From NCBI RefSeq assembly GCF_003011885.1, contig NZ_PXXO01000007.1, positions 1-64,000 of the forward strand: a DNA stretch of 64,000 nucleotides, in the 5' to 3' direction. The translations under genes and the position numbers were made by a program. Shown here one piece after another: positions 1 to 64,000 of the stretch (positions are counted from its first letter, which is position 1; each line of letters starts with the position of its first letter). The DNA is from Cyanobium usitatum str. Tous. Its GTDB lineage: Bacteria; Cyanobacteriota; Cyanobacteriia; PCC-6307; Cyanobiaceae. Under the pieces are notes generated by a model. It made no database searches, was not told the origin of the DNA, and saw nothing but the letters and a program-made list of their open reading frames with translations.

Positions 1-168
1 GGTCAACTGAATGCGCAGAGCGCGCAGACGGCGGAGCAAAGCCAGCAGCGAGAGGTGCTGCAGGCAAGGGTGGAAGAACTGCAGGGTCAACTGAATGCGC
101 AGAGCGCGCAGACGGCGGAGCAAAGCCAGCAGCGAGAGGTGCTGCAGGCAAGGGTGGAAGAGCTGCAG
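1..168 (+). repeat. 84-bp in-frame tandem repeat, two copies
   Basis: Bases 1-84 and 85-168 are identical except for one silent A/G difference (gaa versus gag) near the end of the unit. Each copy encodes 28 residues, exactly four coiled-coil heptads, so unit gain or loss keeps the register. More copies may lie to the left of the window. Near-identity implies recent duplication or gene conversion. Confidence 0.9.
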
Positions 169-360
169 GGTCAGCACGCCGTATTGGGGGTCGAACGCGA
201 TCAACTCCTGCAAGCGCGTGAAGACCTACAGAATCAAGTTCGCGAGCAACAGGAGCGCCTCGATCGAATCAACATCGAGCTTGATGAGATTCTCGTCTTG
301 ATTGATCAAGACCGTTCTGAAGCTCCCGAATCCCGTGATATAGGCGTAGAAAACGTATAA
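1..360 (+). CDS. C-terminal part of a coiled-coil protein (5' end outside window)
   Basis: The reading frame is open from the first base and ends at TAA 358-360, so only the last 119 residues are visible. They are rich in Gln, Glu, Ala and Arg with Leu/Val at heptad spacing, as in a long coiled coil, and end in an acidic tail. The first 168 bases are two copies of an 84-base unit (28 residues, four heptads). No catalytic motif is present. Similar tails occur at the C-termini of sugar methyltransferases and glycosyltransferases of polysaccharide islands, and the FkbM gene at 6512-7492 also ends in a coiled coil, so a surface-polysaccharide role is plausible. That is inference only. Confidence 0.6.
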   Translation, partial: GQLNAQSAQTAEQSQQREVLQARVEELQGQLNAQSAQTAEQSQQREVLQARVEELQGQHAVLGVERDQLLQAREDLQNQVREQQERLDRINIELDEILVLIDQDRSEAPESRDIGVENV

Positions 361-405
361 ATCTCTTGCGGATTCGACGTCAAGATGAAAGCATTCAGGG
401 ACTAA

Positions 406-587
406 TCACACCGTCCAGATCTCCTCCAGATCAATCAGCAGCCCAGGGAAAAGGGGCCATATTTCCACGGCTTGTTCGTCCGGAATTAGCAGCCAGCCGA
501 GTCGGGCTCCGTTGGCCTGGTAAGCAGCCATCTTCCGGCGTAGGGCGGTCAGCCCCCGTGGGCCTTCTTCCGTAAAGCAGATTTTTG
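406..587 (-). pseudogene. Uma2-family (DUF820) endonuclease remnant
   Basis: On the minus strand the frame reads a segment with LTALRRKM, then YQANGARLGWLL, IPDEQAVEIWP and a terminal LDLEEIW before TGA at 406-408. This order matches the C-terminal half of Uma2-family proteins, PD-(D/E)XK-fold nucleases very common in cyanobacteria. The segment between VEIWP and LFPGL is shorter than usual, which suggests an internal deletion, and nothing upstream of about base 587 continues the frame. Instead the sequence changes into a glycosyltransferase fragment. It is therefore debris, not a gene. Confidence 0.55.
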
Positions 588-596
588 ATGGGCACC

Positions 597-650
597 TCCG
601 GTGCAGAAATCGGTGTTGCCGCAGCAGGCCGATGCAATCACATCCATGCC
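597..650 (-). pseudogene. Glycosyltransferase tail remnant (copy C)
   Basis: The minus strand encodes GMDVIASACCGNTDFCTG, which aligns with GVDVIATDFGGNTDFCSG in the intact glycosyltransferase at 4290-6515 and with a second remnant at 2695-3223. Only about 18 residues survive. It is the third and most eroded copy of the same gene tail and is joined directly to the Uma2 remnant. Confidence 0.6.
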
Positions 651-690
651 AATGCCTGCGCGACCAGAAGTCACTGCATACCCCCCCCTA

Positions 691-710
691 GACTGGTCAA
701 CTAACTAGTC
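691..710. promoter_or_regulatory. Imperfect inverted repeat upstream of the Phd/VapC operon
   Basis: GACTGGT (691-697) and ACTAGTC (704-710) form an inverted repeat with one mismatch and a 6-base spacer. It sits directly before the ribosome binding site (AAAGGAGGG, ending at 720) of the antitoxin gene. Antitoxins of this family normally repress their own operon by binding such a palindrome. The assignment as operator is inference from position. Confidence 0.4.
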
Positions 711-725
711 AAAAGGAGGGCTGTC

Positions 726-980
726 ATGACGGTCTGGCCTGTGCAGCACGCCAAGGCGCGCTTCAGCGAGCTGCTCGATGCCTGCCAGCGTGAAGGTCCT
801 CAGGTGGTATCGCGGCGCGGCGCTGAAACCGCGGTTCTGGTGCCGATCGAGCAATGGCAGCGTCTGCAGGCTGCCGCTAGGCCCAGCCTCAAACAGCTTT
901 TATTAACTCCTGAAGCCCGGGCAGAAGGGCTCGCGCCACCTCGTGGTGAGGCCCGCCGCCGGGCTGTGGAGGAGCTTTAG
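726..980 (+). CDS. Type II antitoxin, Phd/YefM family
   Basis: 84 residues starting MTVWPVQHAKARFSELLDAC, the typical Phd/YefM opening: a short beta-strand and helix forming the DNA-binding half, followed by the RRG...VLVPIEQW segment. The C-terminal tail is charged (EARRRAVEEL), the part that wraps the toxin. A strong ribosome binding site (AAAGGAGGG, ending five bases before the ATG) and an inverted repeat precede it. The PIN toxin starts four bases after the stop. The antitoxin frame is intact while the toxin is frameshifted, so the protein may now act only as a stray repressor or as protection against related toxins. Confidence 0.85.
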   Translation: MTVWPVQHAKARFSELLDACQREGPQVVSRRGAETAVLVPIEQWQRLQAAARPSLKQLLLTPEARAEGLAPPRGEARRRAVEEL

Positions 981-983
981 CGC

Positions 984-1407
984 ATGGCCTTCTTGCTCGA
1001 TACCAACGTGGTGTCCGAACTGCGCAGGCCACGCCCCCCATGGCGCTGTGCTCGCTTGGCTTGAGAGCACCGATGACGTCGATCTCCATCTCACCAGCGT
1101 GACCATCGGCGAAATCCAGGCTGGTATCGAGCTGATCCGCGAACAGGACCCTGGCAAAGCCAGCGAGATCGAGCTCTGGCTCGATCAGGTGTGCGACACC
1201 TTCAATATCCTCAGCATGGAAGACCTAGCCTTCCGCTGCTGGGCCCGACTGATGCATCGCCAGTCCGACACCCTCTACGAAGACGCGATGATCGCCGCCA
1301 TCGCCAAGGTGCACCACCTAACGGTGGTTACCCGAAACGTGGCTGATTTCAACCGGTTTGAGGTTCCTCTGCTCAATCCGTTCACGCCAGACGCGTCCCA
1401 TCCCTGA
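984..1407 (+). pseudogene. VapC-type PIN ribonuclease toxin, frameshifted
   Basis: The gene begins at ATG 984 with MAFLLDTNVVSELRRPRP, carrying the first catalytic Asp of PIN domains in LLDTNV. After a run of six C at about 1032-1037 this frame stops within 40 bases. Removing one C joins it to the +1 frame (HGAVLAWLES...), which continues through TSVTIGEIQAGIELI, YEDAMIAAIA and VVTRNVADF, the usual Glu, Asp and VTRN...DF motifs of PIN nucleases, to TGA at 1405-1407. Combined length of about 140 residues fits VapC. The slip lies in a homopolymer, so it may be true inactivation, slippage-based variation or an assembly error. Confidence 0.85.
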
Positions 1408-1624
1408 TCGCTCCGCTCTAACTGGGCTTTACTCAGTGCTCTCGCCCTGGGGCGAAAAGGGTTTGATCATCAAGGCCACCTGCTGCGACAGATGAAGGAA
1501 TCAAAAGGCTCCACTTGCAGCCATCTGGGCATGGCACCTACCGGAGTGGCCTTGGCCATTGATCCTAGGAACAACCACGACCTGCAGCGCATCCACGACC
1601 CGCCGACCTGAGAGTCCTCGGCAT

Positions 1625-2545
1625 TCAGCCGGCGTGCTCAGCCAACCAGCTCGCCAGATCGTCGGCGCCAGCGAAATCGAGCAGCGCGTCGGTCAGGGCC
1701 TCCAGCTGCTGCAGCGGCAAGGCTTGAATATGGGCAGTGGTGGCCTCACTCAAGGGGCCGCAGCGGTGGTTGAGCTGGCGGATGGCCATAGCGGCGGCCT
1801 CTGCGGCGCGCCCTCGGGCTTCTCCTCGGGCTTCGCCCTCCTGCCGGCCTTCTTCGATCCACTCCTGGGCCCAACGGGTGTGGCGCAGATGATCGGTGGG
1901 GAGATTGATCAAGGCCATGATTTCCTCGCGAGTGAGATGGGGAAACCGCTCTCCCAGGATAGAGAGAACGGTCTCAAGTAGATCGGGGCGTGGCTGCAGG
2001 ATCTGTTCGGTGGCGCCTGGAATATCGGGCTTGGGCAGCACCGGCAGGGTGAGGAGGCTGAGCAGAGGGACGAGCCCAGGCTGCTGGCCAAGCTCTTCCA
2101 GGCTGAGCCAGTGCACGCCTGCAAGAAACGCCCCCAACTGGTGCGGCCGCCGATTGGGCCCCAGCCTGAGCCGATGGTGTGGCACAACCACAACCACCTC
2201 CAGGTGCTGCACCTGAGGGTGGAGCTGCAGGAAGCGAAAGCTCTGGGCTGCCAGCCGATGCTTAAAGCCAGCTTTGCCTTGCATCTGCACCTCCAGCAGC
2301 ACCACCGGCTGCTGGGGTGTGCCCGTTTCTGCCGAGCTCGGCCAGAGGGCGCCATCGAGGCGGTGGTTCGCCTCTTTGAGCTCCGGCGCTCATAGCCGCA
2401 AGGCTTCTGCGAAGCAGTAGCGGTAAAGCGCATCCCCAGGCGCATCCGCCCCCAAGCTGGCCGTTACCCCAGAACCAGGCAACAGCAGCGTGATCAGATC
2501 CGGCGCGCTCTGGAACAGGCCATAGAACCAGTGATCCGTTTTCAA
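1625..2545 (-). pseudogene. Rpn-family nuclease (DUF2887 + DUF4351), copy 1, disrupted
   Basis: The gene starts at TTG 2543-2545 behind a GGAGG site and reads KTDHWFYGLFQSAPDLITLLLP, the DUF2887 N-terminus of Rpn/PD-(D/E)XK recombination-promoting nucleases. It stops after 51 residues at 2390-2392. The remainder continues in another frame from about 2389 (ELKEANHRLDGALW, PVVLLEVQM) to 1625 and ends in a DUF4351 domain (LEALTDALLDFAGADDLASWL). Against the second copy (3274-4161), the break coincides with an extra stretch of roughly 25 bases containing GCTTC-GCA-GAAGC, a small hairpin next to TA. Such proteins are abundant in cyanobacteria and thought to promote recombination. This copy cannot make a full protein. 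Confidence 0.8.
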
Positions 2546-2694
2546 GGCCAACCTCCTGGCATCACTCGCCTCGCAACCAAGCCACTAATCAAATAGTACG
2601 CCAGTACCAAACGTTATTTGTGTTCCCGCCGGTTCTCGCCAAGCGCCTGCAGCGGGCGCGCCCCATCCGCCACCACCCACCCCAGGTCGCCCCC

Positions 2695-3223
2695 TCAAAC
2701 CTGCGACTCCGCCCTCCACTTCAACCGCCCCGCCAACTCCCGCCGCTGGGCCCACAGCTCCTCCAGCCGCGCCCGGTAGCGGCCGCCCACAACGGCAAAC
2801 GAGAACCGCTGCCGATACGCCGCCAACACCGACGGATCCCTGCTGGGATCGGCCGCTGCCGCCTCGTGATCGGTGGCCAGAGCCAACCGCCGAGCTGCCA
2901 CCTGCTGCATCAGCTCAGCGGCATGCTCCAGATCCGACTCCCCCTACACGTGGCCATCAGCGCACGGGGTGGGCCAGGGGGCCGGTGCAGAAATCGGTGT
3001 TGCCGCCGTAGGCCATGGTGATCACATCCACGCCAAGTTGCAGGGCTTCCGCCATGCCGCGCCCGAAGCCTTCTGAGCGGTGCAGGGAGAGGAACACATT
3101 GCAGCAGCCGTAGAGGGCGAGGAGCTTGTCTGGCGGAAGGATGAAGAGAAGGGCGCGCTCTTCTTGCAGCCAGTTTGGAATGGCGCCTAACGAGATGGCC
3201 TCGGCCGCGGATGCCAAAAACAC
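2695..3223 (-). pseudogene. Glycosyltransferase C-terminal remnant (copy B)
   Basis: Two minus-strand frames match the end of the intact glycosyltransferase at 4290-6515. One (about 2957-3223) has LLALYGCCNVFLSLHRSEGF, GRGMAEALQLGVDVI and GGNTDFCTGPLAHPVR, the GT4 nucleotide-sugar-binding region. The other (2695-2910) has RFSFAVVGGRYRARLEELWA near the C-terminus. The stretch between them is shortened and shifts frame, so this is not expressible as one protein. The segment lies exactly between the two Rpn copies, as expected if a block of glycosyltransferase tail plus Rpn gene was tandemly duplicated. Confidence 0.75.
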
Positions 3224-3273
3224 CGTTTGCCGCCAGGGCCTTCACGGCTTGCAGCCCTAACGACTCTCGTTGT

Positions 3274-4161
3274 TCAGCCGGTGTGCTCAGCCAACCAATT
3301 GGCCAGATCATCTGGGCCGCTGAAATCGAGCAGCGCCTCAGCCAAGGCCTCGAGCTGATCCAGCGGCAGAGCTTGGATGCGGGCGGTAGTGACTTCGCTC
3401 AGGGGGCCGCAGCGACGGTTGAGCAGACGGAGCGTCACCTTGGCCTCGCCTAGGGCCTCACCCTCTTCACGGCCCAGATCAAGGAGCATCTGGGCGGCGC
3501 GGGTGTGGAGTAACTGGTCGGTGGGGATGCCGGCGAACACCATGAGTTCCTCGGTGGTGAGTGTTGGAAGCCGTTAAAGCAGCATAGTTAGAACGGCAGA
3601 GAGCAGTTCCGGATGACGCTCCAGAACCTGCTGGGTGCTGCGCTTGAGCTCCGCTTCTGGCCGCACTGGCAGCGTCAACATGGTGAGCCAAGGATCGAGA
3701 TCGGCTTGCTGGCCCAGCTCCTCCAGGCTCAGCCAGATCACGCCATCGAGAAAGGCCTGCAGCTGCTGGGGCAGCTGGGCCGGACCGAGCTTGAGGCGCC
3801 GGTGCGGCACCACCACAACCACGGCCAGATGCAGCACCTGGGGATGCATCTGCAGAAAGCGAGCGGTCTGAGCAAAGAGCCGGTGCTTGAAGCCAGGCTT
3901 GGCGTGCATCTGAACCTCCAGCAGCACCACCGGCTGCTCGGGTGTGCCCATTTCTGCCGAGCGCGGCCAGAACGCCCCATCGAGACGATGGTTCGCCGCT
4001 TTCAGTTCAGGTGCGTCAAAGCGGTAGAGCACATTGCCTGGAGAATCCGGCGCGAGCGAGGGCACTGCAGAGGCCCCTACAGCACCTGCCGCCGGCAACA
4101 GCAGCGTGATCAGGTCCGGGGCGCTCTGAAACAGGCCGTAGAACCAGTGATCCGTTTTCAA
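3274..4161 (-). pseudogene. Rpn-family nuclease (DUF2887 + DUF4351), copy 2, single nonsense codon
   Basis: Start TTG at 4159-4161 with a GGAGG site seven bases upstream. The protein reads KTDHWFYGLFQSAPDLITLLLP, ANHRLDGAFWP, PVVLLEVQMHAKPGFKHRL, then a predicted C-terminal DUF4351 (GPLSEVTTARIQALPLDQL, LANWLAEHTG). The only break is TAA at 3574-3576; the frame continues unchanged on both sides, and copy 1 has a Glu codon at the aligned position (LGERFPHL versus LL-stop-RLPTL), so one G-to-T change explains it. An internal ATG at about 3543 could restart a short C-terminal piece. The gene lies downstream of the GT2-GT4 gene on the same strand. Confidence 0.85.
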
Positions 4162-4289
4162 GGCTCAGCCTCCGGCTTGCTGCAACCAGAAGGGCACCAA
4201 GACACGACCACGACCCACCAAACCAAACCCAATAGTGCGCCAGTACCAGACACGACGCATCCGTAATTTCACGGTCTGAACCGCTGCGC

Positions 4290-6515
4290 TCACCACCCCA
4301 CTGGGCTCCGATCCCCCCGCCAGCGCAACCGAGCGCCAACACCCTCGCGATCCGCCCACAGCTCCTCCAGCCGCGCCCGATAGCGCCCGCCCACAACGGC
4401 AAAGGAAAAACGCTCTCGATAGCTGGCCAAAACAGCGGGATTACGGCTGGGATCGACAGCATGAGGATCCGCCGCTAGAGCCAACCGCCGCGCCGCCACC
4501 GCACGACAAAGCTCAGCTGCATGCTCCAGATCAGGTTCAGCCCAGCTGTGACCATCGGCACAGGGATAGGCGCCGCGGGGGATGGGGGCCGGGCGGTAGC
4601 GCACGGGGTGGGCAAGCGGGCCGCTGCAGAAGTCGGTGTTGCCACCGAAATCGGTGGCGATTACATCCACACCGAGCTGGAGGGCTTCTGCCATGCCGCG
4701 CCCGAAGCCTTCTGAGCGGTGCAGGGATAGGAACACATCGCAGCAGCCGTAGAGCGCCAGCAACTCCTCCCGCGGCAGACTCTCAGCGATCAGCACAATC
4801 CTGGAATCCTCCGCGGCGCGAGCCTGCAGCCAGTGCCATTCGGCGCTGAAGCCCTGGGGCGGGAAGGTTTTGATCAGCAGGGCCACGTGCTCGGAGAGCG
4901 GGTGGACGTTGCACTCCCGCCCGAAGGTGGCCGGCAGGTGCGGCAGGGGGAAGGCCAGCTGGAAGGCCTCCAGGGCCGCCATCGGGTTTTTGCGGATGGC
5001 GGTGGAGTTGAGATCGAAGCCATAACCGAACAGCACCGCCTCGGCGGGCAGGCCATGACGAAGGCGGGCGGCGGCGCGGGCTGGGGCACTGCAAAAACGC
5101 TCGGGATCAGGAATCTCTGCCGCAGAGGGCATCACCTGCAGGGGCCGGCCGGCTTCGACAGCGGGAGCTTCCAGTGCTTTGCCTGTGAAGCGGCTGAAGG
5201 GCCAGAGCTCATCGGCCACCTGCAGCAAAGGCAGCCAGGCTTCAGGCCATTGCAGCGTTTCCCAGGGCCAATTGGTGAGGGTGTAGCGCTCACGCAGCGG
5301 ATCACAGCCGCTCTCCTGTAACCAGCGGGCCTGGATCGGTGCCGCCATGCACACCAAATTGAAGGCGTAGGGGCCGCCTGTGGGATCAGTGCAGAGCAGG
5401 GGCTCGAGGCTTCGGTCACTGCAGGCGGAACCGTTAGCTGCTGCGTGATAAATCACGCAGCAAGGCAAACCGGCGGCTTGCAGAGCACGGGCTGCCATGC
5501 GCAATTCCTCACCTATGCCGAAGACTTCAAAGGCATGGCCGATCAGATTTACCCCGAAAGGGCGCTGCTGAAATGGCACCAACTCCGCCACTCGTTGATA
5601 GAAATTCATAGGTTGCCAACGAACGCATTGAGTTTGCGTTGGCCTAAGAATCTCCTGCTCGAGCAAAGTGCGCTGAAGATTAACAAAATCGTCGGGAGTT
5701 AACCAGTGGCGTTTCTGATCAGCCAGCTCACGCAAGTAAGACACACAGCCATCACTTTCGGGCAACTCCGCCATGCCAAGTTGCAGGTCTAGGGCGATGT
5801 TCTGAAGGCATGTGACACCGGTGCGCCCGAAGTGGCACGCCAACGGCTCGGTGTTCTCTAGTGCGACCTCAGCCTGCTGGGGCCTGCTGATCGTTGCACT
5901 TTGGAGGGGGTTTCGGCACTGCAGGTGGGGCAAGTAGCCAATGCGGTGAGGGAAAGCCTCAAAAGCCCGGACCCAGAAGTCAAAATCGAAAGCGCATCCG
6001 CACTGCGCATCAAACTCACCGAGCAACAGGCCCATCGTGCGGCGGAACAAAACGGTGGGCTGGCAGATGAAGGAATGCGAGCGGAAGCGACCCGGCCCCA
6101 CCGAGCCCGGCAGCGTGTGATAGGGCTGGGACAGACCTGTATCGCGGTTGAATTCCTCGCCCTCCCCGTAGAGCATCAACCACTCAGGATGGTCGGTTAG
6201 GGCGTTAACCGCTCGGGTAAGTGCGCCTGGAGTGTATGCGTCGTCGACATTGAGCCAACCGATCAGGCTGCCTCGGGCACGGCAAAGCGCTTTCTGAAGG
6301 GCATCAGCAGGGCCGCGGTCAGGTTCGCTCACCAAACGCAGGCGGGGCTCACGTGAGGCAAGTTCCTGAAACCAGCCGATACTGCCATCCGGCGAGCCAC
6401 CATCTGCAATAACAAGCTCCAGGCAATCAGGCTGGGCGAGGATCGAGTCAACCGCCTCCCTCGGGATGAGCCCTGGGCTTAAGCAGGGCATGAGCACGGA
6501 GACAGACGCTTTCAA
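4290..6515 (-). CDS. Two-domain glycosyltransferase (GT2 + GT4 fusion)
   Basis: 741 residues. The N-terminal third (about 3-230) is a GT2 GT-A domain: SVLMPCLSPG, ELVIADGGSPDGS, EPDRGPADALQKAL and the metal-binding region GWLNVDDAYTPG. From about residue 320 comes a GT4 GT-B domain, with NLIGHAFEVFGIGEELR opening and ALYGCCDVFLSLHRSEGFGR...GVDVIATDFGGNTDFC in the nucleotide-sugar site. The protein would add two successive sugars in O-antigen or capsule synthesis on the cytoplasmic side. The start is TTG 6513-6515, overlapping the stop of the FkbM gene (TTGA), which implies coupled translation. Tail copies of this gene occur at 2695-3223 and 597-650. Confidence 0.85.
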   Translation of the reverse strand: MKASVSVLMPCLSPGLIPREAVDSILAQPDCLELVIADGGSPDGSIGWFQELASREPRLRLVSEPDRGPADALQKALCRARGSLIGWLNVDDAYTPGALTRAVNALTDHPEWLMLYGEGEEFNRDTGLSQPYHTLPGSVGPGRFRSHSFICQPTVLFRRTMGLLLGEFDAQCGCAFDFDFWVRAFEAFPHRIGYLPHLQCRNPLQSATISRPQQAEVALENTEPLACHFGRTGVTCLQNIALDLQLGMAELPESDGCVSYLRELADQKRHWLTPDDFVNLQRTLLEQEILRPTQTQCVRWQPMNFYQRVAELVPFQQRPFGVNLIGHAFEVFGIGEELRMAARALQAAGLPCCVIYHAAANGSACSDRSLEPLLCTDPTGGPYAFNLVCMAAPIQARWLQESGCDPLRERYTLTNWPWETLQWPEAWLPLLQVADELWPFSRFTGKALEAPAVEAGRPLQVMPSAAEIPDPERFCSAPARAAARLRHGLPAEAVLFGYGFDLNSTAIRKNPMAALEAFQLAFPLPHLPATFGRECNVHPLSEHVALLIKTFPPQGFSAEWHWLQARAAEDSRIVLIAESLPREELLALYGCCDVFLSLHRSEGFGRGMAEALQLGVDVIATDFGGNTDFCSGPLAHPVRYRPAPIPRGAYPCADGHSWAEPDLEHAAELCRAVAARRLALAADPHAVDPSRNPAVLASYRERFSFAVVGGRYRARLEELWADREGVGARLRWRGDRSPVGW

Positions 6516-7492
6516 CGCTGCAATAGCTGCCTGAGCTTGCCTGACACCTGTCGCAGTACTGCTTCTGCGTTTGGTGGATCTGCTGATCTCTGTTCGAGCT
6601 CAGCGTGCAGTTGCTCAATTACATGATCCTGCGCTGCAAGTTGCTGCTTAAACTCGTCGAGGGCCCGCAATGCCTGGGCCGCTTCCTTTCGAGCTTCAGC
6701 CAACGCAGCAAGATCCTTTTTTTGCTGCGCCAGGCCTTCAAAGAGCCTGTAGCCAATAGGGATCATGGGTATGTCAAAGATATTAGGAGGAAGCATCATC
6801 GACTCGTACACCAAGCGCAGGCCGGCGTCACAATAGTAATCATTTAGACCATCATGAAAGAAGTATTCATACGAGCAATCAAGAAGATAGTCGCGGCAAG
6901 GCTTACGATGAGAGGCCGACAATCGTGTCTGAGGAACCGTTGCCTCTAAAAGAATAACTTGTGGCCTTTGGTGCTCCGGAAGACTCTTGACATCGAGCCC
7001 TAAAAGCGCTTTGTACTCCCAGCCCTCGACGTCAAGCTTTAGAAAGTTTATTGGGCGATTAGACGCATATCTTTCAATGATTTCACGAAGGGTACTGGAA
7101 GGCACGTACCTTTTAGATGAGCTATGACTATGGCGATCAAAAGAAGCTTGGGAGCCAAAAACAGCTTCTGAGAGCAGTCTGTGATGTCCCCACATTGTGG
7201 GATCGTCCCCTGAGACAAGGAGTGGGACGGCATCGGCACCAATATCATCAACTACGGCCAGACAGAGATTGACATCCTGGACTCTTTCGCTGCTTAAGAT
7301 ATCAAAAACTTCTGCGACAGGCTCAATGTTAATACCTCTCCAGCCCTGATCATAAAATATTGCGGTAACATTGTCGCGTCTTGGATGCCACGCCCCGACA
7401 TCAACGTAAAAACCTTTGTCTATGCCCGAAAAAAGGCGATAGAGGTAGAGATCCTCAAAGTTTTGCGCATAGAATCTCTGGGGTGTCCACAT
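6512..7492 (-). CDS. FkbM-family SAM methyltransferase with C-terminal coiled coil
   Basis: 326 residues. YVDVGAWHPRRDNVT (about 29-43) is the SAM-binding motif I of FkbM methyltransferases, and INFLKLDVEGWEYKALLG is the family's conserved later motif. FkbM enzymes O-methylate sugars or polyketides. The last 70 residues (QQKKDLAALAEARKEAAQAL onward) are a charged coiled coil, probably for assembly with the glycosyltransferase encoded next. The downstream gene overlaps by four bases, so the two are one operon, and methylation of the glycan made by that enzyme is the likely role. The upstream side (7493 onward) is insertion-sequence debris. Confidence 0.85.
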   Translation of the reverse strand: MWTPQRFYAQNFEDLYLYRLFSGIDKGFYVDVGAWHPRRDNVTAIFYDQGWRGINIEPVAEVFDILSSERVQDVNLCLAVVDDIGADAVPLLVSGDDPTMWGHHRLLSEAVFGSQASFDRHSHSSSKRYVPSSTLREIIERYASNRPINFLKLDVEGWEYKALLGLDVKSLPEHQRPQVILLEATVPQTRLSASHRKPCRDYLLDCSYEYFFHDGLNDYYCDAGLRLVYESMMLPPNIFDIPMIPIGYRLFEGLAQQKKDLAALAEARKEAAQALRALDEFKQQLAAQDHVIEQLHAELEQRSADPPNAEAVLRQVSGKLRQLLQR

Positions 7493-7524
7493 GCAGAAGT
7501 GATCTCACATACATTGAAAAGATT

Positions 7525-7632
7525 TTAGCGCGAGACCTCTGCCAATGCCTTGGTCAACCAATCACGGGGTGATGGCGGCAGCAAAATGGGCTGATCGGTT
7601 TGCCAGGGACGGAAGGGCTTCGGCTTGTTCAT
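7525..7632 (-). pseudogene. IS1182-family transposase N-terminal remnant
   Basis: A 35-residue frame, MNKPKPFRPWQTDQPILLPP then SPRDWLTKALAEVSR, behind a GGAG site. The opening matches the start of IS1182-family transposases (M..PKPYRPWQPEQ..LLPPSP.DWL). The frame then leaves the family and stops at 7525-7527. Only the extreme 5' end of the element is left. Confidence 0.6.
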
Positions 7633-7771
7633 ATCCCATTCTCCAGGGCAGAACCATTGCAGTCACTCCGATCTGGGCAGATAAGAGGCGACTGTGTTGG
7701 GCTTCCTGAGAAAGTGAGCGCGAGGCCAAGCTGTCAAAGAGCCGAGCTTGAATGGGCCGGAGCCTGGCCGT

Positions 7772-9301
7772 TCACGCGGGTGTGATCTGAGTGCTCAGGC
7801 ACTCGAACTGTGAATCCTTCCGTGGTTGATTGCTGAGTAGAAGCTGGAGCCAGTACGCATAAAGGACAAAAAGAAGCTCCAGTAACTTCTGGAGGTTCAT
7901 CACCATGACATTCATCGCAATGGTTGAGCTCTGGGTCGCAGCGAGCTTCTCTCGAATCAGACCCAGTCCAAAACGCCGCTTTCCTTGGCCGATCTTGCCT
8001 TCAACGGCATTCCTCTGCCGCTGATCATCAATGAACTGCCGCTTCTCGGTAGCCATCAGCTCTGGATCATTCTTTGGTCGTCCCAGACGCGGGCCGCTCA
8101 AACGGATTCCATGGCGCTGACAGAATGCACGGTTATCTTGTCCGGTAGATCTGGTCAGCACAAATCACTTCCGGATAGTGACCATGGCGGCGCCGATAGG
8201 ACATCGCCTGAACTTGAGGTCTTCTCCTTCGTTGTAGGGGTCGTAACTGAGCCGATCGAGGAAGGTGAATCCCTCACTGGTAACAGAAATTGAGATCTTT
8301 GCTCCGAACTCAACATTGCAACGAGCCTTGCCCCGCACAATTGGTCTGATGTGTGCCTGGCAGAGGCTGACGATGCGATCAGGGATACTTCTGCTGTCTG
8401 CGTGATAGAGAATGGTCTGCTGGCGGACCAGCTCACTGAACACCAGCAACTTTTTGTAGATATGGCGTCCGGCGGACAGAAGGCAGCCACCACAAGCGAT
8501 CATGGCGTCAATACTCCCAAGATTTCGCTTCAAGTGGCCGATCTGCTGCTTAATGGCCTTACGGATTTTGCTGATACGGGGCCTCTTCTTCTTGGCCACA
8601 TCAAGAAACTGCTGCCTCGCTTTTTGGCGGTGTGTACGCGGCTTATGGCCAAAGCGTTCCCTGATCTGAGGATGCATCGCATCAATCAGGATCTCAGTCA
8701 CCTCTCTGGCTTCATTGAGCAGTGACAGATCAGTTGGATGACGGATATCAACCGGAGTACAGGTGGCATCGATCAAGAGTGAGCCTTGGTTCGGCTGCTT
8801 CTGGGCGGATGGTATTGGTTGCTCGCCAGTACTGGCCGATTCACCACCACTGCCGCTGGCATCACCAGGGTCCTGGGTATTGGATAAGCGAATCATCTTC
8901 AGGCCGTGGTGCACAATCCGTTCGTTGCAGTCATTCACAACGACTTCCGGCAAGCGCTTGCGGAAGTACACCATCATCGACGGATCAAATTGCGCCGTGA
9001 ACTGGAAGGCCTTCAAGCCAATGAAGAATTGGAGGTAAGGATTTTCCTTGATCTGTTCGACCAGTTCTTCATCCGTGAGCCCGAGACGGGCCTTGATGAT
9101 CAGTGCACCCAGTGCCATGCAAAAGGGTTTTGCCGGTGCTCCACAGGCCTTGCAGAATTGCGCCGCATAGTCGTCCTCCAGTTCATCCCAGGGAATGAGC
9201 TCAGCCAGCTTGATCCAGCGATTGTTAGCAGAGAGTTTGCCGCCAAAAGGCAGGAAGAAGTCTTCAAACGAGAGCTGATGACGATGCTCACGCCGGCACA
9301 T
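7772..9301 (-). mobile_element. IS5-family insertion sequence transposase, frameshifted
   Basis: The main frame (8165-9301) begins MCRREHRHQLSFEDFFLPFGGK and contains AQFDPSMMVYFRKRLPE and LLIDATCTPVDIRHPTDLSLLNEARE, the DUF772 region and first catalytic Asp of IS5-type DDE transposases. Near 8200 the sequence shifts to a second frame (YRRRHGHYPEVICADQIYRTR) and near 8160 to a third (DNRAFCQRHGIRLSGPRLGRP, then EGKIGQGKRRFGLGLIREKL with the catalytic Glu). Two frame changes are thus needed for a full transposase, so the copy is dead unless it uses unusual frameshifting. I could not define terminal inverted repeats by eye. Confidence 0.85.
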
Positions 9302-9574
9302 GTGGAAAACTCCGAGCCGCTTTTGGGCTCAAATCGGCCCGTTCACATACATTTTACCGCCAATAACTGCTGACATCCATTGCGGTGCAGTCGATCTGGC
9401 CTTATTCAGGAAGCCCTGTGTAGTGGTCGCGTGTGCGTCTATGTGCATCAGGTTCCTAGATGCTCTGACTCAGCAGGTTGATCAGTAGCCAATGAGGTGA
9501 AATGTCTCTATCTGTTGAAGTGTCTCCGCCCACCCGAGACCTCACACCCCATGAATACACAGGCCAATGCCCGT
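9302..9574. other. Non-coding stretch between IS remnants
   Basis: No convincing gene on either strand. It lies between the 5' end of the IS5-type transposase and the IS 3'-end-like repeat at 9575. It probably holds the outer end of the element and old flank sequence, but I found no clear inverted repeat. Confidence 0.5.
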
Positions 9575-9735
9575 GAGCAGCTCGATTCAGCCTCAAACCA
9601 GCCTAAAGTGAGTGAATATGAGCCCAAAAGCCATCAGATAGCGGACTCGAATGCAAATGGCTGCCAAAAGCATCTTTGCTGCTCACGTCAGCCGCTCAAA
9701 CTCCGATTACGCAGAACCTCCGTAGAATTAACCGA
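9575..9735 (+). repeat. IS 3'-end-like repeat, copy 1
   Basis: This stretch resembles 12478-12625 along its length (shared CTCGATTCAGCCT, AGTG..TGAA.ATGA.CCCAAAAG, CATCAGA.AGCGG and CCGCTCAAAC). The second copy directly follows an IS5-type transposase C-terminus, so both are probably the non-coding right end of one IS family. Here the transposase part is missing. The repeat abuts the 3' end of the gene at 9759-11636. Confidence 0.6.
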
Positions 9736-9758
9736 GCATTAACAAGCAGATCCTTGGG

Positions 9759-11636
9759 TTATTTGTCCTCACAAAAGAAGAAATAGAAGCTTGGAATAAC
9801 ATCTTCGTTATTGTCGCTAATGACGCCATTCACCGACATTATGCCACCGCGGTCAGTGTAGCTTGTTAGATCATTAATCGAATCATAGTTGCTTGGCCAC
9901 ATTCGCTGGCAATAATCATGGCCAGAAACAAGTGAGCCGATCTTGAGCTTTCGCTTCCATAGCTTGAATATCTCGGCAGTATCACCTTTGTGCGCATATG
10001 CGTCGATATAAATAAAGTCAAGAGACTTATCTGGCAAGTCGGCCAGTGCAGCATTAAATGTTTTTCTCAGTATCCTAGAGCGGCTTTCAAATTTAGAAAG
10101 TCGCTCGACTGCCCTTTCATACTCATTCTCGTCATGATGATCAAGCCATCTATCGATTGAATATAGTGTAGAAAAGTTATCAGAGAGGAGAAGAGATTCA
10201 GAGAAATGCCCTTCCGCCACACCCAGTTCTGCCCCAATGCTGCCAGGCTCGAGTAAATAACCTAAAGCATTCCTGCCATATCTGATGAAAAGAGCCTGAA
10301 TAGATTGGCCGTTATTGATATCTATATTGATAGCATTGTGAATCTGGGATAGGCTTTGAGGCGTGTAGCCCTCATGGGTGGGATGAACTACTGGTATCGG
10401 AAGCTGACGTGCTACTGCACTATACTGGAAGCCGCAATCTTTCAGGCGATTAATAATAAGATCAGCCAAGTCTGCCGGACTTGAAAATATCGACGGCGCA
10501 ACCGAATATTTTTCGCTAAACAATGTAAAAATTCTGGCCCTCCAGCCATCAATAGTGCCGATGTCGCTCACGTATTTTGTTTGTAAACGGGATAAGACTG
10601 TTACCCAAGAGCTTGAGATCGCAGTAATCTTCTTGTCAAGAAAGAAAGCAGTGAGAGCAGTATTTGAAGAAACAGACATAAATTCATCGACAAATGGCAA
10701 CAGCATTTCTGAAGTATTGTGAGCTAGTTGCTCGGGGAGTTTCTCGAGTCTACTATCAGACAGCCATATCTCCGAAAAAAGCTGTGGAGGTATATCACCA
10801 CGCCTGTCAGCATGAAAAACAACGACAAGAATATCGGACTCCATTCTACTCAAAGCCCTTTGAAGAACTTCAGATGGATTCAGGCTTGTTCCTAGTGCAC
10901 CTTCCCAAGTGATCCATTCAGCGGGCTGCAGACTCAATAGAGCAATTGTCTTGTTTTTAAACTGAGAGAAATAAGCTGTAGCAATCTCCCAGGATGGGTT
11001 TATCTTCTGTTGCTCGTGGTACGCACTCAAAAAGCGACTGAAGTTAGTGTCTATATCATAAGCAACGCTGCCAAGCTTGTGCAACTGATTCCTAATTCTC
11101 CGTACAGAAGAAAGTATATCCGTATTAAGATGACCTCCGACATTCAGAAAACGTGTCTGCGGATATAAAGACCTTGGCAGAGGACCAAACTCGGATGAAA
11201 GCAGCGGAATATAATTCAATTTGCACTCACGCATTAGATATCGATTGTCAGATGTTGTTATAACCACATCAGGCCTGAAGACGTTGAAGAGCTCATTAAA
11301 ATAACGGGGCCATTTTTCAGCATCTCTAGGCCTATCTTTTTTGTATAAGTCGCGAGAATATTTGGCCACAGAGTCTTTGTAATCAGGCAGAAAGTGACCG
11401 GAGTGGACGGGAAAGAAGTTCGGGTAAATAACTGAGTCCCGACTCAGGCTGCGTAGCATATCCAATGAAGACAAGCATAAGAGGATGTTGCTAGATATTC
11501 CCAGTGAAATCGGCTTAGATTTAGATATCACAACCAAGGCTCTGATGATTGGCTCAACTAGAGCCTGGAAATGGCCGATAACAAAGGTTGCTTCGCCACG
11601 GAAAGGCATTGGCTCTAGATGAACTAGTACCTTCAT
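9759..11636 (-). CDS. Polysaccharide biosynthesis protein: glycosyltransferase-like domain + class I methyltransferase domain
   Basis: 625 residues from the chosen ATG (MKVLVHLEPMPFRGEATFVI). An ATG 27 bases upstream is in frame but lies only five bases after the -10 element, so the downstream start is preferred. Residues 1-450 resemble GT-B-type capsule glycosyltransferases (FRPDVVITTSDNRYLM, MSVSSNTALTAFFLDKKI), a weak family guess. From about 460 a Methyltransf_24-type domain follows: IGAELGVAEGHFSESLLL (SAM motif I), FIYIDAYAHKGDTAEIF and GSLVSGHDY. The gene is visibly AT-richer than all neighbours and flanked by IS remnants, which points to recent transfer. It would modify a surface glycan. 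Confidence 0.65.
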   Translation of the reverse strand: MKVLVHLEPMPFRGEATFVIGHFQALVEPIIRALVVISKSKPISLGISSNILLCLSSLDMLRSLSRDSVIYPNFFPVHSGHFLPDYKDSVAKYSRDLYKKDRPRDAEKWPRYFNELFNVFRPDVVITTSDNRYLMRECKLNYIPLLSSEFGPLPRSLYPQTRFLNVGGHLNTDILSSVRRIRNQLHKLGSVAYDIDTNFSRFLSAYHEQQKINPSWEIATAYFSQFKNKTIALLSLQPAEWITWEGALGTSLNPSEVLQRALSRMESDILVVVFHADRRGDIPPQLFSEIWLSDSRLEKLPEQLAHNTSEMLLPFVDEFMSVSSNTALTAFFLDKKITAISSSWVTVLSRLQTKYVSDIGTIDGWRARIFTLFSEKYSVAPSIFSSPADLADLIINRLKDCGFQYSAVARQLPIPVVHPTHEGYTPQSLSQIHNAINIDINNGQSIQALFIRYGRNALGYLLEPGSIGAELGVAEGHFSESLLLSDNFSTLYSIDRWLDHHDENEYERAVERLSKFESRSRILRKTFNAALADLPDKSLDFIYIDAYAHKGDTAEIFKLWKRKLKIGSLVSGHDYCQRMWPSNYDSINDLTSYTDRGGIMSVNGVISDNNEDVIPSFYFFFCEDK

Positions 11637-11668
11637 GGGTGAATTGCCTTGGCTGTGATCCATTGTCT

Positions 11669-11698
11669 ATAATATTGCGGATATCCGCATTGTGTCAA
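11669..11698 (-). promoter_or_regulatory. Near-consensus sigma-70 promoter with central palindrome
   Basis: Read on the minus strand: TTGACA (11693-11698), an 18-base spacer, then TATTAT (11669-11674). The spacer contains TGCGGATATCCGCA (11676-11689), a perfect 14-base palindrome lying between the -35 and -10 boxes, an ideal place for a repressor. It points at the AT-rich gene ending at 9759. Transcription would begin near the first ATG, which is why the start at 11636 is favoured. The adjacent IS debris may have supplied the -35 box. Confidence 0.6.
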
Positions 11699-11910
11699 GG
11701 TGTAAAATGAATTGGCTTCTTCTATGCTAGATTGCTTGCAACACCAATCAAATGTCTAACTGTTGTATGGAAGTGCCACTATTGGCGGTCGATTTCTTAT
11801 GGGGTCTGGCGGGTGACAAGGCCGCCTTCAATTGCTGAGGTGTCTCCGGTGGTGCGTACTCATCTGTTGAGCCAGAAAGGATCTCTAGATGTTGTGTCTC
11901 ACCTCGTTGA

Positions 11911-12180
11911 TCAGGGAAGAAGCACGTTGAGTTGCTGCTGAGGTGATCGTCTGCTGAGGGCTGAGTGCTGGCTGAGGTGATTATAGATCGACAGGTGGCG
12001 AGGCAACCAGCGGTTGCACTCCTCAGAGAGGTCTGCAATGCCCTTGAGTAGGCCCAGTTCCTGCACAGGCTCTGGATGAACCACTCCGCCTTGCCGTTGG
12101 TTCGTGGCGTGTAAGGCCTGGTGTGATGTGCGTGAGGCCAAGGGCTCGGCAGGCAATCCAACGACGATCAGGTTGATGGG
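11911..12180 (-). pseudogene. IS481-family transposase C-terminal remnant
   Basis: Minus-strand pieces in several frames assemble to LGLTHI, RPYTPRTNGKAEWFIQSLCR, NWAYSRALQTS and then RWLPRHLSIYNHLSQHSALS. These are the end of the integrase core of IS481-type transposases, where the catalytic Glu sits in TNGKAE. At least two frame changes are needed, and the N-terminal two thirds are missing. The fragment stops where the oppositely oriented IS5 fragment begins at about 12200. Confidence 0.7.
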
Positions 12181-12209
12181 CGGCCCTCAACCAAATTGTC
12201 GTCGGACAA

Positions 12210-12452
12210 ATGCGACCCGGCAAACGCCGAGCCTTACCGGACACACCAGATGGAAAGCTGCAGGATCTGATCGAGACGGCCAAAGCTCACATCCGCTCCA
12301 AGGTTGAGCATCCTTTCCGGGTGATCAAGCAGCAGTTCAGCTTTCAGAAAACCCGCCTGCGCGGCCTCGCCAAAAATCGCTGCAAGATCAATGTGATGGC
12401 GGCACTCTCTAACCTGCTCCAGGCCCGACGACATTTGCTTGCGAGAGTCTGA
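12210..12452 (+). pseudogene. IS5-family transposase C-terminal remnant
   Basis: 80 residues including KAHIRSKVEHPFRVIKQQFS and FQKTRLRGLAKNRCKINVMA, the conserved C-terminus of IS5-family transposases (the Y-(2)-R-(3)-E-like segment with VEHPFRVIK). The N-terminal catalytic part is absent; its place is taken by the IS481 fragment in opposite orientation. The stop at 12450-12452 is followed by the repeat at 12478-12625, probably the element's right end. Confidence 0.8.
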
Positions 12453-12477
12453 CCAGGGGCTTGGTGTGTCTCAACAC

Positions 12478-12625
12478 CTCGATTCAGCCTAAAAAACCAG
12501 CCCAAAGTGGCTGAACATGATCCCAAAAGACATCAGACAGCGGCCTCAGAGGCAATTCACGGCCAAAGGCACTCTTTCCTGCTCGCTGCCTCCGCTCAAA
12601 CCCCGTTTGTCCAGAGATTCCCTAA
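12478..12625 (+). repeat. IS 3'-end-like repeat, copy 2
   Basis: It resembles 9575-9735 in order and orientation and follows the IS5-type transposase stop at 12452. It runs up to the 3' end of rmd. The pair brackets the AT-rich gene 9759-11636 as direct repeats about 2.9 kb apart, which would allow loss of that gene by recombination. Confidence 0.6.
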
Positions 12626-13536
12626 CTCGGCGCACTTGCTTCGAACATCCAGCGCAGCGTGTCCTTAAGTTTGTACAAAGGCAGGGCACCGACAACCGAT
12701 TCCAATCGATCCCGGGTACCAAGCAGGACGCGAACCTCGTTGGTCCGGGCTAAGGTCCTGTTTACCCGTACTTCCATCCTGTGCATTGAAACTTCCTCCA
12801 CCATTGCGAGAACCTCATGCAATGTAAAGGCTCGGCCGCTGCAGATGTTGTAGGTGCCCCCGATCGCCGCCGGTGTGCTGATAAGGCGGCGGTAGGCCTC
12901 GACTACCATCCGGACATCGGAGAAGTCGCGTGCGACCTCGATGTTGCCCAGCTCAATAAAGCGCGCGCGCCTTCGGGTGTGGGCCACTATCTTCGGCAGC
13001 AGAAAGGTCTCTGACTGGCCGACGCCGGTATAATTGAATGGCCGAGCAATTATTATAGGCAAGCGGTTTGCGTACAGGTGACTCAAGTATTCCATCGCGA
13101 GCTTGCTGACCGCGTAATCGTTGGCTGGGTCGGGTGGGGTGTCTTCACTTATGACCCCCTTGGTGCTGTTGCCGTATACGTTGGCGCTGCTCGCTAGCAG
13201 TACGGCTGCGGGTCGCCTCGGCAAGGAAGCCAGCGCTTCTAACAGGTGCCGGGTACCGATCAGGTTCGTGCGGTAGACCGACTCCGCGTCCCCGTGCGCC
13301 ACGAAGGACACACCGGCCAGATGGACGACGAAGTCGGGGGCGACGCTGCGCACGATCTGGTGGACGCGAGTCGCATCGACGAGATCCCCCACATGTGCGT
13401 CCCACGGTGCGGCTTCATGGCAGGTGCGCGTAACTAGTCCATGGACCTCGTGTCCATGGTCCTTCAACAACGGTGCGAGGTAACGACCGGTGAATCCATC
13501 GACCCCGGTGACCAAGGTTCTGCTTGGCATCGGCAC
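12622..13536 (-). CDS. rmd: GDP-6-deoxy-D-mannose reductase-like NAD(P)-dependent epimerase/dehydratase
   Basis: 304 residues, extended SDR. TGVDGFTGRYLAPLL near the N-terminus is the nucleotide-binding glycine motif, and YAVSK (about residue 141) is the catalytic Tyr-Lys pair; SSANVYG precedes it. The family partner of Gmd reduces GDP-4-keto-6-deoxy-D-mannose at C4 to GDP-D-rhamnose. Length and the DGFTGR signature fit Rmd better than the bifunctional GDP-L-fucose synthase. The likely start is GTG 13534-13536, whose G is the last base of the gmd stop (TAGTG), so the two are coupled. A paralogous 4-reductase of another 6-deoxyhexose cannot be excluded. Confidence 0.8.
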   Translation of the reverse strand: MPMPSRTLVTGVDGFTGRYLAPLLKDHGHEVHGLVTRTCHEAAPWDAHVGDLVDATRVHQIVRSVAPDFVVHLAGVSFVAHGDAESVYRTNLIGTRHLLEALASLPRRPAAVLLASSANVYGNSTKGVISEDTPPDPANDYAVSKLAMEYLSHLYANRLPIIIARPFNYTGVGQSETFLLPKIVAHTRRRARFIELGNIEVARDFSDVRMVVEAYRRLISTPAAIGGTYNICSGRAFTLHEVLAMVEEVSMHRMEVRVNRTLARTNEVRVLLGTRDRLESVVGALPLYKLKDTLRWMFEASAPS

Positions 13537-14570
13537 TAGAAGGAGAAGCCGGCTTCGTTGCGTCGCAGGTCGGCCGTCACCATCATCTGGCAGAGCTGCT
13601 CCAGCGTGGTCTCAGGCGCCCAGCCGAGTTTCTCGCGTGCCTTCGCAGGATTACCGATCAGCAGGTCGACTTCGGCAGGACGGTGGAAGCGTGGATTGAC
13701 GCGGACGATGGTCTTACCCGTCGCCGTGTCCACACCGACCTCGTTGACGCCCTCACCGCGGAAATCGAGTTGGATGTCCGCCGCTGTCGCGGCCATGCGA
13801 ACGAAATCACGAACTGTCTCGGTCCGGTTCGTTGCAAGGACGTACGTGTCCGGGCGATCGACCTGGAGCATCTTCCACATCCCCTGGACGTACTCTTGCG
13901 CAAACCCCCAGTCGCGCTTGGCGTCCATGTTGCCGAGTTCGAGTACGTCGAGCTTGCCCAGCCGGATCTTCGCGATCGAATCGGTGATCTTGCGGGTCAC
14001 GAACTCCAAGCCCCGCAGCGGGGACTCATGATTAAAGAGGATGCCGGTGCAGCCGAATATGTCGTAGCTCTCCCGATAGTTGATCGTCATCCAATGTGCG
14101 TACAGCTTGGCGACGCCGTAGGGGCTGCGCGGATAGAACGGTGTGTCCTCGGCCTGTGGAATGGCCTGCACTTTGCCGAACATCTCCGATGTACTGGCCT
14201 GGTAGAAGCGGATCTTCCGGTCGAATAGCCGGATCGCTTCGAGAAGGTTAAGCGCGCCGATGCCAGTGATTTCGCCGGTGGTCACCGGCTGCTCGAACGA
14301 CACGCCCACGAAGCTTTGGGCGGCGAGATTATAGACCTCAGTTGGAGAAGCACGCTCAAACAGCCGCATACATGTGCTCAGATCGGTGAGATCGAACTCC
14401 ACTAGGTGCAGGCGCGGATGCCGGGTGACGCCCAGTTCATCCAAGCGCCAGAAGTTGACCGAACTCGTCCGACGGAAAGTCCCGAAGACTTCGTAGCCCT
14501 TGTCGAGCAACAATTCAGTGAGGTAGGCCCCGTCTTGACCGGTAATGCCCGTTATTACAGCAGTCTTCAT
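13536..14570 (-). CDS. gmd: GDP-mannose 4,6-dehydratase
   Basis: 344 residues. [21 protein letters not shown] is the Gmd-type Rossmann motif; [33 protein letters not shown] (catalytic Tyr and Lys) and [16 protein letters not shown] are diagnostic for Gmd. It converts GDP-D-mannose to GDP-4-keto-6-deoxy-D-mannose with tightly bound NADP. The product is passed to the adjacent rmd gene (one-base overlap) and perhaps the upstream C-methyltransferase. The ATG at 14568-14570 begins nine bases after the preceding gene's stop at 14580, so genes 12622-15818 form one operon read on the minus strand. Confidence 0.93.
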
Positions 14571-14579
14571 GATCGCTCC

Positions 14580-15818
14580 TCAGATAATCTCGATCTCGGG
14601 GAACGGTATGATGAAGCGACCGCCGCTTGCTAGGTACTCCTTTTCGCGCCGCAGGATTCCTTCCTTAAAATGCCACGGCAGCACAAGGAAGTAGTCGGGC
14701 CGCATTGCGCGTGCGTCCTCCTCCGACACGATGGGGATATGGGATCCAGGTGTCACGCGGCCGAATTTCTCGATGTTGACCTCGGCGATCGCCGGGATAT
14801 CTTCTCGCGTGAGACCGCAGAACTGCAGCACTACGTTGCCCTTCGTGCTGGCGCCGTAGCCCAGCACGCGCTTGCCGTCGGCATTCAGCGTGCGGATGAG
14901 CCGCGTCAGGTCGTCGCGATGGCGGAACACGCGTTCCTCGAAGTCGCGGAACGGCTTGGGCGTGTTCAGCCCCATCCTGTCTTCTTGCACAAGCAGCCAG
15001 TCGACGACCGCCTGGTTGGTGCGCACCGTCTTGTTCGCCGCCTTGGCTGCCGTCACCGCGAAGCTGCCGCCGTTGACAGCATTCATGACCACGTCCACCA
15101 GCCGGAGGCCCGCAGCCTCGAGGATGCGCTTCACGGCACCGAGCGAGTAGTACTCGAGGTGCTCGTGGCAGATCGTGTCGTACGAGTTCATGCGCAGCAT
15201 CGACGGCATGTAGCTCTGTTCGAAGTGCCACACGCCGTCGTCGGCGAGGATCGACTCGATCTGCCGCGCGAACTCGATGGGTGCGTCGAGGTCGTAGAAC
15301 ATCGCGATGGAGGTAACTATGCGGGCCTGGTCTGTCTCAATTGAGCGATAGGCCGCCTCCGAGAAGAAGTCTGGAACGAGCCGAACATCGGGTGGGTAAT
15401 ACTCCTTGAACTTCCTGCCGGTTGGGTCGATGCCGATTCGGCGTAGGCCTGCTGTCTGGTAGGCCCTTAGCGTCGTGCAGTCGTTGCTGCCGATGTCCAA
15501 GATCACGTCGTCAGCCTTCGGCTGGACCAGGCGTTCAAGGTAGGCTACCTTCTCTGTCAGGTGGCTCACCATCGACTGGTTCAAGCCTGAACGATAACCG
15601 TAGTTGTCTCCATACATTTCGGATGGTTCGTACGAGTGCCGCAGTTGCAGCAGGCCACTGTCCGGGCACCAGACCAGTTCCAGCGGCCCGTTGGTGACAT
15701 TCTCGTTGGCTCTGCGCGGGAAAACGCCGGTCAATGCCTGATGACCAAGGTTCAGAACCGATACGAGATGCTCGCTGCCGCTGATGCGGCATTGGTCGAT
15801 GGCTTTGTATGAGTTCAT
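14580..15818 (-). CDS. Three-domain sugar C-methyltransferase (Methyltransf_13/23/14 type)
   Basis: 412 residues with the layout of NDP-hexose C-methyltransferases: an N-terminal zinc-type region (DQCRISGSE ... VWCPDSGLLQL), a SAM-binding domain (DVILDIGSNDCTTLRAYQ, about residues 104-120), the IVTSIAMFYDLDAP and HFEQSYMPSML motifs, and a C-terminal Rossmann-like domain (VLGYGASTKGNVVLQFC). The zinc region shows one Cys in each half where relatives usually have CxxC pairs, so the metal site looks degenerate. Placed directly upstream of gmd and rmd, it most likely methylates a GDP-keto-6-deoxyhexose to a branched sugar. Substrate is inference. Confidence 0.8.
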   Translation of the reverse strand: MNSYKAIDQCRISGSEHLVSVLNLGHQALTGVFPRRANENVTNGPLELVWCPDSGLLQLRHSYEPSEMYGDNYGYRSGLNQSMVSHLTEKVAYLERLVQPKADDVILDIGSNDCTTLRAYQTAGLRRIGIDPTGRKFKEYYPPDVRLVPDFFSEAAYRSIETDQARIVTSIAMFYDLDAPIEFARQIESILADDGVWHFEQSYMPSMLRMNSYDTICHEHLEYYSLGAVKRILEAAGLRLVDVVMNAVNGGSFAVTAAKAANKTVRTNQAVVDWLLVQEDRMGLNTPKPFRDFEERVFRHRDDLTRLIRTLNADGKRVLGYGASTKGNVVLQFCGLTREDIPAIAEVNIEKFGRVTPGSHIPIVSEEDARAMRPDYFLVLPWHFKEGILRREKEYLASGGRFIIPFPEIEII

Positions 15819-15845
15819 GTGGAAATCCGCTGTCGTGAAAGAAAA

Positions 15846-18800
15846 TTACTGGAATGAAGCGAACAGCTCGTCCGCCGAGAAGGTGGCTAGTGGATGTCGG
15901 GCTTCCTGCGCTCGCAAATACACTGAACTCAGACTTGGGATGGCTGCTTGGAACTCCGGAAGATGCTTGAATCGATTGATCAGGCGTTGAAGTGAAACAT
16001 GTTGAGCATTCCCTTCAGGGTCGGAATCTAGAATTTCGTTCAGAAAGTGCAGTATCGAGGGGATTAGATTAACACGCCAGCAATCTATCTGGCTTGGATT
16101 CCCTCCATAGCGCTCTGCCACGTCGAACGCCTCTGGTAGGCGCTCTAGGATCCAGAGCGGAGCGTATTTCATCCACGATACGTTTAGGTTGACGACCAGC
16201 TGCGGCTGCCCCATCCAGTAAGCCGGCTCGTCCATCATGTGATGGAGGACGTGGTAGGTCGTCGGAATACAGGACAGCATCGTCGAGAATGGCTGCCCAG
16301 ATGTGTTCTGGGAATATGCCCGCAAAGCGTGGTCGCGCCGGAAGATCAAGCAATAGATGGCGGTGAAGAAGTTCTCTGACATCGCGCACATGTCGCGCAC
16401 CGTACCGGCCTTGTCCGGCCCGACCGGGCCAATCGGTGAGGCTTCTCCGAGGAACTTGTCGAGATCTTGGACCTCTTCTGCCTTGTCGTTGCGGGTATAG
16501 GCGTAGTTCAAGTAGACCAGCGAGGTGCCCTTGTGCGTACTAAGAATATCTAACAAGCGCTCGATCGTTCCAGGGAGAACCAGATCGTCATCCCCGAGGA
16601 TCCAGATGTACTGGCCACGCGCGTGGTTGGCCGTCACCTTGAGGTTGCCCAGCATGCCCACATTCTCGCTGTTGCGCTCGTATCTAAAATCAGAGCGCCC
16701 TAGGTAGGGTTGCACGATCTCGGGCGTATTGTCAGTTGAGGTGTTGTCGCAGACGAGCAGTTCGATCTCCGGCAAGGGTTGCGGGAGCAATCGCACTAGG
16801 TTTTTGAGGTTGATTGACAGCCAAGCTTCTCGATTGAAGGTGGAGATGCAGATCGAGAGCAGTGGTCCGCGCGATAGGTTCGGCATCTGTGCGTACAACT
16901 GTGTCGGAGTCGTGATCGCGGACGGCGTGCCGATATCGGCCACGTAGTGCCGCTCTGATGCTAGGTGGTGCAGTACCTCTTTGCCATACTCTTTCCATGT
17001 CTTGAATTGCCGCGCGACGGCCTCGTCACCAAGACGAGCCAGCACCTCCGGGTAGTCGACCAGTTTGCAGATGCTGTTTGCGATCTGCTGAACGTCCCGG
17101 ACATCCACCATCATGCAGCCACCACCTTCAGCCACCTCCCGCATCGCCCCAAAGTCCCCGCACAGGCATGGTTTTGCGTTCCACAGGCTCTCAAGGATGG
17201 GAAGTCCAAATCCTTCTTCGATCGAAGGATAGACTGTAAAGTCTGCGGAGCGATAGAGTTGTTGGAGTTCACTATCGCCAATGCCCTTAAGCCATTGCGC
17301 CCCGGGCAGTGTGTCGACAAGCAGCTGAACCCTTTCGGCTAGGTCGGCAAAAGGGGCTCCACCGACGAGCGTTATCTCGAATGGCACCTTGGTTTCCAGT
17401 AGCGCTAGGTGCATAGCCTTCAGCAGGCGCTCATGGTTCTTGCGGGGCTCAACGGTACCTACGCAAAGGATGCGCACCGGCGATTTTTGATGAGAAACCT
17501 TCGGTTCGCTGACTCGCGGCATCCCTGAGAATTCGCCTGGCAGCACGCATGAAACCAACCGCTTATGGATCTCGCCGACGCGCACTGCTTGGCGAGTGAG
17601 GAAAGATGTCAGGTCGTTGCAGGTGTAGTACGAGGTTGCAAAGACCTTGTGGGCTCTGTTCAGTGCCAGCATATAGTCCCGATGAGCTTCCGACGCCTCT
17701 GGCGGGTACATATCTGTAAGCTTCCATGGGATTGCATCGTGAAAGATCCATGCGCATCGCAACGCCTTAGATAGAGCAAAATCGATCATCTGCTGTGTCT
17801 GAAGGTGCGTTACCTCTGCGACTACCATCCAGTCAAAAGGGCCGGAACTATCCAAGGGTTTCCAAGGTGCCCACAGGCGCCGTAAAGGCCCATTCCACTT
17901 CTCGAGGTGTGCTAAATCTACATCTGAAGCTGGTTCAAGGGTCTGGCGTTCGCAGGACCAGCATGCAGGAACAAGGTGTGCGCCCAACTCCAGCAAGGCG
18001 CGCGCAAGCGACCGCGTGACGCGCTGGATACCTGTATTTCCTTCGTGATGCGCAGTCTGATCTATTACATAATATATAACTCCTATGTGGGCGAGCGAAC
18101 TGCTCTGCTCTGTGAGCATCGTCTTCAACCGGCCGGCGTACCCGTGCCAAGTGTCGATGTGCCTAGCTCTTGCCTGCGAGGCTAGCTCTTCGCGGAGGCT
18201 CCGGTCTTCGATAAGGGCCACCATTCCCCTGAATAGCGCCTTCGCGTCTTTCGTGTCGACACCAAGGCATCCGCCGCCATGGGCAACCTCCGCCATCGCA
18301 CCGAAGTCCGCGCACAGGCATGGCTTCCCGAACCACAGGCTCTCAAGGATCGGAAGGCCGAAGCCTTCGATCACTGAAGGAAAGGCAGTGAACGCCGCAT
18401 CGGAGTAGAGCTGCACCAACTGCTCGTCGTCAACGTCGCCCAAAAACTGGATGCGGTTATTACGCTGGATTATTTCCATCAACTGCGCATGTAGCTCGCC
18501 ATGAATGTTGCCAACCAGCAGCAGGCGCCATGCCGTCGAGGGATTGTCTAAGCAGTAGCGTTCAAACGCCTGTACTAGCGCTATCTGATTCTTGTGTGGC
18601 AGGATCGATCCGACCGACAGAAAGTACGGTTCGCTCGGCTCTTGCTGCTGCTCACACACCCTTACTCTCGGCGTCAGATGCGACTCGCCAGGCAGCGGCA
18701 GCGCTTCGATGTGGGGGCCAGGTCCGCGCTTTGCTGACAGGGCCAGGCGCAGATAGGCACTTAAATCGGCGCTGACCCAGTGAGAGATGGGTAGCACCAG

Positions 18801-19508
18801 GTCCGCCAGCATCAGCTGCTGCATATACATCGCATGGGCGTCTGCCATGTCGGTTAGCTCCGGCCGCCGAAGCGGCGTGGCGTCGTAGAAGATGAACGCG
18901 GTCCGCAGGCCGCTGCGCTGCCCCGCCCCGATGACAGGCAAGGTCATTGGCTCTGGCTGGAAGGTGATGTGCGTGACTTCCGGCACGATCAACCAGCACC
19001 CATCGTCGGGTGTATGCCTGGGTAGATGACGGATTCCCTCGTCGGGTGCGGGATATTCTGCGATGTCGGACGGCGACAGCTGAGGGCCGTTCCAGTTCCC
19101 TAGGTAGGCAACCTCATCTTGGTTGAGCAGGCACAAAGCCTTGGCTGACGGATCCCACTTGACGAAGCTCACTTGCTCGCCTGATTTGAGAAGAGCGTCG
19201 CTGAGTCGGCGAACTACCCTCTGTATTCCTGTATTAACAGGGCAGGAGACAGTATGTTCGACATAAATATATAGATTTCGCTGGGAGACGTCAAGATTAG
19301 ACGTTCGATGTAGGGCAGGTATTGAGCCGGTTACATTTGGGGCTCGTGCAGGGGTTGTCTGCCTGTAAGTGCGCGATCCGCATAGCTGCACAATTAGATC
19401 AGCATATCCAGAGAATTGAGGATAGCGCTCTTTGTACTGAAGAGCACATAAAATAGCCTCTTCGTATGAGCCTTTGCTCACTAAATCTCTTATTCTTGAG
19501 GCGTGCAT
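15846..19508 (-). CDS. Triple-domain glycosyltransferase (GT4-GT4-GT2)
   Basis: 1220 residues. After a short helical N-terminus come two paralogous GT4 domains: one at about 80-465 (CPVNTGIQRVVRRLSDALL ... GFGLPILESLWFGKPCLCAD) and one at about 470-860 (HEGNTGIQRVTRSLARALL ... GFGLPILESLWNAKPCLCGD). Both keep the E-x7-E-like donor motif region. A GT2 domain follows from about 880 (LSICISTFNREAW, LVCDNTSTDNTPEI) with metal-binding DDD in WILGDDDLVLPG near residue 970. Such proteins build two to three linkages of an O-antigen or capsule repeat unit. The frame is intact over 3.6 kb. It leads the minus-strand GDP-sugar operon. Confidence 0.85.
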   Translation of the reverse strand: MHASRIRDLVSKGSYEEAILCALQYKERYPQFSGYADLIVQLCGSRTYRQTTPARAPNVTGSIPALHRTSNLDVSQRNLYIYVEHTVSCPVNTGIQRVVRRLSDALLKSGEQVSFVKWDPSAKALCLLNQDEVAYLGNWNGPQLSPSDIAEYPAPDEGIRHLPRHTPDDGCWLIVPEVTHITFQPEPMTLPVIGAGQRSGLRTAFIFYDATPLRRPELTDMADAHAMYMQQLMLADLVLPISHWVSADLSAYLRLALSAKRGPGPHIEALPLPGESHLTPRVRVCEQQQEPSEPYFLSVGSILPHKNQIALVQAFERYCLDNPSTAWRLLLVGNIHGELHAQLMEIIQRNNRIQFLGDVDDEQLVQLYSDAAFTAFPSVIEGFGLPILESLWFGKPCLCADFGAMAEVAHGGGCLGVDTKDAKALFRGMVALIEDRSLREELASQARARHIDTWHGYAGRLKTMLTEQSSSLAHIGVIYYVIDQTAHHEGNTGIQRVTRSLARALLELGAHLVPACWSCERQTLEPASDVDLAHLEKWNGPLRRLWAPWKPLDSSGPFDWMVVAEVTHLQTQQMIDFALSKALRCAWIFHDAIPWKLTDMYPPEASEAHRDYMLALNRAHKVFATSYYTCNDLTSFLTRQAVRVGEIHKRLVSCVLPGEFSGMPRVSEPKVSHQKSPVRILCVGTVEPRKNHERLLKAMHLALLETKVPFEITLVGGAPFADLAERVQLLVDTLPGAQWLKGIGDSELQQLYRSADFTVYPSIEEGFGLPILESLWNAKPCLCGDFGAMREVAEGGGCMMVDVRDVQQIANSICKLVDYPEVLARLGDEAVARQFKTWKEYGKEVLHHLASERHYVADIGTPSAITTPTQLYAQMPNLSRGPLLSICISTFNREAWLSINLKNLVRLLPQPLPEIELLVCDNTSTDNTPEIVQPYLGRSDFRYERNSENVGMLGNLKVTANHARGQYIWILGDDDLVLPGTIERLLDILSTHKGTSLVYLNYAYTRNDKAEEVQDLDKFLGEASPIGPVGPDKAGTVRDMCAMSENFFTAIYCLIFRRDHALRAYSQNTSGQPFSTMLSCIPTTYHVLHHMMDEPAYWMGQPQLVVNLNVSWMKYAPLWILERLPEAFDVAERYGGNPSQIDCWRVNLIPSILHFLNEILDSDPEGNAQHVSLQRLINRFKHLPEFQAAIPSLSSVYLRAQEARHPLATFSADELFASFQ

Positions 19509-19669
19509 GCGGTTGACGCTGGCATGAGCATTGAATTAATACTATATTATCGAGTCCCTGTCGCTCTTTTGGGGTGAACCCTGGCTTCGCGTTGGCATCC
19601 TAGGCCCGGCCTGCCGCCAACGCTCGTCCTGCTCAGGAAACAGGCCGCGCTCGGCAATAGCCACTCAAT

Positions 19670-19903
19670 TCAGTCGTGTTCATGCGGGCGATCTACCGTG
19701 AACTTGCCAGCCGCAATCCAGCCCTCGGGTTCCTTCTCGGATGCCGGCACCACCTCTCGCTGCAACCGCCAGGCCTTCCTCCAGTTGTAGAGGGTGACCA
19801 CGTGAATGCCCAGTTCTGCTTAGACCTGGGCCACGCTCTGCCGGTGTGGCGGACTCATCAGCCTTCTCACATCAGCTTTGACGGCCTCGCTGATACGACG
19901 CAT
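19670..19903 (-). pseudogene. Transposase helix-turn-helix subunit (IS3/OrfA-like), nonsense and truncated
   Basis: From ATG 19901-19903 the frame reads MRRISEAVKADVRRLMSPPH, RQSVAQV, stop, then AELGIHVVTLYNWRKAWRLQ, REVVPASEKEPEGWIAAGKF. This is the helix-turn-helix opening of an OrfA-type transposase with one in-frame TAA at codon 28. After GKFTV the frame departs and ends at 19670-19672. Truncation and stop both show decay. The IS family assignment is tentative. Confidence 0.6.
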
Positions 19904-19929
19904 TGGTAATCTCCCCCCGGGTGTACAGA

Positions 19930-20759
19930 TCAAAGGCTGACATCTTTCCTGAAACCGGGAGCTCCTGAGTGCTCCGGCGGCCAGCGCCACGGCGAGGCTG
20001 GGGCGGCGCCATCCCTATCTGCTAGTAGGGGTTCAGCGATGCTCAGCTGCTCCAGCGGCCAGGCGATGGCCAGATCCGGATCGTCCCAGCGGATGGAGCA
20101 CTCGTAGGCTTTGTTCCAGAAGCCGCTCGCCTCGTAGAGCACCTCGGCACAGCTTGCCCCACGCCGATGGCGCCACCCGCCGCGCCCTCTCCACCACTGT
20201 GGAGTCATAGAAATAGAGCCCGGTCACGGCATAGCGGCTCCTGGGTTGGCTGGGTTTTCCCCCCCAGGCTGGTCACCCGCCCTTTGCCATCAAAGGCCAT
20301 GACGCCGTAGCGCTCCGGATCCCGCACCGGGTAGGCGTACACCGTGGCGCCCTGGCTGCTGCCATTGCTGGCGGCCAGCTGGGGCATCAGGTCGTGGCCA
20401 TGGAACATGTTGTCCCCCAGCACCAGGGCCGCCGGTGCGCCGGCAAGAAACTCGGCGCCAATCAGAAACGCCTGGGCCAGGCCATCGGGGCTGGGCTGCA
20501 AGGCGTACTGGATCGCCATGCCCCAGGCGCTGCCATCGCCAAGCAGACGCTGGAAGGCTGGCTGGTCTACCGGTGTGGTGATGATCAGCACCTCCCGGAT
20601 CCCCGCCAGCATCAAGGTGCTGAGCGGGTCGAAGATCATCGGCTTGTCGTACACCGGCAGCAACTGTTTGCTCACCGCCTGGGTGATCGGGTGCAGCCGA
20701 GTGCCGCTACCTCCAGCAAGAATGATGCCTTTTCGCTGCAACGTGGTGTGCGGCAACAT
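19930..20759 (-). pseudogene. rmlA-rmlC deletion chimera (dTDP-rhamnose pathway remnant)
   Basis: The 5' part is glucose-1-phosphate thymidylyltransferase: [60 protein letters not shown]. The frame shifts near 20250 ([11 protein letters not shown] versus [19 protein letters not shown]). At about 20170 the sequence jumps into the C-terminus of dTDP-4-dehydrorhamnose 3,5-epimerase: [45 protein letters not shown]. The genes for RmlA and RmlC are commonly neighbours, so one internal deletion explains the junction. No functional dTDP-L-rhamnose enzyme remains here. Confidence 0.85.
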
Positions 20760-21165
20760 TCATCCATTAGAGCAGCTCGTCTTCTCCGTGGTGGTGTTTG
20801 GAACTACCAGCTATCTAATACCGGGATGACGGACCTGGATTATGCAAATAATGAATGGGAGGGTTGAGGTGGCAGGTGCATCGTGGTGCCGGACGACCAA
20901 GGGAACAGCCCCACGCGCACTCCAGCGACTACTGAACCTGCTCACGCCTTAGGCGCTGGCCTCCCCACTCCATGGGTTCAAGGTCTGCACCCCCATTAGG
21001 CAGAAATGCCGCAGGTTGCGCATCACTACCGTGAGGCCGCGCTCTAGGAGGCTGCAGGCAAGCGTTCAACCCATCCTTCACTCATCCGCGGGCTGCCGCT
21101 CGATCAGTTCGGGATCCACCGGGGAGGGATGCGACCATTCTGCCTGGCGGAACTATGCTGACGGG
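20760..21165. other. Gene-free stretch with small remnants
   Basis: No supported gene. On the minus strand, 20950-21060 reads LLERGLTVVMRNLRHFCLMG and stops, which could be a transposase tail but is not identifiable. Near 20920-20945 about 25 bases match part of the hypothetical gene at 24300-24707 (the segment encoding EQVQQSLES), another sign of shuffled debris. Confidence 0.35.
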
Positions 21166-21347
21166 ATGAATCGGTCGTTTCGATGTCCCGATACTGAACG
21201 CCTGGCTCAGGGATGGGCAGTTCCTCAATTTCAGGCTTTCGAGCGAGTGGCCCGCCGCAAGCTCAGGCAACTGGAGATTGCCGGACGCCTCGACGACCTA
21301 CGCATCCCTCCAGGAAACCGCCTGGAAGCACTGAGGGGACCAATTCC
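21166..21347 (+). pseudogene. higB: HigB/RelE-type toxin, 3'-truncated
   Basis: From ATG 21166: MNRSFRCPDTERLAQGWAVP, FQAFERVARRKLRQLEIAG, LDDLRIPPGNRLEALRG. This is the HigB toxin up to its conserved PPGNRLEALRG. The last third, which should hold the catalytic end (H-S-I-R-I-N-x-Q-W-R), is missing: the sequence jumps straight to the higA start at 21348. The toxin would be non-functional. Deletion removed about 90 bases while keeping the gene order higB-higA. Confidence 0.75.
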
Positions 21348-21598
21348 ATGGACCGCCTCACACCCATCACCCCTGGGGAACTGCTCGAGCAGGAGTTCCT
21401 GCAACCACTTGGCGTCAGTCAGTACCGGCTGGCCAAATCCATTGATGTGCCTGCATCGCGAATGTGCGCCTTTGCCGTTTTCTGGGATTGAGCCCTGGTT
21501 ACTGGCTCCGTGCCCAGGCAGCCCATGACACGGAGGTCGCCAGCACTGAACTGGCCGAAGAGATTGCGAGAATTCAGCCCCTTGTGGGCTGCCCATGA
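21348..21598 (+). pseudogene. higA: HigA-type antitoxin with internal deletion
   Basis: ATG 21348: MDRLTPITPGELLEQEFLQP, LGVSQYRLAKSIDVPASRM, an XRE helix-turn-helix start typical of HigA. About 20 residues (the recognition-helix end and TAD-ALRL-type segment) are absent, and the frame then changes to LGLSPGYWLRAQAAHDTEVA ... EEIARIQPL, the normal HigA C-terminus, ending at 21596-21598. In the first frame translation stops early at 21489-21491. Confidence 0.75.
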
Positions 21599-21634
21599 CA
21601 TGACTGCCATCACAGGGCCGATATTTGCCCCCCT

Positions 21635-22098
21635 TCATCCAGGCTCACCCGGAGCTGATGGCGGAATCACCGGAATCACATCACCACGAACCTGATCGGG
21701 TATTAAGTGCGCGAGGTCATCATCCGTGGAGAGAAGAAAGGCGTCGGCTGCAGCCGCGCAGGCTGCGATCCAAAGATCGTTGTTACCCATATGCCGTGCA
21801 CCCTTGGGGTGTTTTCGGGCGTTGAGATCAATGCGCACGTAAGCATCGATCACCAGCGGATGATGGATGTCAACAACCACCAGGCTCTGGAGTGTGCGCT
21901 CCAATGTCTGTCGTTTGCGGTCCCCCCAGTGGTTCACCGCTGCAAGGACGCGAACCTCAGCCAAGCTGACAACGCTGACCAAAGGTCGTACGAAAGGAGA
22001 ATCCGTTGGCATACCCCAGTGCCCCGTACCAGGTGATTGATCACGCTGGTATCGAGAAGGAACAGCTGGTTCGCCGGTACCAGTGAGCCTTGGCTCAT
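21635..22098 (-). pseudogene. PIN-domain (VapC-like) toxin, frameshifted
   Basis: The start ATG at 22096-22098 overlaps the antitoxin stop (ATGA): MSQGSLVPANQLFLLDTSVI, NHLVRGTGV, with the first PIN Asp in LLDTSV. Near 22020 the frame is lost and resumes as VSVVSLAEVRVLA, GNNDLWIAACAAAADAFLLS, TDDDLAHL, carrying the second acidic (AE), third (NDLWIAA) and final (TDDDL) motifs. The full toxin needs one frameshift to be reversed. The end is at 21635-21637. Confidence 0.75.
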
Positions 22099-22808
22099 CG
22101 AATCGCCTGCAGTGCCTCAATCAGCTCCGCATCACTTTCGCTCCCAGGCCACGCCCCGACGAACGACGCCACACCACTGTGCTGATCATGAGGCAGGCTG
22201 CGAATGACAGGCTGTCGACTCGCGGGAAGTGGGATGTGCGCAAACAGGGCATCCCGAGGTTCTGAGCGATCAAGGCCATCCACAGCGATTTGCTGGATCG
22301 ACCCCGAAGGCCGATAGTGAGCTGTGCCTGTAACCAGAACGCGCTCGTGCCATAGGCTGCGCAACTGTTAAGGACCAATGCTTGATCCTAATCGCGCCAG
22401 TACGGTTTAACCCCTCTCGGCCCTGAGGAGCACTGTTTGGCGGCTCCCAGAAATGGTGTCCAGCAGACAGGTGAAGCGAACAGCCTGGGGCAGTGGCGTG
22501 TCCTGGATCAGGGCTTCCGGCTGGGGTACATCAGCAGGTGAGAGCGCAACACTTTGGCGATCGTCTTCAACGTCGCACAAGACAACTCCATGGAATTCAC
22601 CTCTGGGGAGGCGCGCCAAACGCAAGCAACTCTCCAGCAGAGCCCGGTCAGCATGCACGGCTGCAGCATTACCAGCCTTCACTTGATGGAGCACCCTGAT
22701 GAACAGGTCGATAGCGCTGCCATCAGGCCCGATCGGCTCGTTGGCTTCACCGAACAGATCTTGTTGCTGTAAGCCGCCAAATTGCTCTGGGGCAGCCTCT
22801 TGCAGCAA
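22095..22808 (-). pseudogene. Probable antitoxin partner of the PIN gene, interrupted
   Basis: Two open pieces lie on one strand: 22407-22808 (IDLFIRVLHQVKAGNAAAVH, RALLESCLRLARLPRGEFHG, FTCLLDTISGSRQTVLLRAE) and 22095-22364 (LRSLWHERVLVTGTAHYRPS, SGVASFVGAWPGSESDAELI, EALQAIR). The second ends in the ATGA overlap with the PIN toxin and has an SGVA.F.GAWPG.E.D.EL-type tail that I associate, from memory, with antitoxins next to PIN toxins. The gap of about 40 bases contains stops, so I read them as one gene broken by a small insertion. The family assignment is uncertain. Confidence 0.45.
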
Positions 22809-22852
22809 GGGGGCTTACAGATCCAGCACGGCTGACTCGGAGGTCCAGCCAG

Positions 22853-23209
22853 TCACCAGATGGGCGGTGTAGGTCTCCAACCAGCGGGGCCTTGGGCCGG
22901 CCTGGGAAGTGAGGCCTTCCACATAAAAGCGTGAAGCTTGCCGCGTACCATCCTAAGGGGGATCTCTCGGAGCACCTCGATCGAGATGCGGAGCCTGTCG
23001 GCGGAACCGCCCTGCACAACCAGGCGGTGCTGTTTTACGTGGAAAAGGAACCATGAGATAGGGCATTGCCTTAGGGCCCTCGTTGGGATTGGGACTGACG
23101 TCTTGGCCGCCATTCGCTCCAGGGCCGCCGGGTCACACCGCAACTGCGGGTTGATGATCCACTGCGTAGCGCTTGGTGATAGGCGGGTAGCCGGCCTCAG
23201 CGAGGCCAT
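22853..23209 (-). CDS. Unrecognised possible ORF in debris region
   Basis: An open frame of 118 residues, including WIINPQLRCDPAALERMAAK and FHVKQHRLVVQGGSADRLRI, without any motif I recognise. The opposite strand is also open over much of this stretch, so coding is unproven. No ribosome binding site stands out. The 535 bases between 22809 and 23344 hold nothing better supported. It may be a decayed fragment. Confidence 0.2.
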   Translation of the reverse strand: MASLRPATRLSPSATQWIINPQLRCDPAALERMAAKTSVPIPTRALRQCPISWFLFHVKQHRLVVQGGSADRLRISIEVLREIPLRMVRGKLHAFMWKASLPRPAQGPAGWRPTPPIW

Positions 23210-23344
23210 CGGCTGCCGGAGCTTCTACGAGCGCTTGATCCCTGAGTTCGAGTGTTCACCCACCGATTCCTTTCAACTGCTGCTGCTTAAGGACATCAGC
23301 CGCAAGCTGGGCTCACGCCGGCGACCACGTGATCGCCAGCACTT

Positions 23345-23656
23345 TCAAGCTGGCGTGAGCTCCATGGGGGTCAACCCGGAAAGATCAAGGCACTGCCGCG
23401 CCTGCCACAGGTCGTAGTTGTCTTGCATGGAGAGCCAGCTTTCGGCACTGCGCCCCAGCACCCGCGACAGCCTGAGAGCCATATCTGGCGTGATCCGGCT
23501 TTTGCAGGCGACCAGCCGCTGAAAGGTGGATGCCGAAACCCCCAACCGCGCGGCCACCTGCCGGATGGAGAGGTCACAGGGTTCGAGATACACCCCTTCG
23601 ATGAATTCACCGGGGTGAGGTGGATTGTGCATTGGTGTCACTTGATTAAGCGCCAT
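23345..23656 (-). CDS. higA: HigA-family XRE antitoxin
   Basis: About 95-103 residues; MHNPPHPGEFIEGVYLEP at 23632 is the classical HigA opening and the likelier start, though an in-frame ATG overlaps the higB stop (TGATG) at 23654-23656. The helix-turn-helix reads LSIRQVAARLGVSASTFQRL, followed by KSRITPDMALRLSRVLG and SWLSMQDNYDLWQAR. It neutralises the HigB encoded just upstream and represses the operon. Order is toxin first, antitoxin second, as usual for higBA. Copies of its last codons recur at 25025-25069 and 27790-27862. Confidence 0.88.
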   Translation of the reverse strand: MALNQVTPMHNPPHPGEFIEGVYLEPCDLSIRQVAARLGVSASTFQRLVACKSRITPDMALRLSRVLGRSAESWLSMQDNYDLWQARQCLDLSGLTPMELTPA

Positions 23657-23934
23657 CAGTGGTAATCCTCAAAATCCAAATCGAACACGTGGCCATCGCG
23701 GAAGGCAAACGTGAGCCGCCAGTTGCCGTTCACCCAGATCGACCACCGCCCCTTCTCTGCCCCCTTGAGCAGATGGAGGCGATAACCCGGCAGATCCATG
23801 TCTTCGATCTGGGTTGCAGAGTGGAGTGCCGCAAGCTGCAGCCGCAGCTTGCGGGCCAGAGGTGCCTGAATCCCTGCGGTGCTGCCGGTTTCGAAAAACT
23901 GGCGCAGCCCCTTGTGCCGGAAATCCTGGATCAC
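23656..23934 (-). CDS. higB: HigB-type mRNA interferase toxin
   Basis: 92 residues from GTG 23932-23934 (IQDFRHKGLRQFFETGSTAG), matching the usual HigB start and length; a longer upstream frame exists but is not conserved-looking. EDMDLPGYRLHLLKG, GRWSIWVNGNWRLTFAFRDG and DLDFEDYH are family signatures; the Trp-Arg region belongs to the ribosome-dependent RNase site. The stop overlaps the higA start by one base. This is the only complete higBA pair in the window. The gene just upstream on the plus strand is a hicB remnant pointing away. Confidence 0.88.
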   Translation of the reverse strand: MIQDFRHKGLRQFFETGSTAGIQAPLARKLRLQLAALHSATQIEDMDLPGYRLHLLKGAEKGRWSIWVNGNWRLTFAFRDGHVFDLDFEDYH

Positions 23935-24109
23935 CCGATCCACGCTGCCAGCATGCAGTTTAGCGTGTTGCGCAACGGGCCGCATTGATTTCGCGTGGCA
24001 TCACGCGAACACCTTCCAAGTGGCAAGTACTGAAGTACCGACGAAATCCGTCTTGTCATACGCTGATTGAGGTGTGTTGGAAGCTTTTGATCCAATCGAG
24101 GCTGCGGGC

Positions 24110-24361
24110 GTGAGCACTTACACCGCTGTTGTGAAGCTGGACGGCGACTGGTGGATCGGCTGGGTGGAAGAGGTGCCAGGCGTGAATGCCCAGGAACGAA
24201 CGCGTGAAGGGCTGGTGGTTTCTCTGAAGGCGGTGCTGCAGGAAGCCCTGGAGATGAACCTCGACGAAGCTGCTGCGTCCTCTCAGCCAGCACGGCTGCA
24301 CCCTCTTGCGCCAGGCTCATCCCCCCCTGCAGCAGCAGCTGGCCGGCGCCGGCGAGGATGA
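24110..24361 (+). pseudogene. hicB: HicB-type antitoxin, 3'-truncated
   Basis: From GTG 24110: STYTAVVKLDGDWWIGWVEE, VPGVNAQERTREGLVVSLKA, VLQEALEMN. This is the partial-RNase-H fold of HicB antitoxins with its V.EVPGVN..E.TRE signature. After about 24290 the family sequence ends and the frame runs into the reverse complement of the hypothetical gene at 24300-24707, stopping at 24359-24361. No hicA is next to it. The two genes appear joined tail to tail by a deletion or rearrangement. Confidence 0.7.
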
Positions 24362-24707
24362 ATGCCTGCTGGAAGCCTTTGTTGGCACTGTCGTTGGCCT
24401 GATTGCTCTGTTTTCTTCCTATGACCACGTCAACCTCCTCCACCGTCAGCTCCCGCTCCAGCAGCAATGGGGCGTCTGGCTCATCGCTCTCGAAGTGACG
24501 CTTGATTTTGCGGATGCTCAACTGGCGGCGCGATCCCGCCAGAGAGATGCGGCTGAAAGAGCTCGCGTTGCTCGACTGGATGCACTCAGAAATCGACTTG
24601 ATCGAGGCCGACTTGCCGTCTGAACGCACAAGCGCCGCAGACTCCAGCGACTGCTGAACCTGCTCAACAGCCAAGAGCTGGCTGAGCTGTATCGCGCTTA
24701 AGTTCAT
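24300..24707 (-). pseudogene. Hypothetical protein, truncated at its 3' end
   Basis: ATG at 24705-24707 (MNLSAIQLSQLLAVEQVQQS) overlaps the stop of the small ORF 24704-24793 (ATGA). The frame stays gene-like through RRQLSIRKIKRHFESDEPDA, PLLLERELTVEEVDVVIGRK and AGAGQLLLQGGMSLAQEG, then meets the hicB remnant at about 24300 and continues as antisense nonsense to 23931. I do not recognise the family. A 25-base match to this gene occurs near 20930. Confidence 0.4.
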
Positions 24708-24793
24708 CTCACCGCCTTCAGCGCCTGGCGCGTCGCCGAGCAATCCAGCGGGGAATAGCTGTGGGCCGCTGCGCGGGTCAGGAGAACTTTCAT
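24704..24793 (-). CDS. 29-residue ORF coupled to the next gene
   Basis: MKVLLTRAAAHSYSPLDCSA, TRQALKAVR, preceded by GGAGGG six bases before the ATG at 24791-24793. Its stop overlaps the next ATG (ATGA), a coupling typical of real operons. It may be a genuine leader peptide or the shortened remnant of a longer gene. No family is recognised. Confidence 0.35.
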   Translation of the reverse strand: MKVLLTRAAAHSYSPLDCSATRQALKAVR

Positions 24794-24888
24794 GGCTTGC
24801 CCTCCATTGCAGATTTCCGTGATTGCACGGATGCAGGCCATGCCCCTGTCAGCAGCCAGTGGCTGTGTGATGAGTCCAGTCCATTGGC

Positions 24889-25038
24889 GTGAAGATACGG
24901 GAGGTGATCAAAGCCCTGGGACAGGCGGGATGTGTGGCCACATGCCCCACGCGTGATGACGTTCTCGCTGAGATCCGTGACGCCATTGCTTTCACCTCGA
25001 AAGCCTTGCCGAGTAAAAGCACCTTCATGCCGGCGTGA
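24889..25038 (+). pseudogene. hicA-hicB deletion fusion
   Basis: From GTG 24889 the frame reads KIREVIKALGQAGC, matching the first 14-15 residues of HicA toxins (M-K-[IV]-R-E-V-I-K-x-L), and continues directly as VATCPTRDDVLAEIRDAIAF, matching the interior of HicB antitoxins (GCVA...TR-E-V-L-x-x-I-R-x-A-I-x-F). The 49-codon frame stops at 25036-25038. An in-frame deletion between the two genes, starting and ending at a shared Gly-Cys codon pair, explains it. It lacks the catalytic His of HicA. Confidence 0.6.
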
Positions 25039-25069
25039 GCTCCATCAGGGTCAGCCCTGAAAGATCGAG
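25025..25069 (-). repeat. Copy of the higA 3' end
   Basis: The minus strand encodes LDLSGLTLMELTPA and stop, nearly identical to the last 14 codons (LDLSGLTPMELTPA) of higA at 23345-23656. No higA body is attached. It overlaps the end of the hicA-hicB fusion on the other strand. Confidence 0.7.
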
Positions 25070-25115
25070 TCGCTGAATTACCAGATAAGATGCTGAGTAA
25101 TTCACATGGTCTGAC

Positions 25116-25349
25116 GTGAGAAGCACAATCACCTCCCGCGGCCAAACCGTGATCCCCGCCGCGATTCGCGAGCGCTTTGCCCTCGGGCCTTCCCAGCGGC
25201 TGGAGTGGTTGGTGGAGGCTGATGGTTCAATCCGCGTGGTCCCAGTGGCGGCCTCCCCCATTCAGGCCTTTCGCGGCCAGGGGAAACAAGGGGGCTCCTC
25301 CCGGCGGCTGTTAGCCGATCGACAAGCCGATGCCGCCCTGGAGGCCTGA
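25116..25349 (+). CDS. AbrB/MazE-type (VapB-like) antitoxin
   Basis: 77 residues from GTG 25116: RSTITSRGQTVIPAAIRERF is the swapped-hairpin SpoVT/AbrB DNA-binding motif, followed by LGPSQRLEWLVEADGSIRVV. The tail (IQAFRGQGKQGGSSRRLLAD) is the toxin-binding part. The stop overlaps the toxin ATG (TGATG at 25347-25351), so translation is coupled. The ribosome binding site is weak, and the start immediately follows higA/hicAB debris, so the native promoter may have been lost. Confidence 0.82.
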   Translation: MRSTITSRGQTVIPAAIRERFALGPSQRLEWLVEADGSIRVVPVAASPIQAFRGQGKQGGSSRRLLADRQADAALEA

Positions 25350-25735
25350 TGTCCCGTTTCTGCCTCGATACCTCAGCCCTGCTCACCCTCCGTGATAACG
25401 AGCCCGGTGCCGATCGCGTCGCCCAGCTGCTGGAAGCGCCTGTGCGATGCGTGGCCTGTTTCATGACCCGTATGGAGGTGCTCTACCGGGTCTGGAAAGA
25501 TGAAGGCGAGCGAGCTGGCCGCCTGGCCTATGAGCAGCTCCAGGCCTTGCCGATCGACTGGCTGGAGGCCACCGAGCCCCTGCTGCTGAGCGCAGCTGAA
25601 CTCAAAGCCAGCCATCGCCTCTCCTTGGCCGATGCCTGGATTGCGGCGGCGACTCTCCAGTGCGGCGCCACCCTGTTGCACAAGGACCCGGAGTTTCAGC
25701 CGATCGCCGGCCTCGATCAGGAGTGGCTGGGGTGA
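25349..25735 (+). CDS. vapC: VapC-type PIN ribonuclease toxin
   Basis: 128 residues, complete. RFCLDTSALLTLRDNEPGA gives the first catalytic Asp; MTRMEVLYRVWKDEGE carries the Glu; LSLADAWIAAATLQCGATLL has the third acidic residue; HKDPEFQPI is the C-terminal motif, here K-D-P-E-F as in many VapC. Length is typical. It would cleave RNA (often initiator tRNA or rRNA) when free of the adjacent AbrB-like antitoxin. The one-base overlap with the antitoxin confirms the pair. This is the only undamaged PIN module in the window. Confidence 0.88.
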   Translation: MSRFCLDTSALLTLRDNEPGADRVAQLLEAPVRCVACFMTRMEVLYRVWKDEGERAGRLAYEQLQALPIDWLEATEPLLLSAAELKASHRLSLADAWIAAATLQCGATLLHKDPEFQPIAGLDQEWLG

Positions 25736-25939
25736 GCAGCGCCCGTTCGACAGCAGCAGCCGTCAATGCACTGACCCATAAGTCACTTAACAGCCATCTC
25801 GCACCCTGAACCAGCCCTGCCCGATCTCGATGAAGGCGAGGTGTCCGAAGGTCTGCAGTGGCAGGCAGAATTCAGCCGTAGGGGCTTTCGGCGTAATCTG
25901 AGATCGGTTCTGCTGAACACAACAGGAGGAGCACAACCC

Positions 25940-26227
25940 ATGCGTCTCGCCGAGTTGCAGCACCTAGCACCCCAGATCAATGAGCTCCTAGGCCGTTTTG
26001 GGGCAAGCAACGTCGCGGTCTTCGGGTCTGTTGCAAGAGACCAGGCAAATCCTGGGAGTGATGTTGATCTGCTGGTGGACCTGCCAGATGGAGCAAGCCT
26101 GTTTGATCGAGCAGAGCTGAAGTCTGCGCTCGAGGAGCTTCTGTTATCTCGGGTCGATCTGATCCGGCGCCGCAACCTGAAACCAAGCGTCAAGGCGGTT
26201 GTGGAAGCAGAAGCAGTCAGCCTCTGA
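25940..26227 (+). CDS. MNT-type nucleotidyltransferase antitoxin (MntA-like)
   Basis: 95 residues from ATG 25940, with AGGAGG ten bases upstream (a longer frame to 25841 lacks homology). NVAVFGSVARDQANPGSDVD contains the GSx10DxD active site of minimal nucleotidyltransferases; LLVDLPDGASLFDRAELKSA and SRVDLIRRRNLKPSV follow. In characterised MntA-HepT pairs this enzyme AMPylates a Tyr of the HEPN toxin and so silences it. Its stop overlaps the start of the HEPN gene by one base (TGATG). The antitoxin frame is intact while its partner has a premature stop. Confidence 0.85.
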   Translation: MRLAELQHLAPQINELLGRFGASNVAVFGSVARDQANPGSDVDLLVDLPDGASLFDRAELKSALEELLLSRVDLIRRRNLKPSVKAVVEAEAVSL

Positions 26228-26550
26228 TGGAGCAGAGGGATCGCCAGGCGCTGGAGGACATCCTTGGTGTTCTAGATCGTGCCCTGGAGTTCCCGATCCC
26301 GGACGCCCAGACGCTGGAGGACACGACCTATTTACAGGATGCGGTGATTCGCTGCCTAGAAGTACTCGGAGAAGCCACCAAGCGATTGAGCAGAGAGATT
26401 CGAATCGCGCACGCATAAATACCCTGGCGTGCCATGGCAGGAATGCGCGACGTACTTATTCATGCCTACGATCAAATCGATTTGGAGGAGGTCTGGATGG
26501 CGTACCAGCTATTTCCAAAGATCAGAAGCCAAGTAGCTGAGATCCTTTAG
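26227..26550 (+). pseudogene. HepT-type HEPN (DUF86) RNase toxin with one in-frame stop
   Basis: MEQRDRQALEDILGVLDRAL, DTTYLQDAVIRCLEVLGEAT, KRLSREIRIAHA then TAA at 26416-26418. The same frame resumes at once: IPWRAMAGMRDVLIHAYDQI, DLEEVWMAYQLFPKIRSQVA, stop at 26548-26550. Total 107 codons plus stop, normal for DUF86. The part after the stop holds RDVLIHAY, the RX4HXY motif with the catalytic Arg/His and the Tyr that MntA modifies, so the truncated product cannot be an active toxin. A single base change would restore the gene. Confidence 0.88.
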
Positions 26551-26581
26551 CAGATCTCCTGAAGCCAAGCATCTGCTGGCT

Positions 26582-26809
26582 TCAGGAGAAGATTGGTTGG
26601 GTTGTGGTGGCCACAAGGACTTCAGGGCTATGTCCCATCGAGCGCGCCGCTGACCCTGCATCGCGATGGATGCCATAGCTGAGTTCATGCAGCACCACCC
26701 TGGCTGTGAACAACGCATGCGTGCCATGCTCTAGTTGTGCCATCACAGCAGGATCAGGCTCATCCCGCAGCGGCTCCGACAGCACGTTGGTATCAAGAAG
26801 CACCCTCAC
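26582..26809 (-). pseudogene. PIN-domain toxin, 3'-truncated
   Basis: From GTG 26807-26809: RVLLDTNVLSEPLRDEPDPA, VMAQLEHGTHALFTARVVLH, ELSYGIHRDAGSAARSMGHS, then stop at 26582-26584. The first Asp (LLDTNVLSE) and the Glu region (VLHELSYGI) are present; the C-terminal half with ADGQIAA and TRN.DF motifs is absent. Upstream on the same strand, 26812-26990 has pieces that look like another PIN end (NAFLLCTDDDLRR) fused to a short antitoxin-like tail ending at the GTGA overlap. Only about 75 residues remain. Confidence 0.65.
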
Positions 26810-27007
26810 CCCAGCGACACCTCGCGGCCCGCAGATCGATCGCGCCAGCCCTCCACCTCCAGCTCGCCAGGCGCTCCGTGGGGCAGCGGCCATGCAACGC
26901 GGCGTAAGTCATCATCAGTGCAGAGAAGGAAGGCATTTGCTGCAGCCGGCGATGTTGGTAGACATCGACGATGAGGTGCTGTTCTTTGTAAGCTGGCCTG
27001 AAGCCCG

Positions 27008-27402
27008 TCAGCGGCACGACCCAAGCCGATCCAACAGCAGCTTTCTCAGTTCGGATGCAATCTGAAGGATGAATTCCAGGTCAATCTCAAGCTCGGGTTC
27101 ACTGGGATCGGGATAGCGAAAATCAACGGCGGCCAGAGATAACCGGTTGAGAGTCATAGTTTCTGCAATCCAGCGGTCGTCAGCTTGATGCAGCAAATCC
27201 GAAAGCTCTCGCAGATTATGGGTTTTAGGAACCGGCAACTTCAGCCGCATCAGCTCAGCCTTGAACAGCTTCTCGATGCATTGCTGCACGTGAAAGCAAA
27301 TGCTTCGCCCATTCCCCCCAGCGCTTGCAAGGATCTGGCTGTCTTGCCGTCTTCCTCCGCGTAACGGATCCAAGCCTCAACCAGCGGTGTGTGATTAGCC
27401 AT
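27008..27402 (-). pseudogene. HEPN-domain protein, frameshifted in a homopolymer
   Basis: ATG 27400-27402 overlaps the end of the nucleotidyltransferase gene by eight bases: MANHTPLVEAWIRYAEEDGK, TARSLQALGG. In the run of six G (plus-strand CCCCCC near 27315-27320) the frame must shift by one to continue as ICFHVQQCIEKLFKAELMRL, KLPVPKTHNLRELSDLLHQA, RLSLAAVDFRYPDPSEPELE. This is the HEPN fold partnered with MNT enzymes (CFHVQQ..EK..KA and H-N-L). No RX4-6H RNase motif is visible, so it may be the non-nuclease type. As it stands the product is truncated. Confidence 0.8.
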
Positions 27403-27724
27403 GGAGGACCTCTCCGTGATCAAGGGCCTCACGAATGAACGGATCTCCCCAGTCGTAACGCTGCGCTGCAGCTTCTGGTCTGCATAGCAAAAGGTCTACT
27501 GGAAATGACGATGCCCCCACCTGAAGCATGGTTAACCTCTGCTCGAAGGAACTGCCCTCAAATGGCATCACCACCAGGATGTCGGCATCGGAATCCCAAC
27601 GAGCCCTACCGCGAGCCTGAGAGCCAAATAAAATAACTTTTTGTGGAGCTAAATGCTCCACAAGTCGCTGTGTGAAAGCCCTCAGGGCCTCACGGGTAAC
27701 CAGGGGGGGTGGTATTGACGTCAT
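27395..27724 (-). CDS. MNT-type nucleotidyltransferase
   Basis: 109 residues from ATG 27722-27724 (TSIPPPLVTREALRAFTQRL). KVILFGSQARGRARWDSDAD is the GSx10DxD active site (here DAD), then ILVVMPFEGSSFEQRLTMLQ and SFPVDLLLCRPEAAAQR. The frame can be read further upstream, but that part is a higA tail remnant (27790-27862), so the shorter start is chosen. Overlap of eight bases with the following HEPN gene marks a module. The enzyme is intact, its partner frameshifted. Confidence 0.8.
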   Translation of the reverse strand: MTSIPPPLVTREALRAFTQRLVEHLAPQKVILFGSQARGRARWDSDADILVVMPFEGSSFEQRLTMLQVGASSFPVDLLLCRPEAAAQRYDWGDPFIREALDHGEVLHG

Positions 27725-27789
27725 TGCATCCATCATCGCCCCACTTGCAGCGGCCTGTCCCCAGGCGACTGGGGTGAGCTCTTGCGTGA

Positions 27790-27862
27790 TGCCTCGCAGG
27801 GCTTGCTGGCGAGCTGAAGGCGCCTGCCACAGGTCGTAGTTGTCTTGCATGGAGAGCCCATT
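27790..27862 (-). repeat. Remnant of the higA 3' region
   Basis: The minus strand encodes LSMQDNYDLWQAPSARQ and then TQELTP, echoing the C-terminus of higA at 23345-23656. A 37-base segment at 27822-27858 is identical to 23400-23436. The remnant is fused in frame to the upstream side of the nucleotidyltransferase gene. Confidence 0.75.
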
Positions 27863-28194
27863 CATTCCATCCAGATGCAGCGTCCCACCCGTTGCAGGTG
27901 GGCCTCCAGCTCGGCGGGCAGCTCATGGCGCAGCACCAGATCTACCCGCCAGGGCATCAGTAGGTCGTCTACCGCTGCCATCAGCTGCAAACGATCGCTG
28001 TGACTGAGCTCGGCGCCCTCCAGGCAGAGATCAATGTCGGATCCCTGTTGGTGCCGGCCCATCGCCCGTGAGCCAAACAGCCAGACAGCCTCAACATGCG
28101 GATGCCGCGCCAAGACCTGCAAGAGCTGCTTCACCCGGGCCTCCGGGATGCCGGGGATGGCCATCGACTCGACTGGTAGGGGGAGTCGACTCAT
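27862..28194 (-). CDS. MNT-type nucleotidyltransferase (HI0073-like)
   Basis: 110 residues, ATG 28192-28194, overlapping the stop of the HEPN gene (ATGA). VEAVWLFGSRAMGRHQQGSD then IDLCLEGAELSHSDRLQLMA: the GSx10DxD site is present (GSRAMGRHQQGSDID). LLMPWRVDLVLRHELPAELE follows, with the third acidic residue in VDLV. It belongs with the HI0074-like HEPN subunit. Whether it AMPylates its HEPN partner or another substrate is unknown. The pair lies directly downstream of polA on the same strand. Confidence 0.85.
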   Translation of the reverse strand: MSRLPLPVESMAIPGIPEARVKQLLQVLARHPHVEAVWLFGSRAMGRHQQGSDIDLCLEGAELSHSDRLQLMAAVDDLLMPWRVDLVLRHELPAELEAHLQRVGRCIWME

Positions 28195-28604
28195 CGCGAT
28201 TCCGCTTGCAGGCGCTGCTCCAGCAGCGAACGCAACTGCTGAAAACAGGCAAGGTAGCTGCTGCTGATGTTGTCCCCGATCGCATCAGCTGTGGAGCGGT
28301 TGTAGGTGTGGCTGGTGAGGTTGCGGTCTTGAATCATCAACATCCAGGCTTCGCCGTCGGCGATCAGCCCCAGCCGAAACGCCTCCCTAAGGGTGTCGCG
28401 CGAGCCCAGCAACGTGGCATCGCCCTGGCTGCGGAGTAGGTCGCGCAAGGTGTTCCAAGCCAGTTCGAAGGTGTATTCGAAGGCTTTGATCAGGCCCTGC
28501 TGCTCCCTTTCATTCAAGGCCGGCGGCTGGAAGAAGGTTTCCAGTTGCGCCAGGGCCTGAAGGTAATTGTTGAAGCGCTGTTGCCAGCGGATGTCCTCTG
28601 CCAT
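28191..28604 (-). CDS. HEPN protein, HI0074 family (nucleotidyltransferase substrate-binding subunit)
   Basis: 137 residues from ATG 28602-28604 (a GTG just before it is possible). IRWQQRFNNYLQALAQLETF, LIKAFEYTFELAWNTLRDLL, RDTLREAFRLGLIADGEAWM and QDRNLTSHTYN are the HI0074 signatures. RNLTSHTY is an RX4HXY motif, as in HepT toxins, so it may be an RNase silenced by AMPylation of the Tyr. The gene is complete, four-base overlapped with its MNT partner. It sits about 65 bases after polA and may be co-transcribed with it. Confidence 0.88.
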   Translation of the reverse strand: MAEDIRWQQRFNNYLQALAQLETFFQPPALNEREQQGLIKAFEYTFELAWNTLRDLLRSQGDATLLGSRDTLREAFRLGLIADGEAWMLMIQDRNLTSHTYNRSTADAIGDNISSSYLACFQQLRSLLEQRLQAESR

Positions 28605-28669
28605 CACTCCCGGCCTCTTGTTGCCTCCAGCAACCCCATCCTCGCTCGCTTCGGTGGTGATGTCGCGCC

Positions 28670-31600
28670 CTATTTCGCGTCCATCCAGTTGGGCCCCACG
28701 CCCGTTTCCACCACCAGGGGCACGGTGAGGGCCACGGCCCGTTCCATGGTTTCACGCGTCAGGGTTAGCACCTGATCCAGCGCTTCGGGAGCCGCTTCCA
28801 GCACCAGTTCGTCGTGCACCTGCAGCAAAAGCCTTGCCGGAACCTGGGCCGCCTGCAGCTCCCGGTGCAGCTGCACCATGGCCAGCTTGATGATGTCGGC
28901 GCTGGATCCCTGGATCGGTGCGTTGGCAGCGGCCCGCAGCTGTTGGGCCTCCATGCCGCCGCGGCGGGCTACCTCTAGGTCGATCTCGAGGGGATCCTTG
29001 CCCAGCAGCCGGCCCAGGCCATTGGGGTCGAAGTGGAAGGGGCGGCGGCGGCCCAGGATCGTTTCCACGTAGCCCCGGCTCAGGGCCAGCCGCTCCTGCA
29101 ATTCCAGGAAGGCGAACACCTTCGGGTAGCGCTGCTTGTATTTACCCAGAAACTCTTTGGCGTCGGCCTGGCTCACGCCCGTTTCCCGGGCGAAGCGCTG
29201 GGCGCCCATGCCGTAGATCACGCCGAAGTTGATCGTCTTGCCCAGGCGGCGTTCATCCGGCGTCACCGTGTCCTTCTCCAGCAGCAGCCGGGCGGTGAGG
29301 GCGTGCACGTCGTCGCCGGTGCGGTAGGCCTCCACCAGCACCTCCTCGCCGCTGAGGTGGGCCAGGATGCGCAGCTCGATCTGGGAGTAGTCGGCGCTGA
29401 TTAGGCTCCAGCCCGCTTCCGGCAGGAAGGCCTTGCGGATTCGCCGCGAAAACTCGGTGCGGATCGGGATGTTCTGCAGGTTGGGGTTGCTGCTGCTCAG
29501 GCGCCCGGTGGCGGTGACGGCCTGGTTGAAATCGGTGTGCACCCGGCCGGTTTCCGGCTCCATCAGGGCCGGCAGGGCATCCACGTAGGTGCTCTTGAGC
29601 TTGCTGAGGGTGCGGTGCTCCAGCACCAGGGGCACCACCGGATGGTCGGTTTCGAGCTTTTCGAGCACGGTGGCATCGGTGCTCCAGCCGGTTTTGGTTT
29701 TGCGGGATTTTTTGCGATCCAGCCCAAGGGTGTCGAACAACAGCTCGCCCAGCTGCTTAGGGGAGGCCAGGTTGAAATCGACCCCGGCGGCGGCCTTGGC
29801 CTCGCCCTCGAGGCGATCCAGGGTGATTTTGAGCTCGGCGCTGAGCTCACCTAGGTAGGCGGTGTCGATGCGGATGCCGGTGGCCTCCATCAGGGCCAGC
29901 ACTGGCTCGAGGGGCAGCTCCAGCTGGTCGAGCAGCTCGGGTAGGGCAGCGCCCATGGCGGTGAGCTCGCGGCGCAGCAGCTGGGCCAGGCGCCAGGTGA
30001 GGTGCACATCCATGCCGCAGTAGAGGGCGGCTGCGTCGATCGCCACGGCGGCGAAATTGGCGCCCTTCGGCACCAGCTCGCTGTAGCTGGTGGGGCTGAA
30101 GCCGAAATTGCGCTCGGCCATGGCGTCGAGGCCGTGCTTGTCGCCGGCATCGCGCAGGTAATCGGCCAGCATCGTGTCCATCACCACCCCCTCCAGGGGC
30201 AGGCCGTGGCGCAGCAGGATCAGCCGGTCGTATTTGGCGTTCTGCAGGGCCTTGGGGTGGGAAGCGCTGGCCAGCCAGGGGGCCAGGGCGGTGAGCACCG
30301 CAGCTAGTGGCAGTTGCTGAATCTGTTGAGGAGGTTGTACATCTGTACAACCTCCCGGAGCGCTTTCTGTTGAGGTTCCAGAAGGGATCTTCAGCAGCTC
30401 CTGGATGTCCCCGCTGGCTTGGCTCTGCTGCGCGGGGTGCTGCTCGGGAAGATGGTGGCCGATCGGGATGTAGGCCAGTTCCCCCGGGCCATCTCCCCAG
30501 GCCACGCCCACCCCCACCAACTCAGCCTGGAAGGGGTTGAGGCTGGTGGTTTCGGTGTCTAGGGCCACGGGGCGGCCCGGATCTGTGCAGCCGTTGAGGC
30601 GCTGCACCAGGGCAGCAAGGGCCTCGGGGCTGGTGATCAGCTGGGGCTGGAGGGCCGGCAGGGCTGGGGCTTCTTCAGGGGGTGTCGCCTCTGGGCTGCC
30701 GCTAGTGGCGGTTTGGGCGGTGGCTGGGCTGGGCGTGCCGCTGGCTGGGCTGGATCCCTCGCTGGACTGCGGCGGCACGGCCGAGAACAGCTGGGCGAAG
30801 TTGGGCACCTGTTTCACCAGGCTGTACAGCTCCAGCTCCTCCAGGCTGCTGGCCAGGGCTTCGGCCTGCACGGCCCCCAGCTCCAGCCGGGGCTCGCTCG
30901 GCAGGGGGATGTCGATCAGGATCTCGGCCAGCATGCGCGAGCGGTAGGCGTTGTCTTTGTCGACGCGCAGCTTGTCGATCAGGGCGCCCTTCAGTACTCC
31001 CTTGGGGTCCTTGGCCTTGGGGCCCGCCTGCTCCAGGGCCTCCAGCGCCGCGTAGATGCCGTCCACATGTTCAAACTCTTTGAGGAGGCTGATGGCGGTC
31101 TTGGGGCCCACGCCCTTCACCCCCGGGATGTTGTCGGAGCTGTCGCCGGTGAGGGCCTTGAGGTCGACCACCTCTTCGGGGGTGACGCCGAGCTTGGCGA
31201 TCACGCCCTCCCGGCGGATCTCGCTGGGGCCGCTGTTTTTGGCGTAGGGGCCGCCACCCATGTAGAGCACGGCGATGTCGCGCTCGTCGTCGACCAACTG
31301 GAACAGGTCGCGGTCGCCCGAGAGGATCCGCACCCGCCAGCCGGCGTTGGCGGCCCGGTTGGCCAGGGTGCCCAGCACGTCGTCGGCCTCGAAGCCCGGT
31401 GCCATCGCCAGCGGAATGTCGAGGCTCTCGGCCAGGATCTGCTGCAGGTTGGCCAGATCGGCGAAGAAGTGCTCCGGCGCCACATCCCGGTGTGCCTTAT
31501 AGGCCGCATCGGCCTCGTGGCGGAAGGTGGGCTCGGCCGTGTCGAAGGCCACCACCAGACCATTGGGCTTGAGGCCCTTGCAGTTGTCGAGCAGGGCCTT

Positions 31601-31744
31601 TAAGAAGCCGTAGGTGACGCTGGTGGGCACCCCCGCCTTGGTGCTCAGCCCCCCGTCGCCCCCCTTAGCGAAGGCGTAAAAGCTGCGGAAGGCCAGGGAG
31701 TGGCCGTCGATCAGCAGCAGCAGGGGCTTGGTGCCAGGGGCCAC
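28670..31744 (-). CDS. polA: DNA polymerase I
   Basis: 1024 residues with three domains. The 5'-3' exonuclease (1-300) has LLLIDGHSLAFRSFYAF and GDSSDNIPGVKGVGPKTAI (about 198-216). The 3'-5' exonuclease region (about 385-610) keeps the DTETT acidic pair near residue 394, so proofreading may be active, and contains a Pro/Ser/Gln-rich insertion carrying a DNA palindrome at 30330-30355. The polymerase domain has SADYSQIELRILAHLSGE (about 780), KTINFGVIYGMGAQRFARET (O helix) and LLQVHDELVLEA. It fills repair gaps and removes primers. Two MNT-HEPN modules flank it on the same strand. Confidence 0.97.
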   Translation of the reverse strand: MAPGTKPLLLLIDGHSLAFRSFYAFAKGGDGGLSTKAGVPTSVTYGFLKALLDNCKGLKPNGLVVAFDTAEPTFRHEADAAYKAHRDVAPEHFFADLANLQQILAESLDIPLAMAPGFEADDVLGTLANRAANAGWRVRILSGDRDLFQLVDDERDIAVLYMGGGPYAKNSGPSEIRREGVIAKLGVTPEEVVDLKALTGDSSDNIPGVKGVGPKTAISLLKEFEHVDGIYAALEALEQAGPKAKDPKGVLKGALIDKLRVDKDNAYRSRMLAEILIDIPLPSEPRLELGAVQAEALASSLEELELYSLVKQVPNFAQLFSAVPPQSSEGSSPASGTPSPATAQTATSGSPEATPPEEAPALPALQPQLITSPEALAALVQRLNGCTDPGRPVALDTETTSLNPFQAELVGVGVAWGDGPGELAYIPIGHHLPEQHPAQQSQASGDIQELLKIPSGTSTESAPGGCTDVQPPQQIQQLPLAAVLTALAPWLASASHPKALQNAKYDRLILLRHGLPLEGVVMDTMLADYLRDAGDKHGLDAMAERNFGFSPTSYSELVPKGANFAAVAIDAAALYCGMDVHLTWRLAQLLRRELTAMGAALPELLDQLELPLEPVLALMEATGIRIDTAYLGELSAELKITLDRLEGEAKAAAGVDFNLASPKQLGELLFDTLGLDRKKSRKTKTGWSTDATVLEKLETDHPVVPLVLEHRTLSKLKSTYVDALPALMEPETGRVHTDFNQAVTATGRLSSSNPNLQNIPIRTEFSRRIRKAFLPEAGWSLISADYSQIELRILAHLSGEEVLVEAYRTGDDVHALTARLLLEKDTVTPDERRLGKTINFGVIYGMGAQRFARETGVSQADAKEFLGKYKQRYPKVFAFLELQERLALSRGYVETILGRRRPFHFDPNGLGRLLGKDPLEIDLEVARRGGMEAQQLRAAANAPIQGSSADIIKLAMVQLHRELQAAQVPARLLLQVHDELVLEAAPEALDQVLTLTRETMERAVALTVPLVVETGVGPNWMDAK
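30330..30355. repeat. 26-bp perfect palindrome inside polA
   Basis: GGAGGTTGTACA (30330-30341) and TGTACAACCTCC (30344-30355) are exact reverse complements with a 2-base loop. It lies in the coding sequence of a low-complexity insertion of the 3'-5' exonuclease domain and encodes GGCTDVQPP on the minus strand. Chance is unlikely for 12-base arms. It may be a small inserted palindromic element; the core GTAC-N4-GTAC also resembles a regulator half-site pair. Confidence 0.9.
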
Positions 31745-31785
31745 GGTGCTGCCAGGGGTGATGGGTCGGGTCAGCCTGCCAGAGC

Positions 31786-32178
31786 TCAGGCTTGCAATTG
31801 AGCTGCCGAGATCCGCACCACGGCCTCCGCAGTGCCCAGGGCGGCGGTGCTGTCATTGGCATCGAAGAGATCAGCCGGGGCCTCATCTCCTTGGGGGTAG
31901 CGGCTGGCGCTGTTCATGCGCGTGAGCGCCTTGAGATGCAGCTCAGCCAGGGCAGGCAGATCTAGGCCCTGCTGTTGCAGCAGTTCCACCAGTTTCTCGA
32001 GGGAGTGGCTGTAGGGCGGGGTGATCCCGGCTGCTAGCAGCAGGGCCTTGAGCGCCTTTTCGGCGGCCTGACCCGCCAGGTAGCAGGCCTGGGCATGGAA
32101 CCCCTGGCCGGCCGTTAAGCGCGCTGCCTCCAGATCGTTTTGGGCCTGGCGAATCCAGGCCTCAACCCGGGGAGTCAT
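31786..32178 (-). CDS. HEPN-domain protein (MNT partner)
   Basis: 130 residues: MTPRVEAWIRQAQNDLEAAR, GFHAQACYLAGQAAEKALKA, LLLAAGITPPYSHSLEKLVE, RMNSASRYPQGDEAPADLFD. This is the classic PF05168 HEPN pattern (CYLAGQAAEKALKALL and H-S-L). No RX4-6H motif is seen, so it is probably not an RNase. The ATG overlaps the stop of the nucleotidyltransferase by four bases. The module is intact and lies directly upstream of polA, same strand, with about 40 bases between. Confidence 0.88.
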   Translation of the reverse strand: MTPRVEAWIRQAQNDLEAARLTAGQGFHAQACYLAGQAAEKALKALLLAAGITPPYSHSLEKLVELLQQQGLDLPALAELHLKALTRMNSASRYPQGDEAPADLFDANDSTAALGTAEAVVRISAAQLQA

Positions 32179-32513
32179 GGCTGATCCAGGCGCAGGGCGT
32201 CGCGGCCCATGGCCCGCCAGTAGGGATCGTCGCCCCCTTTCAGCTGCTGCCAGCGCTCCTGGCTTAGGGCCAGCACGTCGTCACCTAGGCGGGCGTCCAG
32301 CAGCGCATCGGCCAAGGCATCTGCGGCCACCTGGGTGGGGGCGATGGCCAGCAGGTCTACGTCGGAATAGGCGTCCCAGTCACCGCGCGCCAGCGAGCCG
32401 AACAGCCACACTTCGCTGCCTGGATGGTTGGCAGCAACAACTGCGGCGCCTGCGCGCAACACCGTTAGGCGGGCACTTAGGCGCTGTTCGCGAATAGCGG
32501 CCAAGCTAGGCAT
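32175..32513 (-). CDS. MNT-type nucleotidyltransferase
   Basis: 112 residues, MPSLAAIREQRLSARLTVLR. SEVWLFGSLARGDWDAYSDV is the GSx10DxD site, followed by DLLAIAPTQVAADALADALL and DVLALSQERWQQLKGGDDPY. The layout matches stand-alone MNT enzymes paired with PF05168 HEPN proteins. Together with the gene at 31786 it forms the fourth MNT-HEPN pair in the window. The start lies only 17 bases from the divergent DUF1643 start, so their control regions must overlap. Confidence 0.86.
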   Translation of the reverse strand: MPSLAAIREQRLSARLTVLRAGAAVVAANHPGSEVWLFGSLARGDWDAYSDVDLLAIAPTQVAADALADALLDARLGDDVLALSQERWQQLKGGDDPYWRAMGRDALRLDQP

Positions 32514-32530
32514 TGATTCATGTTAAGTCG

Positions 32531-33130
32531 ATGGTGCAGGAGGCCATCGTCAGCGGCACCGCCGCCTTCAGCCCCTGCGGCCAGTACCGCTGGTGGCTGG
32601 AGCGGCTGTGGCAGCCGGCGGCGCCAAGGCTGCTCTTCATCGGCCTCAATCCGTCGCGGGCCGCTGGCCAGCGCGACGATCCCACCCTGCGGCGGTTGGT
32701 GGGGTTTGCCCAGCGCTGGGGCTACGGCAGCCTCGAGGTGCTCAACCTGTTTGCGCGCATCAGCCCATCGCCGGCGGTGTTGCGCCGCGTAGCTGATCCG
32801 TTGGGGGCAGAGGCTGATTCCTGGATCCAGCGGCGCCTGGCAGCCCAGCCTGAGGCCACCCTCTGGCTGGGCTGGGGCAACCAGGGTGCCTGGCGGGGGC
32901 GCGATCAGGGGGGGCTGGCGTTGTTGCAGGGGCGTGGTCTCTGGGCCCTTGGCCTCACCGCCGCCGGCCAGCCCCGCCATCCCCTCTATGTGGCCAGCGA
33001 TGTTGCGCTGCAGCCACTCACCTGGCACAACCAACAGACCCTGGGGCATCCTGTGGGCACTTCCGTTTCGCTGCCTGGCGCGCCCCCATGTCCCGTATCC
33101 CTCGCCGCTACGCCGTGCATCTGCATATGA
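32531..33130 (+). CDS. DUF1643 domain protein
   Basis: 199 residues from ATG 32531 (VQEAIVSGTAAFSPCGQYRW); a TTG at 32513 is also in frame. RLLFIGLNPSRAAGQRDDPT, LRRLVGFAQRWGYGSLEVLN, LFARISPSP and TLWLGWGNQGAW are the hallmark motifs of DUF1643, a family of unknown role found in many bacteria and phages. The final 30 residues overlap the next gene and look unrelated to the family, so the true conserved part ends near residue 170. No partner gene suggests a function. Confidence 0.85.
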   Translation: MVQEAIVSGTAAFSPCGQYRWWLERLWQPAAPRLLFIGLNPSRAAGQRDDPTLRRLVGFAQRWGYGSLEVLNLFARISPSPAVLRRVADPLGAEADSWIQRRLAAQPEATLWLGWGNQGAWRGRDQGGLALLQGRGLWALGLTAAGQPRHPLYVASDVALQPLTWHNQQTLGHPVGTSVSLPGAPPCPVSLAATPCICI

Positions 33131-33330
33131 GCGGCGGCCAGACCGAAACCGTCCATTTCTCCACCCTGGAGGCGTTTCAGCAGTGGTATGGCGGGGTTCT
33201 CACCGCCTCCGCCCCAGACGCCTTCGTGAATGTGCCGATCGGCGATATGGAGGACGAGTATCTGGTGGTGCGACCCAACGGCGTGATTGGCATCCATGTG
33301 GAGCCCAAGTTCAACGCCCTCGATGAATGA
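33088..33330 (+). CDS. Small conserved hypothetical protein
   Basis: 80 residues, MSRIPRRYAVHLHMSGGQTE, TVHFSTLEAFQQWYGGVLTA, DEYLVVRPNGVIGIHVEPKF. It starts 43 bases inside the DUF1643 frame and its stop overlaps the antiporter start (ATGA at 33327-33330). The compact alpha/beta composition and coupling to the transporter support a real gene. I recognise no domain; the phrase pattern suggests a soluble picocyanobacterial protein. Confidence 0.65.
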   Translation: MSRIPRRYAVHLHMSGGQTETVHFSTLEAFQQWYGGVLTASAPDAFVNVPIGDMEDEYLVVRPNGVIGIHVEPKFNALDE

Positions 33331-34577
33331 CGCCTGAGCGGCTGGGTCTGCTCTGGGGGGTCACGGTTTTTGCCGGGGCCACAGCTCAGGCCCTGGCCTG
33401 GCTCACCGGCTTGCCTGGGGTGGTGCTGCTGCTCAGCGCCGGTCTGGTGATCGGCCGCTCCGGCTTTGGCCTTGTAGAACCCCTCGACCTGGGTGCGGGT
33501 CTGGGCACGGTGGTGGGCCTGCTGGTGAGTCTGGTGCTGTTTGACGGTGGCATTAACCTGCGCCTGCCCGGTGATGCCACCAAGCAGGCGGTGCTGCGCA
33601 TCGTGCTGGTGCGCCTGGTGCTCGGCCTCGCCGCTGGCCTGCTGGCCGCCCACTGGTTGGCGGGGCTGAACTGGTCCCTGGCGGCGGTGTTCAGCGCCAT
33701 CGTGCTGGCCACTGGCCCCACCGTGGTAACCCCGCTGGTGCGGCAGATCCGCCTGGCGCCGCCCCTGGGCGATGTGTTGGAGGGGGAGGGCCTGATCCTG
33801 GAGCCGATTGGTGCCGTGCTGGCGCTACTGCTTTTGGAGCTGGCCCTTGGCGACCTCCATGGCTGGCGGGAGCTGGCCCTGGGGCTGCTGCAACGGCTTG
33901 GCGGCGGTGTGGCGATCGGCGCGCTCTGCGGCTGGCTGCTGGCCGAAGCCCTGCGCCGCATCCCCGCCCAGCAGGCCGGGGCCCTGCGGCTCCAGCTCAC
34001 CTTGGGCACTTTGTTTCTGATGTTTAGTGGCTGTGAGTTGCTGCTGCCCGAATCGGGGCTGCCAGCGGCCGTGGCTGCTGGTGTGGTGGTGGGTCGCCGG
34101 CCCGATATCGATGCCGCTGAGCTCGATGAGTTGATTCGTCAGTTGGCCCAGCTGGCGATCACGATGCTTTTTCCCCTGCTGGCCGCAGATGTGAGCTGGG
34201 CCGAACTCAGCCCCTTGGGCTGGGGAGGGGTGGCCTGTGTGCTGAGTTTGATGCTGCTGGTGCGCCCCGTGGCCATCGGCCTGGCCACCTGGGGCCTCGA
34301 TTTCACCCTGCCCCAGCGGGCCCTGATGAGCTGGCTGGCACCCCGCGGCATCGTTACCGCGGCGGTGGCAAGTCTGTTTGCGATTCGGCTTGAGCAGGCG
34401 GGAGTGGTGGGGGCCGGCCGTCTGCAGGGGTTGGTGTTTTTGACGATCCTGCTCACCGTGGGGCTGCAGGGCCTAAGCGCCGGCCCCCTGGCCCGCTGGC
34501 TTGGCCTCTCAGAGGCAGCGGGCGATGCGGGGGCGGTCGTCGCCGCATCGGTGCAGCAGCAGCCAGGTGGCAAGTAG
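33327..34577 (+). CDS. Cation:proton antiporter (CPA/NhaP-like)
   Basis: 416 residues, almost entirely hydrophobic, with about 12 predicted membrane segments. [17 protein letters not shown] (about 68-85) is the family's FxxGxxL region; [18 protein letters not shown] (about 130) resembles the TDPT/TGPT-V-P bend with the ion-site residues; [20 protein letters not shown] (about 333) is the APRGIV signature of sodium/proton exchangers. It probably exports Na+ or K+ for protons at the plasma membrane. The C-terminus overlaps the end of gltX on the opposite strand by 69 bases. Confidence 0.9.
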
Positions 34578-35990
34578 GTCTGGGCCCTGGAGGCTGCCGA
34601 GCAGCGCTGCCCGCAGGCTCTTCATGATCACGCCCTTCTTGACGCCAGCGGCGGTTGCGGCCTCGCCAAGCAGCGCCTGGGCCTGATCGGGCTCCAGGGC
34701 ACCCGGCGGCAACTGCTCCAGCAGGGCTGCCAGGGCTGGGCGGGCACCCTCGAGTTCGAGCTGGGCGCTGGCCGCTTCGTTGAGGGCCGGGGTTGCAAAG
34801 AACGGCCGGGCCTGGTCGACACCGTCGGCCAGCAGGGTGAGGGAGGGGCCGAGCAGCTCACATAGCTGTAGCTGCCAGCCGGGATCTGCGCTGATGCCGC
34901 TGGAATCAGCCGGCCAGCCCGCGGCGGCCCAGAGGGGCAGCAGCTGCTGCCGCAGGGCCTCGGGGCCCAGCTCGTGCAGCACCTGGCCGTTTAGCCAGTT
35001 GAGCTTGTCCCAGTCGAAGCGAGCGCCGGCGCGGTTGACCCGCTCGAAGGAAAACGCTGCCGCGGCCTCAGCCAGGCTGAAGCGCTCGCCCATCCCCTCC
35101 GGCGGCGACCAGCCCAGCAAGGTCATGTAGTTGGCCAGGGCTTCAGCCGTGTAGCCCATCTGCCGAAAGTCGCTCACCGAGGTGACGCCATCGCGTTTGG
35201 AGAGCTTCTTGCCCTCCTGGTTGAGGATCAGGGGTGTGTGGGCAAACACCGGGGGCTCGGCGCCAAGGGCTTGATAAAGCAGCAGTTGTTTGGCGGTGTT
35301 GGCGATGTGGTCTTCGCCGCGGATCACATGGCTGATCGCCATGGCGGCATCGTCCACCACCACCACCAGGTTGTAGAGGGGATCGCCGATCTGGTCGGCG
35401 GCGGCGCGGCGGGCTATCACCATGTCGCCACCTAGATCGGCGCCGGCCCAGCGCATTTCGCCCCGCACCAGGTCACTCCAGGTGATCGTGGCGTCGTCGT
35501 CGATGCGGAAGCGGATGGTGGCTTGGCGCCCCTCGGCGATGAAGGCCTGTTGCTGCTCGGCCGTTAGGTCGCGGTGGCGGTTGTCGTAGCGGGGGGCCTG
35601 CTTGCTGGCCGCCTGCTGCTCCCGCATGGCAGTGAGTTCCGCCTCGCTGGCGTAGCAGCGATAGGCGTGGCCGGAGGCAAGCAGTTGCTCGATGGCGGCC
35701 CTGTGCTCGCTGATGCGAGCGCTCTGAATCACGGGTTCGCCATCCCATTGCAGCCCCAGCCACTGCAGCCCTTCGAGGATGTTGGTGGTGTATTCGGGCT
35801 TGCTGCGCTCTTTATCGGTGTCTTCAATGCGCAGCAAAAACTGACCGCCCAGGCGGCGGGCGTAAAGCCAGTTGAAGACTGCTGTGCGGGCCGTGCCTAT
35901 GTGCAGCGTGCCCGTTGGGCTCGGGGCGAGGCGAACACGCACTTGGCGATCTGAAGATGGTTGCCCTGCTACGAACTGCGCAGCATCCAC
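34509..35990 (-). CDS. gltX: Glutamyl-tRNA synthetase
   Basis: 493 residues, class I aa[22 protein letters not shown] holds the HIGH-type motif (HIGT), [14 protein letters not shown] is the family glutamate-binding segment, and [15 protein letters not shown] is the KMSKS loop (KLSKR). The start is GTG 35988-35990, close to a normal N-terminus. As in other cyanobacteria it is probably non-discriminating and also charges tRNA-Gln, which GatCAB would amidate; that is family knowledge, not visible here. The 3' end overlaps the convergent antiporter. tRNA-Asp is immediately upstream. Confidence 0.97.
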
Positions 35991-36016
35991 AGGGACAACT
36001 CCTAATTGAAATGGAA

Positions 36017-36090
36017 CGGGACTGACGGGATTCGAACCCGCAACTTCCGCCGTGACAGGGCGGTGCTCTAACCGGTTGAACTACAGTCCC
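36017..36090 (-). tRNA. tRNA-Asp (GTC)
   Basis: 74 nt on the minus strand. The 7-bp acceptor stem GGGACTG/CAGTCCC closes, the anticodon stem CCGCC/GGCGG carries loop CTGTCAC (anticodon GTC), and the T arm has GGTTCGAATCC. The discriminator is G, the identity base for Asp. No CCA is encoded. Confidence 0.96.
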
Positions 36091-36146
36091 AGGCAGCTTT
36101 TTAGGCTAACTGTGTCGTGGAGGCGACTTTGAAAGTATCCGTGATG

Positions 36147-36187
36147 GCCGGTCCGCTCGTCAACCAATTGGTTTAGGGCAGACCGGC
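36147..36187. other. Nested inverted repeat between tRNA-Asp and the next gene
   Basis: GCCGGTC (36147-36153) pairs with GACCGGC (36181-36187), and the loop contains AACCAATTGGTT (36162-36173), a perfect 12-base palindrome. No run of T follows on either strand, so it is not a standard terminator. It could be a processing or regulatory element upstream of tRNA-Asp. Function is unproven. Confidence 0.35.
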
Positions 36188-36218
36188 ATTGCGGATCGGC
36201 ATAAAAGCCGCATGAATC

Positions 36219-36407
36219 TCAGGGCCTAAACCCTGCTGGCTCAATCAAACGAACCTGATTGCCTCGGGCTGTGAATTCACGACCTTGGTCGCTCTGCACA
36301 ACCACCCTGCCACCGGATTTCACCCGGATCACCCGAGCTCGAACCCAGCCCAGAGCGGCTGATTCGAGCACCTTGACCACATCCCCGGGTTGTAAATCCA
36401 ACTCCAT
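36219..36407 (-). CDS. Small SH3-like conserved cyanobacterial protein
   Basis: 62 residues, MELDLQPGDVVKVLESAALG, WVRARVIRVKSGGRVVVQSD, QGREFTARGNQVRLIEPAGF. The pattern of short beta strands (GDVVKVLES, WVRARVIRV, GRVVVQSDQGREF) suggests a small SH3/KOW-like barrel. A longer frame up to 36500 exists but runs into tRNA-Trp, so the ATG at 36405-36407 is the start. It lies between two tRNA genes on the same strand. No assigned function. Confidence 0.7.
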   Translation of the reverse strand: MELDLQPGDVVKVLESAALGWVRARVIRVKSGGRVVVQSDQGREFTARGNQVRLIEPAGFRP

Positions 36408-36442
36408 GCTCAAACCAGCAAACTGCAAATTGGGGCATCGAA

Positions 36443-36515
36443 CGCGCCGTGGAGGACTTGAACCCCCGGCATCAGGTTTTGGAGACCTGCGTTCTACCAA
36501 CTGAACTAACGGCGC
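36443..36515 (-). tRNA. tRNA-Trp (CCA)
   Basis: 73 nt on the minus strand. Acceptor stem GCGCCGT/ACGGCGC, anticodon stem CAGGT/ACCTG with loop CTCCAAA (anticodon CCA), T arm with GGTTCAAGTCC. Discriminator G, as expected for Trp. The gene lies upstream of the SH3-like protein and downstream of rplS on the same strand. Confidence 0.96.
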
Positions 36516-36607
36516 ATGGCCGATGCCCCGTAAATAGGAGGCCGCAGCTAATCAGCCAGCTGTCTAGAGGAATCCCAAGACGGCAGGCTGACGTTGCGTT
36601 GGCAACC

Positions 36608-37090
36608 TCAGCGGTCGAAGCGTTGCTTGACGCGCGTGGCTTTACCCACCCGGTCGCGCAAGTAGAAGAGCTTCGCCCGACGCACCTTACCGCGGCGCTC
36701 CACATTCACGGAGGCAACTTGAGGACTGTGAAGCATGAAGACCCGCTCCACGCCAATGCCCTGGAAGATCCGGCGCACCGTGATGGTCTCGTTTAGGCCG
36801 CCATGGCGCTTAGCGATCACCACGCCCTCATAGGGCTGCACACGCTCCTTATTGCCTTCGCGGATGCGCACACCCACCTTGACGGTGTCGCCGACGTAAA
36901 TGTCGGGCAGCTCGTCTTTAAGTTGCTCTGCCTCAAAGGCCCGGATCAGCTCTTGGGCGCTGAGTTTGCCGGTTTTGGCCTTTGTGGCGGCCGGTTTTTC
37001 TTGCACCGCGGTGGCCGCAGGAGCTGCAGTGCTCGCGGTGGCACTTACCACCTGATCAGCTGCTTGATTTTCTGTCGACTCCGTTGCCAT
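36608..37090 (-). CDS. rplS: 50S ribosomal protein L19
   Basis: 160 residues from ATG 37088-37090, with GGAG seven bases upstream. The last 115 residues are classical L19: [80 protein letters not shown]. The first 40 are an Ala/Thr/Gln-rich extension, as seen in L19 of marine and freshwater picocyanobacteria. L19 sits at the 30S-50S interface. The frame remains open upstream to 37315 but without family sequence, so the inner ATG is preferred. map is divergent. Confidence 0.97.
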
Positions 37091-37239
37091 CTCAGCTCCG
37101 CTACGCCTGGCCAAAGATCCAGTGTACCGGCTCGTGGTGCCCCAATTGCTATCCCGGCTTTGCCACAGCGGTCCAGTCCCATTGGTAGCTTTCAGTTCTG
37201 CCCTACATCGCTGCCGGATAGCTGCCGGTGGGTCATTGC

Positions 37240-38097
37240 ATGAATTTGTTTGCCGACCTACTGGCCAGCACCAAGGGCGCGGCGGTTGCCTCCCCCACCG
37301 TTGAAACCGGTCCACGCATCCAGAAGGGGCGTCGCGGCGTTGAGATCAAGTCGGCCCGCGAGATCGACACCATGCGCAAGGCCAGCCGGATTGTGGCCAC
37401 GGTGCTGCGCGAAATTCTGGAGCTGGCGGCTCCCGGCATGAGCACCGGCGACCTCGATCGCCATGCCGAGAAGCGCATCCGCGAGATGGGTGCTACCCCC
37501 AGTTTCAAGGGGTATCACGGTTTCCCGGCCAGCATTTGCGCCTCAATCAACAACGAAGTAGTCCACGGCATCCCGAACAGCAAACGGGTCATTCAGGCCG
37601 GCGACTTGGTGAAGATCGACACCGGTGCCTACTTCGACGGCTATCACGGCGACAGCTGCGTCAGCCTTTGTGTAGGTGAAGGCGCCACCGAGGAGGCCCT
37701 GACCCTCTGCCGGGTGGCCCAGGAATCGCTGATGCAAGGGCTGCGCCAGATCAAGGCGGGCAACACCTTGCTCGACATCGCTGGAGCGGTCCAAGACCAC
37801 GTCGAGGCCCACGGTTTTGCGGTGGTGGAGGACTACACGGGCCATGGAGTGGGCCGCAATCTGCACGAGGAGCCCTCGGTGTTCAACTTCCGCACCCGAG
37901 ATCTGCCCAACATGAAGCTGCGCCCGGGCATGACCCTGGCGGTGGAGCCGATTCTCAACGCCGGCAGCAAGGCCTGCCGCACCCTCAAGGATCGCTGGAC
38001 CGTGGTGACCGTTGATGGCAGCTGGTCGGCCCAGTGGGAGCACACCATCGCCGTAACCAGCGACGGTTGCGAAATCCTCACCGACCGCGATTTCTAG
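37240..38097 (+). CDS. map: Type I methionine aminopeptidase
   Basis: 285 residues from ATG 37240. The MetAP core begins at about residue 36 ([20 protein letters not shown]) and contains [40 protein letters not shown] (metal Asp residues), [17 protein letters not shown] (metal His) and [11 protein letters not shown] with the final Glu region [20 protein letters not shown]. The first 35 residues are an extension, common in cyanobacterial MetAP. It removes N-terminal Met from new proteins. The stop overlaps the convergent SDR stop by three bases. Confidence 0.96.
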
Positions 38098-38834
38098 GGC
38101 TGGCCGGGGCTTGGCCGCGTCAGCAGCTTGAAGTAGCCCCAACGCGCCAGGGTGCTTAGGGGCATCAACACATAGGTGAGGGGGTTTGGGGTGACGATGA
38201 TCAAGCTGACCCCTAATCGGGCCTGGGCAATTACCTGATTGGCCACGAATCCCGGCCCCATTACCCCGATTGGGTTGAGGCTTGAGCGGAATGGCCCCAG
38301 CACCAGCCTGCGGATGCGCAGGGGCCCGCTGGCACCAGAGAGATCTAGGGCACGCAGGCTCACAAAACTGCCTAGCAGCCGTTTGCTCAATTCATAAAGA
38401 GGGCTGAGGGCTGGCTGGATCTCCGCCTCCGAGGTGTTGATCCACACCTCGGGCTTGGGCCGCTCTGGGCGGTGGCTTTGTTGCACCACCTCGGCAAACA
38501 GCTCCAGCAGCCGCCAGCTGCTCAGGGCATTCACCTCCAGGGCAAGCGCCGTGGCAGAGCGGCTGCGGAGCTGTTGCTGGTTGATGCCGTGGTTCAGTAT
38601 CAGGATGTCTACCCGCTCCATTAGCCCACGTAGCTCCTGCTCCTGGCCGCATTGCCAGCAGACCTGCTCTAGGGGAATCGCTGTGCCAGCAGGATCGAGC
38701 AGGAGCAGGGGTTCGCTGCTGCTGGTGAGGGCTATCAGCGAGGCGCCCTGCTGGGCTAGCTCCTTGAGCAGGGCCCGACCCAGGCTGCCGCTCGCACCGG
38801 TAACCGCGATCCGGCATCCATCAAAATTGGTCAT
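38094..38834 (-). CDS. Short-chain dehydrogenase/reductase
   Basis: 246 residues from ATG 38832-38834. [20 protein letters not shown] is the NAD(P)-binding glycine motif, ILNHGIN replaces the usual NNAG, and [13 protein letters not shown] contains the YxxxK pair (Tyr and Lys of YELSK). The residue aligned to the catalytic Ser lies in INTSEAEI. The C-terminal part has a hydrophobic stretch ([16 protein letters not shown]), possibly a membrane contact. Substrate unknown; this is a conserved cyanobacterial SDR. Confidence 0.85.
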
Positions 38835-38901
38835 CTGCCTGGCATAAACGGCGGCCGACGCGTCAGCATGGCTGGAAATAGTTGACGTATTCGCCGCCTT
38901 G

Positions 38902-39291
38902 ATGCCCACTGGCATGTTCCCTGAGACTGTTGCCCCCTTAGTGCCCCTATTTGCTCCCTACTGCGGTGGGCTGGGGCGGCTGATGCCTTTAGAGAGTGCT
39001 TTGGCGATCCTGCTGGCGGGCGATTGGGCCGGTAAGCGCCTGCTGCAGGGGGGGCGTAGCCACATGCTGCGGCTTAACTGGAGTGGTGAAACGGCACCCC
39101 AGGAAATTCTCCACTGCGATTTGACATTTCCTGACTTTCCAGAGGTGAAGTACAGCTTTGACCTGCCCTGCCACCAGCTGGTGCAGTGGTTGATGGATCG
39201 GGAGGGGGAGCAGTTGCCGGCGAGTTTCTGGCAGTGGCTGTTGCTGGGTCAGCAGCCCCTTGCTACCGAAGCAGTGGGCAGCGCCGCCTAA
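38902..39291 (+). CDS. Conserved hypothetical protein
   Basis: 129 residues from ATG 38902 (PTGMFPETVAPLVPLFAPYC); a later ATG at 38914 is also possible. HMLRLNWSGETAPQEILHCD, LTFPDFPEVKYSFDLPCHQL, VQWLMDREGEQLPASFWQWL form a compact alpha/beta protein with no motif known to me. It is divergent from the SDR (67 bases apart) and 36 bases before the BioD-like gene, so it probably shares a transcript with that gene. Typical of small genes conserved among picocyanobacteria. Confidence 0.65.
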   Translation: MPTGMFPETVAPLVPLFAPYCGGLGRLMPLESALAILLAGDWAGKRLLQGGRSHMLRLNWSGETAPQEILHCDLTFPDFPEVKYSFDLPCHQLVQWLMDREGEQLPASFWQWLLLGQQPLATEAVGSAA

Positions 39292-39327
39292 ATTTCGCTT
39301 CAAGACACCCCCAAGCGAGGTTGACCG

Positions 39328-40425
39328 ATGGCCCCCACCTTGCTGATCGGCTCCTGCGAATCCTTCAGTGGCAAATCGGCGGTGGTGCTTGGCATGGCCC
39401 GCCAGCTGGCTCGTCAAGGGGTACCGGTGCGTTTTGGCAAGCCCCTAGCCACCAGCCTCGATAGCCCGGTGGATGCTGCCAGCCAGGCGCCTCTGCTGGA
39501 TGCCGATGTGCTTTTCATCGGCGCCACCCTGGGGCTTCCGGAAGCGAACCTGATTCCCTCCCTGCATGTGCTCGATCCGGCCACGGCAGAGCGGCGGCTG
39601 CTGCAGGGTGACTTGGATCCCGGCTCGGGTTTTGAGCAGCTGCGTCAGCAGCTGGCCGCCGCCAGGGACGGGCTCACCCTGCTGGAAGCTGCCGGCAGCC
39701 TGCATGAGGGCTTGCTTTACGGCCTCAGCCTGGCCCAGCTCGCCCGGGGCTTGGAGGCATCGGTGTTGCTGGTGCATCCCTGGATCGATAGCTGCAGCAT
39801 CGACCCGCTCCTGGCGGCTCAGGCCGAGTTGGGTGAGCATCTGGCGGGGGTGGTGCTCAATGCAGTCAAGCCGGGGCTTGTGGCCCAGCTGTGCGCCGAA
39901 GTGGTACCTGCCCTGGAGCGCCTTGGTTTGCCGGTGCTTGGCGTCATGCCCCAGAGCCCGCTGCTGCGCAGTGTCACGGTGGAGGAGCTGGCCCTGCGGC
40001 TAGGTGCCCAGGTGCTGTGTTGCCCGGAAAGGCTCGATCTCCTGGTGGAAACCCTCTCGATTGGCGCCATGAACGTCAACTCGGCAATGGAGTTTTTCCG
40101 GCGCCGCCGCAACATGGCTGTGGTGACTGGCGCTGATCGCACCGATATTCAGCTGGCAGCCCTGGAGGCCTCAACCCAGTGCCTGATTCTCACGGGCGCT
40201 GGAGACCCGCTGCCCCAGCTGCTCAACCGGGCCGAGGAGCTGGAGGTGCCCCTGCTCAAGGTGGAGCACGACACCCTCACTACGGTGGAAGTGATTGAGC
40301 AGGCCTTTGGTCATGTGCGTCTGCACGAAGTGGTGAAGGCAAGCTTTGCCTTCAGGCTGGTGGAAGAGCATTGCAATTTCGAGCGCCTGTTTGCTCGGTT
40401 GCAGTTGCCCGCATTAATGAAATAA
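39328..40425 (+). CDS. BioD-like/DRTGG-domain protein (phosphotransacetylase N-terminal-like)
   Basis: 365 residues. TLLIGSCESFSGKSAVVLGM is a P-loop like that of dethiobiotin synthetase (GSCESFSGKSA), residues 1-210 forming the AAA_26 domain. From about 225 a DRTGG domain follows (RRRRNMAVVTGADRTDIQLA, LILTGAGDPLPQLLNRAEEL). The same pair forms the N-terminal part of long Pta enzymes, but the acetyltransferase domain is absent, so a regulatory nucleotide-binding role is likelier than catalysis. Conserved in cyanobacteria next to genes of the same order. Confidence 0.85.
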   Translation: MAPTLLIGSCESFSGKSAVVLGMARQLARQGVPVRFGKPLATSLDSPVDAASQAPLLDADVLFIGATLGLPEANLIPSLHVLDPATAERRLLQGDLDPGSGFEQLRQQLAAARDGLTLLEAAGSLHEGLLYGLSLAQLARGLEASVLLVHPWIDSCSIDPLLAAQAELGEHLAGVVLNAVKPGLVAQLCAEVVPALERLGLPVLGVMPQSPLLRSVTVEELALRLGAQVLCCPERLDLLVETLSIGAMNVNSAMEFFRRRRNMAVVTGADRTDIQLAALEASTQCLILTGAGDPLPQLLNRAEELEVPLLKVEHDTLTTVEVIEQAFGHVRLHEVVKASFAFRLVEEHCNFERLFARLQLPALMK

Positions 40426-40461
40426 CGCTGCTAGTTTCAAAGGACTGACAGGTGGCTATTG

Positions 40462-40974
40462 GTGTCGCGGTCCCTTGATCTTCCGTCGATTGATCGTATC
40501 GACACCTTGGCCCAGGAACTGGCGATGCTCCAGGACCGCAGCAAGCGTCGGATTGCAATTTTGGGCAGTCGCCATGTGCCCGTGGTTTCGATCCATCTGG
40601 TCGAATTAGTGGCCCGCTCCCTGGCCCAGGAGGGTCACAATCTGATTACCTCTGGATCCCAGGGCGTTAATGCGGCGGTGATCCGCAGCGTGCTGGAGAT
40701 TGATCCGGCCAGGCTCACCGTGCTTTTGCCCCAGAGCCTTGATCGCCAACCCGGAGAGTCTCGAGATCAATTGGAGCGAGTGCTGCATCTGGTGGAGAAG
40801 CCAGAGCACGATGAGCTGCCCCTGACGATGGCAAGCAGCCTCTGCAACCAAGACATCATCAGTCGTTGCGATCAGCTGATTTGTTACGCCTTCCACGACA
40901 GTGAAACCTTGCTAGCCAGCTGCCGGGTCGCGGAGGACATGGGCAAGGTGGTGAGCGTGATGTTCTTCGACTAA
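40462..40974 (+). CDS. Rossmann-fold protein, DprA/LOG-like
   Basis: 170 residues from GTG 40462 (SRSLDLPSIDRIDTLAQELA). RRIAILGSRHVPVVSIHLVE and HNLITSGSQGVNAAVIRSVL follow the glycine-rich pattern of DprA/LOG-type nucleotide-binding folds (GSR...TSG.QGVN). The final part, CNQDIISRCDQLICYAFHDS, also fits. DprA loads RecA on transforming DNA, but this short form lacks the other DprA domains, so only the fold is claimed. It follows the DRTGG gene by 36 bases. Confidence 0.6.
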   Translation: MSRSLDLPSIDRIDTLAQELAMLQDRSKRRIAILGSRHVPVVSIHLVELVARSLAQEGHNLITSGSQGVNAAVIRSVLEIDPARLTVLLPQSLDRQPGESRDQLERVLHLVEKPEHDELPLTMASSLCNQDIISRCDQLICYAFHDSETLLASCRVAEDMGKVVSVMFFD

Positions 40975-40984
40975 ATCTGTTTGC

Positions 40985-41404
40985 TTAGGAGCCCAGCAGC
41001 GCTTTTAGGCCTTCTACGTAGAGCAAGCCGCTGCAGGTGAGGGCGCCTGCCCAGCAGAGGCCTCGCAGCGGTGGCACGTTGCCTACGTACATGCCGATGT
41101 AGGCCAGGCGCAGCAGGGGATGGATCCAGGCCGCGGCGATCGCTACCGGGCTGGTGACACCCGCCACCAGGCACAGCAGGGCAGCGGGCGCGTGCAGGGT
41201 GAAGGCTTCAAAGCAGTTTTGGTGGGCCCAGGCGGCCCGCTTGCCCCAGGCCGGCAGCCGCTCAAACATCGCCCGCGGGGCGCCCAGGTCGGCCATCTGG
41301 AAATTGGCCTGGGAGCGGGCGGCGCCCAGGGGCACAATGCTGAACACCACCACGCCAGCTGCCAGCAGCAACGACCAGGCGAAAGGGGCGAGGGTGGAGG
41401 TCAT
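40985..41404 (-). CDS. MAPEG-family membrane protein
   Basis: 139 residues from ATG 41402-41404 (TSTLAPFAWSLLLAAGVVVF), with four hydrophobic segments. RLPAWGKRAAWAHQNCFEAF and HPLLRLAYIGMYVGNVPPLR match the MAPEG family (N..E.F..F and Y...Y...R), which in eukaryotes includes leukotriene and glutathione-dependent enzymes; bacterial members are mostly uncharacterised. Nearby glutathione-degrading genes (41986-47576) are on the other strand, so a functional link is only suggestive. Confidence 0.85.
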   Translation of the reverse strand: MTSTLAPFAWSLLLAAGVVVFSIVPLGAARSQANFQMADLGAPRAMFERLPAWGKRAAWAHQNCFEAFTLHAPAALLCLVAGVTSPVAIAAAWIHPLLRLAYIGMYVGNVPPLRGLCWAGALTCSGLLYVEGLKALLGS

Positions 41405-41489
41405 GAACTGCAGGCGCAATCAGTGCTTGGTCAGGCTGACAGGCCGCCCCTACGATCCGTGAACGCATCCGACCTCCAAACTGCGCCCC

Positions 41490-41981
41490 ATGGCCGACAC
41501 CTATTCCTTCGATGTGGTGAGCGATTTCGATCGCCAGGAGCTCGTCAACACAATCGATCAGGTGCGCCGCGACGTGGGCACCCGCTACGACCTCAAGGAT
41601 TCCAATACCGAAATCGAGGTGGAGGAGGCGAGCCTCACCATCACCACCGCCAGCGACATGACCCTTCAGGCCGTGGAGGACGTGCTGCGCCAGAAGGCAA
41701 CCAAGCGCAACCTCTCGCTGAAGATTTTTGACTTCCAGAGCCCCGAGCCCGTGGGGGGCAACCGGGTCAAGCAGGTGGTGAAACTGCGCAAAGGTTTGAG
41801 CTCTGAGCTGGCCAAGCAGCTGAGCAAAACCGTGCGCGACGAGCTCAAGAAGGTGACCGTTTCGATCCAGGGCGAAAGCCTGCGGATCACCGGCAAAAAC
41901 AAGGACGACCTGCAGCAGGCGATCAACCTGCTCAAGGCCCAGGACGTGGAAGTGCCTTTGCAGTTTGAGAACTACCGCTGA
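41490..41981 (+). CDS. YajQ-family nucleotide-binding protein
   Basis: 163 residues, full length for the family: MADTYSFDVVSDFDRQELVN, TRYDLKDSNTEIEVEEASLT, KVTVSIQGESLRITGKNKDD, LQQAINLLKAQDVEVPLQFE, NYR. YajQ proteins have two ferredoxin-like domains and bind cyclic di-GMP in some proteobacteria; in others they are of unknown role. The start codon ATG 41490 is preceded by no strong ribosome binding site. The 5-oxoprolinase gene starts four bases after its stop. Confidence 0.95.
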   Translation: MADTYSFDVVSDFDRQELVNTIDQVRRDVGTRYDLKDSNTEIEVEEASLTITTASDMTLQAVEDVLRQKATKRNLSLKIFDFQSPEPVGGNRVKQVVKLRKGLSSELAKQLSKTVRDELKKVTVSIQGESLRITGKNKDDLQQAINLLKAQDVEVPLQFENYR

Positions 41982-41985
41982 GCCG

Positions 41986-44900
41986 GTGCAGCCGGCTTGT
42001 TCCGCCCCTGGTTGGCGGTTCTGGGTTGATCGGGGTGGCACCTTCACAGACGTGGTGGGCTGCAGCCCCGCCGGCGAGCTGCTGGTGCGCAAGGTGCTGT
42101 CGGTGCAGCCGGAGTGCCCGGGGGACCCGGCCGTGCGTGCCATAGCTGCGCTGCTGAGCCAGGAGCCCGGCGTTATGGCCGGCAGCCCCCTGCCGCTGGG
42201 ATTGGTGCGGGAGGTGAGGCTCGGCACCACCGTGGCCACCAACGCCTTGCTGGAGCAGCGCGGCGCCGGGGTGGTGCTGCTGATCAACCGCGGCTTTGCC
42301 GACTTGCTCAGCATCGGCGACCTGCACCGCCCCGACCTCTTTGCCCTAGCCATTCAGCGGCCCAACCCCCTGCGGGTGAGGGTTTTGGAGGTGGAGGGGC
42401 GCCTGGATGCGGAGGGATTCGAGCTTGAGGCGCTGCGATGGGGAGAGGATTTGCAGCAGCTGCTGCTGCAAGCCCAGGCCGACGGCTACAACAGTTGCGC
42501 GGTTGCCCTGCTGCACAGCACCCGCAATCCCAGCCAGGAGCTGCAGCTGGAGCAGTGGCTCGCACCCCTGGGCTTCGAGGCCGTGGTGCTCTCCCATCGG
42601 CTCAGTGGCCAGCCAAGGCTCGTGCCCCGCGGCCAGACCGCCCTGGTGGAGGCGGCGGTGGCGCCGGTGCTGGGCCGCTACCTGCGCCAGGTGCAGCGGG
42701 CCTTGGGGCCAGCAACCCGGCTGCGGGTGATGCGATCCAGTGGGGCTCTGGCAGCGCCTGAACTGCTGCTGGCCAAAGACACGATCCTCTCGGGGCCGGC
42801 CGGAGGCATGGTGGGCGCCGTGGCAGTGGGCAGGAGGGCCCTTGCTGCCGCTGGGCTGCCCCCTCAGCCGATCGTTGGTTTCGACATGGGTGGCACCTCC
42901 ACCGATGTGTTCCATTTCGATGACCGCTGCCTCTCAGGCGCTGGCGGTGATCTGGCCTGGGAGCGCAGCCCTGCCACCGAGATCGCTGGGCTGGAATTGC
43001 AAGCTCCGATGTTGCCGATTCACACCGTGGCTGCTGGCGGCGGCTCGGTGCTGCGCTTTGACGGCAGGCGGCTGCAGGTTGGGCCTGTTTCTGCAGGAGC
43101 TGATCCCGGTCCAGCGGCTTACCGCCGCGGCGGACCGCTCACCATCACCGATGCCAACGTGCTGCTAGGCCGTCTGCCGCTTGCCGCCCTGCCAGCGGTG
43201 TTTGGCCCCAAGGGCGACCAACCCGCTGATGGGGAAGCGGTGCGGCGAGGGTTTGCGGAGCTGGCGCTTGAGATGGCCGCGGTTGCACCTGGGATCAGTC
43301 CGGAGCGGCTGGCGGCAGGTGCCCTGCAGATCGCCATTGAAACGATGGCGGAAGCCCTGCGCCGCATCTCGATCCAACGCGGCCACGACCTGCGCGAGGC
43401 CCTGTTGGTGAGCTACGGCGGCGCTGGCGGTCAGCATGCCTGCCGCCTGGCCGAGGTGCTGGCTGTGACGCGGGTGTTGCTCCACCCCTTGGCGGGGGTG
43501 CTTTCCGCCTATGGCCTCGGCATGGCCGAGCAGAGGTTGCTGCTGGAGTGCTCGCCGCGGTTGCCGCTGCGCCCCGACAGCCTGCCCCTGCTGCGTCAGC
43601 GCTGCGCCGAGCTGGAGCAGCAGGGGTTCGCCGACCTGCGCCGGCTGGGGGATTTGGCCGAGGGGGCCACTGGCCGGATTGGGGTGCAGCTGGAGCTGCG
43701 GGCCGCCGGCAGCGAGCGGGGTCTGGAGGTGGCGTGGTTGCCAGACGAGCAAGGGGTTGAAGACCTGAAGCGAGCCTTTAGCGCCGCCCATCTGCAGCGC
43801 TTCGGTTATGGCCCGGTGGGCGAAGACTGGATCGTGGAGCGCCTGCTGGTTGAGCTGGCTCCCCCGGCGGTGGTTCCAGAACAGGCAGTGCTTCCAGGAC
43901 AGGCAGTGGCTGGAGGACAGGCAGTGGTTCGAGGAAAGGCAGTGGCTGTAGCCCCGTTTGCCCCAACCACTCCCCTGTGGCTGGGCGAGGCGGCCGGCTG
44001 GCGGCCGGTGCCGCTTTGGCAGCGCTCCCAGCTGCAGCACCAGCAGAGGCTCGCGGGGCCAGCCCTGGTAGTCGATGCGACCACCACCACCGTGCTGGAG
44101 CCTGGCTGGCAAGCCCTGGTGCTAGCTGATGGAGCCCTGCTGTTGGAGCGGGACGGCGCGGCAATTGGCCAGACTGGTGATAACTGTGTTGAACATGGGG
44201 AGCAGGGGCCCGATCCCACCCTGCTAGAGCTCTACAACCACCGCTTTGCAGCCATCGCCGAGCAGATGGGGGGGCGGCTGCAGCAGAGCGCCCGCTCGGT
44301 GAACATCCGTGAGCGGCTCGATTTCTCTTGCGCCCTCTTCGATGCTGCGGGTCAGCTTGTAGCCAATGCCCCCCATATCCCAGTGCACCTCGGTTCGATG
44401 GGCGACAGCGTGATCAGCCTGCTTGCCGCCATCGCCCGGGGCGAGCGTTCCCCATTGGCTTCTGGCGATGTGGTTTTGTCAAATAATCCTTACAACGGCG
44501 GCACCCACCTACCAGACATCACTGCCATTACGCCGGTTTTTGCCTCTGGTTTGGGCGACTCCCAGGCTGGGGCCCCTTTGTTTTATGTGGCCTGCCGCGG
44601 CCACCACGCCGATGTGGGCGGCATCACCCCGGGCTCGATGCCGGCCTTCAGTCGCAGCATCGACGATGAGGGCCTGCTACTCGACAACGTGCCGTTTTTG
44701 AGTAGTGGCAACTTTGATGAGTCGCTGTGGCGGCAGCGACTAGCTGCAGGTAGCCATCCAGTACGCAACCCCGACCAGTTGCTTGCCGATCTGCAGGCCC
44801 AGGCGGCGGCTAATCGGCTGGGTGTTCAGGAGCTGGGGCGCTTGATTGAGCGCCACGGCCTCGACGAGGTGCGGGCCTACATGGCCCATGGGCAAGTCCA

Positions 44901-45789
44901 CGGTGCCGAGGCGGTGGCTCGGGCGATTGCGCACCTCAGCGACGGGTCTGCCCGGGTGGAGCTCGACCACGGCGCCTTCATCCAGGTAGCTGTTCGCATC
45001 GACGCTGAGGCTCGCCGGGTTCAGGTTGATTTCAGCGGCACTTCGCCCCAGCACAGCGGCAATCTCAACGCCCCTCTAGCCGTAACCAAGGCTGTGGTGC
45101 TCTACGTGTTTCGCTGCCTGGTGGGCGAACAGATCCCCCTCAATGCCGGCTGTTTCGAGCCGATCGAGCTGATCGTGCCGCCCGGCTCCCTGCTGCATCC
45201 CAATCCGCCGGCGGCGGTGGTTGCCGGCAATGTGGAAATCTCCCAAGCGGCAGCCAACGCTCTGTTTGCGGCGCTGGGGGTGCAAGCCGCCGCCCAGGGC
45301 ACGATGAATAACCTCAGCTTTGGTAATGGCCAATGCCAGTACTACGAAACGATCGGTGGGGGCAGCGGTGCTGGCATCCGCCCCGGTGGTGCGGGCTTTG
45401 ACGGGGCCGCCGCTGTGCAGAGCCACATGACCAACTCCCGTATCACCGACCCGGAAATTTTGGAAACGCGCTTTCCGGTGCGGCTGGAGCGCTTTGGGAT
45501 CCGGGTCGGATCGGGCGGGGATGGGCGGTTTCGGGGAGGCGATGGGGCGGTGCGGCAGGTGCGCTTCTTGGCCCCGATGACCGTTGAGCTGATCTCCGGT
45601 GCGCGGCGGGTGGCCCCCGCGGGGTTGGCCGGCGGGCTGCCGGGCGCCTGCGGCCGCAACACCTGGATCGGGGTTGATGGCACGAGCCGGCAGCTCGACG
45701 GCTGCTGCGAGCTGGAGCTCCAGCCGGGTGAAGCCCTGCGCATTGAGACACCAGGCGGTGGGGGCTACGGCGCTCCCAGCAGGCCATGA
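41986..45789 (+). CDS. 5-oxoprolinase (HyuA-HyuB fusion hydantoinase)
   Basis: About 1267 residues from GTG 41986 (a TTG at 41965 overlapping yajQ is possible). Residues 1-700 are the HyuA half: WVDRGGTFTDVVGCSPAGEL, RLGTTVATNALLEQRGAGVV, GFDMGGTSTDVFHFD and LRRISIQRGHDLREALLVSY. Residues from about 743 are HyuB: LLELYNHRFAAIAEQMGGRL, HADVGGITPGSMPAFSRSID, GGGSGAGIRPGGAGFDG. ATP-dependent opening of 5-oxoproline to glutamate is the family reaction. The linker (about 629-652) is an 18-base repeat array. The ggt start overlaps the stop (ATGA), linking both to gamma-glutamyl peptide breakdown. Confidence 0.93.
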   Translation: MQPACSAPGWRFWVDRGGTFTDVVGCSPAGELLVRKVLSVQPECPGDPAVRAIAALLSQEPGVMAGSPLPLGLVREVRLGTTVATNALLEQRGAGVVLLINRGFADLLSIGDLHRPDLFALAIQRPNPLRVRVLEVEGRLDAEGFELEALRWGEDLQQLLLQAQADGYNSCAVALLHSTRNPSQELQLEQWLAPLGFEAVVLSHRLSGQPRLVPRGQTALVEAAVAPVLGRYLRQVQRALGPATRLRVMRSSGALAAPELLLAKDTILSGPAGGMVGAVAVGRRALAAAGLPPQPIVGFDMGGTSTDVFHFDDRCLSGAGGDLAWERSPATEIAGLELQAPMLPIHTVAAGGGSVLRFDGRRLQVGPVSAGADPGPAAYRRGGPLTITDANVLLGRLPLAALPAVFGPKGDQPADGEAVRRGFAELALEMAAVAPGISPERLAAGALQIAIETMAEALRRISIQRGHDLREALLVSYGGAGGQHACRLAEVLAVTRVLLHPLAGVLSAYGLGMAEQRLLLECSPRLPLRPDSLPLLRQRCAELEQQGFADLRRLGDLAEGATGRIGVQLELRAAGSERGLEVAWLPDEQGVEDLKRAFSAAHLQRFGYGPVGEDWIVERLLVELAPPAVVPEQAVLPGQAVAGGQAVVRGKAVAVAPFAPTTPLWLGEAAGWRPVPLWQRSQLQHQQRLAGPALVVDATTTTVLEPGWQALVLADGALLLERDGAAIGQTGDNCVEHGEQGPDPTLLELYNHRFAAIAEQMGGRLQQSARSVNIRERLDFSCALFDAAGQLVANAPHIPVHLGSMGDSVISLLAAIARGERSPLASGDVVLSNNPYNGGTHLPDITAITPVFASGLGDSQAGAPLFYVACRGHHADVGGITPGSMPAFSRSIDDEGLLLDNVPFLSSGNFDESLWRQRLAAGSHPVRNPDQLLADLQAQAAANRLGVQELGRLIERHGLDEVRAYMAHGQVHGAEAVARAIAHLSDGSARVELDHGAFIQVAVRIDAEARRVQVDFSGTSPQHSGNLNAPLAVTKAVVLYVFRCLVGEQIPLNAGCFEPIELIVPPGSLLHPNPPAAVVAGNVEISQAAANALFAALGVQAAAQGTMNNLSFGNGQCQYYETIGGGSGAGIRPGGAGFDGAAAVQSHMTNSRITDPEILETRFPVRLERFGIRVGSGGDGRFRGGDGAVRQVRFLAPMTVELISGARRVAPAGLAGGLPGACGRNTWIGVDGTSRQLDGCCELELQPGEALRIETPGGGGYGAPSRP
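43870..43941 (+). repeat. Four 18-bp in-frame repeats in the 5-oxoprolinase linker
   Basis: Four imperfect 18-base units encode VVPEQA, VLPGQA, VAGGQA and VVRGKA. All keep GTG at the start and GCA at the end. They sit between the HyuA and HyuB halves, so changes in copy number would lengthen the linker by six residues without a frameshift. Confidence 0.85.
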
Positions 45790-47576
45790 AGCGACGGCTG
45801 CTAGCTGGGCTGGCGACGCTGCTGGCCGCACCAGCCCAGGCAGAGGTGCTGCAGGAGCGCAGCCAGCGCTTCCACCCCCAGTGGTCTGCCGCCGGCATGG
45901 TGGCAAGCCAGGAGCGCTGGGCATCGCTGGCGGGCGCTGAAATCCTGGCCAGCGGCGGCAATGCGGTGGATGCGGCGGTGGCCACGGCCTTTGCCTTGGC
46001 GGTCACCTTGCCCCAGGCGGGCAACCTCGGCGGCGGTGGTTTTTTGGTGCTGTGGCTGCCCGGACCATCACCGGCTGCGGGCCGGGGCTGCCCTACCGCC
46101 CCGGAGCTGCGCCTTGGCCGTGGCACGGCAGTGGCCGTCAACTTTCGCGAGACGGCGCCCCTGGCAGCCACCGCTGGGATGTTCCTCGGCCCCGAAGGCG
46201 AGGTGGATCGTGAGCGAGCCACCCGCAGCCTGTTGAGTGTGGCCGTGCCTGGCAGCCCCGCTGGCTTACTGCTGAGCCAGCGCTGTTATGGCCGGCTCTC
46301 GCGGGCCGCGGTGCTTGCACCGGCGATCCGCCTGGCTAGTCGCGGTTTTCCGGTGGGCAAGGAACTGGCCGATTCCCTGCGCCAGGCCACACCCCTGCTG
46401 CAGTCAGATACCACTTCCAGCCAGCTGTTTCTCAAGCGCCCTCTGCGGCCGGCAGAGCTGTGGCGCCAGCCCCTGCTTGCCGCCAGCCTGCGGCGCATCG
46501 CCGCCCAGGGCGAACCAGGCTTTTACGAGGGCCCGATCGCTGACGCATTGGTGACCTTGATGCGCCAACGGGGCGGCCTGATTAGCCATGCCGACCTCAA
46601 GGGCTACCGGGCCCAGCTGGTGCGCCCCCTGCAGGCAAGATTCCGAAACCATCCGGTGCTCACCATGCCGCCCCCCAGTGGTGGTGGCGTCACTTTGCTG
46701 CAACTGCTCCAGGTGCTCGAGCCCGTGCCCCTCGCTGAGCTGGGTCTCAACAGCGCCGCCAGCCTGCACCGGATGGTGGAGGCGATGAACCTTGCCTATC
46801 GAGATCGCAACCATTGGCTAGGAGACCCCGATCAGGTGGTGATGCCGTTGGAGCGCTTGCTGAGTGCGGCCCATGCGGAGCGGTTGCGGGCCCAGATCCA
46901 GCTTCAGCGCCATCGCCCCGCCAGCGAGCTAGCGGCCCAGGGCCTCCAGGCAGGTGGTACCAACACAACCCATCTTTCAGTGGCCGATCGCCAAGGGGGG
47001 ATGGTGGCCCTCACCACCACCCTCAACTTCGCCTATGGCAGTGGCATCAGCGTTCCCGGCGCCGGTTTCCTGCTCAACAACGAGATGGACGACTTCACTG
47101 CCCAGCCCGGCGTGGCCAATGCCTACGGGCTGGTGCAGGGCAGCGCTAACGCCATCGCCCCGGGCAAGCGACCACTTAGCTCGATGACGCCCACCTTGAT
47201 ATTTCGCCCCGATGGCCGGCCCTGGCTGGCTACCGGCAGCCCTGGCGGCAGTCGCATCATCACCACCGTGCTGCAGGTGCTGCTCAACCGCATGGTGCAT
47301 GGCCTGAACCTGGCCTCAGCCGTGGCCAGCCCCCGCATTCACTCCCAGCTATGGCCCGATCAGATCAGCGTGGAACAGGGACTGAGCCCTGACACGGTGG
47401 GATTGCTGGAAGCAAAAGGCCACCGTGTAGTCGTTACGGCCGCCATGGGATCGGCAAACAGCGTTGAGGTGCTGCCTGATGGAGGCAGCTTGGGGGTGGC
47501 TGATCCCCGCCGCCTCGATGCGGCGGCCATTGGCGAGCTGCCGCTCAACTGGCCGGCTGGCTTGGTGGGGCCGTGA
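45786..47576 (+). CDS. ggt: Gamma-glutamyltransferase
   Basis: 596 residues. MKRRLLAGLATLLAAPAQAE is a Sec signal peptide, so the enzyme is exported. WASLAGAEILASGGNAVDAA, GNLGGGGFLVLWL and FYEGPIADALVTLMRQRGGL are in the large subunit; the autocatalytic cleavage site is NTTHLSVADRQGGMVALTTT, with the nucleophile Thr near residue 395, and GSPGGSRIITTVLQVLLN follows. It releases glutamate or transfers gamma-glutamyl groups from glutathione in the periplasm. With the upstream 5-oxoprolinase it would recycle glutamate from gamma-glutamyl compounds. Its 3' end overlaps the convergent hdeD-like gene by 32 bases. Confidence 0.95.
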   Translation: MKRRLLAGLATLLAAPAQAEVLQERSQRFHPQWSAAGMVASQERWASLAGAEILASGGNAVDAAVATAFALAVTLPQAGNLGGGGFLVLWLPGPSPAAGRGCPTAPELRLGRGTAVAVNFRETAPLAATAGMFLGPEGEVDRERATRSLLSVAVPGSPAGLLLSQRCYGRLSRAAVLAPAIRLASRGFPVGKELADSLRQATPLLQSDTTSSQLFLKRPLRPAELWRQPLLAASLRRIAAQGEPGFYEGPIADALVTLMRQRGGLISHADLKGYRAQLVRPLQARFRNHPVLTMPPPSGGGVTLLQLLQVLEPVPLAELGLNSAASLHRMVEAMNLAYRDRNHWLGDPDQVVMPLERLLSAAHAERLRAQIQLQRHRPASELAAQGLQAGGTNTTHLSVADRQGGMVALTTTLNFAYGSGISVPGAGFLLNNEMDDFTAQPGVANAYGLVQGSANAIAPGKRPLSSMTPTLIFRPDGRPWLATGSPGGSRIITTVLQVLLNRMVHGLNLASAVASPRIHSQLWPDQISVEQGLSPDTVGLLEAKGHRVVVTAAMGSANSVEVLPDGGSLGVADPRRLDAAAIGELPLNWPAGLVGP

Positions 47577-48069
47577 GCAGGTTGATGGCGGAAAACGCCA
47601 TGCCAATGCCAAACAACATGCCGATCGCCCAGATGCTGTCGGAGGGCCATTCGGCGATGAGCATGCCGCCGAGTACGGCGGTGACGATCCCGTCAATCAG
47701 CACCAAGCCACGAGCCGCTCCCTGGCCAGTGGCCGCGGCGGCTAGCTCCATCACGCCCTCGAAAGCAAGCAGGAAACCGACAAACAGCGTCAAGCTCACC
47801 TCACTGGCAACTGGGAATGCCAGCACCCAAATGCCACCGCCCAAATAAAGCAGGCCGGAGAACAGGCGGAAGATTTTTCCTTTGATATCGGCTTCGCCAG
47901 TGAGACGCAGAATTTGGGACACCCCGGCAATCACTGATACGGCACCAACGGCGATAGTGAGCAAGGTGGCTGAGACAAATGGCAGCACCACCGACAGCCC
48001 GGCCGCAGCAAACAGCAGGGCTGCGGTGACCCAGCGCAGGGCGGGAGAAGCAGGAACTGTCACCGGCAT
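47545..48069 (-). CDS. HdeD-family membrane protein
   Basis: 174 residues with about six hydrophobic helices: RWVTAALLFAAAGLSVVLPF, LTIAVGAVSVIAGVSQILRL, LLYLGGGIWVLAFPVASEVS, LFVGFLLAFEGVMELAAAAT, LVLIDGIVTAVLGGMLIAEW, SIWAIGMLFGIGMAFSAINL. This is the two-by-three helix repeat of HdeD (DUF308) proteins, which help in acid resistance in E. coli. Many bacteria have diverged homologues of unknown function. It is convergent with ggt and divergent from the oxidase cluster that starts 150 bases away. Confidence 0.85.
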   Translation of the reverse strand: MPVTVPASPALRWVTAALLFAAAGLSVVLPFVSATLLTIAVGAVSVIAGVSQILRLTGEADIKGKIFRLFSGLLYLGGGIWVLAFPVASEVSLTLFVGFLLAFEGVMELAAAATGQGAARGLVLIDGIVTAVLGGMLIAEWPSDSIWAIGMLFGIGMAFSAINLLTAPPSQPAS

Positions 48070-48218
48070 AAAAGCAATTAGCTTTCAACTTTAATCGCCG
48101 CGCCATAAGGACCCGCTGTCAGGAAATGCTCACGGCTATGTAGCAAAGCATCACAGCTTTCGGCGTTGCCAGATGGCTCGCTCCAGCGTGGTTATCAATC
48201 GTGTTTGGTATAGGCGCC

Positions 48219-48716
48219 ATGCTTGAGCTGCTACCGCCGCTCAACGACCACAACCTCCCTTGGATGGACACCATCCATCCGATCGTTGTGCACTTTGTGA
48301 TCGCTATGGGGCTGATTACCTTTGTATTTGATCTGATCGGAGTTGTAACCCGCCGGCCAGCTCTATTTGAGGTTAGTTTTTGGAATCTCCTATTTGCCAC
48401 GGCCGCCATCTTTGTGGCGATCATGTTTGGCCAGATTGAGGCGGGGCTGGCCAATCCCTATGGCGCCTCCCGCGACATCCTCAATCTGCACAGCACGATC
48501 GGCTGGTCTTTGGCTGGGGTGTTGTCGCTGATGTCGGGCTGGCGTTATGTAATTCGCAGTAAAGACCCCCACCAGTTGCCCTTGGCATTTCTTGGCGCTG
48601 GTGGGCTGCTCAGTGCCCTGATCGTATTGCAGGTCACCCTTGGTAATCAGTTGATCTGGGTGTACGGCCTGCACACGGTGCCGGTGGTGCAAGCCATGCG
48701 CTCAGGGCTGGTGTGA
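48219..48716 (+). CDS. DUF2231 membrane protein (first of the oxidase cluster)
   Basis: 165 residues from ATG 48219 (MLELLPPLNDHNLPWMDTIH). Four membrane helices are predicted, at about 25-45, 60-80, 95-115 and 125-150. MDTIHPIVVHFVIAMGLITF and ILNLHSTIGWSLAGVLSLMS place conserved His residues (IHPIVVHF; LHST) near helix ends, suitable for heme or quinone contacts. DUF2231 proteins often lie beside cytochrome oxidases and metal proteins. The stop overlaps the second DUF2231 start by one base, so the pair is co-translated. Function is inferred, not known. Confidence 0.85.
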   Translation: MLELLPPLNDHNLPWMDTIHPIVVHFVIAMGLITFVFDLIGVVTRRPALFEVSFWNLLFATAAIFVAIMFGQIEAGLANPYGASRDILNLHSTIGWSLAGVLSLMSGWRYVIRSKDPHQLPLAFLGAGGLLSALIVLQVTLGNQLIWVYGLHTVPVVQAMRSGLV

Positions 48717-49336
48717 TGGCTGCCTTCATTCCGGCGGGCTCACCGATTGAGCAGTTGGCAGCTGATCTTGGCCCCAATGGGCTGCCCTATGCCCTGCCAA
48801 TTCACCCCAACCTGGTGCATTTCACGATCGGTCTGTTCGTGATTGCCATCGCCTTCGATATTGCCGGCGCCCTCTACCCGGTAGAAAAGCGGGTGTTTCG
48901 CTTTCTCGCCCTGCCCGTAACCCGCGGGGGCTTCCACGATGTGGGTTGGTACAACCTGCTGGCCTGCGCCATCGTTACCTTCTTCACTGTGGCCGCTGGC
49001 TTCTACGAGATGCTGCTGGCGGTGCCCCTGCCTGGAGTTACAAGCAGCATCGGTCTACAGAGCATGGAGACGATGCTTGTGCATGGCGTCGGTGGGGTTG
49101 TGATCCTGCTGGTGATCGTCGCCATGACTGTGTGGCGGGGCTATCAGCGCTTTGTCTGGCGTCGTGACATGGGGCGTCAGGTGCAGTGGCTCTATTTGCT
49201 GGTGGGCCTGGGCTTATTTCTTGTGATCGGGCTGCACGGCACCCTCGGCGCTGAGCTTGCGGCTGAATTTGGTGTTCACATCACTGCCGACCAACTTCTT
49301 GCCGCTGGCGCTGATCTCAAGGAGGCCCTGCCGTGA
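48716..49336 (+). CDS. DUF2231 membrane protein (second of the oxidase cluster)
   Basis: 206 residues from ATG 48716 (a GTG directly before is possible). PYALPIHPNLVHFTIGLFVI repeats the IHPxxVHF motif of the preceding gene, and METMLVHGVGGVVILLVIVA and VIGLHGTLGAELAAEFG add more membrane-embedded His. Four helices are predicted. A periplasmic tail follows the last one. The stop overlaps the coxB-like gene by four bases (GTGA). Together with the first DUF2231 gene it could form a four-plus-four-helix electron-transfer or assembly unit of the oxidase. Confidence 0.85.
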   Translation: MAAFIPAGSPIEQLAADLGPNGLPYALPIHPNLVHFTIGLFVIAIAFDIAGALYPVEKRVFRFLALPVTRGGFHDVGWYNLLACAIVTFFTVAAGFYEMLLAVPLPGVTSSIGLQSMETMLVHGVGGVVILLVIVAMTVWRGYQRFVWRRDMGRQVQWLYLLVGLGLFLVIGLHGTLGAELAAEFGVHITADQLLAAGADLKEALP

Positions 49337-50280
49337 GTAATTCCTCTGACCGCTCCCGGCTGCCGATCAGCGGCCTGGGCCTGGTGGCCCTGCTTGGGTG
49401 GATCGGTTTGCTGGTGGCCTTGAGCTGGTGGATGGCCCAGCAGGCATATCGTTGGTTGCCGGTGCAGGCATCTACCGCGGCACCACTGGTCGATGGGCTG
49501 TTCAGCTTTGAAACGGGCATCGGTACTTTCGTGTTTGGGGCGGTGGTCTCGGTGATGGCTTGGGTGCTGCTTAAGCACCGCGCCGACAAGTACGACGAGA
49601 GCGATGCGGAGCCGATTGAGGGAAATACCCGGCTTGAGGTGATCTGGACGGTCATTCCCTTACTGCTGGTGATGGCCATCGCGGTTTACGCCATGCGCGT
49701 CAACACCAAACTCGGAGTTCTTGGACCGATGGAGCACATCCATTTGGCTAATCCGGTGGAAGACCAGGGGGGCTACGCCGTCGATCGCTTGCCGGCCGAG
49801 CAGGTGGAGGTAATTGCTCGCCAGTGGTCGTGGGAGTTTCGCTATCCAAGCGCCAATGTTTCCACCACCGAGCTGCATTTGCCGGTTGATCAGCCCGTCA
49901 CCTTCCGTCTTGTTTCCGATGACGTGTTGCATGGCTTTTACATCCCGGCCTTCCGCCTCAAGCAGGACGTGATCCCGGGTCGGGCGATCAACTTCAACCT
50001 CACTCCCACCCGTGAGGGGCGCTATCGCCTCCGAGATTCCCAGTTCAGTGGCACCTGGTTTGCCGCCAACCAGGCCGATGTGGTGGTCGAGAGCTCCGAG
50101 GTCTACCAGGCTTGGCTGGAGAACGCCGCTAGACAGCCGCTGCAGAGCGGTTTAAGTGATGCAGTAATCGAGTATGGCGAGCGCAAACAGCTGAAAAATC
50201 CAGGCTGGGCCACCGTGCCTCCAGCTCCACCGCCCCAGGTGAACGTTCCCGGATCCAACTCCCTGCCGCACGACGCCTGA
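49333..50280 (+). CDS. ctaC: Cytochrome oxidase subunit II lacking the CuA site (ARTO type)
   Basis: 315 residues from GTG 49333. Two membrane helices lie near 12-38 and 58-80 (FETGIGTFVFGAVVSVMAWV). The cupredoxin domain has EVIARQWSWEFRYPSANVST and DDVLHGFYIPAFRLKQDVIP, but where subunit II normally has CxxxC...H for CuA, this protein reads RLRDSQFSGTWFAANQADVV with no Cys and no distal His. That is the mark of cyanobacterial alternative respiratory terminal oxidases, believed to take electrons from quinol rather than cytochrome c. Five bases separate it from ctaD. Confidence 0.93.
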   Translation: MSNSSDRSRLPISGLGLVALLGWIGLLVALSWWMAQQAYRWLPVQASTAAPLVDGLFSFETGIGTFVFGAVVSVMAWVLLKHRADKYDESDAEPIEGNTRLEVIWTVIPLLLVMAIAVYAMRVNTKLGVLGPMEHIHLANPVEDQGGYAVDRLPAEQVEVIARQWSWEFRYPSANVSTTELHLPVDQPVTFRLVSDDVLHGFYIPAFRLKQDVIPGRAINFNLTPTREGRYRLRDSQFSGTWFAANQADVVVESSEVYQAWLENAARQPLQSGLSDAVIEYGERKQLKNPGWATVPPAPPPQVNVPGSNSLPHDA

Positions 50281-50285
50281 GCCCG

Positions 50286-51962
50286 ATGACCTCCGCTACC
50301 TTCCCGCCCAGTCCTCCCGAAAACACCTCCTGGAGCCGCTACTTCGGCTTCAACACCGATGCCAAGGTTATTGGCATTCAATATATAGTCACGGCCTTTT
50401 TCTTCTTTCTAATCGGTGGCCTGCTGGCCATGATCATCCGGGGAGAGCTGATAACACCACCTGCTGATCTGGTGGATCGCACGGTGTACAACGGCATCTA
50501 CACGATGCACGGAACCATCATGCTGTTCCTGTTCATCTTTCCGGTGCTGAATGGCCTCAACAACCTGCTGATCCCCACAATGATCGGCGCTCCAGATATG
50601 GCCTTTCCGCGGCTAAATGCGGTGGCCTTCTGGCTGGTGCCCATTTTTGGTGCTCTGTTGATCGGCAGCTTTTTCGTTCCTGGTGGGCCGGCCTATTCCG
50701 GCTGGTGGTCCTATCCACCGGTTAGCACCCAGAACCCGCTGGGCCACTTTATTAATGGCCAAGGCCTGTGGATCACAGCCGTGGCCCTTTCGGGGGTTTC
50801 CTCGATCATGGGGGCGATCAATTTCGTGACCACGATTCTGCGGATGCGGTCTCCTGGCATGGGTTTCTTCATGATGCCCGTGTATTGCTGGACGGCTCTT
50901 GCCGCCCAAAGCCTGCAGTTGATCGGGCTGCCGGCCCTTACCGGTGGGGCGGTGATGTTGCTGATGGACCTCAGCTTTGGCACCAGCTTTTATCAGCCAG
51001 AGGGAGGTGGCGACCCAGTGCTTTATCAGCACTTTTTCTGGTTTTATTCCCACCCGGCAGTGTACGTAATCATTCTGCCAGTATTTGGTATCTTCTCGGA
51101 GCTGTTCCCGGTTTACTCACGCAAGCCACTGTTTGGCTACGTCTACGTCTGCCTAGCCTCCTTCATCATCGTGGCACTGGGTTTAGTTGTGTGGGTGCAC
51201 CACATGTTCCCCAGTGGGGTGGCGCAGTGGATGCGCAACTTCTTTATGTTTTCCACCATGCTGATTGCCGTTCCCACGGGGGTGAAGGTGTTTGCCTGGC
51301 TGGGAACTATTTGGCGCGGCAAACTTCGACTCACCACACCGATGCTTTTTTGCCTGGGTGGCCTGTTCAACTTTGTATTTGCTGGCATCACCGGCATCAT
51401 GCTTGCCACGGTGCCGGTCGATATTCACGTATCAAACACCTATTTCGTGGTGGGTCATTTCCACTACGTGATCTATGGAGCAGCGGTGATGGGAATCTTT
51501 GCCGCTATCTATCACTGGTTTCCCAAATTTATTGGGCGCATGCCTTACGAGGGCCTTGGCAAGCTCCATTTCCTGCTCACCTTCATCGGTGCCAACCTCA
51601 ATTTTCTGCCCATGCACCCCCTCGGTTTGATGGGTATGCCCCGGCGGGTTTCGAGCTACGACCCGGAATTCGCTTTCTGGAACGTGCTTGCCAGCCTCGG
51701 CGCCTTCTTGCTGGGAGTGTCGATTATTCCCTTTCTCCTCAATATGGTGAGTGCCTGGGTGCGGGGCCCGAAAGCCCCCCATAACCCCTGGAATGCCATT
51801 GGTCTTGAGTGGCTGCTGCCATCACCGCCACCTGAAGACAACTTTGGTGAGCACGTGCCGACCGTGATTTCACGCCCCTATGGTTACGGCACTGGAGCGC
51901 CACTGGTTGAGCACCAGGCAGAGATTGAAAAGCAGCTCACCCTTCAGGAGGCCAGCGCATGA
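50286..51962 (+). CDS. ctaD: Cytochrome oxidase subunit I (A2-type heme-copper oxidase)
   Basis: 558 residues, about 12 helices. YTMHGTIMLFLFIFPVLNGL carries a heme His; WFYSHPAVYVIILPVFGIFS has the CuB His and cross-linked Tyr; VWVHHMFPSGVAQWMRNFFM has the other CuB His pair; HFHYVIYGAAVMGIFAAIYH carries the heme a3 and heme a His. In WFYSHPAVY the usual Glu of HPEVY is replaced by Ala and preceded by Tyr-Ser (residues 254-255), the A2-type D-channel signature. It reduces O2 to water and pumps protons. Stop overlaps ctaE by four bases. Confidence 0.96.
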   Translation: MTSATFPPSPPENTSWSRYFGFNTDAKVIGIQYIVTAFFFFLIGGLLAMIIRGELITPPADLVDRTVYNGIYTMHGTIMLFLFIFPVLNGLNNLLIPTMIGAPDMAFPRLNAVAFWLVPIFGALLIGSFFVPGGPAYSGWWSYPPVSTQNPLGHFINGQGLWITAVALSGVSSIMGAINFVTTILRMRSPGMGFFMMPVYCWTALAAQSLQLIGLPALTGGAVMLLMDLSFGTSFYQPEGGGDPVLYQHFFWFYSHPAVYVIILPVFGIFSELFPVYSRKPLFGYVYVCLASFIIVALGLVVWVHHMFPSGVAQWMRNFFMFSTMLIAVPTGVKVFAWLGTIWRGKLRLTTPMLFCLGGLFNFVFAGITGIMLATVPVDIHVSNTYFVVGHFHYVIYGAAVMGIFAAIYHWFPKFIGRMPYEGLGKLHFLLTFIGANLNFLPMHPLGLMGMPRRVSSYDPEFAFWNVLASLGAFLLGVSIIPFLLNMVSAWVRGPKAPHNPWNAIGLEWLLPSPPPEDNFGEHVPTVISRPYGYGTGAPLVEHQAEIEKQLTLQEASA

Positions 51963-52537
51963 CTGCTACACCTCATTTGAACACTGAGCACCCGAAGCAC
52001 AATCTCACGGGCTTCATCATCTTTCTCTGTTCTGAGAGTGTCATCTTTTTGGCATTCTTTAGTGGTTTTGCCCTGCTGAAAACCGCTGCGCTCAATTGGC
52101 TACCCCCCGGTGTGGAAGGCCTCGAGTGGCGTACGCCCCTGCTCAACACGGTGGTATTGATTTCTAGCTCGGGCACGATCTGGCTGGCAGAGCGCTGCAT
52201 GAGCAAGGGGAATCTGATGGGCTTTCGGGCTTTTTGGCTTCTCACAATGGCCCTTGGTGCCTATTTCCTCTACGGCCAAGCCGTTGAGTGGAGTGGTCTG
52301 CAGTTTGGCTTCACCAGTGGTGTATTCGGCGGCACCTTTTATCTGCTTACAGGCTTCCACGGCTTGCATGTGGCCACGGGGGTGTTTTTGATGGGATTGA
52401 TGCTGGTGAAATCTTTCATCCCCCAGAACTATGCGGGTGGAGAGCAGGGTGTTCAGGCCACATCCCTGTTCTGGCACTTTGTGGATGTGATTTGGATCAT
52501 CCTCTTCGTTCTCCTTTACGTCTGGCAGCGCAGCTGA
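51959..52537 (+). CDS. ctaE: Cytochrome oxidase subunit III
   Basis: 192 residues, five predicted helices, the short form without the first two helices of mitochondrial-type subunit III. FIIFLCSESVIFLAFFSGFA, LNTVVLISSSGTIWLAERCM, GGTFYLLTGFHGLHVATGVF and FWHFVDVIWIILFVLLYVWQ are the conserved segments. It stabilises subunit I. The start overlaps ctaD (ATGA), and only ten bases separate the stop from the first GMC oxidoreductase, so oxidase and dehydrogenase genes are very probably one transcript. Confidence 0.95.
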   Translation: MTATPHLNTEHPKHNLTGFIIFLCSESVIFLAFFSGFALLKTAALNWLPPGVEGLEWRTPLLNTVVLISSSGTIWLAERCMSKGNLMGFRAFWLLTMALGAYFLYGQAVEWSGLQFGFTSGVFGGTFYLLTGFHGLHVATGVFLMGLMLVKSFIPQNYAGGEQGVQATSLFWHFVDVIWIILFVLLYVWQRS

Positions 52538-52547
52538 GGAACCATCC

Positions 52548-54065
52548 ATGATCATCGACGACAACCATTACGACGTAATTGTCATTGGCAGTGGAGCTGC
52601 CGGTGGCACCCTTGCCAATTCGCTTGCCTCGTCAGGATTGGCAGTGCTGTTGCTGGAGCGGGGCCAGCAGATGCCCCTCGCTGATCAGAACGTCGCCGAT
52701 GTGGATTTGTTCCGCAAGGATCGCTACCACCCCAAGGAGCAATGGTTTGGCACCGACGGGGATCCCTTTTCGCCTCAGACGATCTACGCCCTAGGCGGCA
52801 ACACCAAGATCTGGGGTGGGGTGCTCGAGCGGCTGAGGGAGCAGGAGTTTGCCGGCCTGCATTTCCAGGGCGGGCAGGCTCCAGCCTGGGGTCTTAGCTA
52901 CGCAGATTTCGAACCCTGGTACGACCAAGCTGAGGCCCTATATCGGGTGCATGGTCAGCGGGGTGTGGATCCCACCGAACCCCGAGCGGCCGCGAACTAC
53001 AGCATGGCCCCCAAGCCCGTGGAGCCGTTCTTTGAGGAGTTGCGGCTGGCTTTGGTTCGCCAGGGGCTGAATCCCTATTCCCTGCCGCTGAGCTGGTCCC
53101 AGTCCAGCGCCGATCCCAGTGGTGACGCGGAGTTGTTTGGGGTGGATCCGGCCCGGGCTTCCGCCACGGTGATGGTGCGCACCGGAGCTGAGGTGCAACG
53201 TCTGCACGTCAACCCCAGCGGAACTGAGGTTCGGGGTGTTGAAGCGCGGCTGGATGGTCAGAGCTGGCTGTTTTTTGGTCATCAGGTGGTGCTAGCTGCA
53301 GGCGCCATCAACAGCTCCGCGATCCTGCTGCGTTCAGCTACCGACCGCCATCCGCGTGGCTTAGCAAACGGCTCCGACCAGGTGGGCCGCAACCTCATGA
53401 AGCTGCAGCTCACCTCCATCCTGCAGCTCGCCACTGAAGCCAACAGCGGTCGCTATGGGCGCAGTTACGGCATCAACGACTACCTCTGGGGCGACAAGAA
53501 CGTCTCCTTCCCGCTGGGCTCGATTCAGAACGGTGGCGGTGTTTTGCAGGATGCCCTGTTTGCTGAATCGCCGCCGGTGCTGTCCCTGGTGACCAAGCTG
53601 CTGCCCAACTTCGGCCTTGAGCAGCTCGCCTCCCGCTCGATCTGCTGGTGGGCCATGAGTCCGGTGCTGCCCGATCCCCACAACCGCGTCAGTTTGCGGG
53701 GGGATCGTATTCAGATCACCTATCAGGCCAACAACCGCGAGGCCCATGACCGCCTCGTGTACCGCTGGATCGACACCCTCAAGGCGGTGGAGGCCGATCC
53801 GGATTGCCATGTGGTGAAGGAGGCCCCCACCCATCCCCGCGGTGAGGCGCCCCTATCGGCCATGGGCTACAGCTGCGGCACCTGTCGCATGGGCGATAAC
53901 CCGGCCACGTCGGTGGTTGATCTGCAGGGCCGCAGCCACGAGGTGGCCAACCTCACCATCGCCGATGCCAGTGTTTTCCCGGCCTGTCCGGCCATGGGCT
54001 TCGGTCTCACCGTGATCGCCAATGCCCTGCGCATCGCCGCTGGCCTCAAGGCATCCCTCCGATGA
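52548..54065 (+). CDS. GMC-family flavoprotein oxidoreductase 1
   Basis: 505 residues, no signal peptide. YDVIVIGSGAAGGTLANSLA is the FAD-binding dinucleotide motif; GGNTKIWGGVLERLREQEF, PAWGLSYADFEPWYDQAEAL, HPRGLANGSDQVGRNLMKLQ and the C-terminal FGLTVIANALRIAAGL are typical of GMC sugar/alcohol dehydrogenases. GTCRMGDNPATSVVD near the end contains the conserved region with the active-site neighbourhood. The usual His of the active site is not obvious (SVFPACPAMGFGLT). It lacks the cysteine cluster of GMC 2. Stop overlaps the GH63 start by four bases. Confidence 0.92.
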   Translation: MIIDDNHYDVIVIGSGAAGGTLANSLASSGLAVLLLERGQQMPLADQNVADVDLFRKDRYHPKEQWFGTDGDPFSPQTIYALGGNTKIWGGVLERLREQEFAGLHFQGGQAPAWGLSYADFEPWYDQAEALYRVHGQRGVDPTEPRAAANYSMAPKPVEPFFEELRLALVRQGLNPYSLPLSWSQSSADPSGDAELFGVDPARASATVMVRTGAEVQRLHVNPSGTEVRGVEARLDGQSWLFFGHQVVLAAGAINSSAILLRSATDRHPRGLANGSDQVGRNLMKLQLTSILQLATEANSGRYGRSYGINDYLWGDKNVSFPLGSIQNGGGVLQDALFAESPPVLSLVTKLLPNFGLEQLASRSICWWAMSPVLPDPHNRVSLRGDRIQITYQANNREAHDRLVYRWIDTLKAVEADPDCHVVKEAPTHPRGEAPLSAMGYSCGTCRMGDNPATSVVDLQGRSHEVANLTIADASVFPACPAMGFGLTVIANALRIAAGLKASLR

Positions 54066-56758
54066 CGTCAACGCCCCCTGTGCCCACTAATCCCGAAGCC
54101 GCTCGCATCCTGGAGCGCGACCAGGAACTCCAGCCCTGGACCTTGTGGGGCAGTTATCTGCCCGATCGCCAGTGGGGCACGGTGCGGGAGGACTACTCCG
54201 CCGATGGCGATGCCTGGCGCTCCTTCCCCCACGACCAGGCCCGCTCGCGGGTGTATCGCTGGGGCGAAGACGGTTTATTGGGAATCTGCGACGAAGAGTG
54301 CCGGCTCTGCTTCTCCCTGGCGATGTGGAATGGCGTCGATCCGATCCTCAAGGAGCGGCCATTCGGCCTGGGCAACCCCGAGGGCAACCACGGTGAAGAT
54401 CTCAAGGATTACTACTTCCACCTCGCCAACACCCCCACCCACAGCTTCATGCGGGGGCTCTACAAGTATCCCCAGGCCGAATTCCCCTACCAGCAGCTGG
54501 TGGATGAAAACGGTCGCCGCAGCCGCAGCGAGCCCGAATACGAGCTGGTGGATACGGGCATCTTTGATGCCAGTCGCTACTTCGACGTTGTCATTGAATA
54601 CGCCAAGGCCTCAGCTACCGATCTGCTGATCCGCATCCGGGTTACCAACCGCGGGCCCGATCCGGCCCCTCTCACCCTGTTGCCCACCCTGTGGATGCGC
54701 AACACCTGGGGTTGGGGCTATCCCGATGAGCAGCGCCAGCCGATGGCCCTGGATGGTGATGTTGTGGTTACCGGTGATCTGCCCCACCTAGGGGTTTACG
54801 AGCTGCTCTGCCGGGATGGGGGCAGCTGGTTGTTCACCGACAACGAGACCAACCATCAGCATCTCTATGGCGAGCCCAATCCCACCCCGTATCAGAAGGA
54901 TGGCTTTCACCGCTATGTGATCGGCGCTGAGGCGGCGGCGATCAATCCAGCCCAGTGCGGCACCAAGGCGGCCCGCCGGTTGCAGCGCACCCTGGCGCCA
55001 GCGGAGGAGTGGGTTGTCGAATTGCGCCTGAGGCAACGGTTGGATGGGCGCGCGCCTGACGCCCATGCCGATGCTGAATCTCCCTTCGGTCCCACCTTTG
55101 ATGCGCTATTCCAGGCGCGGGAGGCGGAGTGTGTCCAGTTCTTTGAGCACACCATGCCGGGCCTCAACGCCGAGGACCGCTTGATCCATACCTCAGCCCT
55201 GGCGGGGCTGCTGTGGTGCAAGAAGTACTACGGCTGGAGTGTGCTGCGCTGGCTGGAGGGGGACCCAACCCAACCGACCCCGCCGGCCAACCGCTGGGAC
55301 ACCGATACGGCTCTGTGGAGCCGGCTCCATGCCCACCATGTGATCTCGATGCCGGATGCCTGGGAGTACCCCTACTTCTGCCAGTGGGATCTGATGTTCC
55401 ACGCGGTGGCCTTCGCCATCTTCGATCCAGAGGTGGCCAAGCAGCAGGCGATGTTGCTGCGCAGCCCCCACTACACAGCCCCCAGCGCCCAAACCCCCGC
55501 CTATGAGTGGGCTCTCTCCGATCCCAATCCGCCGATCGGCGCCTGGGCGGCGATGCGGATATACCAAATCGATCGCAAACACACCGGCCAGGCCGATCAG
55601 CCCTTCCTGCGGGCCGCCCTGCGCAAGCTGTTGCTCGAATACGGCTGGTGGGCCAACCGCAACGATCGCTCCGGCGACAACGTGTTTGAGGGGGGGTTTC
55701 TAGGCCTCGACAACATCGCCGTTTTTGATCGGCGTTTCCCCCTGGCCGATGGCAGCCGCATTGAGCAGTGCGATGGCACGGCCTGGATGGCTTCCCTCAG
55801 CCTAAATCTGCTCAACATCTCGGTGGAGCTGAGCCGTGAGGAGCCTGAGTATGCCGACACCTGCGAGCGCTTTGTTTACGACTTCACGCAACTGGCCATC
55901 ACCCTCAATACTCCTTCAGAAAGAGGCTTCCTGAACTGGGATGACGACGATGGCTTTTACTACGACGTGATCAAGCGGCCCGACGGCAGCACCGACTACC
56001 TGCGCACTCGCTCCCTTTCGGGTTTGGTTCCCCTGCTGGCGGTGGCGAGTTTTGACCGTGAAACCGTGGGTCGCCTGCCCGTGCTTGATGTGCTCAAAAG
56101 CATGGCCTGGTTTGTGCATGAGCGCACCACGCCCACCTGGCTAGAACACAATTTAGGCCAGTGGCATAACGACCGTATCCTCTACACCCTCGTGCCGGAG
56201 GATCGCCTGCGGCGGATCTGTGAGCGGATGTTTGATGAAGAGGAATTCCTCTCCTCCTACGGAATCCGCTCCCTCTCCAAGGTGTACGAAGACCATCCCT
56301 ATTCGTTCACAGAGGGCTCCGATAGTCAGACCCTCACCTACAGCCCTGGGGACAGTCCTGTGGCGATGTTTGGCGGCAATTCCAATTGGCGTGGGCCGGT
56401 GTGGATGCCAATCAACTTCCTGCTGATTGAGTCATTGCAGAAATACGCCCATTACTACGGGGACAATTTCAAGGTGGAGTTCCCCACGCGCTCCGGCAAC
56501 TGGCTCAATCTCTGGGAGGTGTCGCTCGAGCTCGAGAAGCGCCTGGTGGGACTCTTCAGGCGGGATAAATCCGGGCGGAGGGCCTTCAATGGTGATGTGG
56601 AGTTGTTCCAGAACGATCCCCACTGGCGGGATCTGATCCAGTTCAACGAATATTTTCACGGAGATAATGGCCGGGGTGTGGGTGCTTCCCACCAGACCGG
56701 ATGGAGCGCCACCGTCGCCAAGATGGTCAACCAGTTGAGTCGTTATTCATCTGGTTAA
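54062..56758 (+). CDS. GH63-like glucosidase (MGH1-type)
   Basis: 898 residues, cytoplasmic. The N-terminal part has LWGSYLPDRQWGTVREDYSA and SRVYRWGEDGLLGICDEECR; the (alpha/alpha)6-barrel part has QWDLMFHAVAFAIFDPEVAK, NRSGDNVFEGGFLGLDNIAV, LNWDDDDGFYYDVIKRPDGS and NWRGPVWMPINFLLIESLQK. This matches GH63-like/MGH1 glucosidases, which in bacteria cleave glucosylglycerate or mannosylglycerate and related alpha-glucosides. It overlaps the preceding GMC gene (ATGA) and is 47 bases before the next. In this context it would release the sugar that the flavoproteins oxidise. Substrate not proven. Confidence 0.9.
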   Translation: MTSTPPVPTNPEAARILERDQELQPWTLWGSYLPDRQWGTVREDYSADGDAWRSFPHDQARSRVYRWGEDGLLGICDEECRLCFSLAMWNGVDPILKERPFGLGNPEGNHGEDLKDYYFHLANTPTHSFMRGLYKYPQAEFPYQQLVDENGRRSRSEPEYELVDTGIFDASRYFDVVIEYAKASATDLLIRIRVTNRGPDPAPLTLLPTLWMRNTWGWGYPDEQRQPMALDGDVVVTGDLPHLGVYELLCRDGGSWLFTDNETNHQHLYGEPNPTPYQKDGFHRYVIGAEAAAINPAQCGTKAARRLQRTLAPAEEWVVELRLRQRLDGRAPDAHADAESPFGPTFDALFQAREAECVQFFEHTMPGLNAEDRLIHTSALAGLLWCKKYYGWSVLRWLEGDPTQPTPPANRWDTDTALWSRLHAHHVISMPDAWEYPYFCQWDLMFHAVAFAIFDPEVAKQQAMLLRSPHYTAPSAQTPAYEWALSDPNPPIGAWAAMRIYQIDRKHTGQADQPFLRAALRKLLLEYGWWANRNDRSGDNVFEGGFLGLDNIAVFDRRFPLADGSRIEQCDGTAWMASLSLNLLNISVELSREEPEYADTCERFVYDFTQLAITLNTPSERGFLNWDDDDGFYYDVIKRPDGSTDYLRTRSLSGLVPLLAVASFDRETVGRLPVLDVLKSMAWFVHERTTPTWLEHNLGQWHNDRILYTLVPEDRLRRICERMFDEEEFLSSYGIRSLSKVYEDHPYSFTEGSDSQTLTYSPGDSPVAMFGGNSNWRGPVWMPINFLLIESLQKYAHYYGDNFKVEFPTRSGNWLNLWEVSLELEKRLVGLFRRDKSGRRAFNGDVELFQNDPHWRDLIQFNEYFHGDNGRGVGASHQTGWSATVAKMVNQLSRYSSG

Positions 56759-56805
56759 CGCAAGGGACTGCCTGCTTCTTTTTCGACTGCCTCCTCTACT
56801 CAGCC

Positions 56806-58446
56806 ATGGCTCATCCTTCTAATCGCACCGAGCTTCCTGGTCCTTCCCTGGCAATTTCGCCCTTGCCGAATGCCGGCCAGTTGGAGGTGGCCGATGGGGC
56901 CCACTTTGATGTGGTGATCATCGGCAGCGGTGCCGGCGGCGGCACCCTGGCGCGCCACCTGGCCCCCAGCGGCCTGAAGATTCTGGTGCTGGAGCGTGGC
57001 GACTGGCTCCCGCAAGAACCCCAGAACTGGGATGCGGAGGAGGTCTTCCAGAAGGGTCGCTATGTCTCCAAGGATGTGTGGCACGACAAGCACGGCAAGC
57101 CGTTTCAGCCCGGCAGCCATTACTTCGTCGGTGGGGCTACCAAGATGTATGGCGCGGCCCACTTCCGGCTGCGGCAGCAGGATTTTGAGCAGCTTCATCA
57201 CTTCGATGGCATTTCGCCAGCCTGGCCCCTGCGTTACAGCGACTTCGAGCCCTATTACCAGCGGGCGGAAGAGATGTACCACGTGCATGGTCAGCGGGGT
57301 GAAGATCCCACCGAGCCCCCCTGCAGCGGCCCCTATCCCCATCCGCCGGTGGCCCATGAGCCCCGTATCCAGAAGCTGGTGGATGATCTGCGCTTGGCCG
57401 GATTGCATCCCTTCCATGCCCCTACCGGGGTGATGCTGGATGAGGCCAACATGGCCTTCAGCCGTTGCCGCAGATGCAATTGCTGCGATGGCTTCCCCTG
57501 TCTGGTGCATGCCAAATCCGATGCGGACGTGCTCGGCATGCGGCCGGCCCTGGCTGCTCCGAATGTCTCGCTACTCACCCGGGCCCATGTGCGCCGCCTG
57601 CAGACCGACGCCTCGGGCCGCAGCGTGCAGGCCGTGCAGCTGGAGCGGGATGGTCAACCGATGACCGTGCGGGGTGATGTGGTGGTGGTGAGTTGTGGTG
57701 CCGCCAATACGGCCCGGCTGCTGCTGATGTCAGCCAACGACCAGCACCCCCGCGGGCTGGCCAACAGCTCCGACCAGGTGGGACGCAATTACATGTCCCA
57801 CAACAGCAAGGCGATGGTGGCCCTGGCCCACGAGCCCAATACCACCGTGTTCCAGAAGACGCTTTCGATCAACGATTGGTATCTGGGGGATGCCGACTTT
57901 GACTACCCGATGGGCAATATCCAGATGACGGGTAAGACCAACGGCACGATCATGAAGGGCTATGCGCCGCTCGAAACCTTCGTGATGCCGGGTTGGTCGA
58001 TGGACAAAATCGCTGAGCACGCTGTCGATTTCTGGATCTCATCGGAAGATCTGCCCGACCCCAACAACCGGGTGACCATCGATGGCGAGGGCCAGATTCA
58101 TCTGGACTACACGCCCAACAACCCAACCGCCGCCCAGCGGCTCTACGGCCGGCTTACCGGGATGCTGGACCAGCTCTATCTCAAGAAGCATTTGGTGGAG
58201 CGCCAGATTTATGTCAAGAACGCCATGGGTATTGCCGCCGTGGCGCACCAGGCCGGCACCTGCCGCTTCGGCGACGATCCGGCCACCTCAGTGCTGGACC
58301 TCAACTGCAAGGCCCATGACCTCGACAACCTCTACGTGGTCGATACCAGTTTCATGCCGACCATCGGCGCGGTGAACCCTTCACTCACGGCCATCGCCAA
58401 TGCCCTGCGGGTGGGCGACCATCTGCGGGAGCGTCTGGGGCGGTGA
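56806..58446 (+). CDS. GMC-family flavoprotein oxidoreductase 2 with cysteine cluster
   Basis: 546 residues from ATG 56806. FDVVIIGSGAGGGTLARHLA is the FAD motif; GGATKMYGAAHFRLRQQDF, HPRGLANSSDQVGRNYMSHN, AHQAGTCRFGDDPATSVLDL and VNPSLTAIANALRVGD follow. It is paralogous to GMC 1 but has CRRCNCCDGFPC (Cys 221, 224, 226, 227, 232), absent in GMC 1, which could bind a metal or iron-sulfur centre and relay electrons. No signal peptide. Directly downstream a truncated membrane protein begins without a gap. It likely oxidises a sugar or polyol and transfers electrons to quinone. Confidence 0.92.
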   Translation: MAHPSNRTELPGPSLAISPLPNAGQLEVADGAHFDVVIIGSGAGGGTLARHLAPSGLKILVLERGDWLPQEPQNWDAEEVFQKGRYVSKDVWHDKHGKPFQPGSHYFVGGATKMYGAAHFRLRQQDFEQLHHFDGISPAWPLRYSDFEPYYQRAEEMYHVHGQRGEDPTEPPCSGPYPHPPVAHEPRIQKLVDDLRLAGLHPFHAPTGVMLDEANMAFSRCRRCNCCDGFPCLVHAKSDADVLGMRPALAAPNVSLLTRAHVRRLQTDASGRSVQAVQLERDGQPMTVRGDVVVVSCGAANTARLLLMSANDQHPRGLANSSDQVGRNYMSHNSKAMVALAHEPNTTVFQKTLSINDWYLGDADFDYPMGNIQMTGKTNGTIMKGYAPLETFVMPGWSMDKIAEHAVDFWISSEDLPDPNNRVTIDGEGQIHLDYTPNNPTAAQRLYGRLTGMLDQLYLKKHLVERQIYVKNAMGIAAVAHQAGTCRFGDDPATSVLDLNCKAHDLDNLYVVDTSFMPTIGAVNPSLTAIANALRVGDHLRERLGR

Positions 58447-58809
58447 ATGTTGGCTGCTGATGCCTGGAGCTGGGTTCGTCGCCAGGCCGCCGATCCGGAA
58501 GGCCAGGTGTTGTTTGCCCTCGCTGGGCTGGTGACGCTCACAGTCGGTTGGGTCTGCTTCTGGCCGGTGCCCACGGAGGTGGTTGGCCGTGGCGTGAAGG
58601 TAGGAAGCGTGGCATCCGTGCCAGAAGTGCAACCTACCGATCATGTCGGTGGCCAGCACCCTGTGACGAACCCATGTCAGCGCCCGCTGGCACCGCATGG
58701 CCAATGGCCGGTGGAATCCGTTGACCTTCAAGCTGCCGAAGGCGGATTGGGATGGTGCTGTCCGTTCAGGGCAACCGGGGTACGATCTGCCTGTAGGGGC
58801 ATCAACTAA
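58447..58809 (+). pseudogene. Truncated membrane-fusion (HlyD/secretion)-like protein
   Basis: The frame begins directly after the GMC 2 stop (MLAADAWSWVRRQAADPEGQ) with one membrane helix, VLFALAGLVTLTVGWVCFW, then PVPTEVVGRGV, which resembles the opening of HlyD-type periplasmic adaptor proteins (helix, then P-T-x-V-x-G-x-G). After about base 58600 the sequence loses all similarity and the minus strand is open instead (LKVNGFHRPLAMRCQRALTW). I read this as a secretion gene cut off by a rearrangement. The frame ends at 58807-58809. Confidence 0.45.
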
Positions 58810-58872
58810 TAAACCCTTGACTGATGCAAATCGCCCCGAATCGTTTTTGGCTGTTTGTGAATCCGATTTCTG

Positions 58873-60126
58873 ATGCGCGATCTATCTGACGCCCAGCTCC
58901 GAGCTGTTCCTGAATCCACGGCAGACCACAGCCTTGAGCAGGTAGTGCTTCTCCTGGTCGGTGTGATGCAAGGGGTCGCGTTGGTAACCTTCCCCGCCAT
59001 CAGTACGGTTCTGACGTCAACGAACGGCTATGGCTTGTCAAGCAGTTCCTATGGCTTGATCTTTTTGCCACAGGTGATCGCTGCCATCGCAGCTTCTTTC
59101 CTGGGCGGAAAGCTCTCCCGGCTTTGGGGAGCAAAAGATCTCCTGTTGCTCGGATTGATGGCCGACACGGCCTCGATGGGTGTGCTTCTGCTGAGCTCTT
59201 TGTGGATCCATGAGCCCACGGTTGCCCTGCCGATGCTGCTGACGGCAACAGCACTGATGGGGTTTGGTTTTGGCGCTGTGGTGCCCCTCCTTAATACCTT
59301 TATCGCCGACTTCCAGCCGCAACGGGTGGATCAGTCGATTCTGATGCTGAATGCTCTGCTGGGTCTGGGCACTGCCTTGGCCCCTGCGTTGGCCGCTCTG
59401 GTGGTCGGACCCGGCATCTGGTGGCTGCTTCCCCTGACTGTGCTGGTGGCAGCGGCGCTTCTTCTGGTGGCGTGTCGTGCCCAGCCGTTGCAACTGAGTT
59501 CAAAAGTTCAGGACGGGGGCGCAATGGCTGGGCTCCAGCCGGGAGCCCCTGGGCTATTGGTGCTGTTTGTGCTGGTGGCTATTCTGTATGGGCTGATTGA
59601 AACCTTGAATGGCAATTGGTCGGTTTTGTTGATGTCTCGGCGTGTTGAAAGCCCGCCTCAGATTGCTTCGATGGCGCTCACTGTTTTTTGGGCGATGGTT
59701 ACCATCGGAAGGCTGTTCTTCTCAGGTGTGTCCCGCTGGCTTACACCTAAATTGCTCTTGCCCGGCTTGCCAGTTTTTCTGGCTGTCGTCCTAGTGGCCA
59801 TCAGCCGTTTGACTTCTGGCGACGATAGCAGCGCCCTTGTGCTATTCGCTCTTGCAGGTTTCGGCTGCTCGGCGATGTTGCCGTTGATCATCAGCTTTGG
59901 GCAAAAGCGACTGAATTGGCTTGGTGAATCTGTGGCTGGCCTGTTGATTGCTTCGTATCAGCTGGGCTTTGGTTTGGCTGCCTTTGGTGGAGGCACTCTG
60001 CAGCAAGCGCTTCAGCTTCCAATCTCAACGTTGTTTGGCTGGGGTGCCTGGGTGGCTCTGGCTTTGGCGCTGCTCTCTGTTTGCATTATTGCTCCAAAAG
60101 GCCTTGCTGCACTGTCTCAGCGGTAA
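58873..60126 (+). CDS. MFS transporter
   Basis: 417 residues, 12 predicted helices. GLIFLPQVIAAIAASFLGGK, LSRLWGAKDLLLLGLMADTA is the loop 2-3 region (GxLxDRxGxK-like: GGKLSRLWGAKDLL). VPLLNTFIADFQPQRVDQSI and GLGTALAPALAALVVGPGIW are also typical. The family fits an exporter or sugar/drug facilitator; substrate is open. The stop TAA shares its last A with the ATG of the next gene (TAATG), so both are coupled. It follows the rearranged region by about 60 bases. Confidence 0.85.
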   Translation: MRDLSDAQLRAVPESTADHSLEQVVLLLVGVMQGVALVTFPAISTVLTSTNGYGLSSSSYGLIFLPQVIAAIAASFLGGKLSRLWGAKDLLLLGLMADTASMGVLLLSSLWIHEPTVALPMLLTATALMGFGFGAVVPLLNTFIADFQPQRVDQSILMLNALLGLGTALAPALAALVVGPGIWWLLPLTVLVAAALLLVACRAQPLQLSSKVQDGGAMAGLQPGAPGLLVLFVLVAILYGLIETLNGNWSVLLMSRRVESPPQIASMALTVFWAMVTIGRLFFSGVSRWLTPKLLLPGLPVFLAVVLVAISRLTSGDDSSALVLFALAGFGCSAMLPLIISFGQKRLNWLGESVAGLLIASYQLGFGLAAFGGGTLQQALQLPISTLFGWGAWVALALALLSVCIIAPKGLAALSQR

Positions 60127-60986
60127 TGAATCAAACTGGGCGCCTGATTGGTGGCAAAGCAGCACTTTCATTGGGGGTTTTGATTCTGGCTGCTCCTGCA
60201 CAAAGCCATGAACGCGCTGCAAAAGAGCCGTTGAAGCTTGGCGCCTCTCAGATGATCAAGCTGGTGATTCCCCAGCCATATTCATCTAATCGGCTTGAAT
60301 ATGACTATATCGTTCCCCTTGCTCAAACAGCGCGCGATCGATATTTTTTTGATGCCAAGGTTTTTGCATCGGAGCAGCCGTTGATCGGTGCTTCTGCTGG
60401 TTCGGATTTTTTTCAGGCTTTCGGTCAGAGTGCGCGCCTTGGTGTGAGGACACTGTTTGAACAGGGCAATGCGTTTCGTGGTGCAAGTGTTGGCTACGAT
60501 AGCCTCTGGCAGCAGGGCGAGTATTATCAACAGATTGGGGCTGCATTTGAATATACAAAGCGGGACTATCAGTTGGTGTTAACAATGGGGCTGCCCATGA
60601 CTCCCCCCGGTGCCACTGCTTCTGGGGACACCCCTTTGGCATCCGTTAATCTTCAAGTGTCGCTGCCAACGGGCTATCCAGGTCTCGCAGTTCAGCCCAG
60701 GGTTTATGTAGTGGGTAGTGATAGCACCGGTTCGGCTGTTGGAGGACAGTTGCAGTTCACTTATTCTTTTGCGCGCTCTTGGAGCGCGACTCTCGCTTCC
60801 AATTATGATGAGCTAACTGGGGTCAGTGGTTCTCTGACCTTTCAGGTGTTGTTTCCCCAGCGCCAGGCTGAAAGCATTGGAGCCGCCATTCATCCCAGTC
60901 TGATCAACAGTTTTGCAGGAGCCGTGGGAAACAACGGCTCCCGTGTCATTCGTCTGGATAATGCTCCTGCGGCTTCAGGAAACTAA
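60126..60986 (+). CDS. Secreted beta-barrel-like protein
   Basis: 286 residues. ALSLGVLILAAPAQSH is the hydrophobic core and cleavage region of a signal peptide. The mature protein alternates short beta strands: RLGVRTLFEQGNAFRGASVG, YDSLWQQGEYYQQIGAAFEY, YQLVLTMGLPM, GGQLQFTYSFARSWSATLAS. The pattern is like inverse-autotransporter or other outer-membrane barrels, but the C-terminus (APAASGN) lacks the final aromatic typical of porins. I cannot name the family. The start overlaps the MFS stop, so transporter and outer-membrane protein may serve one export path. Confidence 0.6.
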   Translation: MNQTGRLIGGKAALSLGVLILAAPAQSHERAAKEPLKLGASQMIKLVIPQPYSSNRLEYDYIVPLAQTARDRYFFDAKVFASEQPLIGASAGSDFFQAFGQSARLGVRTLFEQGNAFRGASVGYDSLWQQGEYYQQIGAAFEYTKRDYQLVLTMGLPMTPPGATASGDTPLASVNLQVSLPTGYPGLAVQPRVYVVGSDSTGSAVGGQLQFTYSFARSWSATLASNYDELTGVSGSLTFQVLFPQRQAESIGAAIHPSLINSFAGAVGNNGSRVIRLDNAPAASGN

Positions 60987-60987
60987 G

Positions 60988-62220
60988 TTAGGGGTTGTCC
61001 GCTAGCGTGCGCAGTGGCACAAGGCCGCGTGCCTTCAGTTTCACGGCCCACAGCGTGTCGCTGGATCCAATGAAGAGAATATCGTTGTTGGCGCCACCGA
61101 AGCTCAGATTGGCTGTTTGTTTCGCCATCAGAAACTTACCGATGAGTTTGCCTTGGGGATTGAGCACGTGGATGCCCTCCAAGGTGCCCACATAGATATT
61201 TCCTTTTTCGTCCAGCCGCATCCCGTCGGGGAATCCTGGCGCCACGTTGGCGAGCAGGCGCTTGTTGTTGATGCTCTTGCCATCGGCACTGACGTCATAC
61301 GCGTAGATGCGATGGGGTAGGTAGGGGAAATAGGTTCGCGGACCCTGAATGGCACCGCTGTCAATGATGTAAAGGGTTTTTTCTTTGGGCCCAAAGGCGA
61401 TGCCATTGGGCATCACCAGGTTTGGTTCGACAACGGTCAATTGCTTTGTGCGAGGGTCAAAGCGGTAGACGTTGTTTGGTAGTTCGGCTGGTTGGGGGGG
61501 GAATTGCAGAGAACCGTAGCTGGGATCCGTAAACCAAACGCTGCCATCAGCCTTGACCACCAGATCATTGGGTGAATTCAGGCGTTTGCCTTGATAGCTC
61601 CCGACCAAGGTGGGGGCCTGGGGGTCTGGGCTGCTCAGGTTTGCCGTGATGGATCGGGTGATCGATACACGCCTGCCGGTGGTTTCTGCCGTCAGCAGGT
61701 TGCCTTGCAGATCAGGGGTCTGCCCATCGGCCACGCCGGAAGGATTGCGGAAGAGTTGTGGAGCGTCCCAGGATGCTGGGGTGATCTGGCCGTTAATCAG
61801 CCCTTTCCATCGCATTGCATAGATGCTGTTGTGTATCTGATCGGTGACGAATAGGATCCCGCCGCTGCCATCTTTGTGCTTGATAAAAACGGGTCCCTCA
61901 AGAAAACCGAAGCCTGTTGCGAGAGGGACAAGATTGGGTGTGCGTCCAACGATGGCTTCAAAGGCAGGGTCTAGGGCTATAACAGTTAATTGTGGTGATT
62001 GCGCTTCTGGATATGGTGGATTATTGGTGATCGACACCTTGCGGCATTGTTTTGCATCAGGGTTGCCTGGCAGGCAGGCGGCTCCCATCGGTGGATTCTC
62101 CAGGCTTTTCTGACAGCCAGTGATCAGCGCTGTACCAAGGATCAAGAAGCCTGCCAGGGTCGCACCGATGCTTTTGTGGAGCTGGCCTGTGATCCGCTCC
62201 AATGGTCGGGATTGATCCAT
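60988..62220 (-). CDS. SMP-30/gluconolactonase-like lipoprotein
   Basis: 410 residues. ATLAGFLILGTALITGCQKS contains a lipobox (LITGC) near residue 36, so it is a probable lipoprotein. The mature domain is a six-bladed propeller: GFGFLEGPVFIKHKDGSGGI, LLTAETTGRRVSITR, LNSPNDLVVKADGSVWFTDP (the metal-binding Asn/Asp motif SPNDL...WFTDPSYG), VMPNGIAFGPKEKTLYIIDS, FPDGMRLDEKGNIYVGTLEG. Members hydrolyse sugar lactones such as gluconolactone. It is convergent with the preceding gene. With the GMC enzymes nearby it could open the lactone products. That link is inferred. Confidence 0.88.
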   Translation of the reverse strand: MDQSRPLERITGQLHKSIGATLAGFLILGTALITGCQKSLENPPMGAACLPGNPDAKQCRKVSITNNPPYPEAQSPQLTVIALDPAFEAIVGRTPNLVPLATGFGFLEGPVFIKHKDGSGGILFVTDQIHNSIYAMRWKGLINGQITPASWDAPQLFRNPSGVADGQTPDLQGNLLTAETTGRRVSITRSITANLSSPDPQAPTLVGSYQGKRLNSPNDLVVKADGSVWFTDPSYGSLQFPPQPAELPNNVYRFDPRTKQLTVVEPNLVMPNGIAFGPKEKTLYIIDSGAIQGPRTYFPYLPHRIYAYDVSADGKSINNKRLLANVAPGFPDGMRLDEKGNIYVGTLEGIHVLNPQGKLIGKFLMAKQTANLSFGGANNDILFIGSSDTLWAVKLKARGLVPLRTLADNP

Positions 62221-62244
62221 GAGTAGCGCCGGTCAGCCTTAGTG

Positions 62245-62306
62245 AATTGTGATTGCAATCTATAAATGGTTTTGATCATTGACCTTTTGCGTAATCAATT
62301 GTGATT
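62245..62306. promoter_or_regulatory. Direct repeat AATTGTGATT, 52-bp spacing, in a divergent intergenic region
   Basis: Exact copies at 62245-62254 and 62297-62306, 52 bases apart, about five helical turns, lie between the SMP-30 gene (minus) and the SDR gene (plus). The region is AT-richer than its surroundings. A transcription factor bound at both copies could face the same side of DNA. No clear promoter elements were seen. The rest of 62221-62524 holds no gene. Confidence 0.3.
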
Positions 62307-62524
62307 CTCAGGGCGCATCCTGCTTGATGTGATCCCCTCGATGTGACTCGATGCTCGCCGAGTTGCTTTGGTGACATGTGTTTTGAGGTCCTGACTTTTC
62401 CGTCTGAGAAAGCCTTGTCATGCACTGATGTATCGATTGCTGCGGCTTGCGCGAACCCGCCCTACGATTTCAGTACTGGTTCGCCAACTACAACGGAGAA
62501 CCCGCTGTTTTTCCTCAACGACCA

Positions 62525-63331
62525 ATGGCTTCTAGCAACCCATACGCTAATCAGATGCTCTCCACCTTCCTGCAGGGCAAGGTGGCCATCGTGACCGGTG
62601 GCAACAGCGGCATCGGCAAGGCGATCGTTGAAAATCTGGCTGAACTCGGCGCCAAGGTGGTGATCGACTACCGCTCCCATCCCGAGGCCACGGAGGAGCT
62701 GGAGCGGGAGATCGGTAGCTATGGCGGCAGCAGCTACGGCGTTCATGCCGATGTTTCCAATCTTGATGATCTCCAGCGGCTGGTGCAGGAGGCCGTGGCC
62801 AAATACGGCCGCCTGGATGTGATGGTCAACAATGCCGGCGTTGAGACCCGCACCTCGATTCTGAACACCACTCCCGATGATTTCGACAAGGTACTGGATG
62901 TAAATCTGCGGGGCGTGTTCTTTGCCTGTCAGTACGCCGCCAAGCAGATGATCGCCCAGGGTGGCGGTGGCCGTATCATCAACATCTCTTCGGTGCACGA
63001 AGACTGGCCGATGCCTGAGAACACTCCCTACTGCTGCGCCAAGGGAGGGGTGCGCATGCTCACCCGCACCGCCGGACTGGAGCTGGCCTCCCATGGCATC
63101 ACGATGGTGAATGTGGGCCCAGGCGCCGTGGCCACACCGATCAACGACTCCACCATGAACAACCCGGAGTTGCTGGCCAAACTCAACGCCGCCATTCCCC
63201 TAGGCCGCATGGCCCAGCCCGAGGAGATTGCCAGGGTGGTGGGCTTCCTGGCCAGCGACGCCGCTAGCTACATCACGGCCACAACTATCTTTGCTGACGG
63301 CGGCATCATGCAGAGCAGCCCCGGGCTCTAG
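62525..63331 (+). CDS. Glucose 1-dehydrogenase-like SDR
   Basis: 268 residues from ATG 62525 (ASSNPYANQMLSTFLQGKVA). GKVAIVTGGNSGIGKAIVEN is the cofactor motif; VMVNNAGVETRTSILNTTPD follows; the catalytic triad is Ser in NISSVHEDWP and Tyr/Lys in PYCCAKGG. GPGAVATPINDSTMNNPELL and VGFLASDAASYITATTIFAD, GGIMQ are typical of the glucose/ribitol dehydrogenase branch. It would oxidise a sugar or polyol with NAD(P)+. It lies within the sugar-oxidation region and 26 bases before the ion channel gene. Confidence 0.9.
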   Translation: MASSNPYANQMLSTFLQGKVAIVTGGNSGIGKAIVENLAELGAKVVIDYRSHPEATEELEREIGSYGGSSYGVHADVSNLDDLQRLVQEAVAKYGRLDVMVNNAGVETRTSILNTTPDDFDKVLDVNLRGVFFACQYAAKQMIAQGGGGRIINISSVHEDWPMPENTPYCCAKGGVRMLTRTAGLELASHGITMVNVGPGAVATPINDSTMNNPELLAKLNAAIPLGRMAQPEEIARVVGFLASDAASYITATTIFADGGIMQSSPGL

Positions 63332-63356
63332 GTGTTTCGGAGCTGAGGAGGCCGCC

Positions 63357-64000
63357 ATGCGCCTCACTCCTGCAGAGATCACTCGCTTGCGCGGGCGCCA
63401 CCGCGGATATTGGCTGACATTGGCGACTGAAGTCGCCTTGTTGCTGCTGCTGCCGGTGGCCCAGGCCCAGATCTGGCTGTTGGCGTTTCTGCTGATTCTG
63501 CTGGCGTTGGTGTTGATGGTGTTCGTCAGCCGCTATTCGCCCCTCCGCAAAACCCGCCCGCTGATTTATGGCCTGGGCGGGCTGGCCATCGCCCTTGAAT
63601 TGATCTGGCACCTGTCACTCAACCTCTGGCCAGCAGTGGGGCGGGCGCTCACCATTCCCCACGTGATCGTCTGGCTGGTCTTTTTGTCGCTTGCTGTGCT
63701 CCGCAAAGTTAAAACCCTCACCCGCGAGCCCTTTGTCACCGTGTCGGTGGTGATGGGTGCCGCTTCTGGCTACATGCTGGTTGGTATGGCAGGTGGGTTG
63801 CTGCTCACCGCCCTCTGGGTGCTCGATCCCGCCGCCTTCGACCTCACGTCCCTGCCCGCGGTGGGATCCACGGCGGCGCTGCCCAATGTGTCGGTGGCGC
63901 CTGCGCTGATGGCTGCCTCCTTCACCATGCTCACCACCATCGGCACCACGGTGCTCAAAACCAGCCATGTGGGCGGCCAGGTGGTGACCACGGTGATCAC
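63357..64000 (+). CDS. Ion channel-like membrane protein (3' end outside window)
   Basis: The frame starts at ATG 63357 behind GAGGAG and is open to the end (214 codons seen). It has about six hydrophobic segments: WLTLATEVALLLLLPVAQAQ, IWLLAFLLILLALVLMVFVS, LIYGLGGLAIALELIWHLSL, VIVWLVFLSLAVLRKVK, VTVSVVMGAASGYMLVGMAG. A pore-like segment follows, ASFTMLTTIGTTVLKTSHVG, that resembles the selectivity filter of potassium channels (TVGYGD) but reads TTIGTTV. Six segments and a P-loop-like stretch fit a divergent voltage-gated-type channel. The family name is tentative. Confidence 0.6.
   Translation, partial: MRLTPAEITRLRGRHRGYWLTLATEVALLLLLPVAQAQIWLLAFLLILLALVLMVFVSRYSPLRKTRPLIYGLGGLAIALELIWHLSLNLWPAVGRALTIPHVIVWLVFLSLAVLRKVKTLTREPFVTVSVVMGAASGYMLVGMAGGLLLTALWVLDPAAFDLTSLPAVGSTAALPNVSVAPALMAASFTMLTTIGTTVLKTSHVGGQVVTTVI

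Follow-up and report, generated by a model that had tools for sequence, protein, structure and literature searches.

A partly deleted, redundant rmlA-rmlC copy beside an intact gmd operon in the polA-cysS region of Cyanobium usitatum str. Tous

The rmlA-rmlC scar found in the stretch of DNA analysed here (the window; 64,000 nucleotides, contig C23:1-64000) is very probably what remains of a dead, partly deleted and redundant second rml copy in the polA-cysS island, and the intact gmd operon adjoining it would be a separate acquisition. The window belongs to the genome of a picocyanobacterium (G000; 2,515,215 bases in 25 contigs, 99.81% complete), whose cyanobacterial matches among named records are two from Cyanobium and one from an uncultured cyanobacterium. 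The features considered below are the following.

12209..12624, IS remnant abutting the operon end, 93% identical over 416 nt to the IS that ends the cut fcl gene on contig C1
12622..13536, minus strand, homologue of RMD-like GDP-4-keto-6-deoxymannose reductases, from structure matches
13536..14570, minus strand, gmd, the stop-free one of the two that the genome yielded at E 1e-80
14580..15818, minus strand, sugar 3-C-methyltransferase homologue, from structure matches and domain profiles
15846..19508, minus strand, 1220-aa glycosyltransferase comprising two stretches of group-1 (GT4-like) and one of family-2 type
19673..19903, minus strand, possible relic of a transposase helix-turn-helix, interrupted by a stop and located between scar and glycosyltransferase gene
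19974..20149, minus strand, rmlC relic, the final quarter of RmlC, beginning at residue 162 of 221
20149..20150, deletion joint, at which five intact rmlA-rmlC references have 679-724 bp more
20150..20735, minus strand, rmlA relic, approximately residues 4-198 of 295 in the numbering of the genome's own copy on contig C2
28670..31744, minus strand, polA, one edge of the polA-cysS region

Anatomy of the rmlA-rmlC scar

Homology to rmlA and rmlC is colinear on the minus strand of window 19930-20759, with the two relics abutting directly at 20149/20150. Their order and strand are those of intact operons, indicating that the scar is not a product of chance. In an alignment to the intact rmlA-rmlC of the relative G170, positions 20150-20735 correspond to rmlA (83.1% identity) and positions 19974-20149 to rmlC (73.4%), and across five intact copies the DNA identity of the rmlA part is 79-83%. 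The scar lacks 723 bases relative to G170, 724 relative to G188, 724 relative to G197, 682 relative to the own C2 copy and 679 relative to G008, which bears out the existence of the scar put forward in the original prediction. The open reading frame 20205-20759(-) matches the RmlA model TIGR01207 in a single frame over positions 1-161 of 286 (257.5 bits, E 1.3e-76), and the open reading frame 19930-20208(-) matches the RmlC model TIGR01221 over positions 124-166 of 176 (31.2 bits, E 1.7e-7). Both scores fall below the curated cut-offs (360.65 and 155.75 bits, respectively), and neither relic thus qualifies as a functional full-length enzyme. Compared with picocyanobacterial rmlACDB operons, the scar shares the rmlA-rmlC order and sequence but has shrunk to two thirds of rmlA and one quarter of rmlC, is frameshifted and is joined out of frame.

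The RmlA frame is open to residue 163, where a frame change at 20256/20257 occurs at or beside a G7 run (20259-20265), and homology then continues to approximately residue 198; a profile match that reaches RmlA model position 211 crosses the joint, the true rmlA limit being approximately residue 198. This frameshift is separate from the deletion joint. The two ends had been described as fused with a frameshift: the fusion stands, and the frameshift has to be moved from the joint into rmlA. The rmlA and rmlC parts lie in different frames at the joint, and a second frameshift, read by eye, is likely near the end of rmlC, at about 20005. No remnant of rmlD or rmlB was detected at E 0.01 in window 1-33000, where the rmlB matches were gmd and the RMD-like gene. 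The direct repeats flanking the scar are just short pairs of 12-20 nt. In the possible transposase relic, the piece after the stop matched HTH_23 with E 0.0087 and HTH_Tnp_1 with E 0.017, neither of which reaches its cut-off. The dN/dS values of the scar against eight references (0.11-0.29, rough values since the final scar codons extend past the joint) fall inside the range of intact references among themselves (0.07-0.31), and we see in them no clear sign of long decay. Among the papers listed by a literature search, whose scope did not extend to the polA-cysS site, none was seen to deal with an rmlA-rmlC scar from genomes of this kind.

The resident rml operon and the polA-cysS region

As first formulated, the original prediction held that the dTDP-L-rhamnose enzymes had been lost and that a GDP sugar had taken their place. 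The position of the scar next to an intact gmd operon agrees with this reading, and another genome (G050, see below) may show such a loss. However, a search for other rml genes revealed a complete operon on contig C2, in the order rmlA-rmlC-rmlD-rmlB and between ribH-mutS and secA, of which all four genes exceed the curated cut-offs: rmlA with 491.1 bits (cut-off 360.65), rmlC with 233.7 (155.75), rmlD with 271.2 (224.05) and rmlB with 440.5 (365.1). We therefore rejected the loss of dTDP-rhamnose, which in this form has hardly any probability left. The prediction had named as evidence against itself a complete rml set elsewhere together with the same arrangement fixed in all relatives. The former is present; as to the latter, the same scar is absent from every relative locus read, and the rmlA/rmlC fragments seen among these loci in G050 and G052 are different ones. 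When relatives were searched with the scar DNA, matches occurred in 47 of 99 genomes, and the loci read were ordinary rmlA and rmlC, except for the fragments named in this section.

The place between ribH and secA is the usual rml site in relatives. Counting the genome under study, 115 of 151 family genomes have an rmlA over the cut-off. We labelled 100 rmlA loci, the own C2 locus among them: 49 stand just after ribH, 4 just after polA, 17 are of "type B" (an operon with a distant rmlD) and 30 are elsewhere or have flanks too short to tell. This 49 of 100 should not be read as a frequency in the family, as 45 individually named loci had been excluded prior to labelling (genes fetched more than once, distant copies mostly from small genomes, non-rmlA matches, and the broken or rmlA-less loci L153, L154, L156, L067 and L165) and at least five of these (L186, L206, L207, L208 and L217) are also at ribH. 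Because a complete rmlACDB has been kept at ribH-secA, an extra copy would have been free to decay.

Directly after polA, cysS follows in 15 of the 20 loci considered from 19 relatives. In G005, 21 kb separate the two genes and contain sulfotransferase, glycosyltransferase, methyltransferase and HlyD genes. In the genome under study contig C14 carries cysS, ahead of which stand genes for glycosyltransferase, HlyD and ABC-transporter proteins, and this flank matches the cysS-side part of the G005 island (70.8% over 2095 bases). From these two flanks, we infer that the scar lies inside a variable surface-polysaccharide island between polA and cysS, the middle of which falls between contigs C23 and C14. 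Five other genomes carry rml genes just after polA. The order is polA-rmlA-C-D-B-cysS in G113 (L162) and polA-rmlD-rmlB-cysS in G020 (L165), whose operon is split, with rmlA-rmlC at ribH. It is polA-rmlA-C-D in G202 (L163) and the Umea MAG (L054), and polA followed by a frameshifted rmlA and then C-D-B in G177 (L155), cysS not being seen within the stretch for these three. At the expected place of cysS downstream of polA, G024 (L102) and G033 (L103) contain reading frames that span some 3087 and 3163 codons, respectively.

The interval between polA and the scar (window 21635-28607) holds a dense run of toxin-antitoxin-like genes, namely three PIN proteins, a HigB-like toxin with its HTH partner, several nucleotidyltransferase proteins, HEPN and NTase_sub_bind, and a HEPN/nucleotidyltransferase pair is found on the other side of polA (window 31786-32513).

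Broken rml copies are not confined to the scar. A second dead rmlA in the same genome, on contig C16 (L018:1754-2092), covers model positions 1-111, contains one TAG and is flanked by a sugar transferase-like gene and an ABC transporter; trees place it inside the type-B rml clade, so that it belongs to an rml lineage other than that of the resident operon. Among the listed rmlA fragments, the DNA was read for those of G000, G177, G052, G175 and G050, all of them broken copies. The list further includes G205 (C179), G159 (C57), G147, G169 and G141, several of these at contig ends. A frameshifted rmlA copy is also present in L067, a named Cyanobium record. An independent rmlA-rmlC fusion exists in G050 (L156:10095-10652), whose genome lacks any full-length rmlA or rmlC. 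The fusion forms a single open frame of 225 codons and lies 0.2 kb away from gmd, with an fcl-like gene nearby. This fcl-like gene scores 458.9 bits (cut-off 500), and the intact fcl of G005 is also under the cut-off (473.1).

Origin of the second rml copy

We propose that a redundant rmlAC(DB) cluster once stood in the polA-cysS region, a variable surface-polysaccharide island of the clade; the gene order at the scar suggests that a whole rml operon was formerly present. The extra copy would have arrived with transferred glycan-island DNA, the donor probably being near genus g31 or in the own genus. An internal deletion would then have joined rmlA to rmlC, a frameshift would have hit rmlA, and rmlD and rmlB of this copy would have disappeared, while the gmd operon would have been acquired separately.

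Two DNA trees group the scar rmlA with G170, G188 and G197, which belong to another genus. One tree (support 100/97) comprised 102 rows, with the C16 fragment and the scar added by hand and a bootstrap that had not settled. For the other (100/96.7), 29 rows were left out (17 type-B, the C16 fragment and 11 long-branched or distant ones, including the polA-side copy of G202), and the rows were cut to 645 bases for the tree and for the AU test alike. In a quick protein tree without a starred branch round the scar, the scar protein is nearest to G188 (88%) and G170, and dN is likewise lowest to these two (0.083 to G188 and 0.087 to G170, compared to 0.140 to the own C2 copy). By eye, the rml operon of G170 is surrounded by genes resembling glycosyltransferases and sulfotransferases.

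The alternative that the scar derives from the own-genus rml pool, either as a duplicate of the resident C2 operon or as a congener's copy, runs against both DNA trees and the dN values. It draws on the synonymous distances, which are lowest to two members of the own genus (dS of 0.475 to G008 and 0.476 to G004, compared to 0.573 to G170 and 0.765 to G188), and on G008 being the best DNA match over rmlA (83.4%; in the alignment to references G170 is at 83.1 and G008 at 82.1%). In the AU test, neither a sister position of the scar to the C2 copy (p = 0.275) nor its placement in one clade together with six rows of the genus (p = 0.261) was rejected. We regard this origin as possible, though the less probable one. 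The same side of polA and the same gene order could also suggest vertical descent of the scar from an old polA-side rml operon common to G113, G202, G177 and the Umea MAG. However, the polA-side copies do not form one group, starred branches forcing at least three changes, and polA and cysS are contiguous in most of the relatives' loci (15/20). The AU test weakly rejected a common clade of the scar and three of these four polA-side copies, G202 being left out (p = 0.0396), and we set aside membership in such an old operon as improbable. A transferred copy is the origin that we favour for the scar.

The adjoining gmd operon and the GDP-L-fucose genes

The operon next to the scar was correctly noted in the original prediction, and its genes, gmd, the RMD-like reductase gene, the 3-C-methyltransferase gene and the multi-domain glycosyltransferase gene, are intact and part of the variable surface-polysaccharide region. 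The genes are tightly spaced, with gaps of 27 nt and 9 nt followed by a one-base overlap. The window Gmd exceeds its curated cut-off (471.4 bits compared to 415). None of 24 listed NCBIfam models reached its cut-off with the reductase, which matches the RMD structures 2pk3 and 6x3b (129.7 and 123.7 bits) but is closer to an unnamed epimerase, 4lw8 (309.7 bits). The methyltransferase has the three-domain architecture PF08421, PF13489 and PF08484, each over its cut-off, and aligns with 4rv9, the D-mycarose 3-C-methyltransferase, from end to end (residues 4-411, 229.9 bits), the HEH stretch included. At E 1e-100 or better, it has matches in 8 of 400 family genomes, counting the one under study, and the 15 other members of the genus all lack such a match. 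Between the fkbM-like gene and the gene for a 634-aa methyltransferase, window 7772-9301 contains DUF772 and DDE transposase pieces in two frames.

3-C-methyltransferases of the 4rv9, 5t64 and TcaB9 (3ndi) type act on antibiotic sugars carried on dTDP; the neighbours of the window methyltransferase, in contrast, are GDP-sugar genes. The operon combines Gmd and a putative Rmd, the two enzymes of the GDP-D-rhamnose pathway, with this additional 3-C-methyltransferase, and judged from its genes its product is likely a GDP-3-C-methyl-6-deoxyhexose, plain GDP-D-rhamnose being possible. For virenose in Coxiella burnetii, a comparable GDP pathway through Gmd, a 3-C-methyltransferase and a reductase has been proposed in silico (PMC3539893). 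Synechocystis PCC 6803 is also a cyanobacterium with both rfbC and gmd/fucS genes. There, rhamnose persists in the absence of both putative rfbC genes and depends on FucS (PMC12285223), so that gene content does not settle sugar content.

The replacement of one surface sugar by another, originally predicted and likened to serotype switching or phage escape, is not supported for rhamnose and can be kept in a revised form, in which the broken genes are those for GDP-L-fucose. If one sugar replaced another, fucose would be a better candidate than rhamnose, since the other gmd and the fcl of the genome are broken. At E 1e-80, gmd matches occur in 14 of 16 genus genomes, own included, and the genome under study has two, one on contig C1 and one in the window. 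The C1 gmd (L250:8401-9423) encodes a protein 95% identical to that of G005 gmd and is interrupted by two stops, TAG (codon 80) and TAA (codon 98). The C1 fcl (L250:10283-10954) covers residues 1-224 of 323 and then runs into an IS with a DUF772 transposase; the remainder was not found within that 19.9-kb stretch, from which the loss of fcl was read. The 93% identical IS remnant abutting the end of the window operon may indicate that sibling elements shaped both the operon and the fcl places.

These observations raise the possibility that GDP-L-fucose, not dTDP-L-rhamnose, was replaced, with the window gmd now feeding the synthesis of a C-methylated GDP-6-deoxyhexose and the rml scar being a bystander. 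However, both stops in the C1 gmd are single G-to-T differences from G005, for which sequencing error is possible. In addition, among the eight other genus members looked at, fcl is near full length and free of stops in four (G001, G003, G005 and G011). That of G009 contains a stop, that of G010 runs off the end of the stretch, and the stretches fetched for G006 and G008 yielded no fcl; the gmd of G006 is also shortened. Decay or absence is therefore not special to the genome under study. G005 also carries a second gmd fragment with a stop (L251:4014-4300), upstream of its intact gmd. We put forward the fucose switch as a tentative and rather doubtful suggestion, compatible with our preferred explanation of the scar itself. 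Such a swap of GDP-6-deoxyhexoses, to which we would give no more than a minority chance, would imply that the GDP-L-fucose genes died and that an operon with a methyltransferase absent from the rest of the genus entered the polA-cysS island, of which the dead rml copy would be an earlier occupant.

A pseudogene next to a new pathway is no proof that the old pathway has been lost until the rest of the genome has been checked. In these picocyanobacteria, rml and polysaccharide genes appear to have been placed repeatedly in the stretch after polA. If true, a change from fucose to a C-methylated sugar would bear on how grazers and cyanophages recognise the cell surface.
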